DNA of 47,605 nucleotides from a virus. The translations under genes and the position numbers were made by a program. The notes below the pieces were generated by a model. The model was not told the origin of the DNA. It did not search any database and was given only the letters and a program-made list of their open reading frames with translations. Positions 1 through 47,605 of the stretch are shown here, piece after piece. How positions within the stretch are numbered: the stretch's first letter is position 1; every line of letters begins with the position of its first letter. Location of the stretch: positions 1 through 47,605 of IMG/VR virus record IMGVR_UViG_3300043449_001384; one strand, given 5' to 3'.

Positions 1-111
1 AGTGGTGGTGTTGGCCACGACGTTCCCCGTTTCCGCATCCACCGTTGTCCCAGCCGCTGGCACGGTGAAAGTCACCGTCGCGTTCTCCAGTCCCACCAGC
101 GCCGAAGCCAC
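1..111 (-). CDS. 5' part of head-tail/tail completion gene (diverged duplicate at contig end)
   Basis: This is the first 37 codons of the gene that is complete at 47141-47533, starting at a GTG at 109-111 and running off the left edge. It is present twice only because the two contig ends overlap. Positions 1-56 differ from the right-end copy at eight sites. Most changes are synonymous, but codon 19 is Ala here and Val at the right end. The pattern looks like a second natural allele of the same gene, not random error. The product is probably a small structural protein at the head-tail junction; see the complete copy. Confidence 0.75.
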   Translation of the reverse strand, partial: MASALVGLENATVTFTVPAAGTTVDAETGNVVANTTT

Positions 112-183
112 AGCCGTTCCGCTTTTACCCTAGTTTCCCGCCCGTGCCCGGCAACCTAGGTTGAAGGTCGATGCGGCTTCTGT
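57..183. repeat. Terminal overlap, left copy (127 bp exact)
   Basis: Positions 57-183 are identical to 47479-47605. The match continues to the left as an imperfect 56-bp segment with eight mismatches and ends exactly at the right end of the window. The exact length of 127 bp equals a common k-mer size of de Bruijn graph assemblers, so this is best read as the closure overlap of a circular assembly and not as a true terminal repeat. The non-redundant genome would be about 47,422 bp. Confidence 0.85.
150..160 (+). promoter_or_regulatory. Late-block motif GGCAACCTAGG, copy 1 (before tape measure)
   Basis: This is one of four exact copies of the 11-mer GGCAACCTAGG in the window. Here it lies 21 nt before a GTG codon at 182 that makes a sensible start for the tape-measure protein. 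The other copies are at 7154-7164, 16888-16898 and 34975-34985, each 22-26 nt before a start codon on the same strand. A promoter element or operator is the simplest reading; this is inference. Confidence 0.6.
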
Positions 184-2833
184 GGCAGACGAACTAGGCA
201 GTGCCGTACTTACCTTATCGGTAAACGATAAGGATCTTAAACAAAAACTACAAGACAGCAAAACTCTTCTAAACGAACTAGGAAAAGATGCAGCTACTTT
301 AGGTACTAGTCTAGGGAAAGCGTTCAGTAAAGAATATCGTCTTAGGCTTAACGATTCTCAACTTGTAGCGGCAGCTCTGCGTGTAGATACACTGCAGCGC
401 AAATTGCAAGAGATTGCCGCCGACCCCATAAATATTCGCTTAAATTTAATTCAAAGCGGTCTTGGAGCAGGTGGCGCTCAAATATCTGCAGAGCTAATAG
501 CACGGCAAGCTAAAGAAGCTTTAAGCGGAGGATTAAGCGGACAGCTAACAGACATCCTATCGGGCGGCGTCAGCGCAGCACGGACGAGTGAGCTTCGCTC
601 CACTCTGCTATCTCGTCTAGAGCGCGGCTCTTTAAGCTCTGGCGGTTTTAACGTTGCGGGCTTAAAAGAAGTCATTACTCAGCTGGGCGGAACCCCTACA
701 GGTAACCGCACGGAACTACTAAAGCAAGCTCGGACAGCCATTAAGACTGCAAACGAAGCAGTGATAGTCCGCGTAGGTAAAGATCTTTTAGATTTACAGA
801 TGATGTTTAGTGGCGGGTTTCCGCCATCTGGCGGTGGCGGCGGAGATAGACTTCGTAGAATTTTAAGAAGTATTCAAGATTTTATTACCGGAGATGACCT
901 TTTACGAGATTTAGAGCCATTTCGTGCAGGACCAAGAGGCGGGCGTCCTCCCCGTCCTCCCCGTCCTCCCGAGCCACCTCAACCTCCTGCGCCACCTCCA
1001 CCTCCGCCGCCTCAACCTCCGCAAAGACAGTTAGGTCCACGGCCGCTACAGCTGGATCGCCAAGGCCTAGCAAGCGTCCTGTCGAACGCCCTGATCGGCG
1101 GCGCCTTCCCTGCGCTGTTCGGCCAGGGCCTCGGCGCCTCACTCGGCGGCGCAGCGGGCGGTGCAGCGGGTGGTGCTCTCGGCGGCCAGTTTGGCTTCGG
1201 CCTGTCGCTTATCGGCACCGCCCTCGGCGCGCAATTTGACCTAGCAGGCCAAAAATCCAAAACCCTTGCCGAAGCATTAAACGACCCAATTGGCAAGTTT
1301 GCTGAACTTGTCGAAGCAGGACTGCTTTCTTCTAAGGCCCTAGAACGCAATGCCAAAGCACTAATCGAGTCAGGGAGAGCCGCGGAGGCCGCCGCTCTGA
1401 TTCAGCTCGATCTCAACAAAACATTTGCAGGTACCGCAACCGGCAACGAGCTGACCTCAGTTACGGATGAGCTGGGTCGTGCCTTTACGCGACTCAGCGT
1501 AAGCATGACTCAGTTTTCTAGTGGACCTTTAACTGGTCTATTAAAGCTGCTCGGAGCAAGATTTGAAAACGACTTCCAACGTAACCGCAGTATTCAGATT
1601 GAAAGTGAACTACGCCAAGCGGGCCTTGGTTCGCAGGCTGACGAGTTACGCAGACAGCAGTTTGTACCAATTTTAAAAAGTGATACCGCTGAAATTAGCC
1701 GTATTAACGACGAGTTTGTAAACAAAATTCCTCGTGTACAAAAAGCTAACGCGCAAGCAAATGCCGACATTGCTGCTTCGCAGCGCTCTATAGAAGCCAG
1801 TCAGCGTCTCGGTTTTAAGATTACACAGGCCAGCACACAAGGCTACAAAATTCAAACTCTGGAACTTCAAAAACAGGAAGTTCTTAATGCACGAAACCGT
1901 AAGCTGCTGGAATTAAAACCGCAGGAACGCACGGGTATTCAGGCTCAAGACATTCAAGCCGACGCAGCCCAAAAGCTATTTGACCTGGACACTCAAATAA
2001 ACGAACTGCGTCAAGAGCGTGTTGCCCTAGCCACCGAGGAAGCAGCCAAATATCAGCTTGCTGGCGAGAAGCTGCAGCAGGAGCTAAAAGCCGTTCAAGC
2101 CCTAGCCGCTTTGAGCCAAAACGCCCAACGCACCGCGCAGTTCGCCGTTCAACAGAGCACCCTCAGCACGATCCAAGGCATTGAGGCGTCGGTCGCCGAC
2201 GCACAGCGCCGCGAACGCGAAATCGGCGCCCAGATTGACGCGGCCCGCATTCGCGGCGGCGACGCCGGCGAACAGGAAGCCACCCGGCTAGTCCAAGAGC
2301 AGGTACTTGCCGCCAACCAAACCCGCTTCGAACTTGAAACCGGCGCCCGCGCTCTGACCGAAGCCGGCATCAAACTCCGCGAAGACGTTCAAACCGCCTT
2401 CCTCAACCTCCAAAAACTACGAACCGGAAACCAAGGCTTAAATGAGTTTCTCAATCCTCAGGATCGTGCTCGCCGCGAAGAGCAGACATTCCAAGCGTTA
2501 CTGCCAAGCCTCCGCACGTCACAAAGAACATTCGAGCGCTTGACTGGGGCCCGCGCCCCGGAATTCAGCGGCCCTACCGCAAGTGTCAACGAATCTATCA
2601 TCAAGTTTATTGAAGCTGTTAATGCAGAACAGCGAGCACTTGATACAGCAAACGACACCCAGGCAGCGCTGAACGACAACACAGCCGCCTTGGCCGGAAT
2701 TAACGCCGAACTGCGGACCACCATCGCAGAGCTTAACGCAAAAAATTGGGCCGTTAATGTGAACGTCGCCGCTGACGGCAGCAGCCAAGTCACAGGCGAC
2801 GTCCAGAACAGCTTCCTGTCCGTCCCGTCATGA
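182..2833 (+). CDS. Tail tape-measure protein
   Basis: This 883-residue protein sets tail length and is threaded inside the tail tube. The frame is open from a TTG at 161, but the GTG at 182 gives a more natural start (MADELGSA) and the same distance from the GGCAACCTAGG motif as the other genes that carry it. Visible parts are an N-terminal helical region, a SAP-like helix-turn-helix stretch near residues 160-190, a glycine run, a poly-proline linker near residues 250-285 with seven prolines in a row, a hydrophobic Gly-Ala segment near 315-345 that may insert in the membrane, and long coiled coils to the C terminus. Codon use alternates between AT-richer and GC-rich blocks. Its position after the tail tube and before distal-tail genes supports the call. 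The stop overlaps the next ATG by 4 nt. Confidence 0.82.
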   Translation: MADELGSAVLTLSVNDKDLKQKLQDSKTLLNELGKDAATLGTSLGKAFSKEYRLRLNDSQLVAAALRVDTLQRKLQEIAADPINIRLNLIQSGLGAGGAQISAELIARQAKEALSGGLSGQLTDILSGGVSAARTSELRSTLLSRLERGSLSSGGFNVAGLKEVITQLGGTPTGNRTELLKQARTAIKTANEAVIVRVGKDLLDLQMMFSGGFPPSGGGGGDRLRRILRSIQDFITGDDLLRDLEPFRAGPRGGRPPRPPRPPEPPQPPAPPPPPPPQPPQRQLGPRPLQLDRQGLASVLSNALIGGAFPALFGQGLGASLGGAAGGAAGGALGGQFGFGLSLIGTALGAQFDLAGQKSKTLAEALNDPIGKFAELVEAGLLSSKALERNAKALIESGRAAEAAALIQLDLNKTFAGTATGNELTSVTDELGRAFTRLSVSMTQFSSGPLTGLLKLLGARFENDFQRNRSIQIESELRQAGLGSQADELRRQQFVPILKSDTAEISRINDEFVNKIPRVQKANAQANADIAASQRSIEASQRLGFKITQASTQGYKIQTLELQKQEVLNARNRKLLELKPQERTGIQAQDIQADAAQKLFDLDTQINELRQERVALATEEAAKYQLAGEKLQQELKAVQALAALSQNAQRTAQFAVQQSTLSTIQGIEASVADAQRREREIGAQIDAARIRGGDAGEQEATRLVQEQVLAANQTRFELETGARALTEAGIKLREDVQTAFLNLQKLRTGNQGLNEFLNPQDRARREEQTFQALLPSLRTSQRTFERLTGARAPEFSGPTASVNESIIKFIEAVNAEQRALDTANDTQAALNDNTAALAGINAELRTTIAELNAKNWAVNVNVAADGSSQVTGDVQNSFLSVPS

Positions 2834-3627
2834 CCGTCACCATTGGCTCGTTCACCTGCAACCTCCTGACGGTCCAGCCGTTCGGCTACGAGGGCGAGGC
2901 TCGCACGGGGATGACATCCCGCACTTTTGCGATCACCGGCCTCCTAACCCCTACCCAGTGGCAAACGCTTCTCAACGAATACAACACTTGGCGTAATGTC
3001 CGCATTACCGACCAAGACACCATTCTCTCTGGAACGGTCGGAACCACTGTTGCCCTGACCGCCAACGCCAACGGCGTCAGCGTCACCAGCTTAGCTTGCT
3101 GGTTCGCCGACCCACCTAGCGGCACTCAAACTGGCGCCTACATTAGCGCCAGCGTCACGCTTGTGGACGCCAGCCAAGCACTGGCTGTCCTACTGCGCGA
3201 GCAGGAAAAATCTCGCCAGTCTAGCGAGGCAAACCTACCCAGTTTCGGCAGCTGGTACATTGTGACCGGCACCCCAGACAAGATTGTGCCCTCGCTTGCG
3301 GGAGGAGAAACAGCCGCTGCAACCATCGTGCTCACGGCTGACCCTGTGACCTACCAAGACGGTCCAACCCTCGGCCTCACAACCACCGGCGCCCACGTCA
3401 TCCAAGGCCCCTTGACCGCCACCAAAGTACGCCGAATCCAAGGCACCACAGGCAGCGCCAGCTGGGCCGTGATCCAGACGTGGTACGAAGAAGTCGTGGC
3501 TGCCATCCCAGCAGTCAATAGCTGGTTCCCGATCTCACCTCCCACCGCCACTGCTGAGATCATCATCAGCAGCGGCGCTAAGTCCACCCGTTACACCGTC
3601 AGCTTTGACCTGGCGCTAGTGAAGTAA
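2830..3627 (+). CDS. Distal tail protein (Dit-like)
   Basis: This 265-residue protein starts in an ATGA overlap with the tape-measure stop and ends one base into the next gene (TAATG). It is rich in beta-prone Thr, Val and Ser stretches with few charges. By gene order (tape measure, this gene, large tail-hub protein) it is the likely distal tail protein that joins the tail tube to the tip. No catalytic motif is seen. The role is inferred from order and length; a close relative of the tail tube is the main alternative. Confidence 0.55.
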   Translation: MTVTIGSFTCNLLTVQPFGYEGEARTGMTSRTFAITGLLTPTQWQTLLNEYNTWRNVRITDQDTILSGTVGTTVALTANANGVSVTSLACWFADPPSGTQTGAYISASVTLVDASQALAVLLREQEKSRQSSEANLPSFGSWYIVTGTPDKIVPSLAGGETAAATIVLTADPVTYQDGPTLGLTTTGAHVIQGPLTATKVRRIQGTTGSASWAVIQTWYEEVVAAIPAVNSWFPISPPTATAEIIISSGAKSTRYTVSFDLALVK

Positions 3628-6600
3628 TGGCCATCGACATTCGCGCCACAGTCACCTGCTCGCTCGGTACCCTCATCAGCGGCAGCATTTCAGACGACTA
3701 TATACAAGGCACAGGACTAATCAAAACCCGTGGATCATGTGAGATCAGCGACATAATCACTCCGTCGCTCGGCACTGCGGTGACGTTTACTTACACCAAA
3801 GGCGGTGTTACCCGAACCATTCCGCGGAAGCTGCGAGTGCTGTCGTCTTTTGCTGATCCTTTTCGCCGTACCACCCAAGTAGAGCTGGGTTGCAAATTAA
3901 CGTATCTCAGCGACTTGACCGAATCAATAAAGTGGAAAACGTTTGACGACCCAGACAATAGTGGCTTCACAGCGGAAGATCAAAAAGTTATCACCTTGCC
4001 CATCAGGGCAAATAGCGTGGCGCTAGAGTGCCTAGCAAAACTTGGGATTGGGGGAGCCGCAGGGCTGACCAATAAATTCTCAATAGCGGAATTCGATTTT
4101 AGCCCTGGTTATGTTCAGGTGCTTAGCGATCTGCTCGTTTCAGAGTCAAAGTTTGGCTACCTTAATTTCAGTGAAGCACTTGTCGTCAACTCTCTTGCCA
4201 TTGGATCGGGCAGCGGTATTGTGCTAACCGCAGCAGATATTATTGATATCGGGTCAATCGGTGTAGGGCAATTGCCGGCAGAAGCTGTTAGCGTGAGCTA
4301 TAGTACTCTAAAGCTGGTAACACCCGAAGAAATAACAGACCCAGCAGAGGAAGAGGAAGCAATAGAAAAGCTAAACTGGGAATTTGAAGAATTGATTGGT
4401 GCCCCATCGTTTATCAATATACAGTATACACTAGGAGAAGATCCTGAAATACGCACCAGGCGCTTTAACTACACTCCTCGCACTACGGTGCAAACTACTT
4501 ACGACGAGTGGGATAGAGTAGTTCAGCGCACAACTAAAACTTATACCATAGGTGCTGAGTTAAATACTCAGTATTACAAAGATGCAGCAAGCGTCGGCAA
4601 TGAAAACTTTGGGTACGACTGGGCATCGTCTGAACAAATCATCGATCAAACCGAGCTGTACACCTATGCAGTAGCCGCTGGTACTGCTGACGAGGAAAAG
4701 CCAGAAAACTACGATCAAATCATTGAAAGTAAAAGCATTAAAACAGAGCCAAAGATGGGGGCACTAGGAGCCGCCGGACTTTCTACTCTACTTAACGGTA
4801 ACTTGGATTTTGTAAGCGGAAGTGCGGTTACTGAAATCATTGTCTCAAAATTTGAAACAGGAACCAAAAGCACGGTTGCCGGAGGCAATAGCCTTTTTAC
4901 TTCGGTGACTAAACGCACAACTCAAAAAACGTTGGCATATGCGTTTACGCAACGCGGCCAGCAAGATTTTGCGGAAAGGACTGAAAGCAATGGCACGCAA
5001 TACTACGACACTTACCTAAGCGATGCGTTGCGGTTAGTTGATGACGGGACAGAGATAAACATTGTCACGGGTCGAGAAGCAGCGCTGCAAAGTCGGCCAA
5101 GTGTCGCAGATCGCACAAATGCGGCTTATGCCAACAGCGATAGCACAACTACTACTGACCAGCCTTCAGGGGATAACGGATGGCGAACCGAAAGCAAAGC
5201 TGACGTAGTTTTTGCGTTTGGTGGGGCAACTGCACAGCGCCGCATTGAATTTTCATTGCCTTACGCTTCCGACGATACTTTTTTCGGCATGAGTGGTGGA
5301 CCGTATACAGCTGTTCCTAGCGACGTAAAAACGAAAGCGATGTTGTACGGGCGCACTCAAAACCGGCTTTTGCTAGGCAACCGCAGCGGAATGAACATAC
5401 AACTCGTACCTGAAAAATTACCAGACGCCCCTTTCAGCACAATTTATGTACAGGCAGGTGGTTTGACAGCAATCTATAAAACCAATGGGTCGCAATGGAA
5501 TTTCGATAGTAACGGCATCATTTGCAGCACCGATGCGTTGTTTTGGGGCGCAGCAGGCGGTACCGGCACTTTCTGGTTCCCGGTAGCACCGGGAGTTGTA
5601 GCTTTGCCCCCCGAACCGCCGATCGTAGACGGTCAAATGAACGCCTCTAGTGTCGTATTGCCATACAACGAAACAGCTATATACAGCGCTCGACTTGCAT
5701 TAGGCGTTACAGTCACAAAGTTTGAATACTCTCTAGGACTTCTAACAGAGGTAGATCCTTTCGTTCTGACGCTTGGCGTAACTGCTTACCGGGTCAAGCT
5801 GTTAGCCAGCGATGCGGCGACCATGACCTTGACCGGCCAAGCCGCAGTCCTCAAGCGCGGCCTTCGCGTCGGAGCCGCCGCCACCAGTTTTGCTCTCAGT
5901 GGCTACGGGGCAGGCAGCATCCGCAATTTTGTAATCGGCACCAACGCCGGCACCTTTGCCGCTACCGGCCAACCTGCAAGCCTTGCGTACCAGCGCCTGC
6001 CACTAAACCTCGCCGCCACCTCGTTCACACTGACCGGCCAAGACGCTCAGTTCTCGTACACGCAGGGCGGCCTGGCCGGACAGGTAGGCGTGTTTACTGC
6101 TACCGGACAAGCTGCAGGCCTGGTACGCAACGCAATACTGATTTCCGCTGCGGGCTCAATCACCGCTACCGGACAAGCCGCAGGCCTTGCTGCGTACCAG
6201 TCTAAGACTGCAGTGGTGTATTACACAGGGAACGCCAGCACACAATCGGTTACAGGCACCGGCTTCACCCCTGGCTTCGTGGCACTCAAACGTCGCAACG
6301 CTTCTAGCACAAACGGCTGGTACAACAGCTTGCGAGGCGTCGCAAACTACATCAGAGCCGGTGAAAACTTCTCAGAACAAAGCCTAACTACTGGCCTCAC
6401 CAGTTACAATTCCGATGGCTTCAGCCTAGGCAGCAACACATTCTTTAACGCATCGAGCGCGCCATATGTCGCCTTAGCCTTCCCCACTGGGGGATCTGGC
6501 GTAAGCAATACAGACGGGTCAATAACAACCACGACAAGCGCCCAGCAGGACACTGAGTTCAGTGTCTTTACTTACACAGGCACGGGAGGAACCTCATCCC

Positions 6601-7148
6601 AAACCCTTGGACACGGGCTTTCGGGCGCACCAGACCTTGTAATCATCAAGCCCCTTGCCTCTGGAGGCGTATTCGTTGGCAGCCCTCTCATCGGTACTGA
6701 TCTGTACATGAGCCTTGGCTCCACTTCAGCTACGCCAACAAGCAGCACCACGCACATCAAAGCCTTCAATAGCACAACAGTTACAATCGGCTCAAGTCTT
6801 AACACGTCGAGCGCTAATTACATTGTATTTGCCGCAAAAGCAAAGAGCGGAACTACAAATATTGACAGCTTTACCGGCGCAGGCACCGCCACTCATACCG
6901 TCACGCTGGGCTACACACCAAAGGCCCTACTACTTAAAAACATCAGCACCACTACTGGAGATTGGCTGCTGTGCTACCGGCCCAGCGGAGGCACTGGTTA
7001 CGTCAACACCACCTCTTGGAGCAACGGCAACGCAGAACTCACAAGCACCACGGTCCAGTTCACCAGCACCGGATTCTCGGTCGACGTTGGCGGCCCTGGT
7101 AACGTTAGCGGTGGAACAACCAAAGCTCTTTACTGGGCAATGTTCTAA
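3627..7148 (+). CDS. Large tail hub/fibre protein with ATGQ repeats and DUF7483-like C terminus
   Basis: This 1173-residue protein probably forms the tail hub and carries a host-contact domain. The first 500 residues or so resemble tail-associated hub proteins in position and in their mixed alpha/beta make-up. Residues about 715-860 hold six to seven degenerate copies of a 25-30 residue unit built around the core ATGQAAGL, variants being LTGQDA and LSGYGA. The last 315 residues contain two related units with patterns such as GFTPGFVALKRR and LGYTPKALLLKN, which look like the DUF7483 domain found in marine phage tail proteins. Bases 3640-5800 are AT-richer than 5800-6200, so the repeat part may have a separate origin. 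Followed by the second GGCAACCTAGG motif. Confidence 0.65.
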   Translation: MAIDIRATVTCSLGTLISGSISDDYIQGTGLIKTRGSCEISDIITPSLGTAVTFTYTKGGVTRTIPRKLRVLSSFADPFRRTTQVELGCKLTYLSDLTESIKWKTFDDPDNSGFTAEDQKVITLPIRANSVALECLAKLGIGGAAGLTNKFSIAEFDFSPGYVQVLSDLLVSESKFGYLNFSEALVVNSLAIGSGSGIVLTAADIIDIGSIGVGQLPAEAVSVSYSTLKLVTPEEITDPAEEEEAIEKLNWEFEELIGAPSFINIQYTLGEDPEIRTRRFNYTPRTTVQTTYDEWDRVVQRTTKTYTIGAELNTQYYKDAASVGNENFGYDWASSEQIIDQTELYTYAVAAGTADEEKPENYDQIIESKSIKTEPKMGALGAAGLSTLLNGNLDFVSGSAVTEIIVSKFETGTKSTVAGGNSLFTSVTKRTTQKTLAYAFTQRGQQDFAERTESNGTQYYDTYLSDALRLVDDGTEINIVTGREAALQSRPSVADRTNAAYANSDSTTTTDQPSGDNGWRTESKADVVFAFGGATAQRRIEFSLPYASDDTFFGMSGGPYTAVPSDVKTKAMLYGRTQNRLLLGNRSGMNIQLVPEKLPDAPFSTIYVQAGGLTAIYKTNGSQWNFDSNGIICSTDALFWGAAGGTGTFWFPVAPGVVALPPEPPIVDGQMNASSVVLPYNETAIYSARLALGVTVTKFEYSLGLLTEVDPFVLTLGVTAYRVKLLASDAATMTLTGQAAVLKRGLRVGAAATSFALSGYGAGSIRNFVIGTNAGTFAATGQPASLAYQRLPLNLAATSFTLTGQDAQFSYTQGGLAGQVGVFTATGQAAGLVRNAILISAAGSITATGQAAGLAAYQSKTAVVYYTGNASTQSVTGTGFTPGFVALKRRNASSTNGWYNSLRGVANYIRAGENFSEQSLTTGLTSYNSDGFSLGSNTFFNASSAPYVALAFPTGGSGVSNTDGSITTTTSAQQDTEFSVFTYTGTGGTSSQTLGHGLSGAPDLVIIKPLASGGVFVGSPLIGTDLYMSLGSTSATPTSSTTHIKAFNSTTVTIGSSLNTSSANYIVFAAKAKSGTTNIDSFTGAGTATHTVTLGYTPKALLLKNISTTTGDWLLCYRPSGGTGYVNTTSWSNGNAELTSTTVQFTSTGFSVDVGGPGNVSGGTTKALYWAMF

Positions 7149-7153
7149 GCCCC

Positions 7154-7164
7154 GGCAACCTAGG
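7154..7164 (+). promoter_or_regulatory. Late-block motif GGCAACCTAGG, copy 2
   Basis: This exact 11-mer lies just after the stop of the tail hub gene and 26 nt before the ATG at 7191. It is followed by GCTACAGC; copy 3 has the similar CGTACAGC. See copy 1 for the shared pattern. Confidence 0.6.
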
Positions 7165-7190
7165 GCTACAGCCCCCTTTAGCTGCTCCGC

Positions 7191-7613
7191 ATGGCCTCGT
7201 TCAACAAGTTCAACAGCTTTGTGGAGGCGTTGGCCGAGAAAAAGCACGACCTGGGCGCCGACACCCTCAAGGTGCTGCTCACCAACACCGCCCCACTGGC
7301 AACGAACACGGTTAAAGCAGACCTGACCGAGATCAGCGCCGGCAACGGCTACACCGCTGGTGGCACCACCGCCAGCATCACCAGCAGCAGCCAAACGAGC
7401 GGCACCTACAAACTGGTCCTTGGTGACCCTGCCACCTGGACCGCCAGCGGCGGCTCGATCGGCCCCCTGCGCTACGCGGTTTTGTACAACGACACAGCCG
7501 CCAACGACGAACTCATTGGCTGGTGGGACTACGGCAGCAGCATCACCCTTGCCGCAGGCGAAAGTTTTGCGGTGGACTTCGACCCCAGCACTGGCGTCCT
7601 GACGCTCGCCTAA
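7191..7613 (+). CDS. Small tail-tip/fibre structural protein A
   Basis: This 140-residue protein has the N-terminal pattern KFNSFVEALAEKKHDLGADT followed by a LKVLLTNTAPLATNTV core, a pattern seen in many phage virion proteins. It has the composition of a beta-rich structural protein and no enzyme motif. It shares organisation with the next gene (early TLKV, middle GNGY, late LAAG), so the two may be ancient duplicates. It is the first gene after a GGCAACCTAGG motif. The exact site in the virion cannot be told from sequence. Confidence 0.6.
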   Translation: MASFNKFNSFVEALAEKKHDLGADTLKVLLTNTAPLATNTVKADLTEISAGNGYTAGGTTASITSSSQTSGTYKLVLGDPATWTASGGSIGPLRYAVLYNDTAANDELIGWWDYGSSITLAAGESFAVDFDPSTGVLTLA

Positions 7614-7616
7614 TTC

Positions 7617-8021
7617 ATGGCCCTCACCACCTCCATCAGCCAAAAGGAACTGGCGCGTGTCGCCAACTTGGCTTACGAAGGCGAGACTCTCAAAGTCATG
7701 CTTTGCTCGGTCGGCGCTACCGGCTACACCGCCGAAAGTACCGTCGCCAACTGGCAAAGCGTTGAGAAATCCGGCAACGGCTATGTCCGGTACAGCACCG
7801 TCATCGCCACTGGCGCCTACAACGCCACCTCCGGCTCTTACAAAATCCCGGACATTGATGCAGCCTTCACGGCCTCTGGTGCGGGATACACATACGACCG
7901 CATTGTGTGCTACATCGACGGTGCCACTTACATCCATAGCCTGATCACAGAGGATCCCAACATCGCCTTGGCCGCCGGACAGACGCAGACCTACCGCATC
8001 ACCCTTACAACCGACGACTAA
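7617..8021 (+). CDS. Small tail-tip/fibre structural protein B
   Basis: This 134-residue protein begins 3 nt after the previous stop. It shares short elements with protein A: TLKVMLCSVGATGYTAEST near the start, SGNGYVRY in the middle and ALAAGQTQTYRITL at the end. The pair looks like a tandem duplication that has drifted far. It is probably a virion protein of the tail tip or fibre base. No enzyme motif or membrane segment is present. Confidence 0.55.
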   Translation: MALTTSISQKELARVANLAYEGETLKVMLCSVGATGYTAESTVANWQSVEKSGNGYVRYSTVIATGAYNATSGSYKIPDIDAAFTASGAGYTYDRIVCYIDGATYIHSLITEDPNIALAAGQTQTYRITLTTDD

Positions 8022-8024
8022 GCC

Positions 8025-9323
8025 GTGAGCACCCAGATCAACGTCACCGTTGGATCGGGCGGCTTAAGCGAGCGAATTAAGCAGCAGCAGGAAGCTGCTC
8101 GCCAAGCGCAACTAGAAAAAGAACGCCTGGCAAAAATAAAAGCCGAAAGCACAGAACAACGCGAAGCCAAACAAGCTGCCGAAGGCATTACCCCTAATGG
8201 CGACGATGTATACGCCCCCGCCCTTGAAACGCCCAGAATAGTTCGCCGTCCCACCGCAAGTCGCACCCAAGAGGGGGCTGTACTAGGCGTGGAGTGGCGC
8301 ATTGAATACTCATCGTTAAATCCGGTAGCAATGACTACCATTGACCAAACTGAATTTATGACACTAACGGTTGGCCCCCCGGGGCAAGCCACTTCTGCCT
8401 CCGTTCAGATTCCTAACAGCCGTCGCCAGGCTGCAGTAGCATTTTACTACGATCTCCAAATAAATGAAGACAAGTATTTTACATTACCTATTGGCAAACA
8501 AGCGTGCATTTTTATTTACCACCGCAATTTTTTACGCAGCATTGATTTTGCCAACATAGGCGGCACTAAAGAGCAGTTTTCTGTCCATGAAGTGTACGCT
8601 TTTGTAGTCAGTAGAACAGCGGTAAGGCAAATTCCTGTTCCGGCTGCTGTCGTCGAAAACTTAACTGACATATATCCAAACGTAACCGTAAACTCTACGC
8701 GACAGCAAATAATTATTCAAGCTCCAGATGGAACGATCATCCTAGAAATTACTGTAGACGCTTTCAGCGAAACAATATGGGCTGCTGACTCTAGATATGG
8801 AAACGCCATCAACTACTCGACAACTCCTTCTTCGGCTAGGGCCAGCGTACTTGCGTTGCAATATGGTATTCTAAATGCAGACGCAAGCGGGTTTACGCCC
8901 GCCTACAGTCAGTATCTAACGTACTTTACCGCCGCTGTATACACGTTCTTAAAAGGCCCTATGGTGCTCGATGCAAACGCACTATCCTACGAATACATGC
9001 GTTCAAATTATTTCGGACAGGCACCTAGATTTTTTCTTAAACGCTGCGCTTTACCATATACCTGCACAAGTACAAATACAGCCTTTAACAAAACACAAAC
9101 ACAACCTACTACAATCGACTCTGTAATTCCTGAAACAGATTTTACTGCGGTTAAACGATACAATGTCCCTCTTAACTCGTACGAGCAGACAGGCGGCTGG
9201 CTTGTCGGAACCCTTCTCGTTCCCTATCCTGGTCTTGTATTTGCTTGGGATTGGGACAAGCCCAACTACTGCCGACAGCAGGCTCTTAGCCTTGGCTTCA
9301 CCGGCTCGGACCTAACGCCATGA
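8025..9323 (+). CDS. Hypothetical tail-region protein with N-terminal coiled coil
   Basis: I do not recognise this 432-residue protein. It starts at a GTG 3 nt after the previous stop. Residues about 12-50 form a charged helix rich in Gln, Glu, Lys and Ala (coiled-coil candidate), and the rest is mixed with many aromatic residues (for example AFYYDLQINEDKYF). The gene is distinctly AT-richer than its neighbours and uses codons such as AAA, TTA and ATA, as in the hub gene at 3640-5800. The stop overlaps the next ATG (ATGA). Position suggests a tail-tip or baseplate component. Confidence 0.5.
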   Translation: MSTQINVTVGSGGLSERIKQQQEAARQAQLEKERLAKIKAESTEQREAKQAAEGITPNGDDVYAPALETPRIVRRPTASRTQEGAVLGVEWRIEYSSLNPVAMTTIDQTEFMTLTVGPPGQATSASVQIPNSRRQAAVAFYYDLQINEDKYFTLPIGKQACIFIYHRNFLRSIDFANIGGTKEQFSVHEVYAFVVSRTAVRQIPVPAAVVENLTDIYPNVTVNSTRQQIIIQAPDGTIILEITVDAFSETIWAADSRYGNAINYSTTPSSARASVLALQYGILNADASGFTPAYSQYLTYFTAAVYTFLKGPMVLDANALSYEYMRSNYFGQAPRFFLKRCALPYTCTSTNTAFNKTQTQPTTIDSVIPETDFTAVKRYNVPLNSYEQTGGWLVGTLLVPYPGLVFAWDWDKPNYCRQQALSLGFTGSDLTP

Positions 9324-9451
9324 GTACAACACCTTCCAGCGACCTGCGTAAGCTGAGCCGTTTACTCAAAATTCAGACCGCAGCCAACCGCTATGCCAAG
9401 TTGCTGCGAGACAGTACGGCTAGAGTGATTGACAAGATCGTCAACAGCTAA
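9320..9451 (+). CDS. Small basic helical protein (43 aa)
   Basis: This short gene is coupled at both ends: its ATG overlaps the previous TGA by 4 nt and its TAA shares one base with the next ATG. The 43-residue product is basic and helical (core LRKLSRLLKIQTAANRYAKL) with no membrane segment. It lies just before a frameshifted gene pair and may act with it. The function is unknown; the reality of the gene rests on the tight coupling on both sides. Confidence 0.6.
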   Translation: MSTTPSSDLRKLSRLLKIQTAANRYAKLLRDSTARVIDKIVNS

Positions 9452-10029
9452 TGCTGCCGTTCATCGTTCCACCTGCAGCCCCGACCACTCGACGCATCGG
9501 CAACGAGCGCTGCGGCGTCTTAGAGCTGGAAGTCAGGGGCGGCTTGACCGTTGGTGAATCCGCAATTATTGCCGAGCTACTGGCAGGCGAACAAAGCAGC
9601 TTCGTGCGCGGCGCCCAGATCGCTGATGCCATTGCCAAGGAAGAATCCCTCAGCCTGACCGAGGCGTTCCAGATCATCGAGAGCGCCATCGGCGGTCGGA
9701 CGCTAGAGCCCGAAGCCGAAGCCATTCGCCTGCGCCACGCCGAACGCATTGAAGAAGTGGGCCGCGTTTTTGCTCTCGCCGGCCGCCGCGACCGCGAAGC
9801 CACCGTCACCGCTTTGATTCGATCGCGGTGCGACCAACCCAACTGGACCCTCGCCGACACCCAAAAACTCGACCAAGCCCTATTCGACGGCATCTGGGAA
9901 TTGGCCCGTGACGAGCAGGACAGCGAAAACATGCCATCTGCTCCCCCGACCGAGGAAGACCTAAAAAAGCAGCCGCCGGAGCAACCGGCCGACAAGAAAC
10001 GCCTTGGGCTGAAATCTTCTGGGAGCTAA
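9451..10029 (+). CDS. Tail assembly chaperone-like protein, short (zero-frame) form
   Basis: This 192-residue form is read if the ribosome does not shift. The first 150 residues are a helical, acidic domain (patterns VGESAIIAELLAGE and LSLTEAFQIIESAIGG). The last 20 residues after the slippery site are rich in Pro, Lys and Gln and look like a short read-through tail. A heptamer A AAA AAG sits in phase at 9963-9969, followed by a hairpin, and the -1 frame runs straight into the frame of the next ORF. This two-form arrangement is typical of siphovirus tail assembly chaperones such as lambda gpG/gpGT. Its place after, instead of before, the tape-measure gene is unusual. Confidence 0.65.
   Translation: MLPFIVPPAAPTTRRIGNERCGVLELEVRGGLTVGESAIIAELLAGEQSSFVRGAQIADAIAKEESLSLTEAFQIIESAIGGRTLEPEAEAIRLRHAERIEEVGRVFALAGRRDREATVTALIRSRCDQPNWTLADTQKLDQALFDGIWELARDEQDSENMPSAPPTEEDLKKQPPEQPADKKRLGLKSSGS
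9963..9989 (+). promoter_or_regulatory. Programmed -1 ribosomal frameshift site
   Basis: The heptamer A AAA AAG at 9963-9969 is in the correct phase of the 9451 frame (codons CTA AAA AAG). Five bases further on, GCCGG at 9975-9979 pairs with CCGGC at 9985-9989 around the loop AGCAA. After a -1 slip the frame continues without a stop from 9969 to 10622. The expected fusion has about 173 + 217 = 390 residues. Slippery heptamer, spacer and hairpin match known -1 frameshift signals. Confidence 0.8.
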
Positions 10030-10085
10030 GCAACGCCTACCCCGGCACCTTTGAGCGCCCCACCTTCCACCGCGAACTCCGCAGC

Positions 10086-10622
10086 GTGGTGCTAGCCGCC
10101 TGGCGTCACCTGCATAAAATTCGCCGCGATCTCGCCTCGCTGCAAGAGCTGCCCATCGCAGCGCTGCAGGCCATGACGGCCAACATCAACCGCGACCCCA
10201 AGAAAACCAAACCTTTCTCGGCACTTGACTTCGCCATGTTCCGCGAACGCGAAGCCGACGACAAGGTGCTGCCACCTGCGGTAGCTGCCACCGTCCTTGC
10301 CCTCCGCGCCGAGCGCAAGGATTCCCCAATCCTGCTGGCCGCCTGGGACAAAGTCCTCGCCAGCGCCGACAGCACAACCACACCTCCTGCCATCCGCGCT
10401 CTCCACTCGGACGACCGCATGGCCTGGATCGTCTGCCCAACCTGGGAAGGCAAAAACATTCGAGCCGGCCTCATCGCCATCGGCGACGCCATCTCCGGCC
10501 CCATCACTCTGCGTGACGTGGACCGACCCCTCGCCACCTACACAGTCAATATCCCCGACCGCCGCACCTTTGCGTGGCTTGAATCCAACCTTCTACTTGT
10601 CGCAGCCACACCGGAAAACTAG
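10086..10622 (+). CDS. C-terminal part of frameshift fusion (tail assembly chaperone-like)
   Basis: The first candidate start in this frame is a GTG at 10086, but the frame is open back to the slippery site at 9963 and codes for clear protein there, with WAEIFWELSNAYPG soon after the shift. The coding sequence therefore most likely begins at 9969 by -1 frameshifting from the 9451 gene and is not translated alone. The domain is helical at first (LAAWRHLHKIRRDLASLQEL) and mixed towards the end. The role as the T-domain of a gpGT-like chaperone is inferred from the frameshift and the size. Confidence 0.65.
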   Translation: MVLAAWRHLHKIRRDLASLQELPIAALQAMTANINRDPKKTKPFSALDFAMFREREADDKVLPPAVAATVLALRAERKDSPILLAAWDKVLASADSTTTPPAIRALHSDDRMAWIVCPTWEGKNIRAGLIAIGDAISGPITLRDVDRPLATYTVNIPDRRTFAWLESNLLLVAATPEN

Positions 10623-10646
10623 GAAAAGCCCGCCCGTCAGCTCCGC

Positions 10647-13600
10647 GTGAACCTGCTGGAACTACGCACTGAGCTGGCTTCTCTGCTGTCTGCATCGCTC
10701 GGCACCTACACACTACCGAACGGCGCCACAACTCCCGCAATTTCCGTCCGCTCCAGCGGCGAAGCCCTTCCCACTGGTACGTCTGTCACTGGTCTGGAAG
10801 TCGTCCTGATCCGCGACCCAGACCTCACCCCGATCCCGCAATACACCGACGCCGGCGCCCTCCGCAGCTGGACCGTCTTCCTGATCGACTGGAGCGACGC
10901 CACCGATCTGGAGCCTATTGGCGCCTATCTCGTCGAGGCGTACCCCGGCACCCAGGTCACCACCGTCGCGGTGCCCAAAGGCACCGGCCCGCAAAACCAA
11001 ATGCGGGTCACCATCCAGTCGGTCGCTGAACCACCCGCCGGCTTCCCGGCCTACGACCCAGTTCGCTTCCCCACCGTCTCGGCGCTGGCGTTTGAGCTTG
11101 ACGCCGATCTGACCCCGGCCCAAGGCCAAGTCACTTGGGAAGAGGACACCAGCACTCTGGTGCTCGGCCTCACCGACGATCTGCACCTACACCTCGGCGC
11201 CGACCAAATCACCCTCTGCCGCAACAACAGCAACTCGGTCGCCATCCCCAAAGGCACCGCCGTGATGTTTGCCGGCACCGCTGGCAATAGCGGCCGCCTC
11301 AAAGTCGCCCCAATGGTGGCCAACGGCACCTACCCCGGCTATGTCTTTTTCGGCATCACCGCCGAAGCAATTGCCGGCGGCGCCGACGGCTTCGTCACCT
11401 CGTTCGGCAAAATCCGCGGCGTCAACACCAACGCGTACAACGAAGGCGACATCCTCTGGTGCAGCCCCACCACCGCCGGCGGCCTAACAGCAACTGAACC
11501 AACGGCACCAAACCTCAAACTTCCCGTTGCGGCAGTCGTTAGCAAAGGAAACAACGGCATCTTGATGGTTCGCTGGAACACCGGCGCCCGTCTCCGCGAT
11601 CTCCACGACGTTGAATCCGGCTCCGCAACCAACGGCCAAGTTTTGGCTTGGAACAGCGGCGCCAGCCGTTGGGCACCTGTAGCTCCCAATTCAGGAGCCA
11701 CCGGCCCAGTCGGTGTCACCGGCGCCACAGGTGCAGTCGGTTCCACTGGCGCGACCGGCCCGATTGGCATCACCGGCGCCACTGGAGCGGCCGGCACCAT
11801 CGGCGTCGACGGAAGCACAGGCCCCACCGGAGCCACCGGCCCTCAAGGCCCCACGGGCGCTGCAGGCACCATCGGCGTCGACGGCAGCACCGGAGCAACC
11901 GGACCACGCGGCGCCACCGGAGCCACAGGTGCAATAGGCGCAACAGGCGCCACCGGAATCGTCGGCCCCAGCGGCCCCGAAGGCCCCACTGGCGCGCAGG
12001 GCACCGCTGGCGCAGACGGCGCCACAGGTGCAACCGGCGCCACGGGTGTTGTCGGCGTCTCCGGCGCCACTGGTCCGATTGGTGCGACCGGCATCACCGG
12101 CCCCACAGGCCCCTCGGGCGTCACCGGCGCCACCGGCCCTGTCGGCGCCACCGGCGCCTCGGGCGTTGACGGCGTTACCGGGCCCAGTGGCGTTACCGGC
12201 CCCACCGGTCCTCAAGGCGCCACCGGCGTTATGGGTCCCACTGGCGCCAGCGGAGTTATCGGAGAAACAGGTGTCACCGGCCCCACTGGTCCAATTGGTG
12301 CGACCGGACTAATCGGCCCGTCCGGCGCAACAGGCCCAGCAGGCACTTCAGTCAGCATCATTGGCTCGGTCGCAGATACCGGCGTCGATCCACAGGCCAC
12401 GCTCGACACAGCCTTCCCTGGCGCTGTAGCTGGAAACGGCGTCATTGACCAAACCTCGGGCGACCTATGGGTCTACGACGGCACCGACTGGGACAACGTT
12501 GGTGAAATTGTCGGCGCCACCGGCCCCGCAGGTGTTACCGGTGCCACCGGTCCAATCGGTGTAACCGGAGCAACAGGCCCAGTCGGCCCCACCGGTCCAC
12601 AAGGCGCCACCGGTGTTGACGGCCCCACTGGTGCGGTAGGCGTTACCGGAGCCACCGGCCCCCAAGGCGCCACAGGCATCAACGGCATCGACGGCCCCAC
12701 TGGTGCGTCTGGTGTAACCGGCGCCACCGGCCCAGTTGGCAGCACTGGCCCCACTGGACCGACCGGCGTTGTGGGTGCCACCGGCGCAACCGGCGTCCAA
12801 GGTGAAACCGGCCCAATCGGGCCAACAGGCGCCACCGGCGTTTCTGGTGCTACAGGCGCAACAGGTGTAATCGGCGTCTCTGGAGCCACTGGGGCCATCG
12901 GCGTGACAGGCGCTACTGGTGCCACGGGCGTAGCCGGCGTAGACGGAGCCACCGGCGCCACTGGCGTTGTCGGCGTGAGTGGAGCTACGGGTGCAACTGG
13001 GGTAGTTGGTGTAACAGGAGCAACAGGTGTAGTTGGTGCTACTGGTGCCACCGGAGTTGCAGGTGTAGATGGAGCCACTGGCGCTACAGGTGTTGTAGGC
13101 GTAAGCGGAGCAACTGGAGTTGTCGGTGTCAGTGGTGCAACCGGAGCTACGGGTGTCATTGGAGTATCTGGCGCTACCGGTGCGACCGGCGTTGTAGGCG
13201 TCAGCGGTGCCACGGGTGCCGAAGGTCCTACAGGTGCCACCGGTGTTGTCGGTATTAGCGGAGCTACCGGGGCAACAGGCGTAATAGGTGTTAGCGGCGC
13301 CACTGGAGCCACCGGAGCTATTGGTGCCACAGGCGTAGGCATCGGCGATGGCGACAAGGGCGACATCACAGTCTCGGCAAGTGGCGCCACTTGGACGATC
13401 GACAGCGGCGTTGTCACAAGCGCCAAAATCGCAGACGGTACCATTGTTGACGGCGACATCAGCGCTACTGCTGAGATTGCGGTCAGCAAACTGGCCGATG
13501 GGAGTGCTCGTCAAGTGCTGCAGACGGCATCCAACGGCACCGATGTCGAGTGGACATCCAATGTGGATCTACCAGGAACGCTGGATGTTACGGGTGCTGC

Positions 13601-14081
13601 TATATTTGATTCAACAGTTGAAATTATAGGCTCAGTTGTAATTAACGATGCTGGAGCGGATGTTGATGTACGCATGGAAGGCGATACCAATACGCACCTT
13701 TTCTTTCTTGATGCCAGCACTGATCGCGTAGGTATTAACCAATCGGTTCCGGCTACCAAACTGGATTTAAGTGGTAACTATGGACAAAACATTGTCGCCG
13801 TTGGCGCCCTTGATATTGACTGCAGCACCGGTAATTATTTTACCAAGACAATTAACGGCAACAGTACTTTTACTGTAAGCAGCGTACCGGCAAGCCGTGC
13901 CTATAGCTTTACACTTGAATTAACGCACACCAGCGGCACGGTCACATGGTTTGCCAACCTCGAATGGCCAGGCGGTCAAGCACCCTCGCTAACCACTGGC
14001 AAGACGCATTTGTTTATGTTTGTTACTGACGACGGCGGGAGCAGATGGCGTGGCGCAGCTTTAATCAATTACACCAATTAA
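10647..14081 (+). CDS. Collagen-like tail fibre protein
   Basis: This 1144-residue fibre starts at a GTG. Residues 1-350 form an attachment region with a fibre-type domain near 150-340. Residues 351-565 and 624-900 are Gly-X-Y repeats, mostly GAT, GPT and GVT triplets, interrupted near residues 566-623 by a non-collagen module containing [12 protein letters not shown]. Residues after about 900 form a beta-rich tip. Such repeats fold as a trimeric collagen-like rod in phage fibres. The second repeat block uses AT-richer codons and longer near-identical units, which suggests later expansion. The high Thr content in the Y position is typical of bacterial and phage collagen-like proteins. It probably recognises the host surface. 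Confidence 0.85.
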
Positions 14082-14085
14082 CATC

Positions 14086-14739
14086 ATGGATCCACTAACT
14101 CTTCAAATAATGCGCGGCGCTAGGACTCCGATTGAGTATATCGGTTTTGCGGCATCTGGGCAAGACGCGGGCAGCAATACAAACTGCACGGTTACTATGT
14201 CGGCGAGCTTTAAGTCCGGTGATTTACTTGTGTACTGTGCAACTCAATCTCAATCGGGCACGACAGGATCTGTTTCAAACCCAACTGGTTGGACTTCGGC
14301 ACTTAGTTCACAGGGTAGACGTGTTGGCTGGATCATATACGATGGCACAACTTCTAGCTATACCTGGACGTCCACTATTTCAGCGAATGGACAAGGGTGT
14401 ATTGTAGCTTGCTTTAGAAATGCTTATTTTGATACTGCAGGGACCATTAGCAATACAGCACAAAATCCAGCGGCCCCATCTATTACAATAAATGAAAACA
14501 ATTCCGTCCAAATACTTTGCGGATCAAATATAGCTAGCACAACAGTTACGTTCAGTAATTCAGACTACACTCAAATAGAAGACATGGCCGAAAATGGAAC
14601 ATTGTACACAGATGAAATCGCTTTAGCCATGTTCTATAAAACTAATGTCAATGCTGGATCTACGGGAACCGTTACCGTCAACTCAACTGCGACTCTCAGC
14701 TCAAGTAGAGCTAATCAATTTTCCCTTCGCCCGAGGTAA
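14086..14739 (+). CDS. Hypothetical tail fibre-associated protein
   Basis: I do not recognise a family with certainty. The 217-residue product is rich in Ser, Thr, Gly and Asn, has few Lys, and looks beta-rich, with patterns such as SGDLLVYCATQ and GWTSALSSQGRRVGW that occur in viral and bacterial surface jelly-roll-like proteins. It begins 4 nt after the collagen-like fibre gene and is AT-richer than it. It may be a fibre tip or accessory adhesin. The downstream gap to the fibre-assembly gene is 3 nt. Confidence 0.5.
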   Translation: MDPLTLQIMRGARTPIEYIGFAASGQDAGSNTNCTVTMSASFKSGDLLVYCATQSQSGTTGSVSNPTGWTSALSSQGRRVGWIIYDGTTSSYTWTSTISANGQGCIVACFRNAYFDTAGTISNTAQNPAAPSITINENNSVQILCGSNIASTTVTFSNSDYTQIEDMAENGTLYTDEIALAMFYKTNVNAGSTGTVTVNSTATLSSSRANQFSLRPR

Positions 14740-14742
14740 CCC

Positions 14743-15294
14743 ATGTACGCTTTGATCTCTAAAGCCGCTGTTGTCGCTTACCCCTACAGCCAGGCCGAAC
14801 TGCGTAACGCAAACCCTAACACGAGCTTCCCCGTCGTTATGAGCGACGAAGAGTTGGCTGATTGGGGCGTGGTTCCAGTGACGCTTACGCCTTGCCCTAT
14901 TGCTAATCACACCGTCAACATTTCCGAGGGCAAACCAGAACTAATCGGCAGCACTTGGTCACAAACCTGGATCACAACCCCAGCAACCAATGACGAAATT
15001 GCACAGCGCACAAAACAACGAGCTGCTGAAATCCGCCTAGAGCGCACTAGGCGCCTTGCCGAGTGCGACTGGACCCAGCTCTCCGACGCACCTGTGGATG
15101 CCTCCGCTTGGGCCGCTTACCGCCAAGCATTGCGCGATGTAACCGAGCAGGCGGGGTTCCCTTGGGATGTGCAATGGCCAGTTGCTCCAGGTACAGAACT
15201 GGAACGTGCCCGTAACGCCGATGGCACCTTTATGGCTGATGACCCCACTACGCCTAATGTGGACGAAGCTTGGGTCCCCGCAACTGTTGGCTAA
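14743..15294 (+). CDS. Tail fibre assembly protein-like
   Basis: This 183-residue protein follows the fibre genes. Its C-terminal half contains a helical arginine-rich segment (about residues 85-110) followed by SAWAAYRQALRDVTEQAGFP, a pattern typical of phage tail-fibre assembly and chaperone proteins, where YRQALRD and FPWDVQWP-like segments recur. Such proteins help the fibre trimer to fold and attach. The stop codon overlaps the TTG start of the following gene by 3 nt. Confidence 0.6.
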   Translation: MYALISKAAVVAYPYSQAELRNANPNTSFPVVMSDEELADWGVVPVTLTPCPIANHTVNISEGKPELIGSTWSQTWITTPATNDEIAQRTKQRAAEIRLERTRRLAECDWTQLSDAPVDASAWAAYRQALRDVTEQAGFPWDVQWPVAPGTELERARNADGTFMADDPTTPNVDEAWVPATVG

Positions 15295-16897
15295 ACCCCG
15301 TCTCCACCTCGTCGGTATCTTCCATACCCAACACACGTCGGCCTACAGTCACTGCGCCTTCACCGGCAAGGCCCTGCGCTTCCCCCGCATGATGCAGGCG
15401 CAGGGCTACACCGTCATCGAATACAGCAACGCCGGGTCCGAGGCTGAAGCCTCCGAACACGTCACGATGCTAAGGGATGCCGAATTTGGAGCGCTGTACA
15501 ACCGCAGCAAAACCGATTTCCACGGCAACGACGCCACCGTGGGCAGTCCCGGCCATCAGCTTTTTGAGTCACGCCTAATTCCCGCTATGCGGGAACGCCT
15601 CCAACCACAGGACATCATCTGCCATCCCTTCGGCCACGCACACCAGCAGCTCATGGTCGAGTTTCCCGGCCACCAGCACGTCGAAACCGGCATCGGCTAC
15701 CCCACCTTGATGCCAGACAGCTTCCGCATTTTTGAGTCCTACGCTTGGATGCACTACCACCAAGGCAAGGAAGGCCGCAACGGTAAGAACTACGAGTGGG
15801 TCGTTCCCAACTACTACGACCTCGACGACTGGGAACCCAGTTACGAACCCGGCCAGTACCTCGCCTTCCTTGGGCGCATCACCCCGCTCAAAGGCATCGA
15901 CACCATCAAAGCCATTGCGGACCACAGCCCTTGGCCCATCGTGCTCCACGGCCAAGGTGATCCATCGCCTTGGGCTCATCCAAACATCGAATACCGAGGC
16001 CCCATCGCAGGCACCGCTCGCAGCGACTTTCTGCGTAATGCTCGTGCGCTCCTAGCGCCCACCGTCTTCACCGAGCCTTTCTGCGGTATGGCAGTAGAAG
16101 CCATGCTCTGCGGCACCCCGGTGGTAGCGGTGGACTACGGCGCCATGACCGAAACAGTAATTGAAGGCGTCAGCGGCTTCCGCTGCCACACCCTGCAGGA
16201 CTGGATTGACGCTATTGACGCGGTGGGCTACTTGGATCGAGGCAAGATCGCCGCCATCGCCCGCACCAAATGGTCGCTTCAAGCCTGCGGCAAGCGTTAC
16301 GACAAAATCTTTTGCCAAATCAACGACCTGTACCGCCGGGGCTGGTACGAGGTGGATCGCATCAACTACTACGAGATCGAGTGCGAAGAAGGTCCCTTCG
16401 CCAAACGCCTTGCCGCCTGGATCGCCGACACGCTCCAGCCGAAAACGGCACTTGACATCGGTTGCGGCCCCGGCATTTATGTGGACGCCCTGCGCGAGCA
16501 TGGCATTGACGCCACCGGCATCGACACCGATGACCGAGTGCAGGGCAAAAAGCACCTGCGCCAACAAAGCCTCTTTGACCTAAACGACACCGCCGAGCTG
16601 GTGATCTGCCTAGAAGTCGCCGAGCACATTGCCGAGGACCAAACCGACGCCGTAGCCGCAAGCGTTGCCAATGCCGTCGCGCCGGGCGGCATCCTGATCT
16701 GGAGCGCTGCCCAACCCGGCCAAGGCGGCGTTGGTCACATCAACTGCCAGCCCAAGGACTACTGGGCCGAGCGGCTGATCGCCTGCGGCTTGCAACGCGA
16801 CGAGGAGATCGAGCAGCATCTCAAGGAGTACGCCGCCAGCGACTACCACATGGGCTGGTTCGTCAACAACTGTATGGTCTTGTACCGGGCAACCTAG
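15287..16897 (+). CDS. Glycosyltransferase (GT4)-methyltransferase fusion
   Basis: The frame is open from 15167, but the TTG at 15287 gives MAKPRLHLVGIF, a typical first strand of a GT-B fold, and avoids a long overlap. Residues 1-345 look like a family 4 glycosyltransferase: FLGRITPLKGID near 194-205 and the EX7E motif (E263, E271) within FTEPFCGMAVEAMLCGTPVV. Residues 387-536 are a class I SAM-dependent methyltransferase with ALDIGCGPG at 388-396, the acidic GIDTDD at the end of strand 2 and ICLEVAEH at motif II. The enzyme probably adds and then methylates a sugar on a virion protein or a host surface glycan. It lies between fibre and lysis genes. The substrate is unknown. Confidence 0.75.
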   Translation: MAKPRLHLVGIFHTQHTSAYSHCAFTGKALRFPRMMQAQGYTVIEYSNAGSEAEASEHVTMLRDAEFGALYNRSKTDFHGNDATVGSPGHQLFESRLIPAMRERLQPQDIICHPFGHAHQQLMVEFPGHQHVETGIGYPTLMPDSFRIFESYAWMHYHQGKEGRNGKNYEWVVPNYYDLDDWEPSYEPGQYLAFLGRITPLKGIDTIKAIADHSPWPIVLHGQGDPSPWAHPNIEYRGPIAGTARSDFLRNARALLAPTVFTEPFCGMAVEAMLCGTPVVAVDYGAMTETVIEGVSGFRCHTLQDWIDAIDAVGYLDRGKIAAIARTKWSLQACGKRYDKIFCQINDLYRRGWYEVDRINYYEIECEEGPFAKRLAAWIADTLQPKTALDIGCGPGIYVDALREHGIDATGIDTDDRVQGKKHLRQQSLFDLNDTAELVICLEVAEHIAEDQTDAVAASVANAVAPGGILIWSAAQPGQGGVGHINCQPKDYWAERLIACGLQRDEEIEQHLKEYAASDYHMGWFVNNCMVLYRAT

Positions 16898-16898
16898 G
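16888..16898 (+). promoter_or_regulatory. Late-block motif GGCAACCTAGG, copy 3 (before lysis cassette)
   Basis: This exact copy includes the stop codon TAG of the glycosyltransferase-methyltransferase gene and lies 22 nt before the GTG at 16921. It is followed by CGTACAGC, close to the GCTACAGC after copy 2. It marks the start of the lysis cassette. Confidence 0.6.
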
Positions 16899-16920
16899 CG
16901 TACAGCGGCTACTTTTTGCG

Positions 16921-17163
16921 GTGATTGAGATTCTTGCAGCCGTGAGCGGCGCATCCATCACCGTCGCCGCCATGGGTGCCGCCGGTTTCACCAAAAGAAG
17001 CAACGAGGGCCGCGATGCCGTGGTCCGTCTCACCGAAGCCGTCACAAACGTCGCCAACCGCCTCGACGAACTGCACGTCGATCTCAAAGCCGACCGCCGC
17101 GAAACCTTCACCCGCCTCAACGAGTGCGAGCAGCGCTTGGCCCGACTTGAAGCAAAAATCTGA
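16921..17163 (+). CDS. Small membrane protein with coiled coil (holin/spanin candidate)
   Basis: The 80-residue product starts at a GTG after a GGCAACCTAGG motif. Residues about 3-25 are hydrophobic (ILAAVSGASITVAAMGAAGF), followed by a long charged helix with heptad character to the C terminus. This one-membrane-segment plus coiled-coil plan is common among lysis-cassette proteins. Its TGA overlaps the next ATG by one base. Which lysis role it plays cannot be told. Confidence 0.55.
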   Translation: MIEILAAVSGASITVAAMGAAGFTKRSNEGRDAVVRLTEAVTNVANRLDELHVDLKADRRETFTRLNECEQRLARLEAKI

Positions 17164-17363
17164 TGGACGAGCGACGCTTCATAATCCGCTGCATCGTCGC
17201 CTTCTACGCCTGCGGCATCGCTGTTTTTTGCACTGACCTCACCGTCTGCGAAATCCGCAAGCCCGGAGAATGCGACACCTCGCGTGGCCGCCTTGAAGGC
17301 GCTATCACCGCCGCCCCAGCAGCTCTGCTGGCGCTCCTCGTCAAAACCTCCCCCGGAACATGA
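17163..17363 (+). CDS. Holin-like membrane protein (66 aa)
   Basis: The product has two hydrophobic segments, near residues 7-24 (IIRCIVAFYACGIAVF) and 45-60 (GAITAAPAALLALLV), joined by a short polar loop with two Cys and an Arg/Lys pair. Two short membrane segments next to an endolysin gene fit a holin. It is coupled to both neighbours by 1-nt and 4-nt overlaps. Confidence 0.55.
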   Translation: MDERRFIIRCIVAFYACGIAVFCTDLTVCEIRKPGECDTSRGRLEGAITAAPAALLALLVKTSPGT

Positions 17364-17626
17364 AACTTTTCCTTGTTGAACTGGGCCGCGCCCTCATGCG
17401 CCTCGCCTTAGATCGTGCCGTCCGCAAAGGCCTCCCCCTGATCTACCGGCGACTCGATGTCGAGATGCCGAACCTGCTCCTGACCGCAACGCCCGAGCAA
17501 GTCAAGGCCGAAGTCACCAACGCCATCATCGCAAATACACATAAAATTCCAGCGCCTTCTCAGGTAGAAGCAGTGATCGGGCTCTACAGTCCAGTAGCCG
17601 GCGCCATCCGAGCCTTTACCAAGTGA
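17360..17626 (+). CDS. Hypothetical lysis-cassette protein (88 aa)
   Basis: The 88-residue product begins with an amphipathic, basic helix (LVELGRALMRLALDRAVRKG) and has a middle helical part with no clear membrane segment. It starts in an ATGA overlap with the holin-like gene, and its TGA overlaps the GTG of the endolysin. It is probably part of the lysis cassette; I do not recognise a family. Confidence 0.5.
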   Translation: MKLFLVELGRALMRLALDRAVRKGLPLIYRRLDVEMPNLLLTATPEQVKAEVTNAIIANTHKIPAPSQVEAVIGLYSPVAGAIRAFTK

Positions 17627-18675
17627 GCACCAAGCAACCCATCCGCCTGCTCGATTTGTTCCGCTACTACAAAGGGTTGCCGCACCAGATGGCAGCCCTC
17701 GCGGAACTTGAAGCAGCCATGCCTTCCAGCCTGCTCACCCGCGACAACGCCTGGTTCAAAACCTGGAGTCAATCCGGCAAACAACCCGACCCCACCTGGC
17801 TCGCCCCAGCTACCAAAATCATTAAAGACTGGGAAGGGCTTCGCCTTGAAGCCTATAAGTGTGCCGCTGGAATTCCCACGATCGGGTACGGCGTAACGCG
17901 CTACCCAGGTAAAGGCCCCGTCCGTATGGGCGACACCATCACCGCCTCCGAAGCCGAAGCCCTACTGCGCGACGATCTGCTGGATCGTGTCGCCCCGAAC
18001 GTCTTCGACCTGATTCCAGCCAGTCAAAAGTACGGTGCCAACCAGCAGGCTGCCTTGATCTCTTGGGCTTACAACGTCGGCCTTGGCGCGGTTGAGGACT
18101 CCACACTGCGTAAACGCCTTGCCGCCGGAGAATCCGCCCGAGTCGTCATCCCCGAAGAACTCCCCCGCTGGGACAAAGCCGGCGGCGGCCCCCTTGAAGG
18201 TCTAGTACGTCGCCGCGCCGCCGAAGTCACACTATTCATGGGCGCCGCCCCAGCACCTAGCTTCAGCCCTGGCTCGCCCTTTACCTACAGAATCACACCT
18301 CACATCACCTATGGCGAAATCTGTGTCGGCGAAGAATGCCGTCGCTTCACTTCGCAGGCGCAATGCAATATCTGCATAGAGCTATGCCAGTTCCTTGAAA
18401 AAGCCAGAACTCACTTTGGCGGTAAGCCCATCACCATCACAAGTGGCCACCGCCCCAGTGCCGTGAATGCTGCTGTAGGCGGCGCCTCCAACTCCGAACA
18501 CCTCTACAAACCCGGCCGCGGCGCAGTCGACTGGTTCATCGAGGGCGTCTCGGTCTACGCCCTGCAGGACTGGTGCATCGCTAACTGGCCCTACAGCACC
18601 GGCAAAGGCGCCCCACGCGGCTTCATCCACACAGGCATCCGCATGGGCCGCCCCAAAGTCGTTTGGGATTATTGA
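17623..18675 (+). CDS. Endolysin: GH24 lysozyme plus M15-type peptidase
   Basis: This 350-residue enzyme breaks peptidoglycan with two domains. Residues about 62-205 are a T4-type lysozyme with KDWEGLRLEAYKC and PTIGYG; the catalytic set is E71, C80 and T86, so Cys stands where T4 lysozyme has Asp20. An E-C-T set is known in other phage GH24 lysins. Residues about 222-350 resemble a zinc peptidase of the M15_3 type (DD- or LD-carboxypeptidase) with H293 in NSEHLY, D303 in AVDWF and H336 in GFIHTG as likely metal ligands. No signal peptide is seen, so a holin is needed for export. The GTG start overlaps the previous stop. Confidence 0.85.
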   Translation: MSTKQPIRLLDLFRYYKGLPHQMAALAELEAAMPSSLLTRDNAWFKTWSQSGKQPDPTWLAPATKIIKDWEGLRLEAYKCAAGIPTIGYGVTRYPGKGPVRMGDTITASEAEALLRDDLLDRVAPNVFDLIPASQKYGANQQAALISWAYNVGLGAVEDSTLRKRLAAGESARVVIPEELPRWDKAGGGPLEGLVRRRAAEVTLFMGAAPAPSFSPGSPFTYRITPHITYGEICVGEECRRFTSQAQCNICIELCQFLEKARTHFGGKPITITSGHRPSAVNAAVGGASNSEHLYKPGRGAVDWFIEGVSVYALQDWCIANWPYSTGKGAPRGFIHTGIRMGRPKVVWDY

Positions 18676-18842
18676 GTTTTGTTACTCTGCTGCAGCTGTG
18701 TTACTGCATAAGCAGCCCGAGCCATCTCGTAGTAGATGAATGCTTGCCACTCCTGCTCATGCCGCCGAGTCATGCCTGCATAGGTGACTTCCCACCACCG
18801 CCCCTGCTCGTTCGAGATGAACTCCAAAGTTGGCTCAGCCAT
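18669..18842 (-). CDS. Small hypothetical protein (57 aa), minus strand
   Basis: A longer frame begins at 18941, but the ATG at 18842 gives a compact 57-residue protein rich in Glu, Trp and Tyr (EFISNEQGRWWEVTYAG). It ends 7 nt inside the endolysin gene on the opposite strand. The divergent gene at 18858 starts 15 bp away, so both share a tiny promoter region containing TAGACT on the plus strand. The function is unknown; the balanced composition suggests a real gene. Confidence 0.5.
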   Translation of the reverse strand: MAEPTLEFISNEQGRWWEVTYAGMTRRHEQEWQAFIYYEMARAAYAVTQLQQSNKTQ

Positions 18843-18857
18843 CACTAGACTCGCAGA

Positions 18858-19157
18858 ATGAAGGTTTACGAGGTTTGCATGGCGTTGGCTGACTGGCTCA
18901 TTCCCAAACCCAGCCTCGCTGCCCAGGCCCAATACCGGCACACCTGCGACATCTTAAGAAGCGAAGGCAGAGGAAACGTGGACCGCGTCATCGACTTGGC
19001 CTGCTCGCTCGCCCAGCAGAACATGCTGCAGCAGACCATCATAAGGCAGGCCACCCAGCACATTGGCGAACTGGAGCTGATCGCCCTCCTAATGGAACCC
19101 CCGCCCCGGCGTCCCACACTCCGCCAGCGCTTGGCTCGCCTGCTGGGTCGTAAATGA
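18858..19157 (+). CDS. Small hypothetical protein (99 aa) overlapping sigma gene 3' end
   Basis: This plus-strand gene gives a 99-residue, mostly helical protein (VDRVIDLACSLAQQNMLQQT) with a basic C terminus. Upstream lies CACTAGACTCGCAGA directly before the ATG, in which TAGACT could serve as a -10 element with a very short leader. Its last 69 bases overlap the 3' end of the sigma factor gene on the other strand. The family is unknown; the composition looks like real protein. Confidence 0.5.
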   Translation: MKVYEVCMALADWLIPKPSLAAQAQYRHTCDILRSEGRGNVDRVIDLACSLAQQNMLQQTIIRQATQHIGELELIALLMEPPPRRPTLRQRLARLLGRK

Positions 19158-20048
19158 ATTCGACACGGCCATATACCGCCGCATCTTCCGATGCGCCACG
19201 TCCACAATCTGCCGTATCCGCTCCCGGCTGACCCCCATCTCCCGTCCCAGCTCCGAGTACGTCTCCGACACGTCAGTCCCTAGCCCCCAGTACCGCTTCA
19301 CCAGTTCCGCCTCTTTCTCCGTCAAGTGCTGGAACGCACCATCCAGCATCGACTGCGTTTCCATTTGCTCCGCCTGTCGCATCGACTCCGTCCCTGACGG
19401 GTCAAGCGGATCGCAAATCAAATCCCCCAGCGAACTACCCTCGCCCTCCAGCGCCACCTTGTCGAGCGAGTAGACCTGCTGTCCCCGGTTGATGTACAGC
19501 CGCACGTCCTCAACCGTCACTCCAAAGTGCCCAGCCATCTCCTCGGTGGTCGGCATCCTTCCATACTTTTGCCCCAACACCTGGATCGCGCTGCTCCAGT
19601 TGGCCGCCATCTCCGCAATCTTCCCAGGCAACCGCACCACGCGCTCCTTAGTAGAAATCGCCCGAGCCATTGATTGCCGGATCCACCAGTACGCATAGGT
19701 ACTGAACTTGTACCCCCGCGTTGGATCGAACTTCAGAACCCCGTGCATCAGGCCAATGTTGCCCTCCTGCACCAGATCCATCAGCTCCATGTGGGTCACC
19801 ACCCGGTAGTACCGCTTGGCCACATTGACGACAAGCCGCAGGTTGGCTTTGACAAAGTGCTCCACCGCTCGTTCGCCGATGCGAACCTCGCGTTTCTCTT
19901 TAGGCGTCAGCTCCCGCTGCTCCTCCTTCAGCGCCACCATCCGCTGGATCTTCCGTCCCAGGTCGATCTCCTGGTCGCTGCTCAGTAGCGGCGTCCGCCC
20001 GATCGCATTGAGGTATGACTCGACCGAGTTCGCCTTCGCGTAGTGCAC
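19089..20048 (-). CDS. Sigma-70 family RNA polymerase sigma factor, group 2-like
   Basis: This 319-residue protein is a complete sigma factor that would redirect host RNA polymerase. Region 1.2 is at about 8-40 (SVESYLNAIGRTPLL), region 2 at 61-132 with the core-binding and -10 reading helices (LMDLVQEGNIGLMHGVLKFD; YKFSTYAYWWIRQSM), region 3 at about 140-215 and region 4 at 235-292 with the HTH YSELGREMGVSRERIRQI. The sequence is of the RpoD/group 2 kind seen in cyanobacteria, not the short T4 gp55 kind. The start is a GTG at 20048; an in-frame stop lies a few codons upstream. An ORF that begins at 20214 runs across this start in another frame. It is probably a middle or late switch. Confidence 0.88.
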   Translation of the reverse strand: MHYAKANSVESYLNAIGRTPLLSSDQEIDLGRKIQRMVALKEEQRELTPKEKREVRIGERAVEHFVKANLRLVVNVAKRYYRVVTHMELMDLVQEGNIGLMHGVLKFDPTRGYKFSTYAYWWIRQSMARAISTKERVVRLPGKIAEMAANWSSAIQVLGQKYGRMPTTEEMAGHFGVTVEDVRLYINRGQQVYSLDKVALEGEGSSLGDLICDPLDPSGTESMRQAEQMETQSMLDGAFQHLTEKEAELVKRYWGLGTDVSETYSELGREMGVSRERIRQIVDVAHRKMRRYMAVSNSFTTQQASQALAECGTPGRGFH

Positions 20049-20214
20049 GATTCGTTGTGTGTAGTTGGTTCAAAAATTGCGAGCTGACAGGGTAGGGCAT
20101 CAAGACCGCAACCGCTTGCAGCGCAGCTTCCATGCGTTGCCGGTCGTGCATCCCCCGCCCTGCCAAGCGGTAATCCCAGAAGGCGGCCATCGCCACCTCC
20201 ACTGGATCGCTCAT
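19900..20214 (-). CDS. Hypothetical protein overlapping sigma gene start
   Basis: The ORF begins in an ATGA overlap with the HNH gene upstream and codes for a plausible protein for about 56 residues (VEVAMAAFWDYRLAGRGMHD; ALQAVAVLMPYPVSSQF). It then runs 149 nt into the sigma gene in another frame, where its product turns into low-complexity Gly, Ala, Asp and Arg. Only the first part looks selected. It may be a true overlapping gene that couples translation of sigma, or a gene cut short when the neighbour changed. The function is unknown. Confidence 0.45.
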   Translation of the reverse strand: MSDPVEVAMAAFWDYRLAGRGMHDRQRMEAALQAVAVLMPYPVSSQFLNQLHTTNRALREGELGRVIPQCDRADAATEQRPGDRPGTEDPADGGAEGGAAGADA

Positions 20215-20747
20215 GCCGCCACCATATTCGGATTAAGCCAGGCCCAAGTACGTCCAGATTTAATCCCGTATATAACTTGCGGCGATACTTTATATTCTTT
20301 AGCTAGTCTATACGCAATCTCACCATCACTAAGTCGTTTTTTAATTTCAAGAATTTTACTAGGTAATAAAGGTTTTTTAGTATACAGACCTGTAGCATGA
20401 GCATGTAATAAATTTTGCGAGTGCGTTGTCCATTCTAAATTTTCAATACTATTGTTTTGTTTGTTGCCATCTTTGTGGTTTACTTCGTTGCATCCAAAAG
20501 GTTTAGGTATAAAAGCGTTTGCTATTAACCTGTGTATATACAGTGTACTATACTTACCTTTTAACTTTGTCTGCACAGCCAAGTAGCCGGCTCCTGCAGG
20601 TCGAGCGTTTAGTTCTTTTTCGGGAATCTGCACCCAATCTAAAGGGCGTCCGTTTTTTGTTCTTTGACAGGACCGTGCAAGTCGTAAGACTCGGCCTGTT
20701 TCACTCACCAGCAACCAAGGAAAATCCTTAACCACAACCCACCTCAT
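20211..20747 (-). CDS. HNH homing endonuclease (NUMOD4/HNH type) next to dcd
   Basis: The 178-residue product has an N-terminal NUMOD4-like part (FPWLLVSETGRVLRLARS), an HNH core with HRLIANAFIP, EVNHKDGNKQNN and IENLEWTTHSQN, and a C-terminal helix-turn-helix (IAYRLAKEYKVSPQVIYGIK). It is a free-standing homing-type nuclease. The gene is strongly AT-rich compared with its neighbours, a sign of separate origin. Its ATG lies 20 nt inside the 3' end of the dCTP deaminase gene. Confidence 0.85.
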   Translation of the reverse strand: MRWVVVKDFPWLLVSETGRVLRLARSCQRTKNGRPLDWVQIPEKELNARPAGAGYLAVQTKLKGKYSTLYIHRLIANAFIPKPFGCNEVNHKDGNKQNNSIENLEWTTHSQNLLHAHATGLYTKKPLLPSKILEIKKRLSDGEIAYRLAKEYKVSPQVIYGIKSGRTWAWLNPNMVAA

Positions 20748-21255
20748 ACGAAGGCATCACCGTTAAATGACCATTATAATGCCCTACGACCGCATAGCTC
20801 CTGTCGGGCGGCTGGGACATCCGGCTGAACACCATCTGCCCAATCTTCATGCCCGGCCACAGCGGGATCGGGTGGAACTTCCGCAGCGAGTGCAGCTCCA
20901 TCGTCAGACGGCTGTGATTCCACCCTGGATCGCAAAACCCACAAAGGCTGTGCGAAATTCCCGAGCGACCCCGACTGCTCTTGAGAATGAACTGCGCTGC
21001 CAGATCCTCCGGCAGGTGAAACACCTCCACCGTCTCGGCCAGCACAAACTCGCCCGGCTTCAACAGGTAGGGGTGCTCCTTGCAGCGGTCGGCAATGCTA
21101 AACCGCTGCAGCTCCAGCTCGTGCGGTGTCTCCACCATAAGCTGCGAACCAAGCCTGACATCTAGCGACGCAGGCCCCACCAGCCGTGGGTCGAACGGCT
21201 CCACCATTCCGGCGCGACAGTACGCCGCAATCTCAGTATCAGATAGCACGGTCAT
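20728..21255 (-). CDS. dcd: dCTP deaminase
   Basis: This 175-residue enzyme of the Dcd/dUTPase family converts dCTP to dUTP for thymidylate supply. Family motifs are present: GPASLDVRLG near 27-36, LKSSRGRSGI near 91-100 (the Ser-x3-Arg nucleotide-binding pair), PGWNHSRLTMEL at 110-121 with E120 as the expected catalytic Glu, and PGMKIGQMVF at 134-143. The start overlaps the previous stop (ATGA at 21252-21255). The 3' end is overlapped by an HNH gene. It lies in a run of coupled small genes that leads to nucleotide and replication functions. Confidence 0.85.
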   Translation of the reverse strand: MTVLSDTEIAAYCRAGMVEPFDPRLVGPASLDVRLGSQLMVETPHELELQRFSIADRCKEHPYLLKPGEFVLAETVEVFHLPEDLAAQFILKSSRGRSGISHSLCGFCDPGWNHSRLTMELHSLRKFHPIPLWPGMKIGQMVFSRMSQPPDRSYAVVGHYNGHLTVMPSYEVGCG

Positions 21256-21407
21256 TTGTCCTCGTACTCCCGGAACAGCTCAGCCAGTGACAGCACATGC
21301 GACGCAAAAGCGACATGCGTTTCCACGGTCCTGGAATTCGGCGGCGCCATCGGAAAGCTGTCCTTCCACCAATCCAAAAACGCTGCTTTCAATTGCTCGT
21401 CGGTCAC
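21252..21407 (-). CDS. Small hypothetical protein (51 aa)
   Basis: The frame is open from 21437, but a GTG at 21407 overlaps the upstream stop (GTGA) and gives a 51-residue product (MTDEQLKAAFLDWWKDSFPM). Its own stop overlaps the dcd start by 4 nt. The product is acidic and helical with no membrane segment. I do not recognise it; a real gene is supported by coupling on both sides. Confidence 0.6.
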   Translation of the reverse strand: MTDEQLKAAFLDWWKDSFPMAPPNSRTVETHVAFASHVLSLAELFREYEDK

Positions 21408-21562
21408 TGCGCTACCTCGCTCTGTTGCTGGGTCCACTGCTGAAAAAGTCCGGTGTAGAGGCTGTAGTCAGGATGCTCAGGCCGGTCCCGCCCAGCAGCG
21501 CGATACAGCTCATCAAGAAAGTCTTGCCGAGCCTGCTGCTCGACTGGATCGCAATTCCTCAT
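21404..21562 (-). CDS. Small hypothetical protein (52 aa)
   Basis: The frame is open from 21631, but the ATG at 21562 forms an ATGA overlap with the upstream gene's stop. The 52-residue product is helical (VEQQARQDFLDELYRAAGRD) and polar. The function is unknown. It is the second of three coupled small genes before dcd. Confidence 0.55.
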   Translation of the reverse strand: MRNCDPVEQQARQDFLDELYRAAGRDRPEHPDYSLYTGLFQQWTQQQSEVAQ

Positions 21563-21801
21563 CCCGCCACCGATGCGCGTTGAACCTTCCAGCTTGCCGG
21601 ATAGTCGGCCTCTTGGGAAACATAAATCCAAGCCGGCTCCTTAAAAAAGGCTGAAACCACCCGAGCCGCCCCAGCAGCCTTGTCGTGCGACACCCACGAA
21701 CAAGCATCCTCCTGCTGGCTCGTCAGCTTGATGCCCGGCCCAGTCACGTCATAAACCGCAGCGACCCACTGGTCGCCAACACAAATCAAGTAGCGCGTCA
21801 C
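21559..21801 (-). CDS. Small hypothetical protein (80 aa)
   Basis: It starts at a GTG (21799-21801) preceded by a GAGCGG purine stretch and, 21-39 nt upstream, by one of the RTTAG-type motifs. The 80-residue product begins with beta-prone MTRYLICVGDQWVAAVYDVT and looks globular. It is the first gene of the unit that leads into dcd, the HNH gene and the sigma factor. The function is unknown. Confidence 0.55.
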   Translation of the reverse strand: MTRYLICVGDQWVAAVYDVTGPGIKLTSQQEDACSWVSHDKAAGAARVVSAFFKEPAWIYVSQEADYPASWKVQRASVAG

Positions 21802-21821
21802 CGCTCCACTTCAAACTACGG

Positions 21822-21840
21822 GGCTAGACTAATAGGGAAC
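21822..21840 (-). promoter_or_regulatory. RTTAG-type motif, copy 1 (before dcd unit)
   Basis: Read on the minus strand this is GTTCCCTATTAGTCTAGCC. It differs by one base from GTTCCCTGTTAGTCTAGCC at 22554-22572 on the plus strand. Each lies shortly before a start codon. The shared core RTTAG..TARCC also appears at 25348-25370 and 27349-27366. It may be a promoter or operator of an early regulon. Confidence 0.55.
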
Positions 21841-21871
21841 AGCGAGTCTCCGCGAGCCCGGTTGCAGAACG

Positions 21872-22186
21872 TCACAAAAGGTACTTGTACTTCTCCAGCA
21901 CGGCCTTGGCCTTGGCTAGCCGCTCCTGCGCCGTAGGCGGCCTGCGGTTCTTTAGGCGCCCTTGGACCCTACGCCGCACCGACTCGGCCCACAGCTCTGT
22001 ATCCGCCTCCTCAGCAGCCTTGTACTCGGACGCTGGCACCTGCTTCTGCAGCGCCTGGTAAGTGAACTCTCGGATCAGCGCCGTGACCTTCTTGCCCTCA
22101 GCCTGAGCCAACTTTTCAAGCAGCTTGTACCGATTCAAGTCCAGCAGCACCTGCGCGTAGTATTTGCCGCCTTGGCGTACTGGCAT
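21872..22186 (-). CDS. Ribbon-helix-helix-like DNA-binding protein
   Basis: The N-terminal half of this 104-residue protein fits a ribbon-helix-helix fold: a short strand (YYAQVLLDL) followed by helix (NRYKLLEKLAQAEGK), turn and helix (VTALIREFTYQAL). The C-terminal half is a basic, charged helix (SVRRRVQGRLKNRRP). It probably represses or activates phage promoters as a dimer. Upstream on the minus strand, TAGAAT at about 22207-22212 could be a -10 element. Confidence 0.6.
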   Translation of the reverse strand: MPVRQGGKYYAQVLLDLNRYKLLEKLAQAEGKKVTALIREFTYQALQKQVPASEYKAAEEADTELWAESVRRRVQGRLKNRRPPTAQERLAKAKAVLEKYKYLL

Positions 22187-22221
22187 AACACAGTGGGAGG
22201 GTATGCGGCAATTCTACAGTG

Positions 22222-22362
22222 TCATCCAACACGCCGATTACGCGCCGCCATCCGCTGGCGCGAACAACCCTTGCGGATCTTCACCGCCCACTCCAGAAAA
22301 TCGCAGGCCCGCTGTAAATCGCCTGTGCTGGCGCGAGCCACAGCCTTACCCAAACGCACCAT
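22222..22362 (-). CDS. Small basic hypothetical protein (46 aa)
   Basis: Possible starts are the ATGs at 22422 and 22362. I chose 22362 because GGGAGA stands 8-13 nt before it and the overlap with the upstream gene is then 17 nt. The product has a helix with ASTGDLQRACDFLEWAVKI and a very basic end. The function is unknown. Confidence 0.5.
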   Translation of the reverse strand: MVRLGKAVARASTGDLQRACDFLEWAVKIRKGCSRQRMAARNRRVG

Positions 22363-22543
22363 AATCTGCTGTCTCCCGGTCAAGGGCGTCCCACTGGTCG
22401 TCTTTTCTGACTCGGACGACATCGCAATCCGGGAACAGCTCCGCCACAGCATAAAGAATGTCTGCGCGCTGATTGCCCACCAAAGCAACGGTTTCCAATT
22501 TGCCGTGGCGGTTCCTGAGTGTTGCGGTGTAGACGTCGAGCAT
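22346..22543 (-). CDS. Small hypothetical protein (65 aa)
   Basis: The ATG at 22543 follows a good AGGAGA ribosome site. The 65-residue product begins with the strand-like MLDVYTATLRNRHGKLETVA and continues as a mixed, acidic fold. It is the first gene of the minus unit divergent from the zinc-ribbon regulator at 22575; 31 bp separate the two starts. I do not recognise the family. Confidence 0.6.
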   Translation of the reverse strand: MLDVYTATLRNRHGKLETVALVGNQRADILYAVAELFPDCDVVRVRKDDQWDALDRETADYGAFG

Positions 22544-22553
22544 GGCTCTCCTT

Positions 22554-22572
22554 GTTCCCTGTTAGTCTAGCC
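22554..22572 (+). promoter_or_regulatory. RTTAG-type motif, copy 2 (divergent promoter region)
   Basis: The 19-mer GTTCCCTGTTAGTCTAGCC ends 2 nt before the ATG of the zinc-ribbon-HTH gene, with the minus-strand gene starting at 22543 on the other side. On the minus strand it reads TAGACT within GGCTAGACTAACAGG, which could be a -10 element for the 22543 gene. It may be bound by the regulator encoded next to it. Confidence 0.55.
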
Positions 22573-22574
22573 GC

Positions 22575-22937
22575 ATGAAATCCTGCCTCGCCTGCGGTTC
22601 TCCAGAAGTCGTAACAATCCAAACCTGCCGCCGCGCCAACGGCAACCGCTGGCGCCGCCACCACTGCAGCGCCTGCGACCACCGCTTTTCCAGCACCGAA
22701 ACCGCCGCCTTTCCACCACTGGAACGGCCCAGTGTTAAAGGCCGGGTCTGCTACGAGCAGCGCAGCCTGACCGACCGCCAGGCCGCTCTCATCATGCTCA
22801 GCCCCGAATCCAGCGCCGTACTGGCGAAGCGCTACGGCATCACCCGCAGCGCCATCCACCACATTCGCACTGGCGCGACTTACACAAACGTCTGGCAGAT
22901 AATTCAGCAGTTGCAGCCCGACTATTCAGAAAACTAA
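22575..22937 (+). CDS. Zinc-ribbon (NrdR-like) plus HTH regulatory protein
   Basis: This 120-residue protein begins with a four-Cys zinc ribbon: CLACGSPEVV, then an Arg-rich segment and HHCSACDHRFSSTET, closely like the N-terminal part of NrdR. No ATP-cone follows. Instead residues about 65-112 form a helix-turn-helix (SLTDRQAALIMLSPESSAVL; AKRYGITRSAIHHIRTG). It looks like a small DNA-binding regulator built from a zinc ribbon and an HTH. It sits alone on the plus strand inside the minus-strand early region and is divergent from 22543. Confidence 0.65.
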   Translation: MKSCLACGSPEVVTIQTCRRANGNRWRRHHCSACDHRFSSTETAAFPPLERPSVKGRVCYEQRSLTDRQAALIMLSPESSAVLAKRYGITRSAIHHIRTGATYTNVWQIIQQLQPDYSEN

Positions 22938-23431
22938 GCTAGGTGGGCCCATATTTTTCTACGTATGATGCAGCTAATGTGTGACTGACTAGTGTTGTAC
23001 ATTTCTCCTATTTGTTTTTGAGTTAAACCTTGTGCATACAGTTCTCTTATTTTTAAGATATCTGCTTCTGTATACCTAGCGTTGTATACGGCAGCACCTC
23101 TGTACTTATTACGCCGGGGCTGCCTACCTTTCAGGTAAGCATCCCTAGTGTTGCGTTTATGATCACCTTCTTCTAAGTGGCTAGGTCTGACACATGCCGG
23201 GTTATCGCACTTATGCATAACATACGGCGGCATGTAACCCAACACAAAAGAAAGGCTTAGGCGATGAGCACTTTCAAGGCGGTTTCCATTCTGTCTACCG
23301 AGCTGGATACGCCCGTAACCGTCTTGATTTCTATAGCCTGTCCATTCCCAGCAGCATGTGGGCATATGCGGCTGTTGCGATCCTGAGCAGTTTACCTTTT
23401 CCCAAAAACGAACTGCTAAGCTTTTAGGCAT
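22934..23431 (-). CDS. HNH homing endonuclease next to polA
   Basis: The frame is open from 23563 inside polA, but the ATG at 23431 is preceded by a leader shared with the HNH gene at 45155. The 165-residue product has an HNH core (CCWEWTGYRNQDGYGRI; SAHRLSLSF; VMHKCDNPACVRPSHLEEGD) and a C-terminal HTH (YAQGLTQKQIGEMYNTSQSH). It is AT-rich. It lies just downstream of the DNA polymerase catalytic motifs, a favourite site for homing genes. Confidence 0.85.
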   Translation of the reverse strand: MPKSLAVRFWEKVNCSGSQQPHMPTCCWEWTGYRNQDGYGRIQLGRQNGNRLESAHRLSLSFVLGYMPPYVMHKCDNPACVRPSHLEEGDHKRNTRDAYLKGRQPRRNKYRGAAVYNARYTEADILKIRELYAQGLTQKQIGEMYNTSQSHISCIIRRKIWAHLA

Positions 23432-23453
23432 CACCTGGTAGTTGCGGGTGGTC
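23428..23453 (-). promoter_or_regulatory. Shared leader of HNH genes, copy 1
   Basis: Read on the minus strand the bases just before and over the start run GACCACCCGCAAC, two variable bases, then CCAGGTGATGCC. The same 27-base string with two changes occurs at 45133-45159 at the start of an otherwise different HNH gene. It provides the AGGTG ribosome site and the ATG of both genes. Confidence 0.6.
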
Positions 23454-23493
23454 TGGGTCGGGGTGTTCCACCACCGCCGACCCTCGTATTTTA

Positions 23494-25338
23494 CTACCCC
23501 TTTGCCTCGGTCCAAGACTTGCCGTAGTGGGCTTCGGCTGCCGCCGGAACGTCGCCAAGCCACCTAGCCTCGGCAGTTTCCATGACTTGACCGAGAAGTT
23601 TAGTCCATTTTTCAACGTGTTCTTCTTTAGCTAAACATAAAATTTCGTCGTGGATTACCCCGGCTATCTTCACTTCATCTTCTCCGGCAGCGTGTACCAA
23701 TTTCCAGAGTTTACCCAAAGCTAGTTTAAGCACGGCAGCACCGGCTCCCTGAATAACCGTGTTACACCTAGTTGTCAGTTTGTTGTGCTCGCCCGGTAGC
23801 AGCCTACGAAAGCCAGAAACGCGAATTCGTACCGAAGCGTTTGTTGAACTGTTTTGAGCTGCAGCTGCTGCTTCTTTTTGCCATGAACTGATCCCTTGAT
23901 ACAAAGCATGAAACTTGTCGCGTATCTCTGCAGCTTCTTGCAGAGTCATTTGAATACCACTAGAACCTGCATAAGACCGCAACCCCTTTGCGCCCGATCC
24001 ATAAAGCAAACCAAATGCGGCGCTCTTGCCTATCTGCCTCATTTGCTTGCGCTCGGCATCGTCCGCCTCGTCGAAGGCTGCTCCGTAGATAGCGCGAGCC
24101 GTAAGACAGTGCAAGTCCTCACCTTCTCTAAAAGCTTTGCACATCATTTCGTCTTTGGCCTCTACAGCAGCTAAACGCAACTCCATCTGTGCAAAGTCTG
24201 CATCTACTATTACCCAACCTTCTGGAGCTATAACACAAGATCTAAAAGTATTATCTCTAGGTATTTGTTGGCAATTTGGGGTCATGCACGACATCCGGCC
24301 CGTATCGGCGCCGAGCTGCAGATAACTGGCGCGAATAAACCCGTCCGCATCCTGGTGCTTGAGCAGCGATTCCACCATCTGGCGGCGCTTCTCAACCCGC
24401 TTCCAGCGCAGATACTGCACCACAATCTCGTGGTCGGCCGCATATTCCCGCAACGCCGCCCGACTGCACGACGGCTTGCCGTCAGCATCCACCGGAGTCT
24501 GCCCCAGCAGCGCCGTGAACACCTCTTTCAGCTGGTGCGGTGAATTGATGTTGAATCCGGCCGGACGCTTATCGCCGCCCCGCACCGTGCCAGTGGCTTT
24601 CGGACGGAGGTTCAGCTCGCCATCAGGATCTCGCGGCAGCTTATGCCCCGTTGGCAGCGCCTTGTCAAGCGCCACCACAAACTCCGCACCCATCCGCTCA
24701 TTGTCCGCCTCAAGGTCATCGCGTAACTGCTCCAGCATCTCCTTGTCGAACGGCAGTCCGGTGCGCCACAACTGCGCCATCGCTGGCAAAGCAGTGCATT
24801 CCAGCTCCCAAGCGTTGCGAAGTTGCCCAATCTTCATTCGCTCCCGCAAAGGCTCCCATAAATCCAACAGCAGCTTGACGTCGTTCGCCGCGTATTCCAG
24901 CTGCTCCTTGCGAAGGTCGCCGCTCCAGTCGCTTTTCTGCTCCTCCTTAGACATCTCCACGTCGAGATAGCGTTTCACTACAAATTGCAGGCCGTGGCGC
25001 AGGTTGGGCAGCCCATTGGTGAGCAGCCGACTTCCCAGCATGGAGCAGTAGACCTCCCCTTCTGGGTATAGCTCGTGCTCTTGGAGCCAGCCCAGGTCGA
25101 ATACCGCATTGTGCGCCAGCCAGCGCCGCTTTCGTGCGAAGAACCGATCCAGCTCCAGCCAGCCCTCATCGTCCAACTCCCAGCAGTCAATCACCACCGG
25201 AAACTCGCCCTCAGCGCAGAACTGCAAAAGCCGCATCCCGCCGTGGGTAGGTTGCAACCCCGTCGTCTCACAGTCGAACGCCACCAGATCGGCATCCTCC
25301 AGCAGGCTCAGATGCTCGACCCCAAAATTGATCCTCAT
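23494..25338 (-). CDS. polA: DNA polymerase I family (3'-5' exonuclease plus polymerase)
   Basis: This 614-residue replicative polymerase of family A lacks a 5' nuclease domain. Exonuclease motifs are FDCETTG (D22, E24), HNAVFDLGWL (N77, D81) and YAANDVKLLL (Y149, D153). Polymerase motif A is DADFAQMELR at 379-388, motif B RQIGKSAAFGLLYG at 434-447 with K438 and F442 (the E. coli K758 and F762 positions), and motif C VIHDEI at 561-566. Phe at the 762 position is associated with virulent phages. Bases from about 23500 to 24290, coding residues 350-614, are clearly AT-richer than the first half, next to the HNH gene. An RTTAG-type motif lies just upstream of the ATG. Confidence 0.93.
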   Translation of the reverse strand: MRINFGVEHLSLLEDADLVAFDCETTGLQPTHGGMRLLQFCAEGEFPVVIDCWELDDEGWLELDRFFARKRRWLAHNAVFDLGWLQEHELYPEGEVYCSMLGSRLLTNGLPNLRHGLQFVVKRYLDVEMSKEEQKSDWSGDLRKEQLEYAANDVKLLLDLWEPLRERMKIGQLRNAWELECTALPAMAQLWRTGLPFDKEMLEQLRDDLEADNERMGAEFVVALDKALPTGHKLPRDPDGELNLRPKATGTVRGGDKRPAGFNINSPHQLKEVFTALLGQTPVDADGKPSCSRAALREYAADHEIVVQYLRWKRVEKRRQMVESLLKHQDADGFIRASYLQLGADTGRMSCMTPNCQQIPRDNTFRSCVIAPEGWVIVDADFAQMELRLAAVEAKDEMMCKAFREGEDLHCLTARAIYGAAFDEADDAERKQMRQIGKSAAFGLLYGSGAKGLRSYAGSSGIQMTLQEAAEIRDKFHALYQGISSWQKEAAAAAQNSSTNASVRIRVSGFRRLLPGEHNKLTTRCNTVIQGAGAAVLKLALGKLWKLVHAAGEDEVKIAGVIHDEILCLAKEEHVEKWTKLLGQVMETAEARWLGDVPAAAEAHYGKSWTEAKG

Positions 25339-25347
25339 GCCAAGTAA

Positions 25348-25370
25348 GGCGGTTACCCTAATAGGGTAGC
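25348..25370 (-). promoter_or_regulatory. RTTAG-type motif, copy 3 (before polA), with palindrome
   Basis: On the minus strand this reads GCTACCCTATTAGGGTAACC plus GCC, ending 9 nt before the polA ATG. It includes the 15-bp palindrome TACCCTATTAGGGTA. The 16 bases 25349-25364 match 27349-27364 with one change. It may be an operator, or a promoter with TACCCT as -10. Confidence 0.6.
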
Positions 25371-25373
25371 ACG

Positions 25374-25709
25374 TCAGTCGTTGGGCAGAGCCTCCAGGGC
25401 GCGGCGAATTGCGGACCCGTCACATCCAAGCCCGGAAGCAGTGTCACTCAAAAACTCAAGCTCAACCAGCGCCTGTTCCTTCAAGCTCGGCGGCTTGGGG
25501 CGACGGGCGGCGCGGAGGTGTTCTGCAGTGTCGGCGTAGCCGGTGCATAACCACTCACAACACGCCTCCAGCTCTTGGTCGGCGCCCCATTGGGCGGCGC
25601 TAACGACAAGAACTTCAACGTTTAGCCCTTCAGGATGCTCGTTTAAGTAGTCGTTTATCCATTGCAGCGCCAGCTCCGGCGGTGGGGTGATGGAATAATG
25701 GTCGGTCAT
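25374..25709 (-). CDS. Hypothetical protein, paralogue of 26006-26341
   Basis: The 111-residue product shares with the gene at 26006-26341 the central pattern AAQWGADQELEACC, the linker RRPKPPSLKEQAL and the end IRRALEAL. The two are tandem duplicates separated by one other gene. It is acidic and helical with a conserved Cys pair and probably makes protein contacts. I do not know a function. It is the last gene of a coupled run upstream of polA. Confidence 0.65.
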   Translation of the reverse strand: MTDHYSITPPPELALQWINDYLNEHPEGLNVEVLVVSAAQWGADQELEACCEWLCTGYADTAEHLRAARRPKPPSLKEQALVELEFLSDTASGLGCDGSAIRRALEALPND

Positions 25710-25719
25710 CGTTCAAATC

Positions 25720-26013
25720 CTAAGATTGATAAGGCGGCCTGAGATGGCCATGTTCATCAGTGAAGCCGGCTTCATACAGAAATCGGCGGGCGGCATCCCT
25801 GTCGCCGGCCACGGCGCGGTCAAGCAGGGTGGGGGCGGTAAGTTCGGCGGCGAACTGCACCAAAGTTGATGCTGGGACGGCATACCAACTCTCCATGTCG
25901 CCGTAGTTGTCGGCCAGGTGCGTGAGCACCCTGGCGATGCCGTGGCGGATGCTCTGGCCTTCCTCAAACTCGTCGATCAGGCGCTGGGCGCGGCTGGTGA
26001 GGTGGTCAGTCAT
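25720..26013 (-). CDS. Hypothetical protein (97 aa)
   Basis: The frame is open from 26097, but the ATG at 26013 gives an 8-nt overlap with the upstream stop and a compact start, MTDHLTSRAQRLIDEFEEGQ. The product is helical and acidic, with FAAELTAPTLLDRAVAGDRD in the middle. It lies between the two paralogous genes. The function is unknown. Confidence 0.55.
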   Translation of the reverse strand: MTDHLTSRAQRLIDEFEEGQSIRHGIARVLTHLADNYGDMESWYAVPASTLVQFAAELTAPTLLDRAVAGDRDAARRFLYEAGFTDEHGHLRPPYQS

Positions 26014-26341
26014 CGAGGGCCTCCAGGGCGCGGCGGATGGTGTCGAGGTCGCTTGTTGAAACCAAAGGGGAAATTGAGCGAAGACATTGCCGTTCAAGTG
26101 CCTCCAGCGCCTGCTCCTTCAAGCTCGGCGGCTTGGGGCGGCGATGCAGCCGAAACAGCGACGACGGAAGGAAACCTTTTTGTTCGATCAACACACAGCA
26201 CGCCTCCAGCTCCTGGTCAGCGCCCCATTGGGCGGCGCGAGTGGCAAGAAATTCAAATGCGTTTTCGCTTGGCGTTTTAAGCGCTTCGGCCCACCATTCC
26301 TGCACCAGCTCTGGCAGGGGGGTGATGTTGAGGTGGGTCAT
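26006..26341 (-). CDS. Hypothetical protein, paralogue of 25374-25709
   Basis: This 111-residue protein has the same length and the same key patterns as the gene at 25374-25709 (AAQWGADQELEACC, RRPKPPSLKEQAL, IRRALEAL), while the other parts have drifted. It starts in an ATGA overlap with the DUF3310 gene upstream. The function is unknown. Confidence 0.65.
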   Translation of the reverse strand: MTHLNITPLPELVQEWWAEALKTPSENAFEFLATRAAQWGADQELEACCVLIEQKGFLPSSLFRLHRRPKPPSLKEQALEALERQCLRSISPLVSTSDLDTIRRALEALDD

Positions 26342-26583
26342 CGCTGTGCCTCAAGTTTGTCGATAAGCCGCATCAGATACCACATGGCTTTCTGTGCGTC
26401 CTGCTGCGGGTTGTCCTTGTCCCACATACGCTCCAGGTATTTGAGCACCTGCCACTGGAGCGCCCCAAGCACTGGATCGGGTGCCCGACGCACAGCATCT
26501 TCCAGTACCTCAATCACCTCAAATTGGCGCCCCGCCGTGTAATGCGCGGGGCGATTAACCATGTCCACAGACGGGGTTTGCAT
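26338..26583 (-). CDS. DUF3310 family protein
   Basis: The 81-residue product matches the DUF3310 pattern: MVNRPAHYTAGRQFEVIEVL at the N terminus, a central LQWQVLKYLERMWDKDNP and a final helix AQKAMWYLMRLIDKLE. The family is widespread in phages, often near nucleotide or replication genes; its molecular role is not settled. It is coupled by overlap to the downstream gene. Confidence 0.8.
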   Translation of the reverse strand: MQTPSVDMVNRPAHYTAGRQFEVIEVLEDAVRRAPDPVLGALQWQVLKYLERMWDKDNPQQDAQKAMWYLMRLIDKLEAQR

Positions 26584-26586
26584 TGT

Positions 26587-26844
26587 TCAGTCTTGTAAAT
26601 GAATTTTGATGGCGGCTTGAAAGTAGCCGGTTATTTTAAGCCGACCGTAAAGAAAATTAGCTCGTTCGCTGGTCTTGTCTTCAGTGCTGTAATACTCGTT
26701 TCTAGCCTCTTCTAGAGAAGCTAAAGTCTCGATATTTAGCAAGTTCAAGTCAGCATCAGTTAACTCGTCAAGTTTGTCAAGAGAAATAATTTTACCGCCC
26801 AGAAGGTACGAGCGGTAAAACGGGATTGCGGAAGTGTCAATCAT
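26587..26844 (-). CDS. Hypothetical protein (85 aa), AT-rich
   Basis: The ATG overlaps the upstream stop by 8 nt. The product is acidic and helical (LDKLDELTDADLNLLNIETL). Base composition is clearly AT-richer than the genes on both sides, which hints at recent acquisition. I do not recognise a family. Confidence 0.6.
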   Translation of the reverse strand: MIDTSAIPFYRSYLLGGKIISLDKLDELTDADLNLLNIETLASLEEARNEYYSTEDKTSERANFLYGRLKITGYFQAAIKIHLQD

Positions 26845-27094
26845 AGAGATCAGAAAGGTCTACAGGTGTCCAGTCAGTGATGTTGGCGGACAGGATGTCC
26901 ATGAATTCGGCGTCGGTCGCTGGGATCAACGCCTCATCGTCCATGTACCAGGTGCCTCGGCACAAGGCAGGCCCCCACTCGGGCGGGTCGAGGTCAGTCG
27001 GCGAGCGGACAAGTACCGCATCGTCAACCACAGCCTCAACCACAAGTAAGTCGCCATCGAACCGGAGGTCGTTGATTTCAAGAACTTGACTCAT
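26837..27094 (-). CDS. Hypothetical acidic protein (85 aa)
   Basis: This is a strongly acidic product, with a run of Asp residues in its second strand-like segment (LRFDGDLLVVEAVVDDAVLV) and few Lys. It starts in an ATGA overlap with the gene at 27333. A small acidic protein in an early unit could be an inhibitor or DNA mimic, but this is only a guess. Confidence 0.55.
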   Translation of the reverse strand: MSQVLEINDLRFDGDLLVVEAVVDDAVLVRSPTDLDPPEWGPALCRGTWYMDDEALIPATDAEFMDILSANITDWTPVDLSDLYD

Positions 27095-27333
27095 TTGCCT
27101 GCCTCCTCAAGCACGACACGGCTAGCCGCATCAATCTGCTCAACGATCCAGTGCTCAAGCTGCTTCAGTCGCTCCAGGTGGAACGCATCGTAGGGAGCCT
27201 CGATCTTCATGTCATGCAACACGTTGATGTGATGCTGCGCCAACCGCTGCGCGTATTGCACAGAGCTGAGCGCGGTGAACAGCGACATGGTGCCGCTGGG
27301 TGCCACTGGGGCGGGTGTGATGGTGGTAGCCAT
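27091..27333 (-). CDS. Hypothetical protein (80 aa), first gene of unit
   Basis: The 80-residue product has a flexible Pro/Thr N terminus and a helical rest (YAQRLAQHHINVLHDMKIEA). The ATG follows an RTTAG-type motif by 15 nt. The gene heads a coupled unit running 27333 to 25374 toward polA. The function is unknown. Confidence 0.6.
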   Translation of the reverse strand: MATTITPAPVAPSGTMSLFTALSSVQYAQRLAQHHINVLHDMKIEAPYDAFHLERLKQLEHWIVEQIDAASRVVLEEAGK

Positions 27334-27348
27334 GACGGCTGTGTAACT

Positions 27349-27366
27349 GCGGTTACCCTAACAGTC
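27349..27366 (-). promoter_or_regulatory. RTTAG-type motif, copy 4
   Basis: On the minus strand this reads GACTGTTAGGGTAACCGC, with TAGACT at its upstream edge as a possible -10 element. GTTA and TAAC form an inverted repeat around GGG. It lies 15 nt before the 27333 start and matches the polA-upstream motif. Confidence 0.6.
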
Positions 27367-27401
27367 TACAGCCGATGGCGACCACCGGCGAGTCATATCT
27401 C

Positions 27402-27662
27402 TTAACACGCGCTGAGGCCAAAAGCCTCTACCTCGTGCGCCGCAATGACAAGGACATCAACTCCTTGCTCCACGGCCTCCCTAAGGGCTAGCTCGACGAC
27501 CGAGTAGCCCTCGGGCGTGTCCCAGATGCAGAACTCCTCAACCCAGCGCGGCCGACCTTGCTTGTACCAAGTCAGCCGCACCAGCGCCAAGGCGTTCTCA
27601 CTCATCAGATCGCCGGTGGCGAACATCACCACCGGTTTGCGGGGCGGAACGGCTTTAGCCAT
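27402..27662 (-). CDS. Hypothetical protein (86 aa)
   Basis: The start is taken as the ATG at 27662, which shares one base with the primase-helicase stop (TGATG). The product has a mixed alpha/beta pattern: VVMFATGDLMSENALALVRL at the start and GVDVLVIAAHEVEAFGLS at the end. It is probably translated from the primase-helicase message. The family is unknown. Confidence 0.6.
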   Translation of the reverse strand: MAKAVPPRKPVVMFATGDLMSENALALVRLTWYKQGRPRWVEEFCIWDTPEGYSVVELALREAVEQGVDVLVIAAHEVEAFGLSAC

Positions 27663-30100
27663 CACTCCTTCCAGAACGCAGTGGCCTCGTCGTCGAGCTT
27701 ATCCAGCTCTGCCCTCGCGCGGGGATATTGCCCAGAGTGTCCCTTTGCCTCAGATTCCGCTTCAGCACTGGAATTTGCCTGTGGACAGGCAGTGTCCTCA
27801 GGCAGGAAGTGTCCCCGATCCAGTTCGGCCAGCTGAACCCCGGGGACACCTTCCGAAACGGGACAGAGGCTGTCTCCAGTCTCATCCGTTCCAGCAGAAG
27901 GGATGTGTCCCTCAGAAGACACCAATTCAGTCTCTCCGCGCGCACACGAAGAAGAGGTAGAAGAAAGTACAGCACGATACAAATGAATCGGTGCTCCAGT
28001 CGGAACTTTCTGTTGGTCCGCCACCACAATCAGCCCGCGCTTCACCAACCGCTGGAGCGCCTTCTTCGTAGCTGCCACCTTCCCGCCCACCAATGGGTCG
28101 GCATTCAAGTCTTGGCGGCTCAAAGTACGGGGAAACACCGTACGCAACCTCTGCAGCACTCGATCGCTGTGACTCGCCGGCGTCGCATCACTGGCATCCA
28201 CCTCGGGCGTGAAGTCCCGAATGCTGAAGCTCAGGTCGTCCTCCTGCTGCATCAGCAGCTGAGTGCCGCCCCGCCCACACCGCGACTTCTCAATCGTGAT
28301 GACCCTGGAACGCTGCCCCAGCCGCTCCAGATCCCGCCCCTCAGGCTTCTTCAGGCTCCACGTCTCGTTCACCGCATCCCGAATGGCGCTGGTGCCCCTG
28401 AAGCCGCCCTGCTTGTTTGCGTGGTGAATGATCAGGATCGTCGTCGCCGGATACAGCACCCCGTTGTTCCGCGTCAACCAGTACAGCGGCATCGCAAACT
28501 CCGACTTGTTCTCGTCGAACGCCTTGCCGCCCGAGCACCCAATCAGCGAGTCGATGATCACCAGCTTCGGCCGACGCCGCTTCATCAGCTCCACAAACTG
28601 CGCGTAGTACTGGAGCGACCACTCCCCGCGAATCAGGGTCCGGTCATCCAGCGGAAAATCCGCCTCCTCCAACTGCTCCTGTAGATCCGACAGAGGCTGG
28701 TCCCCATTCAAGATCACCACGCCACCGGACTCGATCGGCATCGGCTTACCCCTCACCACAAACGGCTGCCCGGTGAGCACATGCTTCGCCAGCGTCCAGC
28801 ACGACATCGACTTGCCATCCCCGCCCGCGCCATACACCACAACCACCGCCGGCGTCGGCAGCAAATCAGGAATCAGGTACTCCCGCCTCACAGCAAACTC
28901 GTGCAGCTTGTCACCAGTGATCTCCCCAGGGTTTTCCGTAAAGCCAACGTGATCCACATAGACCTGCTCCAACTTGGCCTGATCCCGATACCCAGCATTC
29001 AAGGCCAGCTGATTCAGCAGGTAATTCCTCTTACCTGGATCGGGCAGCTCCATGACCTCGGCCATGCGCTCCATCGCTTCCTCAAAGGTCAGAACGTGCT
29101 GCTTCGTCTCCTGAACCGAGCGGAACTCCGCCTTCGCAACCGCATCCCGGCTGGAGTCCGAAAATCGCCTCCTCGTCGGATCCTGCTGGTCCGCCATCCA
29201 GATCAGCGAGTTGAACCGGATCCCCCCACCCCGCTTAAAGCTGCTCCACGCCGCCTCACAGGGATTCCCCTCCTTCCACTCATCCGCATACTCAGGATCA
29301 TCCGCACTCCACGCACTCCACAGCGTCAGACCCAGCTCGTTCGGCAGCGCATCGTGCAGCGCCATCCCGATCTGAATCCACTGGTCCCGGCTTCCCGACC
29401 CCATATGCGGAATCACCCGCAGACAGTCCTGCGCGATCTCCGCCACCTCATCCGTCGTGCGGTCCGAAAAGTCCAGCGCCTTCCTGTTCTTCAGGAAGCC
29501 ATTCACCGCCGGCTCCGACTGGCTCGCCGCATCCCGCATCTCAGCAATCAGCCAATCAGGAGCCACCGGAATGGCCTCCAGATCGCCCTCAAAGCCGTAG
29601 AAGCCCTCAGCGCCCTTCCCATTACTGGCACCCGGATAAGCCCCGTACAGGAGCCCCTGGCGCCCCCACAGGACCTCATACCCCACGCCAGTGGCACTCA
29701 GCGAAATCCCCTTGACCTCGTTCCAGTGCTCCTCCGGCACCAAAAACAGAAACTTCGCCGCATTCGCCTTGGTGCTCGTCACCACCGGAGCACCGTCCAG
29801 CGAGGTGCCCCACTTCTGGCGCAACTTGCTGAGGTTGGCATCCACGTCCAAAATCACCAGCCCCTTGCTCCGAGGCCCGGTGAACATGCCCACCGCCTGG
29901 AACGTCTCCGGCTGCCGCTCGATCTGCAGAGCCACGTCCGCCGGCCCCATCACATGATGCAGCGACCGCCCCAGCGGCGCCTTGCCCTTACTCACCTGCC
30001 CACCCGGCAGCGTCGCCCCCTTCACATAGATCGGGGCATACGCATACCCCTGGGGCAGCGCCCGCACAAAAGCGAGCAGCTCCTTGGCCTGGTTCGTCAC
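27662..30100 (-). CDS. Primase-helicase (prim-pol AEP plus RecA-like helicase)
   Basis: This 812-residue replication protein joins three parts. Residues about 5-190 are a bifunctional primase-polymerase of archaeo-eukaryotic type, with LVILDVDAN (D85, D87) as catalytic acids and a His in EEHWNEV nearby. Residues about 215-305 match a PriCT-2-like linker (DQWIQIGMALHD; AAWSSFKRGGGI). Residues about 410-640 are a RecA-like ATPase with Walker A GAGGDGKS at 424-431 and Walker B LVIIDS at 513-518. The C terminus has a winged-helix-like part and a disordered acidic tail. The GTG start at 30100 follows AGGAG at good distance. It would unwind and prime DNA for the phage polymerase I. Confidence 0.88.
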   Translation of the reverse strand: MTNQAKELLAFVRALPQGYAYAPIYVKGATLPGGQVSKGKAPLGRSLHHVMGPADVALQIERQPETFQAVGMFTGPRSKGLVILDVDANLSKLRQKWGTSLDGAPVVTSTKANAAKFLFLVPEEHWNEVKGISLSATGVGYEVLWGRQGLLYGAYPGASNGKGAEGFYGFEGDLEAIPVAPDWLIAEMRDAASQSEPAVNGFLKNRKALDFSDRTTDEVAEIAQDCLRVIPHMGSGSRDQWIQIGMALHDALPNELGLTLWSAWSADDPEYADEWKEGNPCEAAWSSFKRGGGIRFNSLIWMADQQDPTRRRFSDSSRDAVAKAEFRSVQETKQHVLTFEEAMERMAEVMELPDPGKRNYLLNQLALNAGYRDQAKLEQVYVDHVGFTENPGEITGDKLHEFAVRREYLIPDLLPTPAVVVVYGAGGDGKSMSCWTLAKHVLTGQPFVVRGKPMPIESGGVVILNGDQPLSDLQEQLEEADFPLDDRTLIRGEWSLQYYAQFVELMKRRRPKLVIIDSLIGCSGGKAFDENKSEFAMPLYWLTRNNGVLYPATTILIIHHANKQGGFRGTSAIRDAVNETWSLKKPEGRDLERLGQRSRVITIEKSRCGRGGTQLLMQQEDDLSFSIRDFTPEVDASDATPASHSDRVLQRLRTVFPRTLSRQDLNADPLVGGKVAATKKALQRLVKRGLIVVADQQKVPTGAPIHLYRAVLSSTSSSCARGETELVSSEGHIPSAGTDETGDSLCPVSEGVPGVQLAELDRGHFLPEDTACPQANSSAEAESEAKGHSGQYPRARAELDKLDDEATAFWKE

Positions 30101-30132
30101 GCTGATAAACTCCTAGTGTGATGTTGGTTTTT

Positions 30133-30165
30133 CGCCCCGCGACCTTCCCGGCGTGGGGCGTTTTC
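30133..30165. other. Hairpin between divergent replication genes
   Basis: CGCCCC near 30133-30138 pairs with GGGGCG near 30155-30160, and TTTT follows on the plus strand. It lies between the divergent primase-helicase and SSB-like genes, ahead of the 30193 promoter. It may insulate the two units. The stem is short with a large loop, so confidence is low. Confidence 0.35.
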
Positions 30166-30170
30166 ACAGG

Positions 30171-30203
30171 TTACACGGCCTGAGCGATCTGCTACAATCA
30201 CAC
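30171..30203 (+). promoter_or_regulatory. Sigma-70 type promoter (TACAAT) for SSB-like gene
   Basis: TTACAC at 30171-30176 and TACAAT at 30193-30198 stand 16 bp apart, 45 nt before the ATG at 30244. The 12-mer CTACAATCACAC at 30192-30203 recurs exactly at 35672-35683 before the terminase gene. It is a likely host RNA polymerase promoter. Confidence 0.6.
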
Positions 30204-30243
30204 TCGATGGCACTTCAGCCGTCCATTCAACAAGCACCAAACC

Positions 30244-30825
30244 ATGGCATTCCTGTCCAAAACCGCCTCTGCCTCTGTCAACGCAACCTCCGGCGGCTCC
30301 TACCTTTCCCCCTCCAAGCTCCAAGACGGCGGCAGCGTTCGCTTCGCCCTCCTAACCGACGAACCCCTGGAGTTCTACGAGTCCTGGGGCACCGCTGCCG
30401 ATGGCTCCTCCAAGCCCTTCCGCTTCGACTTCGAGCCCACCTACGAAGACGTGATCGCCGAAATGGGCGACTACACCCCCCGCGAAGGCCGCGGCGGCCC
30501 CGGCACCGCAGACATTAAGTTCTGCATCGCCGTCCCCGTCTTCAACTTCGAAGCCGGAGCGGTTCAAGTCATGTCAATCTCCCAGAAGTCGATCCTGCGC
30601 GAACTCGACGCCATCTCTCAAGAGGAGGACTACGCCAACCTGACCGAGTGGGACTTCACCCTCAGCAAGAAAGGCTCCGGCCTCCTGACTGAGTACAAGC
30701 TCCGCCCCGCACCCCGCAAAAAAGGCGCCGACGCCACCATCGCCGCCGCCTGGGAAGAAACCAAAACCGCCGGCTTCGACTTGGCTCGCCTCCTCACCGG
30801 CGGCAACCCCTTCAAGGCCGACTGA
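30244..30825 (+). CDS. Putative single-stranded DNA-binding protein
   Basis: The 193-residue product has a beta-rich core (VRFALLTDEPLEFYESWG; VPVFNFEAGAVQVMSISQ; EWDFTLSKKGSGLLTEYKL) that could form an OB-like fold with aromatic residues in strands. It lies divergent from the primase-helicase and upstream of an exonuclease gene, where phages often keep an SSB. The C-terminal tail is short, not strongly acidic. The call is inference from context and fold pattern. Confidence 0.5.
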   Translation: MAFLSKTASASVNATSGGSYLSPSKLQDGGSVRFALLTDEPLEFYESWGTAADGSSKPFRFDFEPTYEDVIAEMGDYTPREGRGGPGTADIKFCIAVPVFNFEAGAVQVMSISQKSILRELDAISQEEDYANLTEWDFTLSKKGSGLLTEYKLRPAPRKKGADATIAAAWEETKTAGFDLARLLTGGNPFKAD

Positions 30826-30839
30826 CATAACACAACACC

Positions 30840-30857
30840 GGGGGCCTAACCGCCCCC
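30840..30857 (+). terminator. GC hairpin after SSB-like gene (weak terminator candidate)
   Basis: GGGGGC at 30840-30845 pairs with GCCCCC at 30852-30857 around a 6-base loop. No strong T run follows. It may reduce read-through or stabilise the abundant SSB-like message. Confidence 0.4.
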
Positions 30858-30879
30858 ATTCACACTTCTTAACAACCGC

Positions 30880-31059
30880 ATGAGCCTCACCATCTTCGAC
30901 AAAGTCCGCCTCGCCAACAGCGCCATCCAACGAGCCGAACTCAACTGCCTCGATCACGACCGCTTCCTCGGCGAATACGACACCGTCCGCTGCTGGCACC
31001 AGCACCGCATCGTCTTCGTCTCCAGCCCCGAAGGCGCATTCAGCTTCACAGAACACTGA
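30880..31059 (+). CDS. Small hypothetical protein (59 aa)
   Basis: This small gene lies between the SSB-like and ribbon-helix-helix genes. The product begins MSLTIFDKVRLANSAIQRAE and ends in beta-prone HRIVFVSSPEGAFSFTE. The ATG is preceded by a poor ribosome site. It looks like a real, compact domain that fills the gap exactly. No family is recognised. Confidence 0.6.
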   Translation: MSLTIFDKVRLANSAIQRAELNCLDHDRFLGEYDTVRCWHQHRIVFVSSPEGAFSFTEH

Positions 31060-31062
31060 ACC

Positions 31063-31314
31063 ATGCCCGTCGTCAAAGTCACCTACTCCGAAGAGGACAT
31101 TCACCTGCTGGATCGTGACGCCGAGCAGCAAGGCACCTCCCGCGCCGAGCTAATCCGCCAGCGCACCCTCACCCGCCAAACCACTGGCTCGCCCTTCACC
31201 ACCGCCGACTACCACCGCGTCGTCGCCAACGCCCACCAGTTCACCCGCGGCAGCATCGACCGCCTTCAGGTCGAGTCCCTCGTAGCCTTCGTGCTGAATC
31301 AGGTAATGGCGTGA
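31063..31314 (+). CDS. Ribbon-helix-helix (CopG-like) protein
   Basis: The N-terminal part of this 83-residue protein fits a ribbon-helix-helix domain: strand VVKVTYSEED, helix IHLLDRDAEQQGTS and helix RAELIRQRTL. The rest is helical. Its TGA overlaps the GTG of the exonuclease gene. It may control its own unit. Confidence 0.6.
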   Translation: MPVVKVTYSEEDIHLLDRDAEQQGTSRAELIRQRTLTRQTTGSPFTTADYHRVVANAHQFTRGSIDRLQVESLVAFVLNQVMA

Positions 31315-32177
31315 CCCTCGACCGCACCGACGCCCTCGCCGCCCTCGCCGCCCTCCGCCGCTCCGCCCTGGTGCGCGACGATTCCGGCCCCTCGCGCATT
31401 TACCGCGACGCCACCGGAAACATCTATCACTCGGTCACCAGCATCCTCAGCGCCACCGCCGACAAGTCCGGCCTCGAAGGCTGGGCAAAGCGCCAGAACG
31501 CCATCTACGGCCCTGGAGCGGCCGAGCAAGACCGCACCGTCGCCGCCACCCGAGGCACCCAAGCGCACTCCCAAGCGGAGTACATGCTCAAAACCGCCAA
31601 CAAAGTTGCTCGCTCGGTCGCCAACAAGCGCGGCTCGCTCCGCACCGACCCCCACGGCCTCCCCCATATCCCCACACCCATCTTCCGCTGGGCGCTAGCG
31701 CAGGCGTTGCCAAGCGTCCCGTCAGTCAGCCTCAGCGCCAAAGGCTTCGCCCGCAGCCTCACCACCTGGATAGCCAACAACGTTACCCAGTGCCACGCCT
31801 GCGAATTCTCCATTCATCACCCGGCAGGTTTCGCCGGCACAGCTGATGGCCTCATCTCGGTCGACAAGCACACCCTCGCCGAGTTTGATGCACCATCTGC
31901 ATTGGCCGGCGCACCATTCATCGCAGATTGGAAGACGAGCAACACCAAGCGCAGCCCCGAGATGATGGCTGACTACTGCCTCCAAGCCGGCGCCTACTCG
32001 CTCGGCCTAGAGCACCTAACCGGCATTCAACCCGCTGGCGCATTCATCGTGGTGGCTCGCCGCATCGGCGAACCCAACGTGACATTCATCAACCGCGACC
32101 AACTCGTTCGCGCCCAAGACGGCTACCTGGAGCGCTGCAGAATCTTTTACGAAGCCATTCAAGGGGTAGGACCCTAA
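31311..32177 (+). CDS. PD-(D/E)XK exonuclease (RecB/Cas4-like)
   Basis: The 288-residue enzyme has the PD-(D/E)XK layout: TRGTQAHSQAEYML near 80-95 (motif with the metal-binding His), GFAGTADGLI near 172-181 (Asp), FIADWKTSN near 203-211 (Asp-x-Lys) and YCLQAGAYSLGLEH near 222-235 (motif IV Gln-Tyr). The GTG start overlaps the previous stop. It probably degrades host DNA or takes part in phage recombination together with the SSB-like protein. The final bases contain the first of three GCCATTCAAGG repeats. Confidence 0.75.
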   Translation: MTLDRTDALAALAALRRSALVRDDSGPSRIYRDATGNIYHSVTSILSATADKSGLEGWAKRQNAIYGPGAAEQDRTVAATRGTQAHSQAEYMLKTANKVARSVANKRGSLRTDPHGLPHIPTPIFRWALAQALPSVPSVSLSAKGFARSLTTWIANNVTQCHACEFSIHHPAGFAGTADGLISVDKHTLAEFDAPSALAGAPFIADWKTSNTKRSPEMMADYCLQAGAYSLGLEHLTGIQPAGAFIVVARRIGEPNVTFINRDQLVRAQDGYLERCRIFYEAIQGVGP

Positions 32178-32222
32178 AAGCCATTCAAGGGCCTTCCCGG
32201 GGCTCCTAGGGGCCATTCAAGG
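32153..32222 (+). repeat. Three direct GCCATTCAAGG repeats
   Basis: GCCATTCAAGG occurs at 32154-32164, 32180-32190 and 32212-32222, with spacings of 26 and 32 bp; a weaker TGCATTCATAGG follows at about 32231. The first copy overlaps the exonuclease 3' end. The spacers can form GC-rich hairpins around CCCGGG and GGGGCC. It could be a protein-binding array such as a replication origin. This is inference. Confidence 0.55.
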
Positions 32223-32416
32223 CCAAAATTTGCATTCATAGGGAAACATCCGAGTTTCGGAGGTTTGATTCTGCTGGAGCGTGGCCGGAATTCCCGCCTG
32301 CGGGCGATGCAGATTCTGCATTGGTGCGCGGTGCTGGCGGTGTTGCGACGCATTCTCAACAACCTAGGGCGATGCGGTGAGAACGAGAATGGGAATCGTT
32401 CTCAACCGCAGGCCAC
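32178..32416. other. Non-coding region between convergent units (possible origin or control region)
   Basis: No convincing gene is visible here. The region holds the second and third GCCATTCAAGG repeats, a CAACCTAGG (32360-32368) like the late-block motif, and a strong imperfect hairpin at 32374-32409 in which GCGGTGAGAACGA pairs with TCGTTCTCAACCGC around GAATGGGAA. A terminator for the minus-strand gene follows. Origin or transcription-control use is inferred. Confidence 0.45.
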
Positions 32417-32443
32417 AAAAAAGGCCAGCCGCTGGGGCTGGCC
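32417..32443 (-). terminator. Rho-independent terminator of 32456-32611
   Basis: On the minus strand GGCCAGCC pairs perfectly with GGCTGGCC around a 5-base loop and is followed by TTTTTT. It starts 13 nt after the stop of the small membrane-protein gene. Confidence 0.85.
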
Positions 32444-32455
32444 AGGGTGGGGAGA

Positions 32456-32611
32456 TCAGATCAGCTGCAGGATGGCGAGGATCCCCAACAGCGCTAGGAG
32501 GATTGTCTGGCGTTGCTGCAGGGCTTCGATCTGACCTTGCTGGTGATCTGTAAGTTCAACGGCGGCCGTGATGATATCGGCCTTGCTGGAGCGTTCTGTG
32601 ATGGTCTGCAT
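32456..32611 (-). CDS. Small membrane protein (51 aa)
   Basis: The 51-residue product has a polar, helical first half (ERSSKADIITAAVELTDHQQ) and one hydrophobic segment at 37-51 (ILLALLGILAILQLI) that reaches the C terminus. This is the plan of a small tail-anchored membrane protein. The gene stands alone between two terminators, with CCTAGG 12 nt before its ATG and a possible promoter further up (TTGCGA, CACTGT at 17 bp). It may act on the host membrane or be an early effector. No family is recognised. Confidence 0.65.
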   Translation of the reverse strand: MQTITERSSKADIITAAVELTDHQQGQIEALQQRQTILLALLGILAILQLI

Positions 32612-32737
32612 GGCTGGTTTGCCTAGGTGCGGTGTTAGGTGAGCCGGGTGGCTCAGCTTCCATGATCGCGCCTACAGTGTGAGGCTAGCGTGATCTTCGC
32701 AAATCTTAACACGTGCAAGCAGCTAACACTGCGCCAA

Positions 32738-32762
32738 TAAAAAGCCGCCCAAGGTGGGCGGC
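32738..32762 (-). terminator. Rho-independent terminator of the 34884-32798 unit
   Basis: On the minus strand GCCGCCCA pairs with TGGGCGGC around a 3-base loop, followed by TTTTTATT. It lies 36 nt after the stop at 32798 and ends the minus-strand block of small genes. Confidence 0.85.
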
Positions 32763-32797
32763 ATTTGCAAACGACACAACAGCGACATAAAACCGAC

Positions 32798-33208
32798 TCA
32801 GAACGGCAGGTCCTCAGCGGCACTGGTGCGTTGGTGCCGGAGCCGGAGCCGCTTGGGGGCGGCAGACTCTACGGCACGCCGGAACGATGCCAGGGCTGAG
32901 GCGTGCGCCTTGGTAGCACGGATGGCCAGACTTGGATCGTTTTCGACCATCGCTCTTCCTGCGAGAAGTTCGAGGCGATAAAGTCCAAGCATGGCCTGGC
33001 AATCCAAAGCGTGGCCGGTAGCGGGCTCGCACAATTCGAGCGCCGCCACCCTCACCGATCGTTGAGCCGTTCGCAGGCTGACGCCGTAGCGTTCAGCGAT
33101 CAGCTGGGAGGCAATCGCCGTACCGGTGCCGGAGGCTAGCAGCTCCAAGGCGGCCGCCTCTCGGTCGGTCAGCTCTGCTTCTGTGGCTCGCTGCTGTTTG
33201 TCAGGCAT
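32798..33208 (-). CDS. Helix-turn-helix protein (136 aa)
   Basis: The frame is open from 33229, but the ATG at 33208 overlaps the upstream stop by 8 nt. The product begins with TEAELTDREAAALELLASGT followed by an HTH (IASQLIAERYGVSLRTAQRS), then a helical, Arg-rich C terminus. It is probably a DNA-binding regulator. A small terminase subunit is a less likely alternative because a better candidate lies at 35012. Confidence 0.6.
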   Translation of the reverse strand: MPDKQQRATEAELTDREAAALELLASGTGTAIASQLIAERYGVSLRTAQRSVRVAALELCEPATGHALDCQAMLGLYRLELLAGRAMVENDPSLAIRATKAHASALASFRRAVESAAPKRLRLRHQRTSAAEDLPF

Positions 33209-33800
33209 CGCGCCAATCCTCAGCAGCACGCAGCATTTCGCCGGCCAGGTACGTCATGCCAGCATTGACAAGTGCCGTAGCCATGTCGTCAGGGTCCTCG
33301 ACGGTCTGACCCTCCAGCAGCTCTAGGCGGCTGGTGTAGCCATAGACATCGCAGGCCGCATCACACCAGCGAAGGACTGACTCGCTGTTCTGTTCATAGA
33401 ACCGCAGGAGGTCCCGGGTGTAGCACATGTCAAGGTTGATAAAGTCCGATTGGCTGTAATTACAGAGGCCGGACTCGTCAGGGTCGGAGTGGCTGTAACG
33501 CTCTAGGAGCCACTCTGTGCAGCCGTCTTCCAGATCCCAGCCGGATTCCTGCAGGACGTAGCGCAGAGAGTCGTAGTCACAATCGACTGACTGCCGCTCG
33601 CACCATGCCCGGTAAATCTCCCGGCCGGCTTCGCTGAGGGATTGCCAGCCTCGCCATGCCATACCTGGCTCGAAGCGGTAGCTACTGAGGCGCCGGTAAC
33701 CGTCAGACCATTGGCCGGAATGGTGCTCTGACCAGAACAGCCAGGAACCGGCCACATAGTCGAAGCGGTCGCAGTCGAGAGTAAGGGTTGCTAGTTCCAT
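33201..33800 (-). CDS. Lysine-free acidic hypothetical protein (199 aa)
   Basis: The product has no lysine at all, about 40 Asp/Glu against 16 Arg, and many Trp, Tyr and Cys residues (WLFWSEHHSGQWSDGY; WDLEDGCTEWLLERYSHSDP). The charge pattern recalls DNA-mimic and antirestriction proteins, but I see no match to ArdA or Ocr motifs. It lies in the minus-strand block of small unknown genes. The role as a host-defence blocker is a guess from composition. Confidence 0.6.
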   Translation of the reverse strand: MELATLTLDCDRFDYVAGSWLFWSEHHSGQWSDGYRRLSSYRFEPGMAWRGWQSLSEAGREIYRAWCERQSVDCDYDSLRYVLQESGWDLEDGCTEWLLERYSHSDPDESGLCNYSQSDFINLDMCYTRDLLRFYEQNSESVLRWCDAACDVYGYTSRLELLEGQTVEDPDDMATALVNAGMTYLAGEMLRAAEDWRDA

Positions 33801-33852
33801 TTGGAGGGAGTTGCGGTTGGGTGGATTGTGGTTAAGGTTTCTATGGGTAGCT

Positions 33853-34143
33853 CTATCTTGTTTCCAGCGTTACAAAAGCCACAGTGAGGGATCCACTGGG
33901 ACGTAGCTCTATAAGGTCGCCGTGGTGCGTTGTCTGGCAGCGGCAGCCGGTAAGGCCTAAGGCCTTCTTGGCTGCGATCACAACGGAACGGTCAGTGGCT
34001 CCGGCTGGAACACTGAAGCTCTCGCGCCGCACCCAGCTGTAATTAGCCTCACCGCCGAAGGTGTCGGTAAGTTCGGCGCTGTAGGTCAGAACTGGTGCGG
34101 CTGGTGCGGTGCGCCCATAGGGGCGGACTTGTTCCCAGGTCAT
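33853..34143 (-). CDS. Hypothetical protein (96 aa)
   Basis: The product is beta-prone with VLTYSAELTDTFGGEANYSW in the first half and DLIELRPSGSLTVAFVTLET at the end; it has two Cys close together (GCRCQ). It starts in an ATGA overlap with the small membrane protein upstream. The function is unknown. Confidence 0.55.
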   Translation of the reverse strand: MTWEQVRPYGRTAPAAPVLTYSAELTDTFGGEANYSWVRRESFSVPAGATDRSVVIAAKKALGLTGCRCQTTHHGDLIELRPSGSLTVAFVTLETR

Positions 34144-34289
34144 CGGATGGCACGGGTCAGGGTGGGCTGGTGCTGGTGCGTCGGGCAGGATGCGCGGCCA
34201 CTGGTGCGCCCAGCGTCAAACGACAGCGCCGCGGCGGCGATCACCAGGGCGGTGACTGCTAAGGCGCTGGATCGGACTGTGGCGATCAT
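34140..34289 (-). CDS. Small membrane or secreted protein (49 aa)
   Basis: The frame is open from 34415, but the ATG at 34289 overlaps the upstream stop (ATGA) and gives a 49-residue product with one hydrophobic segment at about 8-26 (SALAVTALVIAAAALSF), then a polar tail with a Cys and two His. It could be a signal-anchored peptide. The function is unknown. Confidence 0.5.
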   Translation of the reverse strand: MIATVRSSALAVTALVIAAAALSFDAGRTSGRASCPTHQHQPTLTRAIR

Positions 34290-34687
34290 GTGAGCACCTC
34301 CGCTTGGATCGCCTGTAGGGTTGCGATTTGGCCGCCGATTTGCAGCCTGAGCCCATCTGGATCGGTCACAGTGTCGGCAAGATCGCGCACGATCCCGGCC
34401 ATGTGATCCCACCATGGATGGGCTGAACTGCCGCCGGCTTCAAAGTCTTCAAAAATTCCCCAGAGGGAATCGGTAGCTAGAACTCGGTCGTTCCATAGCA
34501 GGCGCACAACGGCGCCCACATACGGGCCAGCTGGCCCGTCTGGTTTAGGTTGCACGCTGTCATCCCCGGGGATCGTCAGGGTCAGCCGCAATTTGCCAGA
34601 CTGCGCGATTGTCTCGCCAGTGGATCGGGCCAGATCAGGCCCGCGGAATTCCGCCATGGCGGCGCGGATGGTTTGAAGGTCGGTCAT
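34286..34687 (-). CDS. Hypothetical protein (133 aa)
   Basis: The product has a mixed alpha/beta pattern with GKLRLTLTIPGDD and PYVGAVVRLLWNDRVLATDS, then an acidic Trp-rich stretch (FEAGGSSAHPWWDHMAG). It overlaps both neighbours by 4 nt. No family is recognised. Confidence 0.55.
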   Translation of the reverse strand: MTDLQTIRAAMAEFRGPDLARSTGETIAQSGKLRLTLTIPGDDSVQPKPDGPAGPYVGAVVRLLWNDRVLATDSLWGIFEDFEAGGSSAHPWWDHMAGIVRDLADTVTDPDGLRLQIGGQIATLQAIQAEVLT

Positions 34688-34884
34688 GCTCCCAGACCTC
34701 CGGGAGCGAGGCCGCGACGATGGCCGTCAAATGCGACAACGCGCAGCACGACAGCCTCGGGATCACGTCGCAGCATCGCAGCGACACACTCGCTCCCAGA
34801 CAAACGCGGAGACCACTCGGTCGACGCCAAGCGGCCGCCGTCGATTAGCAGGTCTGGCCAAGTGTTGTAAGTTTCTGCAGCCAT
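34684..34884 (-). CDS. Hypothetical protein (66 aa), first gene of minus block
   Basis: The frame is open from a GTG at 34932. I prefer the ATG at 34884 because a TACACT -10 element at about 34938-34943 would make the GTG nearly leaderless. The product (MAAETYNTWPDLLIDGGRLA) is short and mixed. Its stop overlaps the next start. The function is unknown. Confidence 0.5.
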   Translation of the reverse strand: MAAETYNTWPDLLIDGGRLASTEWSPRLSGSECVAAMLRRDPEAVVLRVVAFDGHRRGLAPGGLGA

Positions 34885-34937
34885 GGATCTGATTGGAGCG
34901 AAGGCCACCGGTTGGGCTCGTTCCGCTCTCACCTCAC

Positions 34938-34943
34938 AGTGTA
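34938..34943 (-). promoter_or_regulatory. -10 element (TACACT) for the minus block
   Basis: On the minus strand CTCTACACTGTGAGG contains TACACT about 50 nt before the chosen ATG at 34884. Similar CACTGTAG strings precede the minus genes at 22186 and 32611. No clear -35 box is seen. Confidence 0.4.
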
Positions 34944-34974
34944 GAGCATATGGCGCAACCTGTCCACACTTGCA

Positions 34975-34985
34975 GGCAACCTAGG
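34975..34985 (+). promoter_or_regulatory. Late-block motif GGCAACCTAGG, copy 4 (before terminase)
   Basis: This exact copy lies 26 nt before the ATG at 35012. A second GCAACCT lies at 34955-34961, 21 bp upstream of the one in the motif, giving a direct repeat of two helical turns. The motif marks the start of the packaging and head block. Confidence 0.6.
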
Positions 34986-35011
34986 CTGAGAGTCTGCAGC
35001 AGTGGTACGGA

Positions 35012-35359
35012 ATGAGCGAGCCGGCCGAGAAAAGGAAGCGAGCCGCTTTTACTGCACTGGAGATCGCAGACCAGGTCGACGCGGTGAGGGACTGGCTCGC
35101 CCAAGGACTGCGGCCGAACCAGGTCCGGCGGCGCTGTGCGGAAGAATGGGGCCTGCAGACTCGGGCGGCAGAATCCAGAATGCAGCTGGCGCGTCAGCGC
35201 ATGGTGCAGGATCTGGAGTCGATCGACCGTAAAGAAAAAGCGGCTGAGCTACTGGAAGCGGCGGCAGAGATTCTGCAGCTGGCGCGTGAGACTCGCCAGC
35301 TCAGCAATGCGCTCGGCGCGCTCGGCTTCATATCGAAATTGACGAGGCTCTCCGACTGA
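35012..35359 (+). CDS. Terminase small subunit (putative)
   Basis: The 115-residue product has an N-terminal HTH-like part (VDAVRDWLAQGLRPNQVRRR; CAEEWGLQTRAAESRMQLAR) and a long helical C terminus that could form an oligomer ring (AAELLEAAAEILQLARETRQ). This layout, the size and the place just before the large terminase support a small terminase that binds the packaging site. The gap to the large subunit is 454 bp, longer than usual. Confidence 0.6.
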   Translation: MSEPAEKRKRAAFTALEIADQVDAVRDWLAQGLRPNQVRRRCAEEWGLQTRAAESRMQLARQRMVQDLESIDRKEKAAELLEAAAEILQLARETRQLSNALGALGFISKLTRLSD

Positions 35360-35650
35360 CCCAAGCGGGCAGCACTGGAGCGGACACGGTGAGCAAATGG
35401 AGCGGATCAGCTCGGCTGCAGTCTCTCAACGATTCCGACCCCCCGTCACCCCCTAGCGCACACCTCGGCCAGCCTGTCCGCGCATCTGTCCGCGCATCTG
35501 TCCATCACACAGATACGCAACGGCAAAACCTAGTGCTAGCAAGGGGTCTGGCTTGTCCAATCTGTCCAAGCATGACACCCCACCACGGGGCCCCCAGGGC
35601 CCTCCCCCCTACAAAGGGATCGGGCCAGGAGCGGTGATACCCGCTGCTCT

Positions 35651-35683
35651 CTGAACAAACCAAAAATCACACTACAATCACAC
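35651..35683 (+). promoter_or_regulatory. Sigma-70 type promoter (TACAAT) upstream of terL
   Basis: TACAAT at 35673-35678, with CTGAAC 16 bp upstream, lies within the 12-mer CTACAATCACAC that is repeated exactly at 30192-30203. It lies 130 nt before the terminase start, so the transcript would have a long leader that includes the C-tract region. Confidence 0.5.
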
Positions 35684-35700
35684 CCTAGTCTCTAGGTACA

Positions 35701-35731
35701 CCCCTCCCCCAGTCCCCACCCCCGGTCCCCC
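35701..35731 (-). other. G-quadruplex-forming tract (minus strand)
   Basis: Five C-runs of 4-5 bases (35701-35704, 35706-35710, 35714-35717, 35719-35723, 35727-35731) are separated by loops of 1 or 3 bases. The minus strand fits a very stable G-quadruplex and the plus strand an i-motif. It is in the terL leader, inside the possible packaging region. Confidence 0.65.
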
Positions 35732-35813
35732 GTCTCGGGCTGCGCCCTCGACAAAAGAAAGTACCCGCCTGCCGGTGCGCCTAGACTGCTAGGCAACACC
35801 ACCCAGCCCCCGC

Positions 35814-37211
35814 ATGTCCCTGCTGGCACGAATCCCCGCAGGCGGCTGCCTCACCCCTCCCACTGGAACGGGAACCCGCTGCACCGAAACCGAAGAATCC
35901 CTCCGAACCCGCATATTTGACTCCTTACTCCCGGCTCAAAAAGACTTCTGCCTAGACACCACAACCAAAATTCTCGGCTTCTGCGCGGGCTTTGGTGCGG
36001 GAAAAACAAGGGGGCTGGCGGCCAAGTGCCTACTCATGGCCATGGACAACCCCGGCACCGTAATGGCCGTGTTCGAACCCACCGCCGTGATGGTGCGTGA
36101 CGTCTGGATGCGCGCTTTCGACAGCTTCCTCGAAGACTTTGACATTCCCTACGACTTCCGAGTATCCCCCTCCCCCGAGTACATCATCCACCATCCCACT
36201 GGAACGACCACCCTCCTGTGCCGCGCCACTGAAACGTGGAACCGCCTGCGCGGCCAGACGCTAAGTGCTGTCCTCGCTGACGAAATCGACACCTCCCCCC
36301 AAGAAATCGCTCAAAAAGCCGTCGAAATGATGCTGGCTCGCTTGCGGGGCGGCACACAGCCTCAACTAGTCATGGCCTCTACCCCGGAGGGTTACCGCGC
36401 CATGCACCGCCTTTTCGTCCAAGACTTCCACGATGCCGAAGCAGTCGGCGACCTGGATCGCGTCGCCAACCTCAAAAAAGAACGCCGTCTCATCCGTGCC
36501 CGCACAAGCGATAACCCTTACCTACCCGCCGGATTCGTCGAGTCTCTACAGAGCGCGTACCCTCCTCAACTTCTGGCCTCATATTTAGAAGGACAATTTG
36601 CCAACCTCGAAAACACAACTGTCTACTACGCCTTCGACCGCGACACGCACTGGTGCGACACCGCCATCGAAGAAGACGATCGCCTCTTTGTTGGTTGCGA
36701 CTTTAACGTCGGTGCCGTTTTTGCCGAAGTCATCGTGCGACGCGGCCCCGAATTCCACGTTGTAGCCGAGCACCACCCCAAAGACACACCCGCCCTGGTG
36801 CGCCTTCTCCACGAAACATACCCAGATCACGTCGCCGCCGGAAACGTAGTCATCGTCCCCGACGCCGCCTCCCGCCACCGCTCTACCGCCAACGCCGCCG
36901 AATCCGACCTCGCCCTCCTCCGCAAAGCCGGGTTTTCTATCAAAAACCAGCTCGCCAACCCACCAGTGGCCGACCGCGTCAACTGTGTCGTTATGCTTCT
37001 GCTATCCAACCGCCTTCGCGTCCACAGCCGCTGCCGCTACCTAATCAAAGCCCTGGAGCAGCAGGCGTACGACACCACAGGCCGCCCTGGCAAAGGCCGC
37101 GGCGGCCTTGACGACCTAAGCGGCCCCGTCGATGCACTCGGTTACGCCGCGTACAAGCTCGCCCCACTGCAACGCTACGCCACAGGAGGCAGCAATTTTG
37201 TCACCTACTAA
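35814..37211 (+). CDS. terL: Terminase large subunit
   Basis: This 465-residue packaging motor has an ATPase with Walker A GFGAGKT at 59-65 and Walker B VLADEID at 153-159, and a C-terminal RNase H-like nuclease with acidic residues D296 (FVGCDFNVG), D350 (VIVPDAAS) and D440 (SGPVDALGYAAY). Length is normal for the family. It pumps DNA into the prohead and cuts it. An HNH gene lies tail to tail with it, overlapping by 4 nt at the stop codons. Confidence 0.93.
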   Translation: MSLLARIPAGGCLTPPTGTGTRCTETEESLRTRIFDSLLPAQKDFCLDTTTKILGFCAGFGAGKTRGLAAKCLLMAMDNPGTVMAVFEPTAVMVRDVWMRAFDSFLEDFDIPYDFRVSPSPEYIIHHPTGTTTLLCRATETWNRLRGQTLSAVLADEIDTSPQEIAQKAVEMMLARLRGGTQPQLVMASTPEGYRAMHRLFVQDFHDAEAVGDLDRVANLKKERRLIRARTSDNPYLPAGFVESLQSAYPPQLLASYLEGQFANLENTTVYYAFDRDTHWCDTAIEEDDRLFVGCDFNVGAVFAEVIVRRGPEFHVVAEHHPKDTPALVRLLHETYPDHVAAGNVVIVPDAASRHRSTANAAESDLALLRKAGFSIKNQLANPPVADRVNCVVMLLLSNRLRVHSRCRYLIKALEQQAYDTTGRPGKGRGGLDDLSGPVDALGYAAYKLAPLQRYATGGSNFVTY

Positions 37212-37717
37212 CCTCCCCACCGTATTTCACCTTCGGCAATTCTTCGGCTCCTAACTTCCGCCACCCTTGCCTGCGCCTCCGCTTCCGTTGCGTACCATTC
37301 GTTGGCCGTAACCCCTTTTTCTGTGTATACACCGACTTTCCACGGCCTGCCTTTCACACCGTAAGATACGTAACAATACCCTAAACCAGTATTATTCATT
37401 CGATTACTGGCGTTTGTAAGTAACCTTAAGTTGGCCCAGCAATTATTACTAGGATTTTTGTCAATATGGTCTACTTGATAACCGGCAGGCACATCTTCGC
37501 CTGTAACCCACTTCCAAATCAGCAAATGTTGAAAATACTGCCTATAACAAAGCTTTACCCTCCAGTAGCCCCACTGGTTTTGGTAGCCGATACGCCGCTC
37601 TAAGGGGCAACTACGGCCTGATTTTTTCTTTTGCCAGTAAAGTCCGCCGCCCAGGGGGTCGTAGAAAATTTCGTCCCACAGCAGCTCGGCAGGCGGAAGC
37701 GGCTTAGACTTCGTCAT
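37208..37717 (-). CDS. HNH homing endonuclease with AP2-like domain, next to terL
   Basis: The frame is open from 37798, but the ATG at 37717 follows an AGAGG ribosome site. The 169-residue product has the HNH core (LLIWKWVTGEDVP; YQVDHIDKNPSNNCWANLRL; LTNASNRMNN) and a C-terminal AP2-like DNA-binding part (WKVGVYTEKGVTANEWYATE). It is AT-rich and inverted relative to the head genes, the marks of a mobile gene. Confidence 0.85.
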   Translation of the reverse strand: MTKSKPLPPAELLWDEIFYDPLGGGLYWQKKKSGRSCPLERRIGYQNQWGYWRVKLCYRQYFQHLLIWKWVTGEDVPAGYQVDHIDKNPSNNCWANLRLLTNASNRMNNTGLGYCYVSYGVKGRPWKVGVYTEKGVTANEWYATEAEAQARVAEVRSRRIAEGEIRWGG

Positions 37718-37803
37718 GAAGACCTCTGTACAGGTTTTCCGTGCGTAGGGGATGCCAGTCCCGCTACGCGCATTTATCCTACCACGCCTAGAGGACAAAA
37801 CCC

Positions 37804-37953
37804 ATGCCTCTCAAGCGCGGCTCTTCCAGCAAAACGGTCAGCTCAAACGTCCGCAAGCTGATGGACGAGGGCTACACCCAAAAACAAGCGGTGGCCATTG
37901 CACTATCCAAGGCTGGTAAACCTAAAAAGAAACCCACCGCCGGTAAGAAGTAA
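37804..37953 (+). CDS. Small basic protein (49 aa)
   Basis: The product [20 protein letters not shown], followed by a Gln/Ala helix and a Lys-rich end, is one of three small basic proteins that many marine and cyanobacterial phages carry between terminase and portal. It may bind DNA or assist packaging; the role is unknown. The TAA shares one base with the next ATG. Confidence 0.7.
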
Positions 37954-38123
37954 TGGCCAAGCGCGGTTTGTACAGTAACATTGCAGCTAAAAAAAGGCGC
38001 ATCGCCACTGGCTCGGGCGAAAAAATGCGCCGCCCCGGCTCCGAAGGCGCCCCCACCGACGCGGCCTTCAAGAAGTCCGCAAAAACAGCCAAGCGGCCCA
38101 AAGGCCGCAAGAAAACCAAATAG
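37953..38123 (+). CDS. Small lysine-rich protein (56 aa)
   Basis: The 56-residue product ([20 protein letters not shown], then GSGEKMRRPGSEGAPTDAAF and a Lys-rich end) has a pattern that recurs in cyanophage and other marine phage genomes next to terminase and portal. It is very basic and likely binds nucleic acid. The start is coupled to the previous stop (TAATG). Confidence 0.75.
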   Translation: MAKRGLYSNIAAKKRRIATGSGEKMRRPGSEGAPTDAAFKKSAKTAKRPKGRKKTK

Positions 38124-38132
38124 GACTGGATC

Positions 38133-38408
38133 GTGGCCATCATCTACCGCGGCGAACGCTTTGAGGGCTACAACAAGCCCAAACGCACCCCCTCCCACCC
38201 CGACAAAAGCCACGCCGTTCTCGCCAAGGAAGGCGAAACCGTCAAGCTGATCCGCTTCGGCCAACAAGGCGTCTCCGGCTCACCGCCCCGCGACAACGAG
38301 TCGGACGCCGCCCGCAAACGCCGCGCCGCCTTCAAAGCCCGCCACGCCGAAAACATCGCCAAAGGCAAAATGTCAGCCGCCTACTGGGCCAACAAAGTCA
38401 AGTGGTAA
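38133..38408 (+). CDS. Conserved marine-phage protein (91 aa)
   Basis: The GTG-started 91-residue product contains YRGERFEGYNKPKRTPSHPD, HAVLAKEGETVKLIRFGQQG and a final KMSAAYWANKVKW. These segments are well conserved in cyanophages and other marine phages near terminase or portal genes. The function is not known. It completes the set of three small basic proteins. Confidence 0.75.
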   Translation: MAIIYRGERFEGYNKPKRTPSHPDKSHAVLAKEGETVKLIRFGQQGVSGSPPRDNESDAARKRRAAFKARHAENIAKGKMSAAYWANKVKW

Positions 38409-38452
38409 CTACACCACGGGCAAACTAGGATATAAGAGTATTCCACTGGCTC

Positions 38453-40042
38453 GTGAGCGACAACAGTAGCTACCCGATCGCTGCGGCCACCCCCAACCGC
38501 CCCGCCTACACCCTCCCCCTCCCGCCCGGTGTCAACAACACCGACCCCTCCAAACGCACCCAACTCGTCCAGTCCATGGAGCCCGCCTGGGACCCCGTGG
38601 ACGTCTGCGTCGGCGGCACCGCCGAACTCCGCACCCGCAGCCGCGATTTCATCCCCCAAGAACCCCGCGAAGACGACGCCGCCTACAACCGCCGCATCTT
38701 CCACGCCACGCTACCGCCGTTCTTGACGCGACTTGCCTCCCAAGCCGCCGGCGTCATCCTCCGCAAAGGCATCGACATCCAAGGCGACGACTACTGGCTC
38801 AACTGGTCCCAAGACGTCACCGGCGACGGCACCACCCTCAACGAATACGCCCGCCGCCAACTCATCACCGCCATCCTCTACGGCCACTCCAGCTCGATCG
38901 TCGATTTCTCCGCATCTGCGACGCCTCGAAACTTGGCAGAGGAACGTGCGTTAGCCCGTAAGCCCTACCTCGTCCCCATCCACCCCCGCCAAATCCTCGG
39001 CTGGCGCACCTCCAACGACAGCTGGAGCAGCGAACTCTCCCAAGTCCGCATCCGCGAAACCATCGTCCTCCCCGCCGGCCGCTACGGCGAAGAACTCACC
39101 GACCAAATCCGCGTCCTGGAGCCCGGCCGCTACGAACTCTGGCGCCCCAACACCCCCCGCACCAACCTCCCCACCGGCGTCCAACTCCCCGGCCCCACCG
39201 CCTGGGAAATCTACGAAAACGGCACCACCACGCTGGATCGGATCCCCCTCGTCACCGTCTACTCCAGCCGCCTCGGCAACCTGTTGAGCAAACCTCCACT
39301 TCTGGAGGTTGCTCAACTCAACATCGCCTACGCCCAGCGCTTCTGCGACTTCCACCACTCGATCCACGTCGGCGCCTCCCCCATCCTCGTCCTCCGCGGC
39401 TTCGACCCCGACTCCGACAGCCCCATCGGCCTCTCGGTCAACAGCGCCCTGCTCCTCCCGCCCGACGGAGGCGCGGAATACGTCGAACCCACCAGCGACG
39501 CCTTCGACGCCCAACTCAAGTGCCTCGCCGCCCTTGAAGACCAAATCTCCCGCCTCGGCATCAACACGCTCACCCAACAGAACGTCACCAACGCCGCCGC
39601 CGAATCCAAGCGCATGGATCGCATCGACAGCGACTCCATCATGGCCGTCATCGCCGGCGACCTAGAGCGCTCGATCGCCGAAATCTTCGACATCGCCGCC
39701 TCGTACGTCGGCATCGAACCCCCCACCATCTCCATCCCCCGCGACTACGAAAACCGCCTCCTCGACGGCAACCAAATCACGGCCTACCTGCAGCTCTTCA
39801 TGCAGAACGCCATCTCCCAAAAAACCCTCCTCACCATCCTCCAACAGGGCGAAGTCCTTCCCACCACCCTCGATCTCGACGCCGAAGTCTCCGCCACCGC
39901 CGAAATGCTCGAAGAGCAAATGGCCATGTCCCGCCTCGGCGCCGCGGCTGGTCCTGACCTAGCCTTCCAAAACGCCGGCCAAGGCCAAGACCTAACCAGC
40001 CAAACCCTCCCCACCCCACTTCGCTCGGGCCGCGACGAGTAA
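38453..40042 (+). CDS. Portal protein (DUF4055-like)
   Basis: This 529-residue protein follows the terminase and precedes the MuF-like head protein, the standard portal place. It has FLTRLASQAAGVILRKGIDI near 90-110, a Pro-rich helix-loop region in the middle and an acidic, helical C terminus, consistent with the DUF4055 portal family. It forms the 12-mer ring at the capsid vertex through which DNA passes. The start is a GTG at 38453, preceded by CAAACTAGGATATAAGAG, which may hold a -10 element. Confidence 0.8.
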   Translation: MSDNSSYPIAAATPNRPAYTLPLPPGVNNTDPSKRTQLVQSMEPAWDPVDVCVGGTAELRTRSRDFIPQEPREDDAAYNRRIFHATLPPFLTRLASQAAGVILRKGIDIQGDDYWLNWSQDVTGDGTTLNEYARRQLITAILYGHSSSIVDFSASATPRNLAEERALARKPYLVPIHPRQILGWRTSNDSWSSELSQVRIRETIVLPAGRYGEELTDQIRVLEPGRYELWRPNTPRTNLPTGVQLPGPTAWEIYENGTTTLDRIPLVTVYSSRLGNLLSKPPLLEVAQLNIAYAQRFCDFHHSIHVGASPILVLRGFDPDSDSPIGLSVNSALLLPPDGGAEYVEPTSDAFDAQLKCLAALEDQISRLGINTLTQQNVTNAAAESKRMDRIDSDSIMAVIAGDLERSIAEIFDIAASYVGIEPPTISIPRDYENRLLDGNQITAYLQLFMQNAISQKTLLTILQQGEVLPTTLDLDAEVSATAEMLEEQMAMSRLGAAAGPDLAFQNAGQGQDLTSQTLPTPLRSGRDE

Positions 40043-40046
40043 GAAA

Positions 40047-40250
40047 ATGCCTAACATCTTCGCCTCCTTCACCGCCGATACCCGTTGCCACACCTGCCGC
40101 TGGTGGGTGCCCACCGCTGACCTCCAGCGCATGAAAGAAGACACCATGCCTGGAACGTGCCACCGCTACGCCCCCGACCACTCCGGCTGGCCCGAAACCC
40201 ACGCCTTCCAATCCTGCGGCGACTGGACCTTCAACCCCGACAATGACTGA
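40047..40250 (+). CDS. Small zinc-binding protein (67 aa)
   Basis: The product has CHTCRWW near 14-20, GTCHRYAP near 36-43 and a final SCGDWTF, so four Cys could hold one zinc ion. Similar small Cys proteins lie beside portal genes in other phages. It starts 4 nt after the portal stop and overlaps the next gene by 8 nt. The function is unknown. Confidence 0.65.
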   Translation: MPNIFASFTADTRCHTCRWWVPTADLQRMKEDTMPGTCHRYAPDHSGWPETHAFQSCGDWTFNPDND

Positions 40251-41067
40251 AGACGAATACCTACTCCAGCTGGCCCGCGCCATCACGAGCCGCGAAGACC
40301 TCATCGCCGCCGAGGTCCGCCCCATCCTGCTGGAACTCGCCCTCCGCATCCGCGCCCTCCTCTTCCAGTCGTTCGGCCAATCCACCAGCCAACCCCTCCG
40401 CGCCCTCCTCTACAACCAACTCCGCCCCCAAATCCTCACCCTCCTACAGCAACTCACCGACCGCTACTTCGCTCAAATCAGCACCATCCTGCCCGAGCTA
40501 TATCCCATCCTCGCCACCACCCACGCTCGCTTCGCTCGCACCAACACAACCCCCCAAACCCCACCTTTAGGCGACCTTCTAACTGGAGCGACCGTCCTCA
40601 ACCGTTCCGCCCGCGACCTCCTCGCCCCCGGCCCCACAGGCATCTCCCCCCTCACCCTCCAACTCGAACGCCTCCTAGACACCACAATCCAACCCGCCCT
40701 CCTCCGCGAAACCCCCACCGAAAAGCTCCTCCCCTCGGTCGTCGCCGTCCGCACCAGCACCGGCACCGAGAGCGGCATCCTCACCCCCCTAGTCCGCAAA
40801 GGCACCGTCCTCAACGCCTGGCTCGACCGCCTCGGAGCCACCACCGCCGCCCTCCTCTGGTCGTTGAATCTACCGATTCAACAAGAGGTATTCCGCGAAG
40901 CGGACCCGCCCGACTTCTACCGCTGGAACGCCATCCTCGACCCCAAAACTTGCCCAATCTGCATCCCACTGGACGGCACAACCGCCCCCACGCCACAAGC
41001 CTTCCCCAATGGTGCGCCGCCTGTACATCCGCGCTGCCGTTGTATAACAGTACCCGTATTCTCTTAG
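40243..41067 (+). CDS. MuF-like minor head protein
   Basis: The 274-residue product is mostly helical and ends with WNAILDPKTCPICIPLDGTT and VHPRCRCITVPV, the signature C-terminal part of Mu gpF-like head morphogenesis proteins, with a Cys pair and a His-Pro-Arg-Cys motif. Such proteins sit near the portal and help head assembly or DNA ejection. Confidence 0.8.
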   Translation: MTEDEYLLQLARAITSREDLIAAEVRPILLELALRIRALLFQSFGQSTSQPLRALLYNQLRPQILTLLQQLTDRYFAQISTILPELYPILATTHARFARTNTTPQTPPLGDLLTGATVLNRSARDLLAPGPTGISPLTLQLERLLDTTIQPALLRETPTEKLLPSVVAVRTSTGTESGILTPLVRKGTVLNAWLDRLGATTAALLWSLNLPIQQEVFREADPPDFYRWNAILDPKTCPICIPLDGTTAPTPQAFPNGAPPVHPRCRCITVPVFS

Positions 41068-41077
41068 GCTGTTATTT

Positions 41078-41092
41078 GTGTGCGACGCACAC
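41078..41092. promoter_or_regulatory. Perfect palindrome before scaffold gene
   Basis: GTGTGCG and CGCACAC form an inverted repeat around one A. It is followed by GGTAAACTAAGAG, with TAAACT as a possible -10 element, 30 nt before the GTG of the scaffold gene. It could be an operator, or the hairpin of a weak terminator. Confidence 0.5.
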
Positions 41093-41124
41093 GGTAAACT
41101 AAGAGTGTACCCTCACTTACCCGC

Positions 41125-41862
41125 GTGACTGAATCAGTCAACGGGGTTCCTCCCGCGGAGGAACTGAGTGCGTCCGCGACGCCCTCCCCCGACGCTCAAA
41201 GCACCCCCAGCTCCGACGAACTGGCTCGCCTCCGGGCAAAACTAGACCTCGTCACCGAAGACAAACGGCGAGCCGGCGAGAAAAACGCCGAACTCAACCG
41301 AAAACTTCAGGACCTGGAGGAATCCCTTCGAGCGACGCAGGCCCAGCTCAAGTCCGGTCAGACCACCCAACTGGAGCAATCGGGCGAATACAAAAAGCTG
41401 TGGGAAGACGCCAAGGAAACCAATCTCAACCTGGAGCGCCAGCTCCACGAGATGCAACTCACGCTTGACGCCGAGCGCCAAGAGCGAGCCAAGGAAACCT
41501 TGAAATCCCGCGCCATCCAAGAGATCACTGCAGCCAAGGCCCTCCGGCCCGACCAGCTTCTCGCCCTCATTGCCTCCGACCTCCGCGAGGTCGATGGCAA
41601 ACCCGCAGTCATCTCAGGCGGCATCGAAATCCCCCTAGCCGACCACCTGGCCCGCCTCCGCGCCCCAGACTCCGGCTGGGACCACCATTTCGCCCCCACA
41701 GGCGCAAAAGGCATGGGATCCTCCGCCGCCGCCCCCGTATCCGCCCCCACTGGAACGAACCCGTTCCTCGTGAGCCCTCCAAACCTGACCGAGATCGCAC
41801 GTCTTTTCCGCGAAGACCGTGCCGCCCACGACCGCTACAAAGCCGAGGCCTCCCGAGGCTGA
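41125..41862 (+). CDS. Scaffold protein
   Basis: The 245-residue GTG-started product is acidic with a long coiled coil at about 30-125 (LRAKLDLVTEDKRRAGEKNA; ETNLNLERQLHEMQLTLDAE) and a flexible Pro/Ala C terminus ending in a charged helix. This build and the place just before the capsid gene define a GP20-like scaffold that guides capsid assembly and then leaves. Confidence 0.82.
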   Translation: MTESVNGVPPAEELSASATPSPDAQSTPSSDELARLRAKLDLVTEDKRRAGEKNAELNRKLQDLEESLRATQAQLKSGQTTQLEQSGEYKKLWEDAKETNLNLERQLHEMQLTLDAERQERAKETLKSRAIQEITAAKALRPDQLLALIASDLREVDGKPAVISGGIEIPLADHLARLRAPDSGWDHHFAPTGAKGMGSSAAAPVSAPTGTNPFLVSPPNLTEIARLFREDRAAHDRYKAEASRG

Positions 41863-41897
41863 GCGGTACGCTCTCTCCCCCTTACTGAGTTCCAGCC

Positions 41898-42938
41898 ATG
41901 GCAGTTTTGCGCGGCGACGTAATCATCCCCGAGATTTTTACGCCGTACCTGATTGAAGCCACCACCGTCCGCAACAGCTTCCTGACCTCAGGAGTTGTGA
42001 CCGCTCTCGACGCCCTCAACGTCGACCAAGGCGGCGACAAAGTCACCATCCCCAACTGGAAGGCCGACCTGTCCGGCGACGCTGAGCGTCTCACCGACAG
42101 CACCAGCCTGACCCCCGGCAAAATCACTGCCGACAAGCAAGTCGGCGTGGTCCTGCACCGCGGCCGCGCTTGGGAATCCCGCGACCTAGCCCGCCTCGCC
42201 GCTGGCTCCGACCCCATGGGCGCCATCGGCGCCAAAGTGGCCGACTACATCGCCAACCAGCAGCAGAAGGACCTGATCGCCTCCCTCAAAGGCGTCTTCG
42301 GTGCCCTCGGCTCCAGCAACAGCGGTGCTGCCTTCGCAGCCCTCTCCGTTGATGCCTCTGGCTCGGGCGAAACCGTCCTCGGCCCCCGCCAAATCGCCGC
42401 CGCCGAGGCCATCCTCCTCGAAGACGCCGACAAACTCGGCGCCATCGTCGTCCACCCCCTGGTGTACGCCGACCTCAAGGAACGCAAGGCCATCGACTTC
42501 GTGACGGCCACCGACGCCCGCGTCACCGCCTCCACCGTCGTGGCTGGCTCGCTCGACGCCATGAACGCCTTCGGCGGTTCTGTGGCAGCTGCCTACACGG
42601 CCAACACCCAAATCCCCTACTACATGGGCATGAGGGTGATCCGCAGCAAGGACGTGCCTGTCTCCTCCGGCAAGTACGCCTGCTACGTCATGGCCTCCGG
42701 CTCGGTCGGCACCGGCCAACAAGCCGCCTTGCGTTCTGAAGTGGACCGGGACATCCTGGCCAAGTCCGACGCCATGTCGGTCGACTGGCACAACGTCTAC
42801 CACCCCCTGGGCGCCCGCTGGGTCGGCTCTGCCAACCCCACCACGGCCGACCTGGAAACCGCTGCCAACTGGGAGAAGGTGTTCGAAACCGAGAACATCG
42901 GAATCGTCCGTATCACCGTCACCTCCAACTTCGACTGA
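41898..42938 (+). CDS. Major capsid protein
   Basis: The 346-residue product has the N-terminal IIPEIFTPYLIEATTVRNSF and central LTPGKITADKQVGVVLHRGR typical of HK97-fold coat proteins of siphoviruses. A YIANQQQKDLIASLKGVFGA helix and the C-terminal ENIGIVRITVTSNFD fit as well. It follows the scaffold gene and is followed by a hairpin terminator, as expected for the most highly expressed gene. Confidence 0.87.
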   Translation: MAVLRGDVIIPEIFTPYLIEATTVRNSFLTSGVVTALDALNVDQGGDKVTIPNWKADLSGDAERLTDSTSLTPGKITADKQVGVVLHRGRAWESRDLARLAAGSDPMGAIGAKVADYIANQQQKDLIASLKGVFGALGSSNSGAAFAALSVDASGSGETVLGPRQIAAAEAILLEDADKLGAIVVHPLVYADLKERKAIDFVTATDARVTASTVVAGSLDAMNAFGGSVAAAYTANTQIPYYMGMRVIRSKDVPVSSGKYACYVMASGSVGTGQQAALRSEVDRDILAKSDAMSVDWHNVYHPLGARWVGSANPTTADLETAANWEKVFETENIGIVRITVTSNFD

Positions 42939-42966
42939 GTCTCGGGCTAACGCCCTAGACATAACC

Positions 42967-42988
42967 GCCCCACCGCAGTAGGTGGGGC
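42967..42988 (+). terminator. Terminator after major capsid gene
   Basis: GCCCCACC pairs with GGTGGGGC around a 6-base loop and is followed by ACCTTTCTTCTCC. The T tract is interrupted, so termination may be partial and leave lower expression of the genes downstream. Confidence 0.6.
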
Positions 42989-43015
42989 ACCTTTCTTCTC
43001 CCACTGGATCGACCC

Positions 43016-43408
43016 ATGGCAAGCCTCTTCGAGCTTGAGAACCCCGCTTTCGGTAACCAATACCGGAAGACCACTGTGACCACCCTGGCCGCCTCTGGCG
43101 CCCAAACCGCCACCGCAGCCATGCTGCTGGGCGGCGTCCTCGTCTCCACCGCCACCGCCGCCTTCACCCTGACTACCGCCGTCGGCGCAGACATCTGCAC
43201 CGCCTTGGCCGCCGTCAACCAGAACGTGGTCGGCATCAGCTTCGAGTTCTCGATTGTGAACCTCGGCACCTCGACGTACCACATCACCCTGTCCGCCGGC
43301 GCCACCGGCGTCACCGTCAGCGGCGATGCCATCGTTGAGGCCGGCACCTCCAGCACCTTCCGTGCCGTGGTGACCGCCGCCAACACCGTCGTGATCTACA
43401 AGGTCTGA
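43016..43408 (+). CDS. Capsid decoration-like protein
   Basis: The 130-residue product is rich in Ala, Thr and Val and strongly beta-prone (AAMLLGGVLVSTATAAFTLT; STYHITLSAGATGVTVSGDA). It lies right after the capsid gene. A capsid-surface or head decoration role is likely from place and composition. Its TGA shares one base with the next ATG. Confidence 0.55.
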   Translation: MASLFELENPAFGNQYRKTTVTTLAASGAQTATAAMLLGGVLVSTATAAFTLTTAVGADICTALAAVNQNVVGISFEFSIVNLGTSTYHITLSAGATGVTVSGDAIVEAGTSSTFRAVVTAANTVVIYKV

Positions 43409-43557
43409 TGGGCCTCTTCGCCTTCCGGCGACTGAGAGAACAGGAGGCTGCTTCGGCGGCCTCCGTCACTCCCCCAGAACCCGCCCCCACCGCCCCACCG
43501 GCGGCCCCCACCAAAACCCGCCGCCCCCGCAAGGAGCCCCCCAATGGAACGGAGTGA
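43408..43557 (+). CDS. Small Pro/Ala-rich protein (49 aa)
   Basis: The product starts MGLFAFRRLREQEAASAASV and continues with Pro/Ala repeats and a basic end. It is coupled by one base to the previous gene and overlaps the next by 14 nt. It is disordered in appearance. The function is unknown; it may be a linker or accessory capsid peptide. Confidence 0.55.
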   Translation: MGLFAFRRLREQEAASAASVTPPEPAPTAPPAAPTKTRRPRKEPPNGTE

Positions 43558-43777
43558 TTTTCAAGGCGCCGACTACATCAGCGGCACCACCGCCTTCGCC
43601 GGCAAATACGGCGCCATCACCGCCGTCGCCGCAGCTGTCCTCGACGCTGCCACCGTCGCCGCCGACTACACCGGCGACTCGCTCGCCAGCCTGCCCATCC
43701 CCGCTGGCACGACTATCTACGGCGTCTTCACCAACATCAAACTCACCAGCGGCAAGGTGATCGCCTACAAACTCTGA
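43544..43777 (+). CDS. Small capsid-associated protein (77 aa)
   Basis: The 77-residue product has SGTTAFAGKYGAITAVAAAV and PAGTTIYGVFTNIKLTSGKV, a pattern close to short phage head-fibre or capsid-surface proteins. It shares the Thr/Ala/Val composition of the protein at 43016. It ends in a TGATG overlap. Confidence 0.55.
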   Translation: MERSDFQGADYISGTTAFAGKYGAITAVAAAVLDAATVAADYTGDSLASLPIPAGTTIYGVFTNIKLTSGKVIAYKL

Positions 43778-43917
43778 TGGCCGTCAAATCCAAAGCCGGC
43801 ATCAGCGGCACCCGCAACGGCTACCGCCCCGGCAAGCCTAAAAAGACCAACCAAGGTCAAGGCCAGCACAGCCGCCCCAACCACGGCCGCAAAAAGCTGC
43901 GCGGCCAAGGCCGCTAA
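43777..43917 (+). CDS. Small basic protein (46 aa)
   Basis: The product is very basic and polar (MAVKSKAGISGTRNGYRPGK, then KPKKTNQGQGQHSRPNHGRK), with no hydrophobic core. It overlaps the previous stop by one base. Similar tiny basic proteins occur after capsid genes in marine phages. It may bind packaged DNA. Confidence 0.6.
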   Translation: MAVKSKAGISGTRNGYRPGKPKKTNQGQGQHSRPNHGRKKLRGQGR

Positions 43918-43947
43918 CCGGAATCCTAGGAATAACGCCAGCCGCCA

Positions 43948-44517
43948 ATGCCCGCCTCGATTACCGCCACGGTGGGCAGCGCCACCGCTAACTCCTACCT
44001 CACCATCGCGGCTGCCGACTCGATCGCCGAAACGATGCTCGGCACCCTGGCGTGGACGTCCGCAACAACAGACCAAAAAACTCGCGCCCTCATCACCGCC
44101 ACCCGCGGCCTCGACACCCTCGACTGGATCGGCGACCGCACCACCACAACCCAAGCCCTTGACTGGCCTCGCACCGACGCAAGCTGCGGCGGCATTGACT
44201 ACCCGGACGACGAAATCCCCGAGCAGCTCAACTACGCCACCTTCGACCTAGCCAACGCCCTACTCGGCACCCCCACCCTGCTGCAGTCGCCCAGCTCCGG
44301 CAGCGCCGAACTCGTCCCCGGCGTCCCCAACAAGGACCTGCGCCGCCTCAAACTCGACGTGATGGAGCTGGAGTTTAGAACGGATATATCAGTAGCCTCA
44401 TCCGCAACGGTTAGCCCGTTGTCTGCTCTGCCCCACCTCGCCACAATCCTGGGCTGCCTCACCACCAGCGTGATCCCCGGCGGCATGGGCCGAGTCATCG
44501 ACCGCGTCCGCAGCTAG
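43948..44517 (+). CDS. Head-tail connector (DnaT-like adaptor)
   Basis: The 189-residue product has the pattern of phage head-tail adaptors: an early NSYLTIAAADSIAETML, then TRALITATRGLDTLDWIGDR and TTQALDWPRTDA, followed by a helix with LNYATFDLANALLG. These fit the family annotated as putative DnaT-like. It joins the portal to the tail. CCTAGG lies 17 nt before the ATG, a relic or variant of the late-block motif. Confidence 0.7.
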   Translation: MPASITATVGSATANSYLTIAAADSIAETMLGTLAWTSATTDQKTRALITATRGLDTLDWIGDRTTTTQALDWPRTDASCGGIDYPDDEIPEQLNYATFDLANALLGTPTLLQSPSSGSAELVPGVPNKDLRRLKLDVMELEFRTDISVASSATVSPLSALPHLATILGCLTTSVIPGGMGRVIDRVRS

Positions 44518-44546
44518 AGGCATACGGCATACTGCGGCGTTAGGCT

Positions 44547-45095
44547 GTGAGTATGCCAACTGCCTTCCCACAAGAGAAGCCAAAAAAGAAGCCGGTCCGC
44601 GGCTACTTGGCCACCCCGCTGTCCCGAGACGAGCAGCGCCACGTCGATCGCATGTACCGCGAACACGGCGGCCTCGTCAACCACATGGGCCGCAAGTTCT
44701 GCCGCAAGTACCCGGCCCTGCTCAAAGAAGACATTTACAGCTGCATCAACATCGCCTTCATCAAAACCTGCCGCGCCTGGAACCCCGAAAAAGGCACGTT
44801 CTCTACGATCTTCGCCATTTTCTGCGAAGGGGAGATCCGCCACTTCATCCGCGACCACAACTGGTCCGTCCGCGCCCCAAGCTCCGTTCGCTCGCTCGGC
44901 CTCCGCGCCCAATACATGCTCCGCGGCGGCGCCACCTTTGAAGCCGTCTGCGCCGAACTCAAAACCGAGTCTGAAGACCTAAAACTCGCCCTCTTCTCCG
45001 TCCAGTCGCTCGACCACGAAATCCAAGATTTTAAGTGGCATCTCTGCCCCCGCCCCACCCCATGGGAAGTCCTTGAGGCCACAGAGGAGGTGTAG
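44547..45095 (+). CDS. Sigma factor-like protein with region 2 only
   Basis: The 182-residue product has a clear sigma region 2 at about 36-105: YREHGGLVNHMGRKFCRKYP, EDIYSCINIAFIKTCRAWNP and GTFSTIFAIFCEGEIRHFIR, followed by the DHNWSVRAPSSVRSL linker typical of SigF/SigB-type factors. Residues 106-160 look like a region 3 domain. No region 4 is present, so it could not read a normal -35 box. It may be a late sigma factor that works with another protein, as T4 gp55 does with gp33 and gp45. Starts are GTG 44547 or ATG 44553. It stands inside the head-tail gene block. Confidence 0.75.
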   Translation: MSMPTAFPQEKPKKKPVRGYLATPLSRDEQRHVDRMYREHGGLVNHMGRKFCRKYPALLKEDIYSCINIAFIKTCRAWNPEKGTFSTIFAIFCEGEIRHFIRDHNWSVRAPSSVRSLGLRAQYMLRGGATFEAVCAELKTESEDLKLALFSVQSLDHEIQDFKWHLCPRPTPWEVLEATEEV

Positions 45096-45103
45096 AGTGT
45101 GGT

Positions 45104-45130
45104 GCTCCAGCGGGGTGCAACCCCTGGAGC
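45104..45130 (+). promoter_or_regulatory. Strong hairpin before HNH gene
   Basis: GCTCCAG plus GGGG (one bulged C between) pairs with CCCC plus TGGAGC around the loop TGCAA. It starts 9 nt after the sigma-like gene stop and 22 nt before the HNH start. It may end the sigma-like message or hold down translation of the HNH gene. Confidence 0.5.
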
Positions 45131-45132
45131 GC

Positions 45133-45159
45133 GACCACCCGCAACCGCCAGGTGATGCC
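45133..45159 (+). promoter_or_regulatory. Shared leader of HNH genes, copy 2
   Basis: The bases GACCACCCGCAAC, two variable bases and CCAGGTGATGCC match 23428-23453 (minus strand) with two changes. The string carries the ribosome site and start codon of two otherwise different HNH genes. Confidence 0.6.
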
Positions 45160-45826
45160 CAAGACTATAGATCTGACCGGCCAACAATTCGGCAGCTGGA
45201 CCGCACTCAGCTACGCAGGCTCATATCGCTGGCTATGCCGCTGCCAGTGCGGCACTGAGCGAGCCGTGTCTTCCCGCAGCCTCAAAGCCGGCCAAAGCAC
45301 AAGCTGTGGCTGCTCTTACAAAAAGAAACCGGGTGATACCTTCGGCAGACTGACGCTGCTGGAGCAAATCGGCACCAAAGGTAAAAGTGCGATTTGGCGC
45401 TGCCGGTGCGAGTGCGGCAACGAAACCATGGTCAATAGCAGCAACCTTGGCTGGGACACGCAAAGCTGCGGGTGCATTCGCCGAGAAACCGCGGGCCAGC
45501 TGAACAGGACACACGGGCATAGCCGCCCCTCAGTAGGTGTATCGCGTACCTACAGGATCTGGCTCAACATGAAGCAGCGCACGACTAACCCCAACAACCC
45601 AGACCACGAACTGTACCTAGGACGGGGCATCAAGTGCTGCAAGCGGTGGCTTGACAGCTTTGAAGATTTTTTAGAAGACATGGGCGAGTGCCCGGACGGC
45701 TTAACGATTGATCGCATCAATAATGAAGGCGACTACGAACTAGGGAACTGCCGCTGGGCCGATATCGTCACACAAGCCAATAACCGCAGGCCTCGGCGCT
45801 GGAAAGTCCGCCCCACGGAAAACTAG
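45155..45826 (+). CDS. HNH endonuclease with two Cys zinc modules
   Basis: The frame is open from a GTG at 45152; the ATG at 45155 follows AGGTG. The 223-residue product has two N-terminal Cys modules with the same plan (WLCRCQCGTERAV to TSCGC; WRCRCECGNETMV to SCGC) and a C-terminal HNH-like part (SRTYRIWLNMKQRTTNPNNP; CPDGLTIDRINNEGDYELGN; NCRWADIVTQANNRR). The gene sits between the sigma-like gene and the tail tube gene. Confidence 0.82.
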   Translation: MPKTIDLTGQQFGSWTALSYAGSYRWLCRCQCGTERAVSSRSLKAGQSTSCGCSYKKKPGDTFGRLTLLEQIGTKGKSAIWRCRCECGNETMVNSSNLGWDTQSCGCIRRETAGQLNRTHGHSRPSVGVSRTYRIWLNMKQRTTNPNNPDHELYLGRGIKCCKRWLDSFEDFLEDMGECPDGLTIDRINNEGDYELGNCRWADIVTQANNRRPRRWKVRPTEN

Positions 45827-45859
45827 GGGCATCACCCCCAGCTAAAGGGACGGCTTATC

Positions 45860-46621
45860 ATGGCAACAGGCAGTTTCTTTGCTAGCCTCAACTATCGTCT
45901 GTTCGTAAAGCTGGGGACCACCGCTAGCACGATTCCAACCACCAGTGCGGGCATGACCCGAATCCTGTCGCTAGACAACGCTGGTATCCAAGGTACATCA
46001 GAGTCCACCGCTGTGGTGGACTACGACTCGGAGCAAGGCTTCCAATCCAATCTTATCACCAGCCAGTCGTATTCCATTCCCGCAAGCATGAACCTCGACG
46101 TCACCGACGGCGGCTACGAGATCCTCAAAAAAGCAGCTATTAACGCTGCTGGTGGTGCTGTTCTTGAGTGGTATAGGGAAACCCCGGTAACTGATGCTTC
46201 CGGTGATGATCCTGAAATTCATGCCGGTTTGGCTCAAATTGGTGATTTCAGCGAAGATATTGTTGCCGGGAGTGTGGCGAAAGTTTCGTTTACTTTGAAC
46301 GGCTACGGCGCCTACAAGTTCTACCCGCAGGGCAACCCCGCCGCCACCCTGACAATCACCACCGCTGGCTCGGGCCTGACCCCCGCCACCTACACCGGCG
46401 TCTCGCTGATCTCCTCCAGCCCTGCCACTGGCATCGGCTCCGGCAAGGGCGCTACCGCCACCATCGTGGTGGCAGCAGGTGGCACGGTCACCGCCACCCC
46501 GACAATCGTGGCCGGCGGCACCAACTACCGCGTGGGCGACATCCTGACCGTGGCCCTCGGCGACGTGGGCGGCGCTGGCGCGGACGTGGTCCCCACCTTC
46601 ACCGTGGCTACAGTTTCCTGA
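45860..46621 (+). CDS. Major tail tube protein
   Basis: The 253-residue product (MATGSFFASLNYRLFVKLGT; DVTDGGYEILKKAAINAAGG; DFSEDIVAGSVAKVSFTLNG) has the typical layout of siphovirus tail tube proteins. The last 80 residues form a Gly/Thr-rich beta extension (GSGKGATATIVVAAGGTVTA), probably a surface domain on the tube. It is followed by a strong terminator, as expected for an abundant protein. Confidence 0.75.
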   Translation: MATGSFFASLNYRLFVKLGTTASTIPTTSAGMTRILSLDNAGIQGTSESTAVVDYDSEQGFQSNLITSQSYSIPASMNLDVTDGGYEILKKAAINAAGGAVLEWYRETPVTDASGDDPEIHAGLAQIGDFSEDIVAGSVAKVSFTLNGYGAYKFYPQGNPAATLTITTAGSGLTPATYTGVSLISSSPATGIGSGKGATATIVVAAGGTVTATPTIVAGGTNYRVGDILTVALGDVGGAGADVVPTFTVATVS

Positions 46622-46642
46622 AGCGTCCCCAGCTAATCACCC

Positions 46643-46669
46643 AGCCGCCCCTCACCGGGCGGCTTTTTT
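46643..46669 (+). terminator. Rho-independent terminator after tail tube gene
   Basis: AGCCGCCC pairs with GGGCGGCT around CTCACC and is followed by TTTTTTA. It lies between the tail tube gene and the stop of the convergent minus-strand gene at 46668. Confidence 0.88.
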
Positions 46670-47141
46670 ATGCGCCGCCCAACTCACGCCACCGCCGCAC
46701 AAAAAACGGCAGCGGCGGCTGCGCGTCAAGCGCCGCAGCTATCCAATTTCTACCAGGCCGTTTCCCAGGATTCACCAACCGTCCCGCCGGATTGACGTAA
46801 GCATCAAACGTTCCGCCCTCCAGAATCAAGTTTGCATATGGGGCCGTCCACGAAATCGTTAGCCGCCCCTGTTTAACCACCGGTGCTTGCTGTGAATCCC
46901 GCAGCCGCCCCGTATCCAAAATATCCCGCAGTCCCGGCTGAACGTAAACTCCTTTACCGCTCGGCTTACCGAGCCCTCCAATACTCTTAAAGCGCAGCGT
47001 CCCACGATCCCAATCCCACTTAACAAGACTCAGCTGAGTCCGCGCCTCCTCAGCAATGATTGGCGCAAAGTCCTCTAGTATCTGCGTGGATCGCCCCAGC
47101 AGCTTCTCGGCGTTCCAGCTTTTGATCCGCAGCTGGGCCAT
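46668..47141 (-). CDS. HK97 gp10-like tail completion protein (inverted)
   Basis: The 157-residue product fits HK97 gp10-like head-tail or tail-terminator proteins: an N-terminal helix with AEKLLGRSTQILEDFAPIIA, then LRDILDTGRLRDSQQAPVV and SWTAPYANLILEGGTF, the conserved TG(R/S)L and PYA segments, and a C-terminal PGRNWIAAALDA. It caps the tail tube or bridges head and tail. The gene is on the minus strand between the tail tube and tape-measure genes, an unusual orientation for a structural gene. It overlaps the upstream stop by one base (TGATG). Confidence 0.72.
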   Translation of the reverse strand: MAQLRIKSWNAEKLLGRSTQILEDFAPIIAEEARTQLSLVKWDWDRGTLRFKSIGGLGKPSGKGVYVQPGLRDILDTGRLRDSQQAPVVKQGRLTISWTAPYANLILEGGTFDAYVNPAGRLVNPGKRPGRNWIAAALDAQPPLPFFVRRWRELGGA

Positions 47142-47533
47142 CAGCTCTGGGTCCTGCTGGCCAGCCGAATCTTCACTCCCAGCGCGTCGGTCAGCACCGA
47201 TCCAATCAGCCCCGTCTCCCCGTAAGGCAACCGCACCTCCAGCACCTCACAGTCCTGCGCGTCCTGCCCTGCGAACTCGATCGTCCCAGAGGTTCCCACC
47301 TGCACCCCCGACCCCAGCGTCCCGCTCGTCACATACCCCTCGAACAGCGTCGTAATGATGTTTACCCCTGGGTAGGTCGTCTCCGCTACGCTCTCCCCCT
47401 TGAGAAACGCCCCCACTTCAACGGTGGTGGTATTCGCCACCACGTTGCCCGTCTCGGCATCCACCGTTGTCCCAGCCACTGGCACGGTGAAAGTCACCGT
47501 CGCGTTCTCCAGTCCCACCAGCGCCGAAGCCAC
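47141..47533 (-). CDS. Head-tail joining/closure protein candidate (inverted)
   Basis: The 130-residue GTG-started product is beta-rich (ATVTFTVPVAGTTVDAETGN; TVEVGAFLKGESVAETTYPG) with a late GSVLTDALGVKIRLASR segment. Its place before the gp10-like gene and its size fit a head closure or stopper protein, by analogy only. The two genes form a short minus-strand unit, divergent from the tape-measure gene. The 5' end is present again, in diverged form, at 1-111. Confidence 0.55.
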   Translation of the reverse strand: MASALVGLENATVTFTVPVAGTTVDAETGNVVANTTTVEVGAFLKGESVAETTYPGVNIITTLFEGYVTSGTLGSGVQVGTSGTIEFAGQDAQDCEVLEVRLPYGETGLIGSVLTDALGVKIRLASRTQS

Positions 47534-47605
47534 AGCCGTTCCGCTTTTACCCTAGTTTCCCGCCCGTGCCCGGCAACCTAGGTTGAAGGTCGATGCGGCT
47601 TCTGT
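47479..47605. repeat. Terminal overlap, right copy (127 bp exact)
   Basis: Identical to 57-183. It includes the GGCAACCTAGG motif (47572-47582) and the first bases of the tape-measure gene region. See the left copy. Confidence 0.85.

Follow-up and report, generated by a model that had tools for sequence, protein, structure and literature searches.

A short SigB-like sigma factor lacking region 4 and a candidate single-element late promoter associated with it in a family of siphoviruses

The gene at positions 44547-45095 (+ strand) of the IMG/VR genome IMGVR_UViG_3300043449_001384 is confirmed as a real, conserved member of the sigma-70 family, with regions 2 and 3 and no region 4. Across its relatives, this gene is associated with a short element, GGnAAn(C/T)TAGG, that lies closely upstream of late genes and on the late strand. 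We consider it probable (about 0.77) that the short protein serves as a sigma factor for late genes, guiding host RNA polymerase to late promoters made of a single element.

The whole stretch analysed here (the window) is a complete-looking, siphovirus-type genome of 47,605 nt with a 183-bp end repeat, which leaves 47,422 unique bases. Structural and lysis genes lie on the + strand, in a block that begins near 35,000, continues across the ends and finishes near 19,000, while the replication genes are on the − strand, with a gene for a full-length sigma factor at the far end of the replication block. The cyanosiphovirus KBS-S-2A has the same layout and a sigma gene at the equivalent place, whose product is 39% identical to the full-length sigma of the window. 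Because of this layout, and because the full-length sigma best matches the cyanobacterial RpoD/SigA model in NCBIfam, the virus probably infects bacteria of the cyanobacterial group. Another locus of the family (L229, JAURGS010000261.1), containing the short sigma gene, the head-tail adaptor gene Ad1, the tail gene and the element, is a contig of 3.3 kb assigned to a Rhodoferax MAG; it is probably a stray phage contig and is too short for a host to be named from it. Elsewhere in the window, positions 15167-16897 encode one protein that combines a glycosyltransferase part with a methyltransferase-like one, and the stretch 30900-33200 in the early block has overlapping ORFs on the two strands, together with several short imperfect repeats.

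The short sigma gene begins with GTG and encodes 182 aa, although translation could equally well start at the in-frame ATG 44553. The original prediction had described a second sigma-like ORF with a region 2, and profile searches, fold comparison and alignment agree on this. The protein matched PHROG 351 'RNA polymerase sigma factor' (E 7e-17) and the NCBIfam model TIGR02980 for SigB/F/G (E 1.1e-9, aa 32-123), while its match to Pfam Sigma70_r2 was weak and under the cut-off (E 1.5e-3); 17 of 20 family members matched the latter profile at E <= 0.01, the best at 3.9e-6. Comparison by hhalign with a phage SigF-like sigma of the SigB/F/G type gave a probability of 97.4% (E 9e-12) over regions 2-3. 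In Foldseek, nearly all named entries among the 50 matches listed in each of PDB and BFVD were sigma factors, at modest E-values and with a structure model whose pLDDT was only about 76. Region 2, of the SigB/F/G type, spans 44652-44864 (aa 36-106; + strand) according to these profile matches and to alignment with full-length sigmas. In that alignment, D62 takes the place of sigma70 D403 and is invariant in the family, the Q/E that follow in full-length sigmas are replaced by S/C, and the W433/W434 dyad is replaced, the helix reading FSTIFAIFCEGEIRHFIRD. A shortened region 3, including a 3.0-like stretch NWSVRAPSSVRSLG, follows at 44865-44999 (aa 107-151; + strand), as indicated by an alignment with 8x6g (S. 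aureus SigB) that covers profile positions 35-156, by the hhalign comparison with the phage SigF-like sigma and by helices predicted at 112-151. Taken together, the profile and alignment data identify the short protein as a SigB/F/G-like sigma. The domain plan given originally, region 2 without region 4, was therefore right about these two regions; it had overlooked region 3 and the start of linker 3.2.

The Pfam region 4 profile found no match in the short protein. Its IMG/VR relatives, at 41-98% identity, stop without exception at the same position, where a region 4 would be expected, and none of the 64 full ORFs extracted for the family, nearly all of them 173-197 aa long, contains this region. 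In its place stands a C-terminal tail at 45000-45092 (aa 152-182; + strand), whose beginning aligns with the start of the 3.2 linker of full-length sigmas. The tail, which reads SLDHE.. and then H-x-C-x-R-x-TP[W/M/Y][D/E]xLE..E, is conserved, hydrophobic and acidic, and has the invariant residues H157, H165, C167, R169, P172 and L176; the structure model has low confidence here and does not resolve it. Lying where region 4 would begin, the tail may contact the flap or another partner. It bears no resemblance to the C-terminus of the window DNA polymerase. Searches for region-4-like matches found no separate region-4 partner specific to the family genomes. Apart from the full-length sigma, such matches fell in the HTH of an HNH endonuclease of the window and in small membrane-HTH proteins that occur in phages lacking the family as well. 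These small proteins with a TM helix and an HTH (G013:C1:14822-15043, −; G018:C1:24363-24608, +; G016:C1:265-537, +; also S-CBS3 and other phages lacking the family) lie, in at least two of the three genomes, near the junction where early and late genes diverge. A two-subunit sigma with a separate region-4 partner was thus left with no specific candidate, and any such partner would have to lie beyond recognition.

The window contains eight sites of the element, all on the late (+) strand and 16-32 nt 5' of late genes when GTG 182 is taken as the tape-measure start. The 11-mer noticed originally, GGCAACCTAGG, is one form of the consensus, and its four exact copies indeed occupy four distinct places: 150-160, ahead of the tape-measure gene, whose likely start is GTG 182; 7154-7164, before 7191; 16888-16898, before 16921; and 34975-34985, before the first late gene (35002/35012). 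The copy at 47572-47582 (+) is the 150-160 site seen again through the 183-bp end repeat, not a fifth one. The form GGAAAACTAGG precedes the tail fiber gene 10647 (10613-10623) and the tail gene 45860 (45817-45827), GGCAAACTAGG precedes the portal gene 38453 (38419-38429), and GGAATCCTAGG, with one deviation, is found at 43920-43930 before Ad1 (43948), at the head of the unit to which the short sigma gene belongs. Before the tape-measure gene, a near-copy on the − strand, GGGAAACTAGG at 139-129, faces the element at 150; both lie within 129-160, which is repeated at 47551-47582.

To avoid bias from the 11-mer, motifs were sought by expectation-maximisation with no prior pattern. Starting from unrelated seeds (TATAAT, TTGACA), the search converged on this element, and about 26% of the 392 regions analysed upstream of late genes in other genomes contained it; the element was not found upstream of early genes or on the early strand. 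Counted over independent loci with the short sigma gene, the + (late) strand had 70 copies and the − strand 3, as compared with a mean of 1.7 and a maximum of 14 for 500 permuted patterns, and with one locus per 90% protein cluster the counts were 61 + and 9 − (p 1e-10). Loci that were fetched later and kept out of matrix building gave 66 + and 12 − in 150 kb, versus about 2.6 per strand in shuffles. The same element accompanies members of only 45-48% identity (L074-L080; 27 + and 0 −). The element is about 25 times denser in gene-bearing loci than in 80 KBS-S-2A-type loci lacking the family, and in isolated cyanosiphoviruses without the short sigma gene it is at chance level. The proposed tie between the short sigma and the 11-mer, as well as its late-gene placement, thus holds over more than 100 related loci and against a control group without the gene. 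Two apparent exceptions were rejected: L118 (motif, no gene) is a contig that stops before the gene's place, and G016 (gene, no motif) has a CTTAGG variant. We found no long, testable contig that has lost the gene. The association is strong but correlational, because it is confined to one phage clade, so that another clade-specific protein could read the element.

Among 96 non-redundant exact sites, 95 have an ORF start within 60 nt, mostly 16-27 nt away, as compared with 50% of random positions. At these sites A occurs seven nt after the T of the element in 64% of cases, and no conserved signal, including a -35, is present within 60 nt upstream. Relatives of the KBS-S-2A type that lack the family (L083, L135-L214) have a different late element, TA[AG][AC]CT(g), whose distance to the start codon is about 20-26 nt; here too A peaks seven nt past the T, and a -35 signal is lacking. 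Since this counterpart has the same start-codon spacing and A-peak, the nAAn(C/T)T core appears to take the place of the -10 hexamer, flanked by GG and AGG. The absence of a -35 loses weight as an argument for the short sigma, because the late promoters of phages lacking the family do without one too. The -10 box of SigB-type promoters, GGGWAW, has near-invariant Gs and A5 (PMC8346170); the GGnAAn half of the element fits this box, in agreement with a SigB/F/G-like short protein. Variation in region 2.4 residues and in the motif is weakly coupled and follows phylogeny, and such covariation was therefore rejected as support for the short sigma as reader.

Which sigma reads the element has to be argued, because a full-length sigma is found in all six family genomes of at least 40 kb, as well as in most of at least 28 kb. 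That of the window (19089-20048, − strand) is cyanobacterial RpoD/SigA-like, and a Pfam search found regions 1.2, 2, 3 and 4 in it, which confirms the full sigma factor noted originally. The sigma genes of the cyanosiphoviruses KBS-S-2A, S-CBS1, S-CBS3 and S-LBS1, which share the genome layout, correspond to this gene; their products, with regions 1.2-4, fall outside the short family, and in the papers found, cyanosiphovirus sigma genes are represented by the full-length factor alone. The element could thus be a late promoter that is read by the full-length phage sigma or by a host sigma, with the short protein assisting it, acting as an anti-sigma or competing for core as a decoy. In favour of this reading, relatives lacking the family operate their late promoters with a full-length sigma only, and the window's full-length sigma has diverged from that of KBS-S-2A (~39% identity). 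However, the -10-reading helix of the full-length sigmas is the canonical YAYWWIRQ in phages with either late motif, whereas the short protein departs from it. What sets the two groups of phages apart is that one of them has the short sigma, to which the SigB-like GGnAAn half is suited. We therefore regard a full-length or host sigma as an unlikely reader.

It is still less likely that the element is an operator, or acts as RNA, in the 5' UTR of late genes, with the true promoters farther upstream. The palindromic CCTAGG inside some copies would suit an operator. However, nothing is conserved in the 60 nt upstream, no sigma-70-type promoter pair was found on the + strand of the late block (34900-47605), the A-peak and the TA[AG][AC]CT counterpart fit a -10 element, and the element lies at too great a distance from the start codon to be a ribosome site.

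The original prediction had called the site among head-tail genes unusual for a regulator. It is not a local oddity of the window, since the position is conserved across the whole family: among loci with enough flank, the short sigma gene follows Ad1 (43948-44517, + strand, in the window; assigned by profile matches and relatives' loci) in 111 of 114 and precedes the tail gene (45860-46621, +; PHROG match and relatives' loci) in 101 of 107. Least probable of all is that this fixed position marks a structural protein of the virion or connector that keeps a remnant sigma fold, or a sigma that travels in the virion and is delivered together with the DNA, as profile searches of Pfam and PHROG matched the short protein to no structural family and its sigma motifs are kept across 41-98% identity; delivery in the virion is nevertheless conceivable. 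An HNH endonuclease gene (45152-45826, +) lies directly 3' of the short sigma gene, as in 12 of 107 relatives; together with those at 20211-20747 (−) and 22934-23563 (−), the HNH genes of the window between them adjoin both sigma genes and overlap the DNA polymerase gene at its 3' end. A terminator-like hairpin with a T run follows the tail gene (46643-46664, +).

For the late sigma reading, we infer a mechanism in which region 2 of the short sigma would bind the host core RNA polymerase and guide it to GGnAAn(C/T)TAGG, the nAAn(C/T)T core lying at the -10 position, the GG just upstream of it and the AGG in the discriminator. Transcription would start at an A seven bases beyond the T, and a -35 contact would be unneeded. 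The full-length phage sigma would probably act before the short one. Because the short sigma's own unit stands behind the putative promoter at 43920, late expression would then reinforce itself.

This arrangement resembles that of T4, whose late promoters consist of one element at the -10 place, A/T-rich just downstream, with an unconserved -35 (PMC2988020), and are served by a sigma without region 4 (PMC2988020; PMC7892883). Like gp55, the short sigma is a small sigma-family protein without region 4 and with a conserved, hydrophobic and acidic C-terminus, and a single -10-place element without a -35 precedes the late genes. The likeness to gp55 put forward originally therefore stands as a proposed way of working; as sequence kinship it does not, since hhalign detected no homology between the short family and eight gp55 proteins (probability 0.1%, E 0.43, as against 97.4% for SigB/F/G), and the short sigma is for this reason not filed as a gp55 family member. 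Unlike gp55, it retains region 3, ends in PTPWDVLE.. rather than LDFLYE, and is encoded inside the structural block of siphovirus-type genomes of about 45 kb; its element is GGnAAn(C/T)TAGG rather than a TATA box, and no gp33 or gp45 partner was identified. Regions 2 and 3 are shared with the group 3 sigmas SigB, SigF and SigG, including phage-borne SigF-like proteins (Goe8, f2b1), as is the GG..A preference at -10 (GGGWAW; PMC8346170), but these sigmas have a region 4 and a -35 element, and the short sigma has its own C-terminal tail instead. As in SigO-RsoA of Bacillus subtilis, regions 2 and 4 are not on one polypeptide; unlike there, no specific separate region-4 partner was found in the family genomes. 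SPO1 gp33/gp34 is a two-subunit sigma of the same kind as SigO-RsoA.

By these comparisons, the short sigma looks like a convergent, gp55-like late switch that evolved independently. Whether the likeness extends to a second T4-late-type system, in which a SigB-like sigma minus region 4 would be the sole specificity factor across widespread small siphoviruses, reading GG and AGG and using its acidic tail in place of region 4 (toward the flap, a clamp or another partner), is in our judgement evenly balanced. T4-like phages provide the best-known sigmas that lack region 4 and have promoters of their own, and the present family, if the reading is true, would be an unrelated case in compact siphoviruses. 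Its promoter code would be readable directly from sequence, so that late genes could be called in many uncultured viruses. It would also offer a natural minimal system for sigma-dependent initiation without -35 contacts, and the mechanism of gp55 would become testable through comparison with the short sigma.
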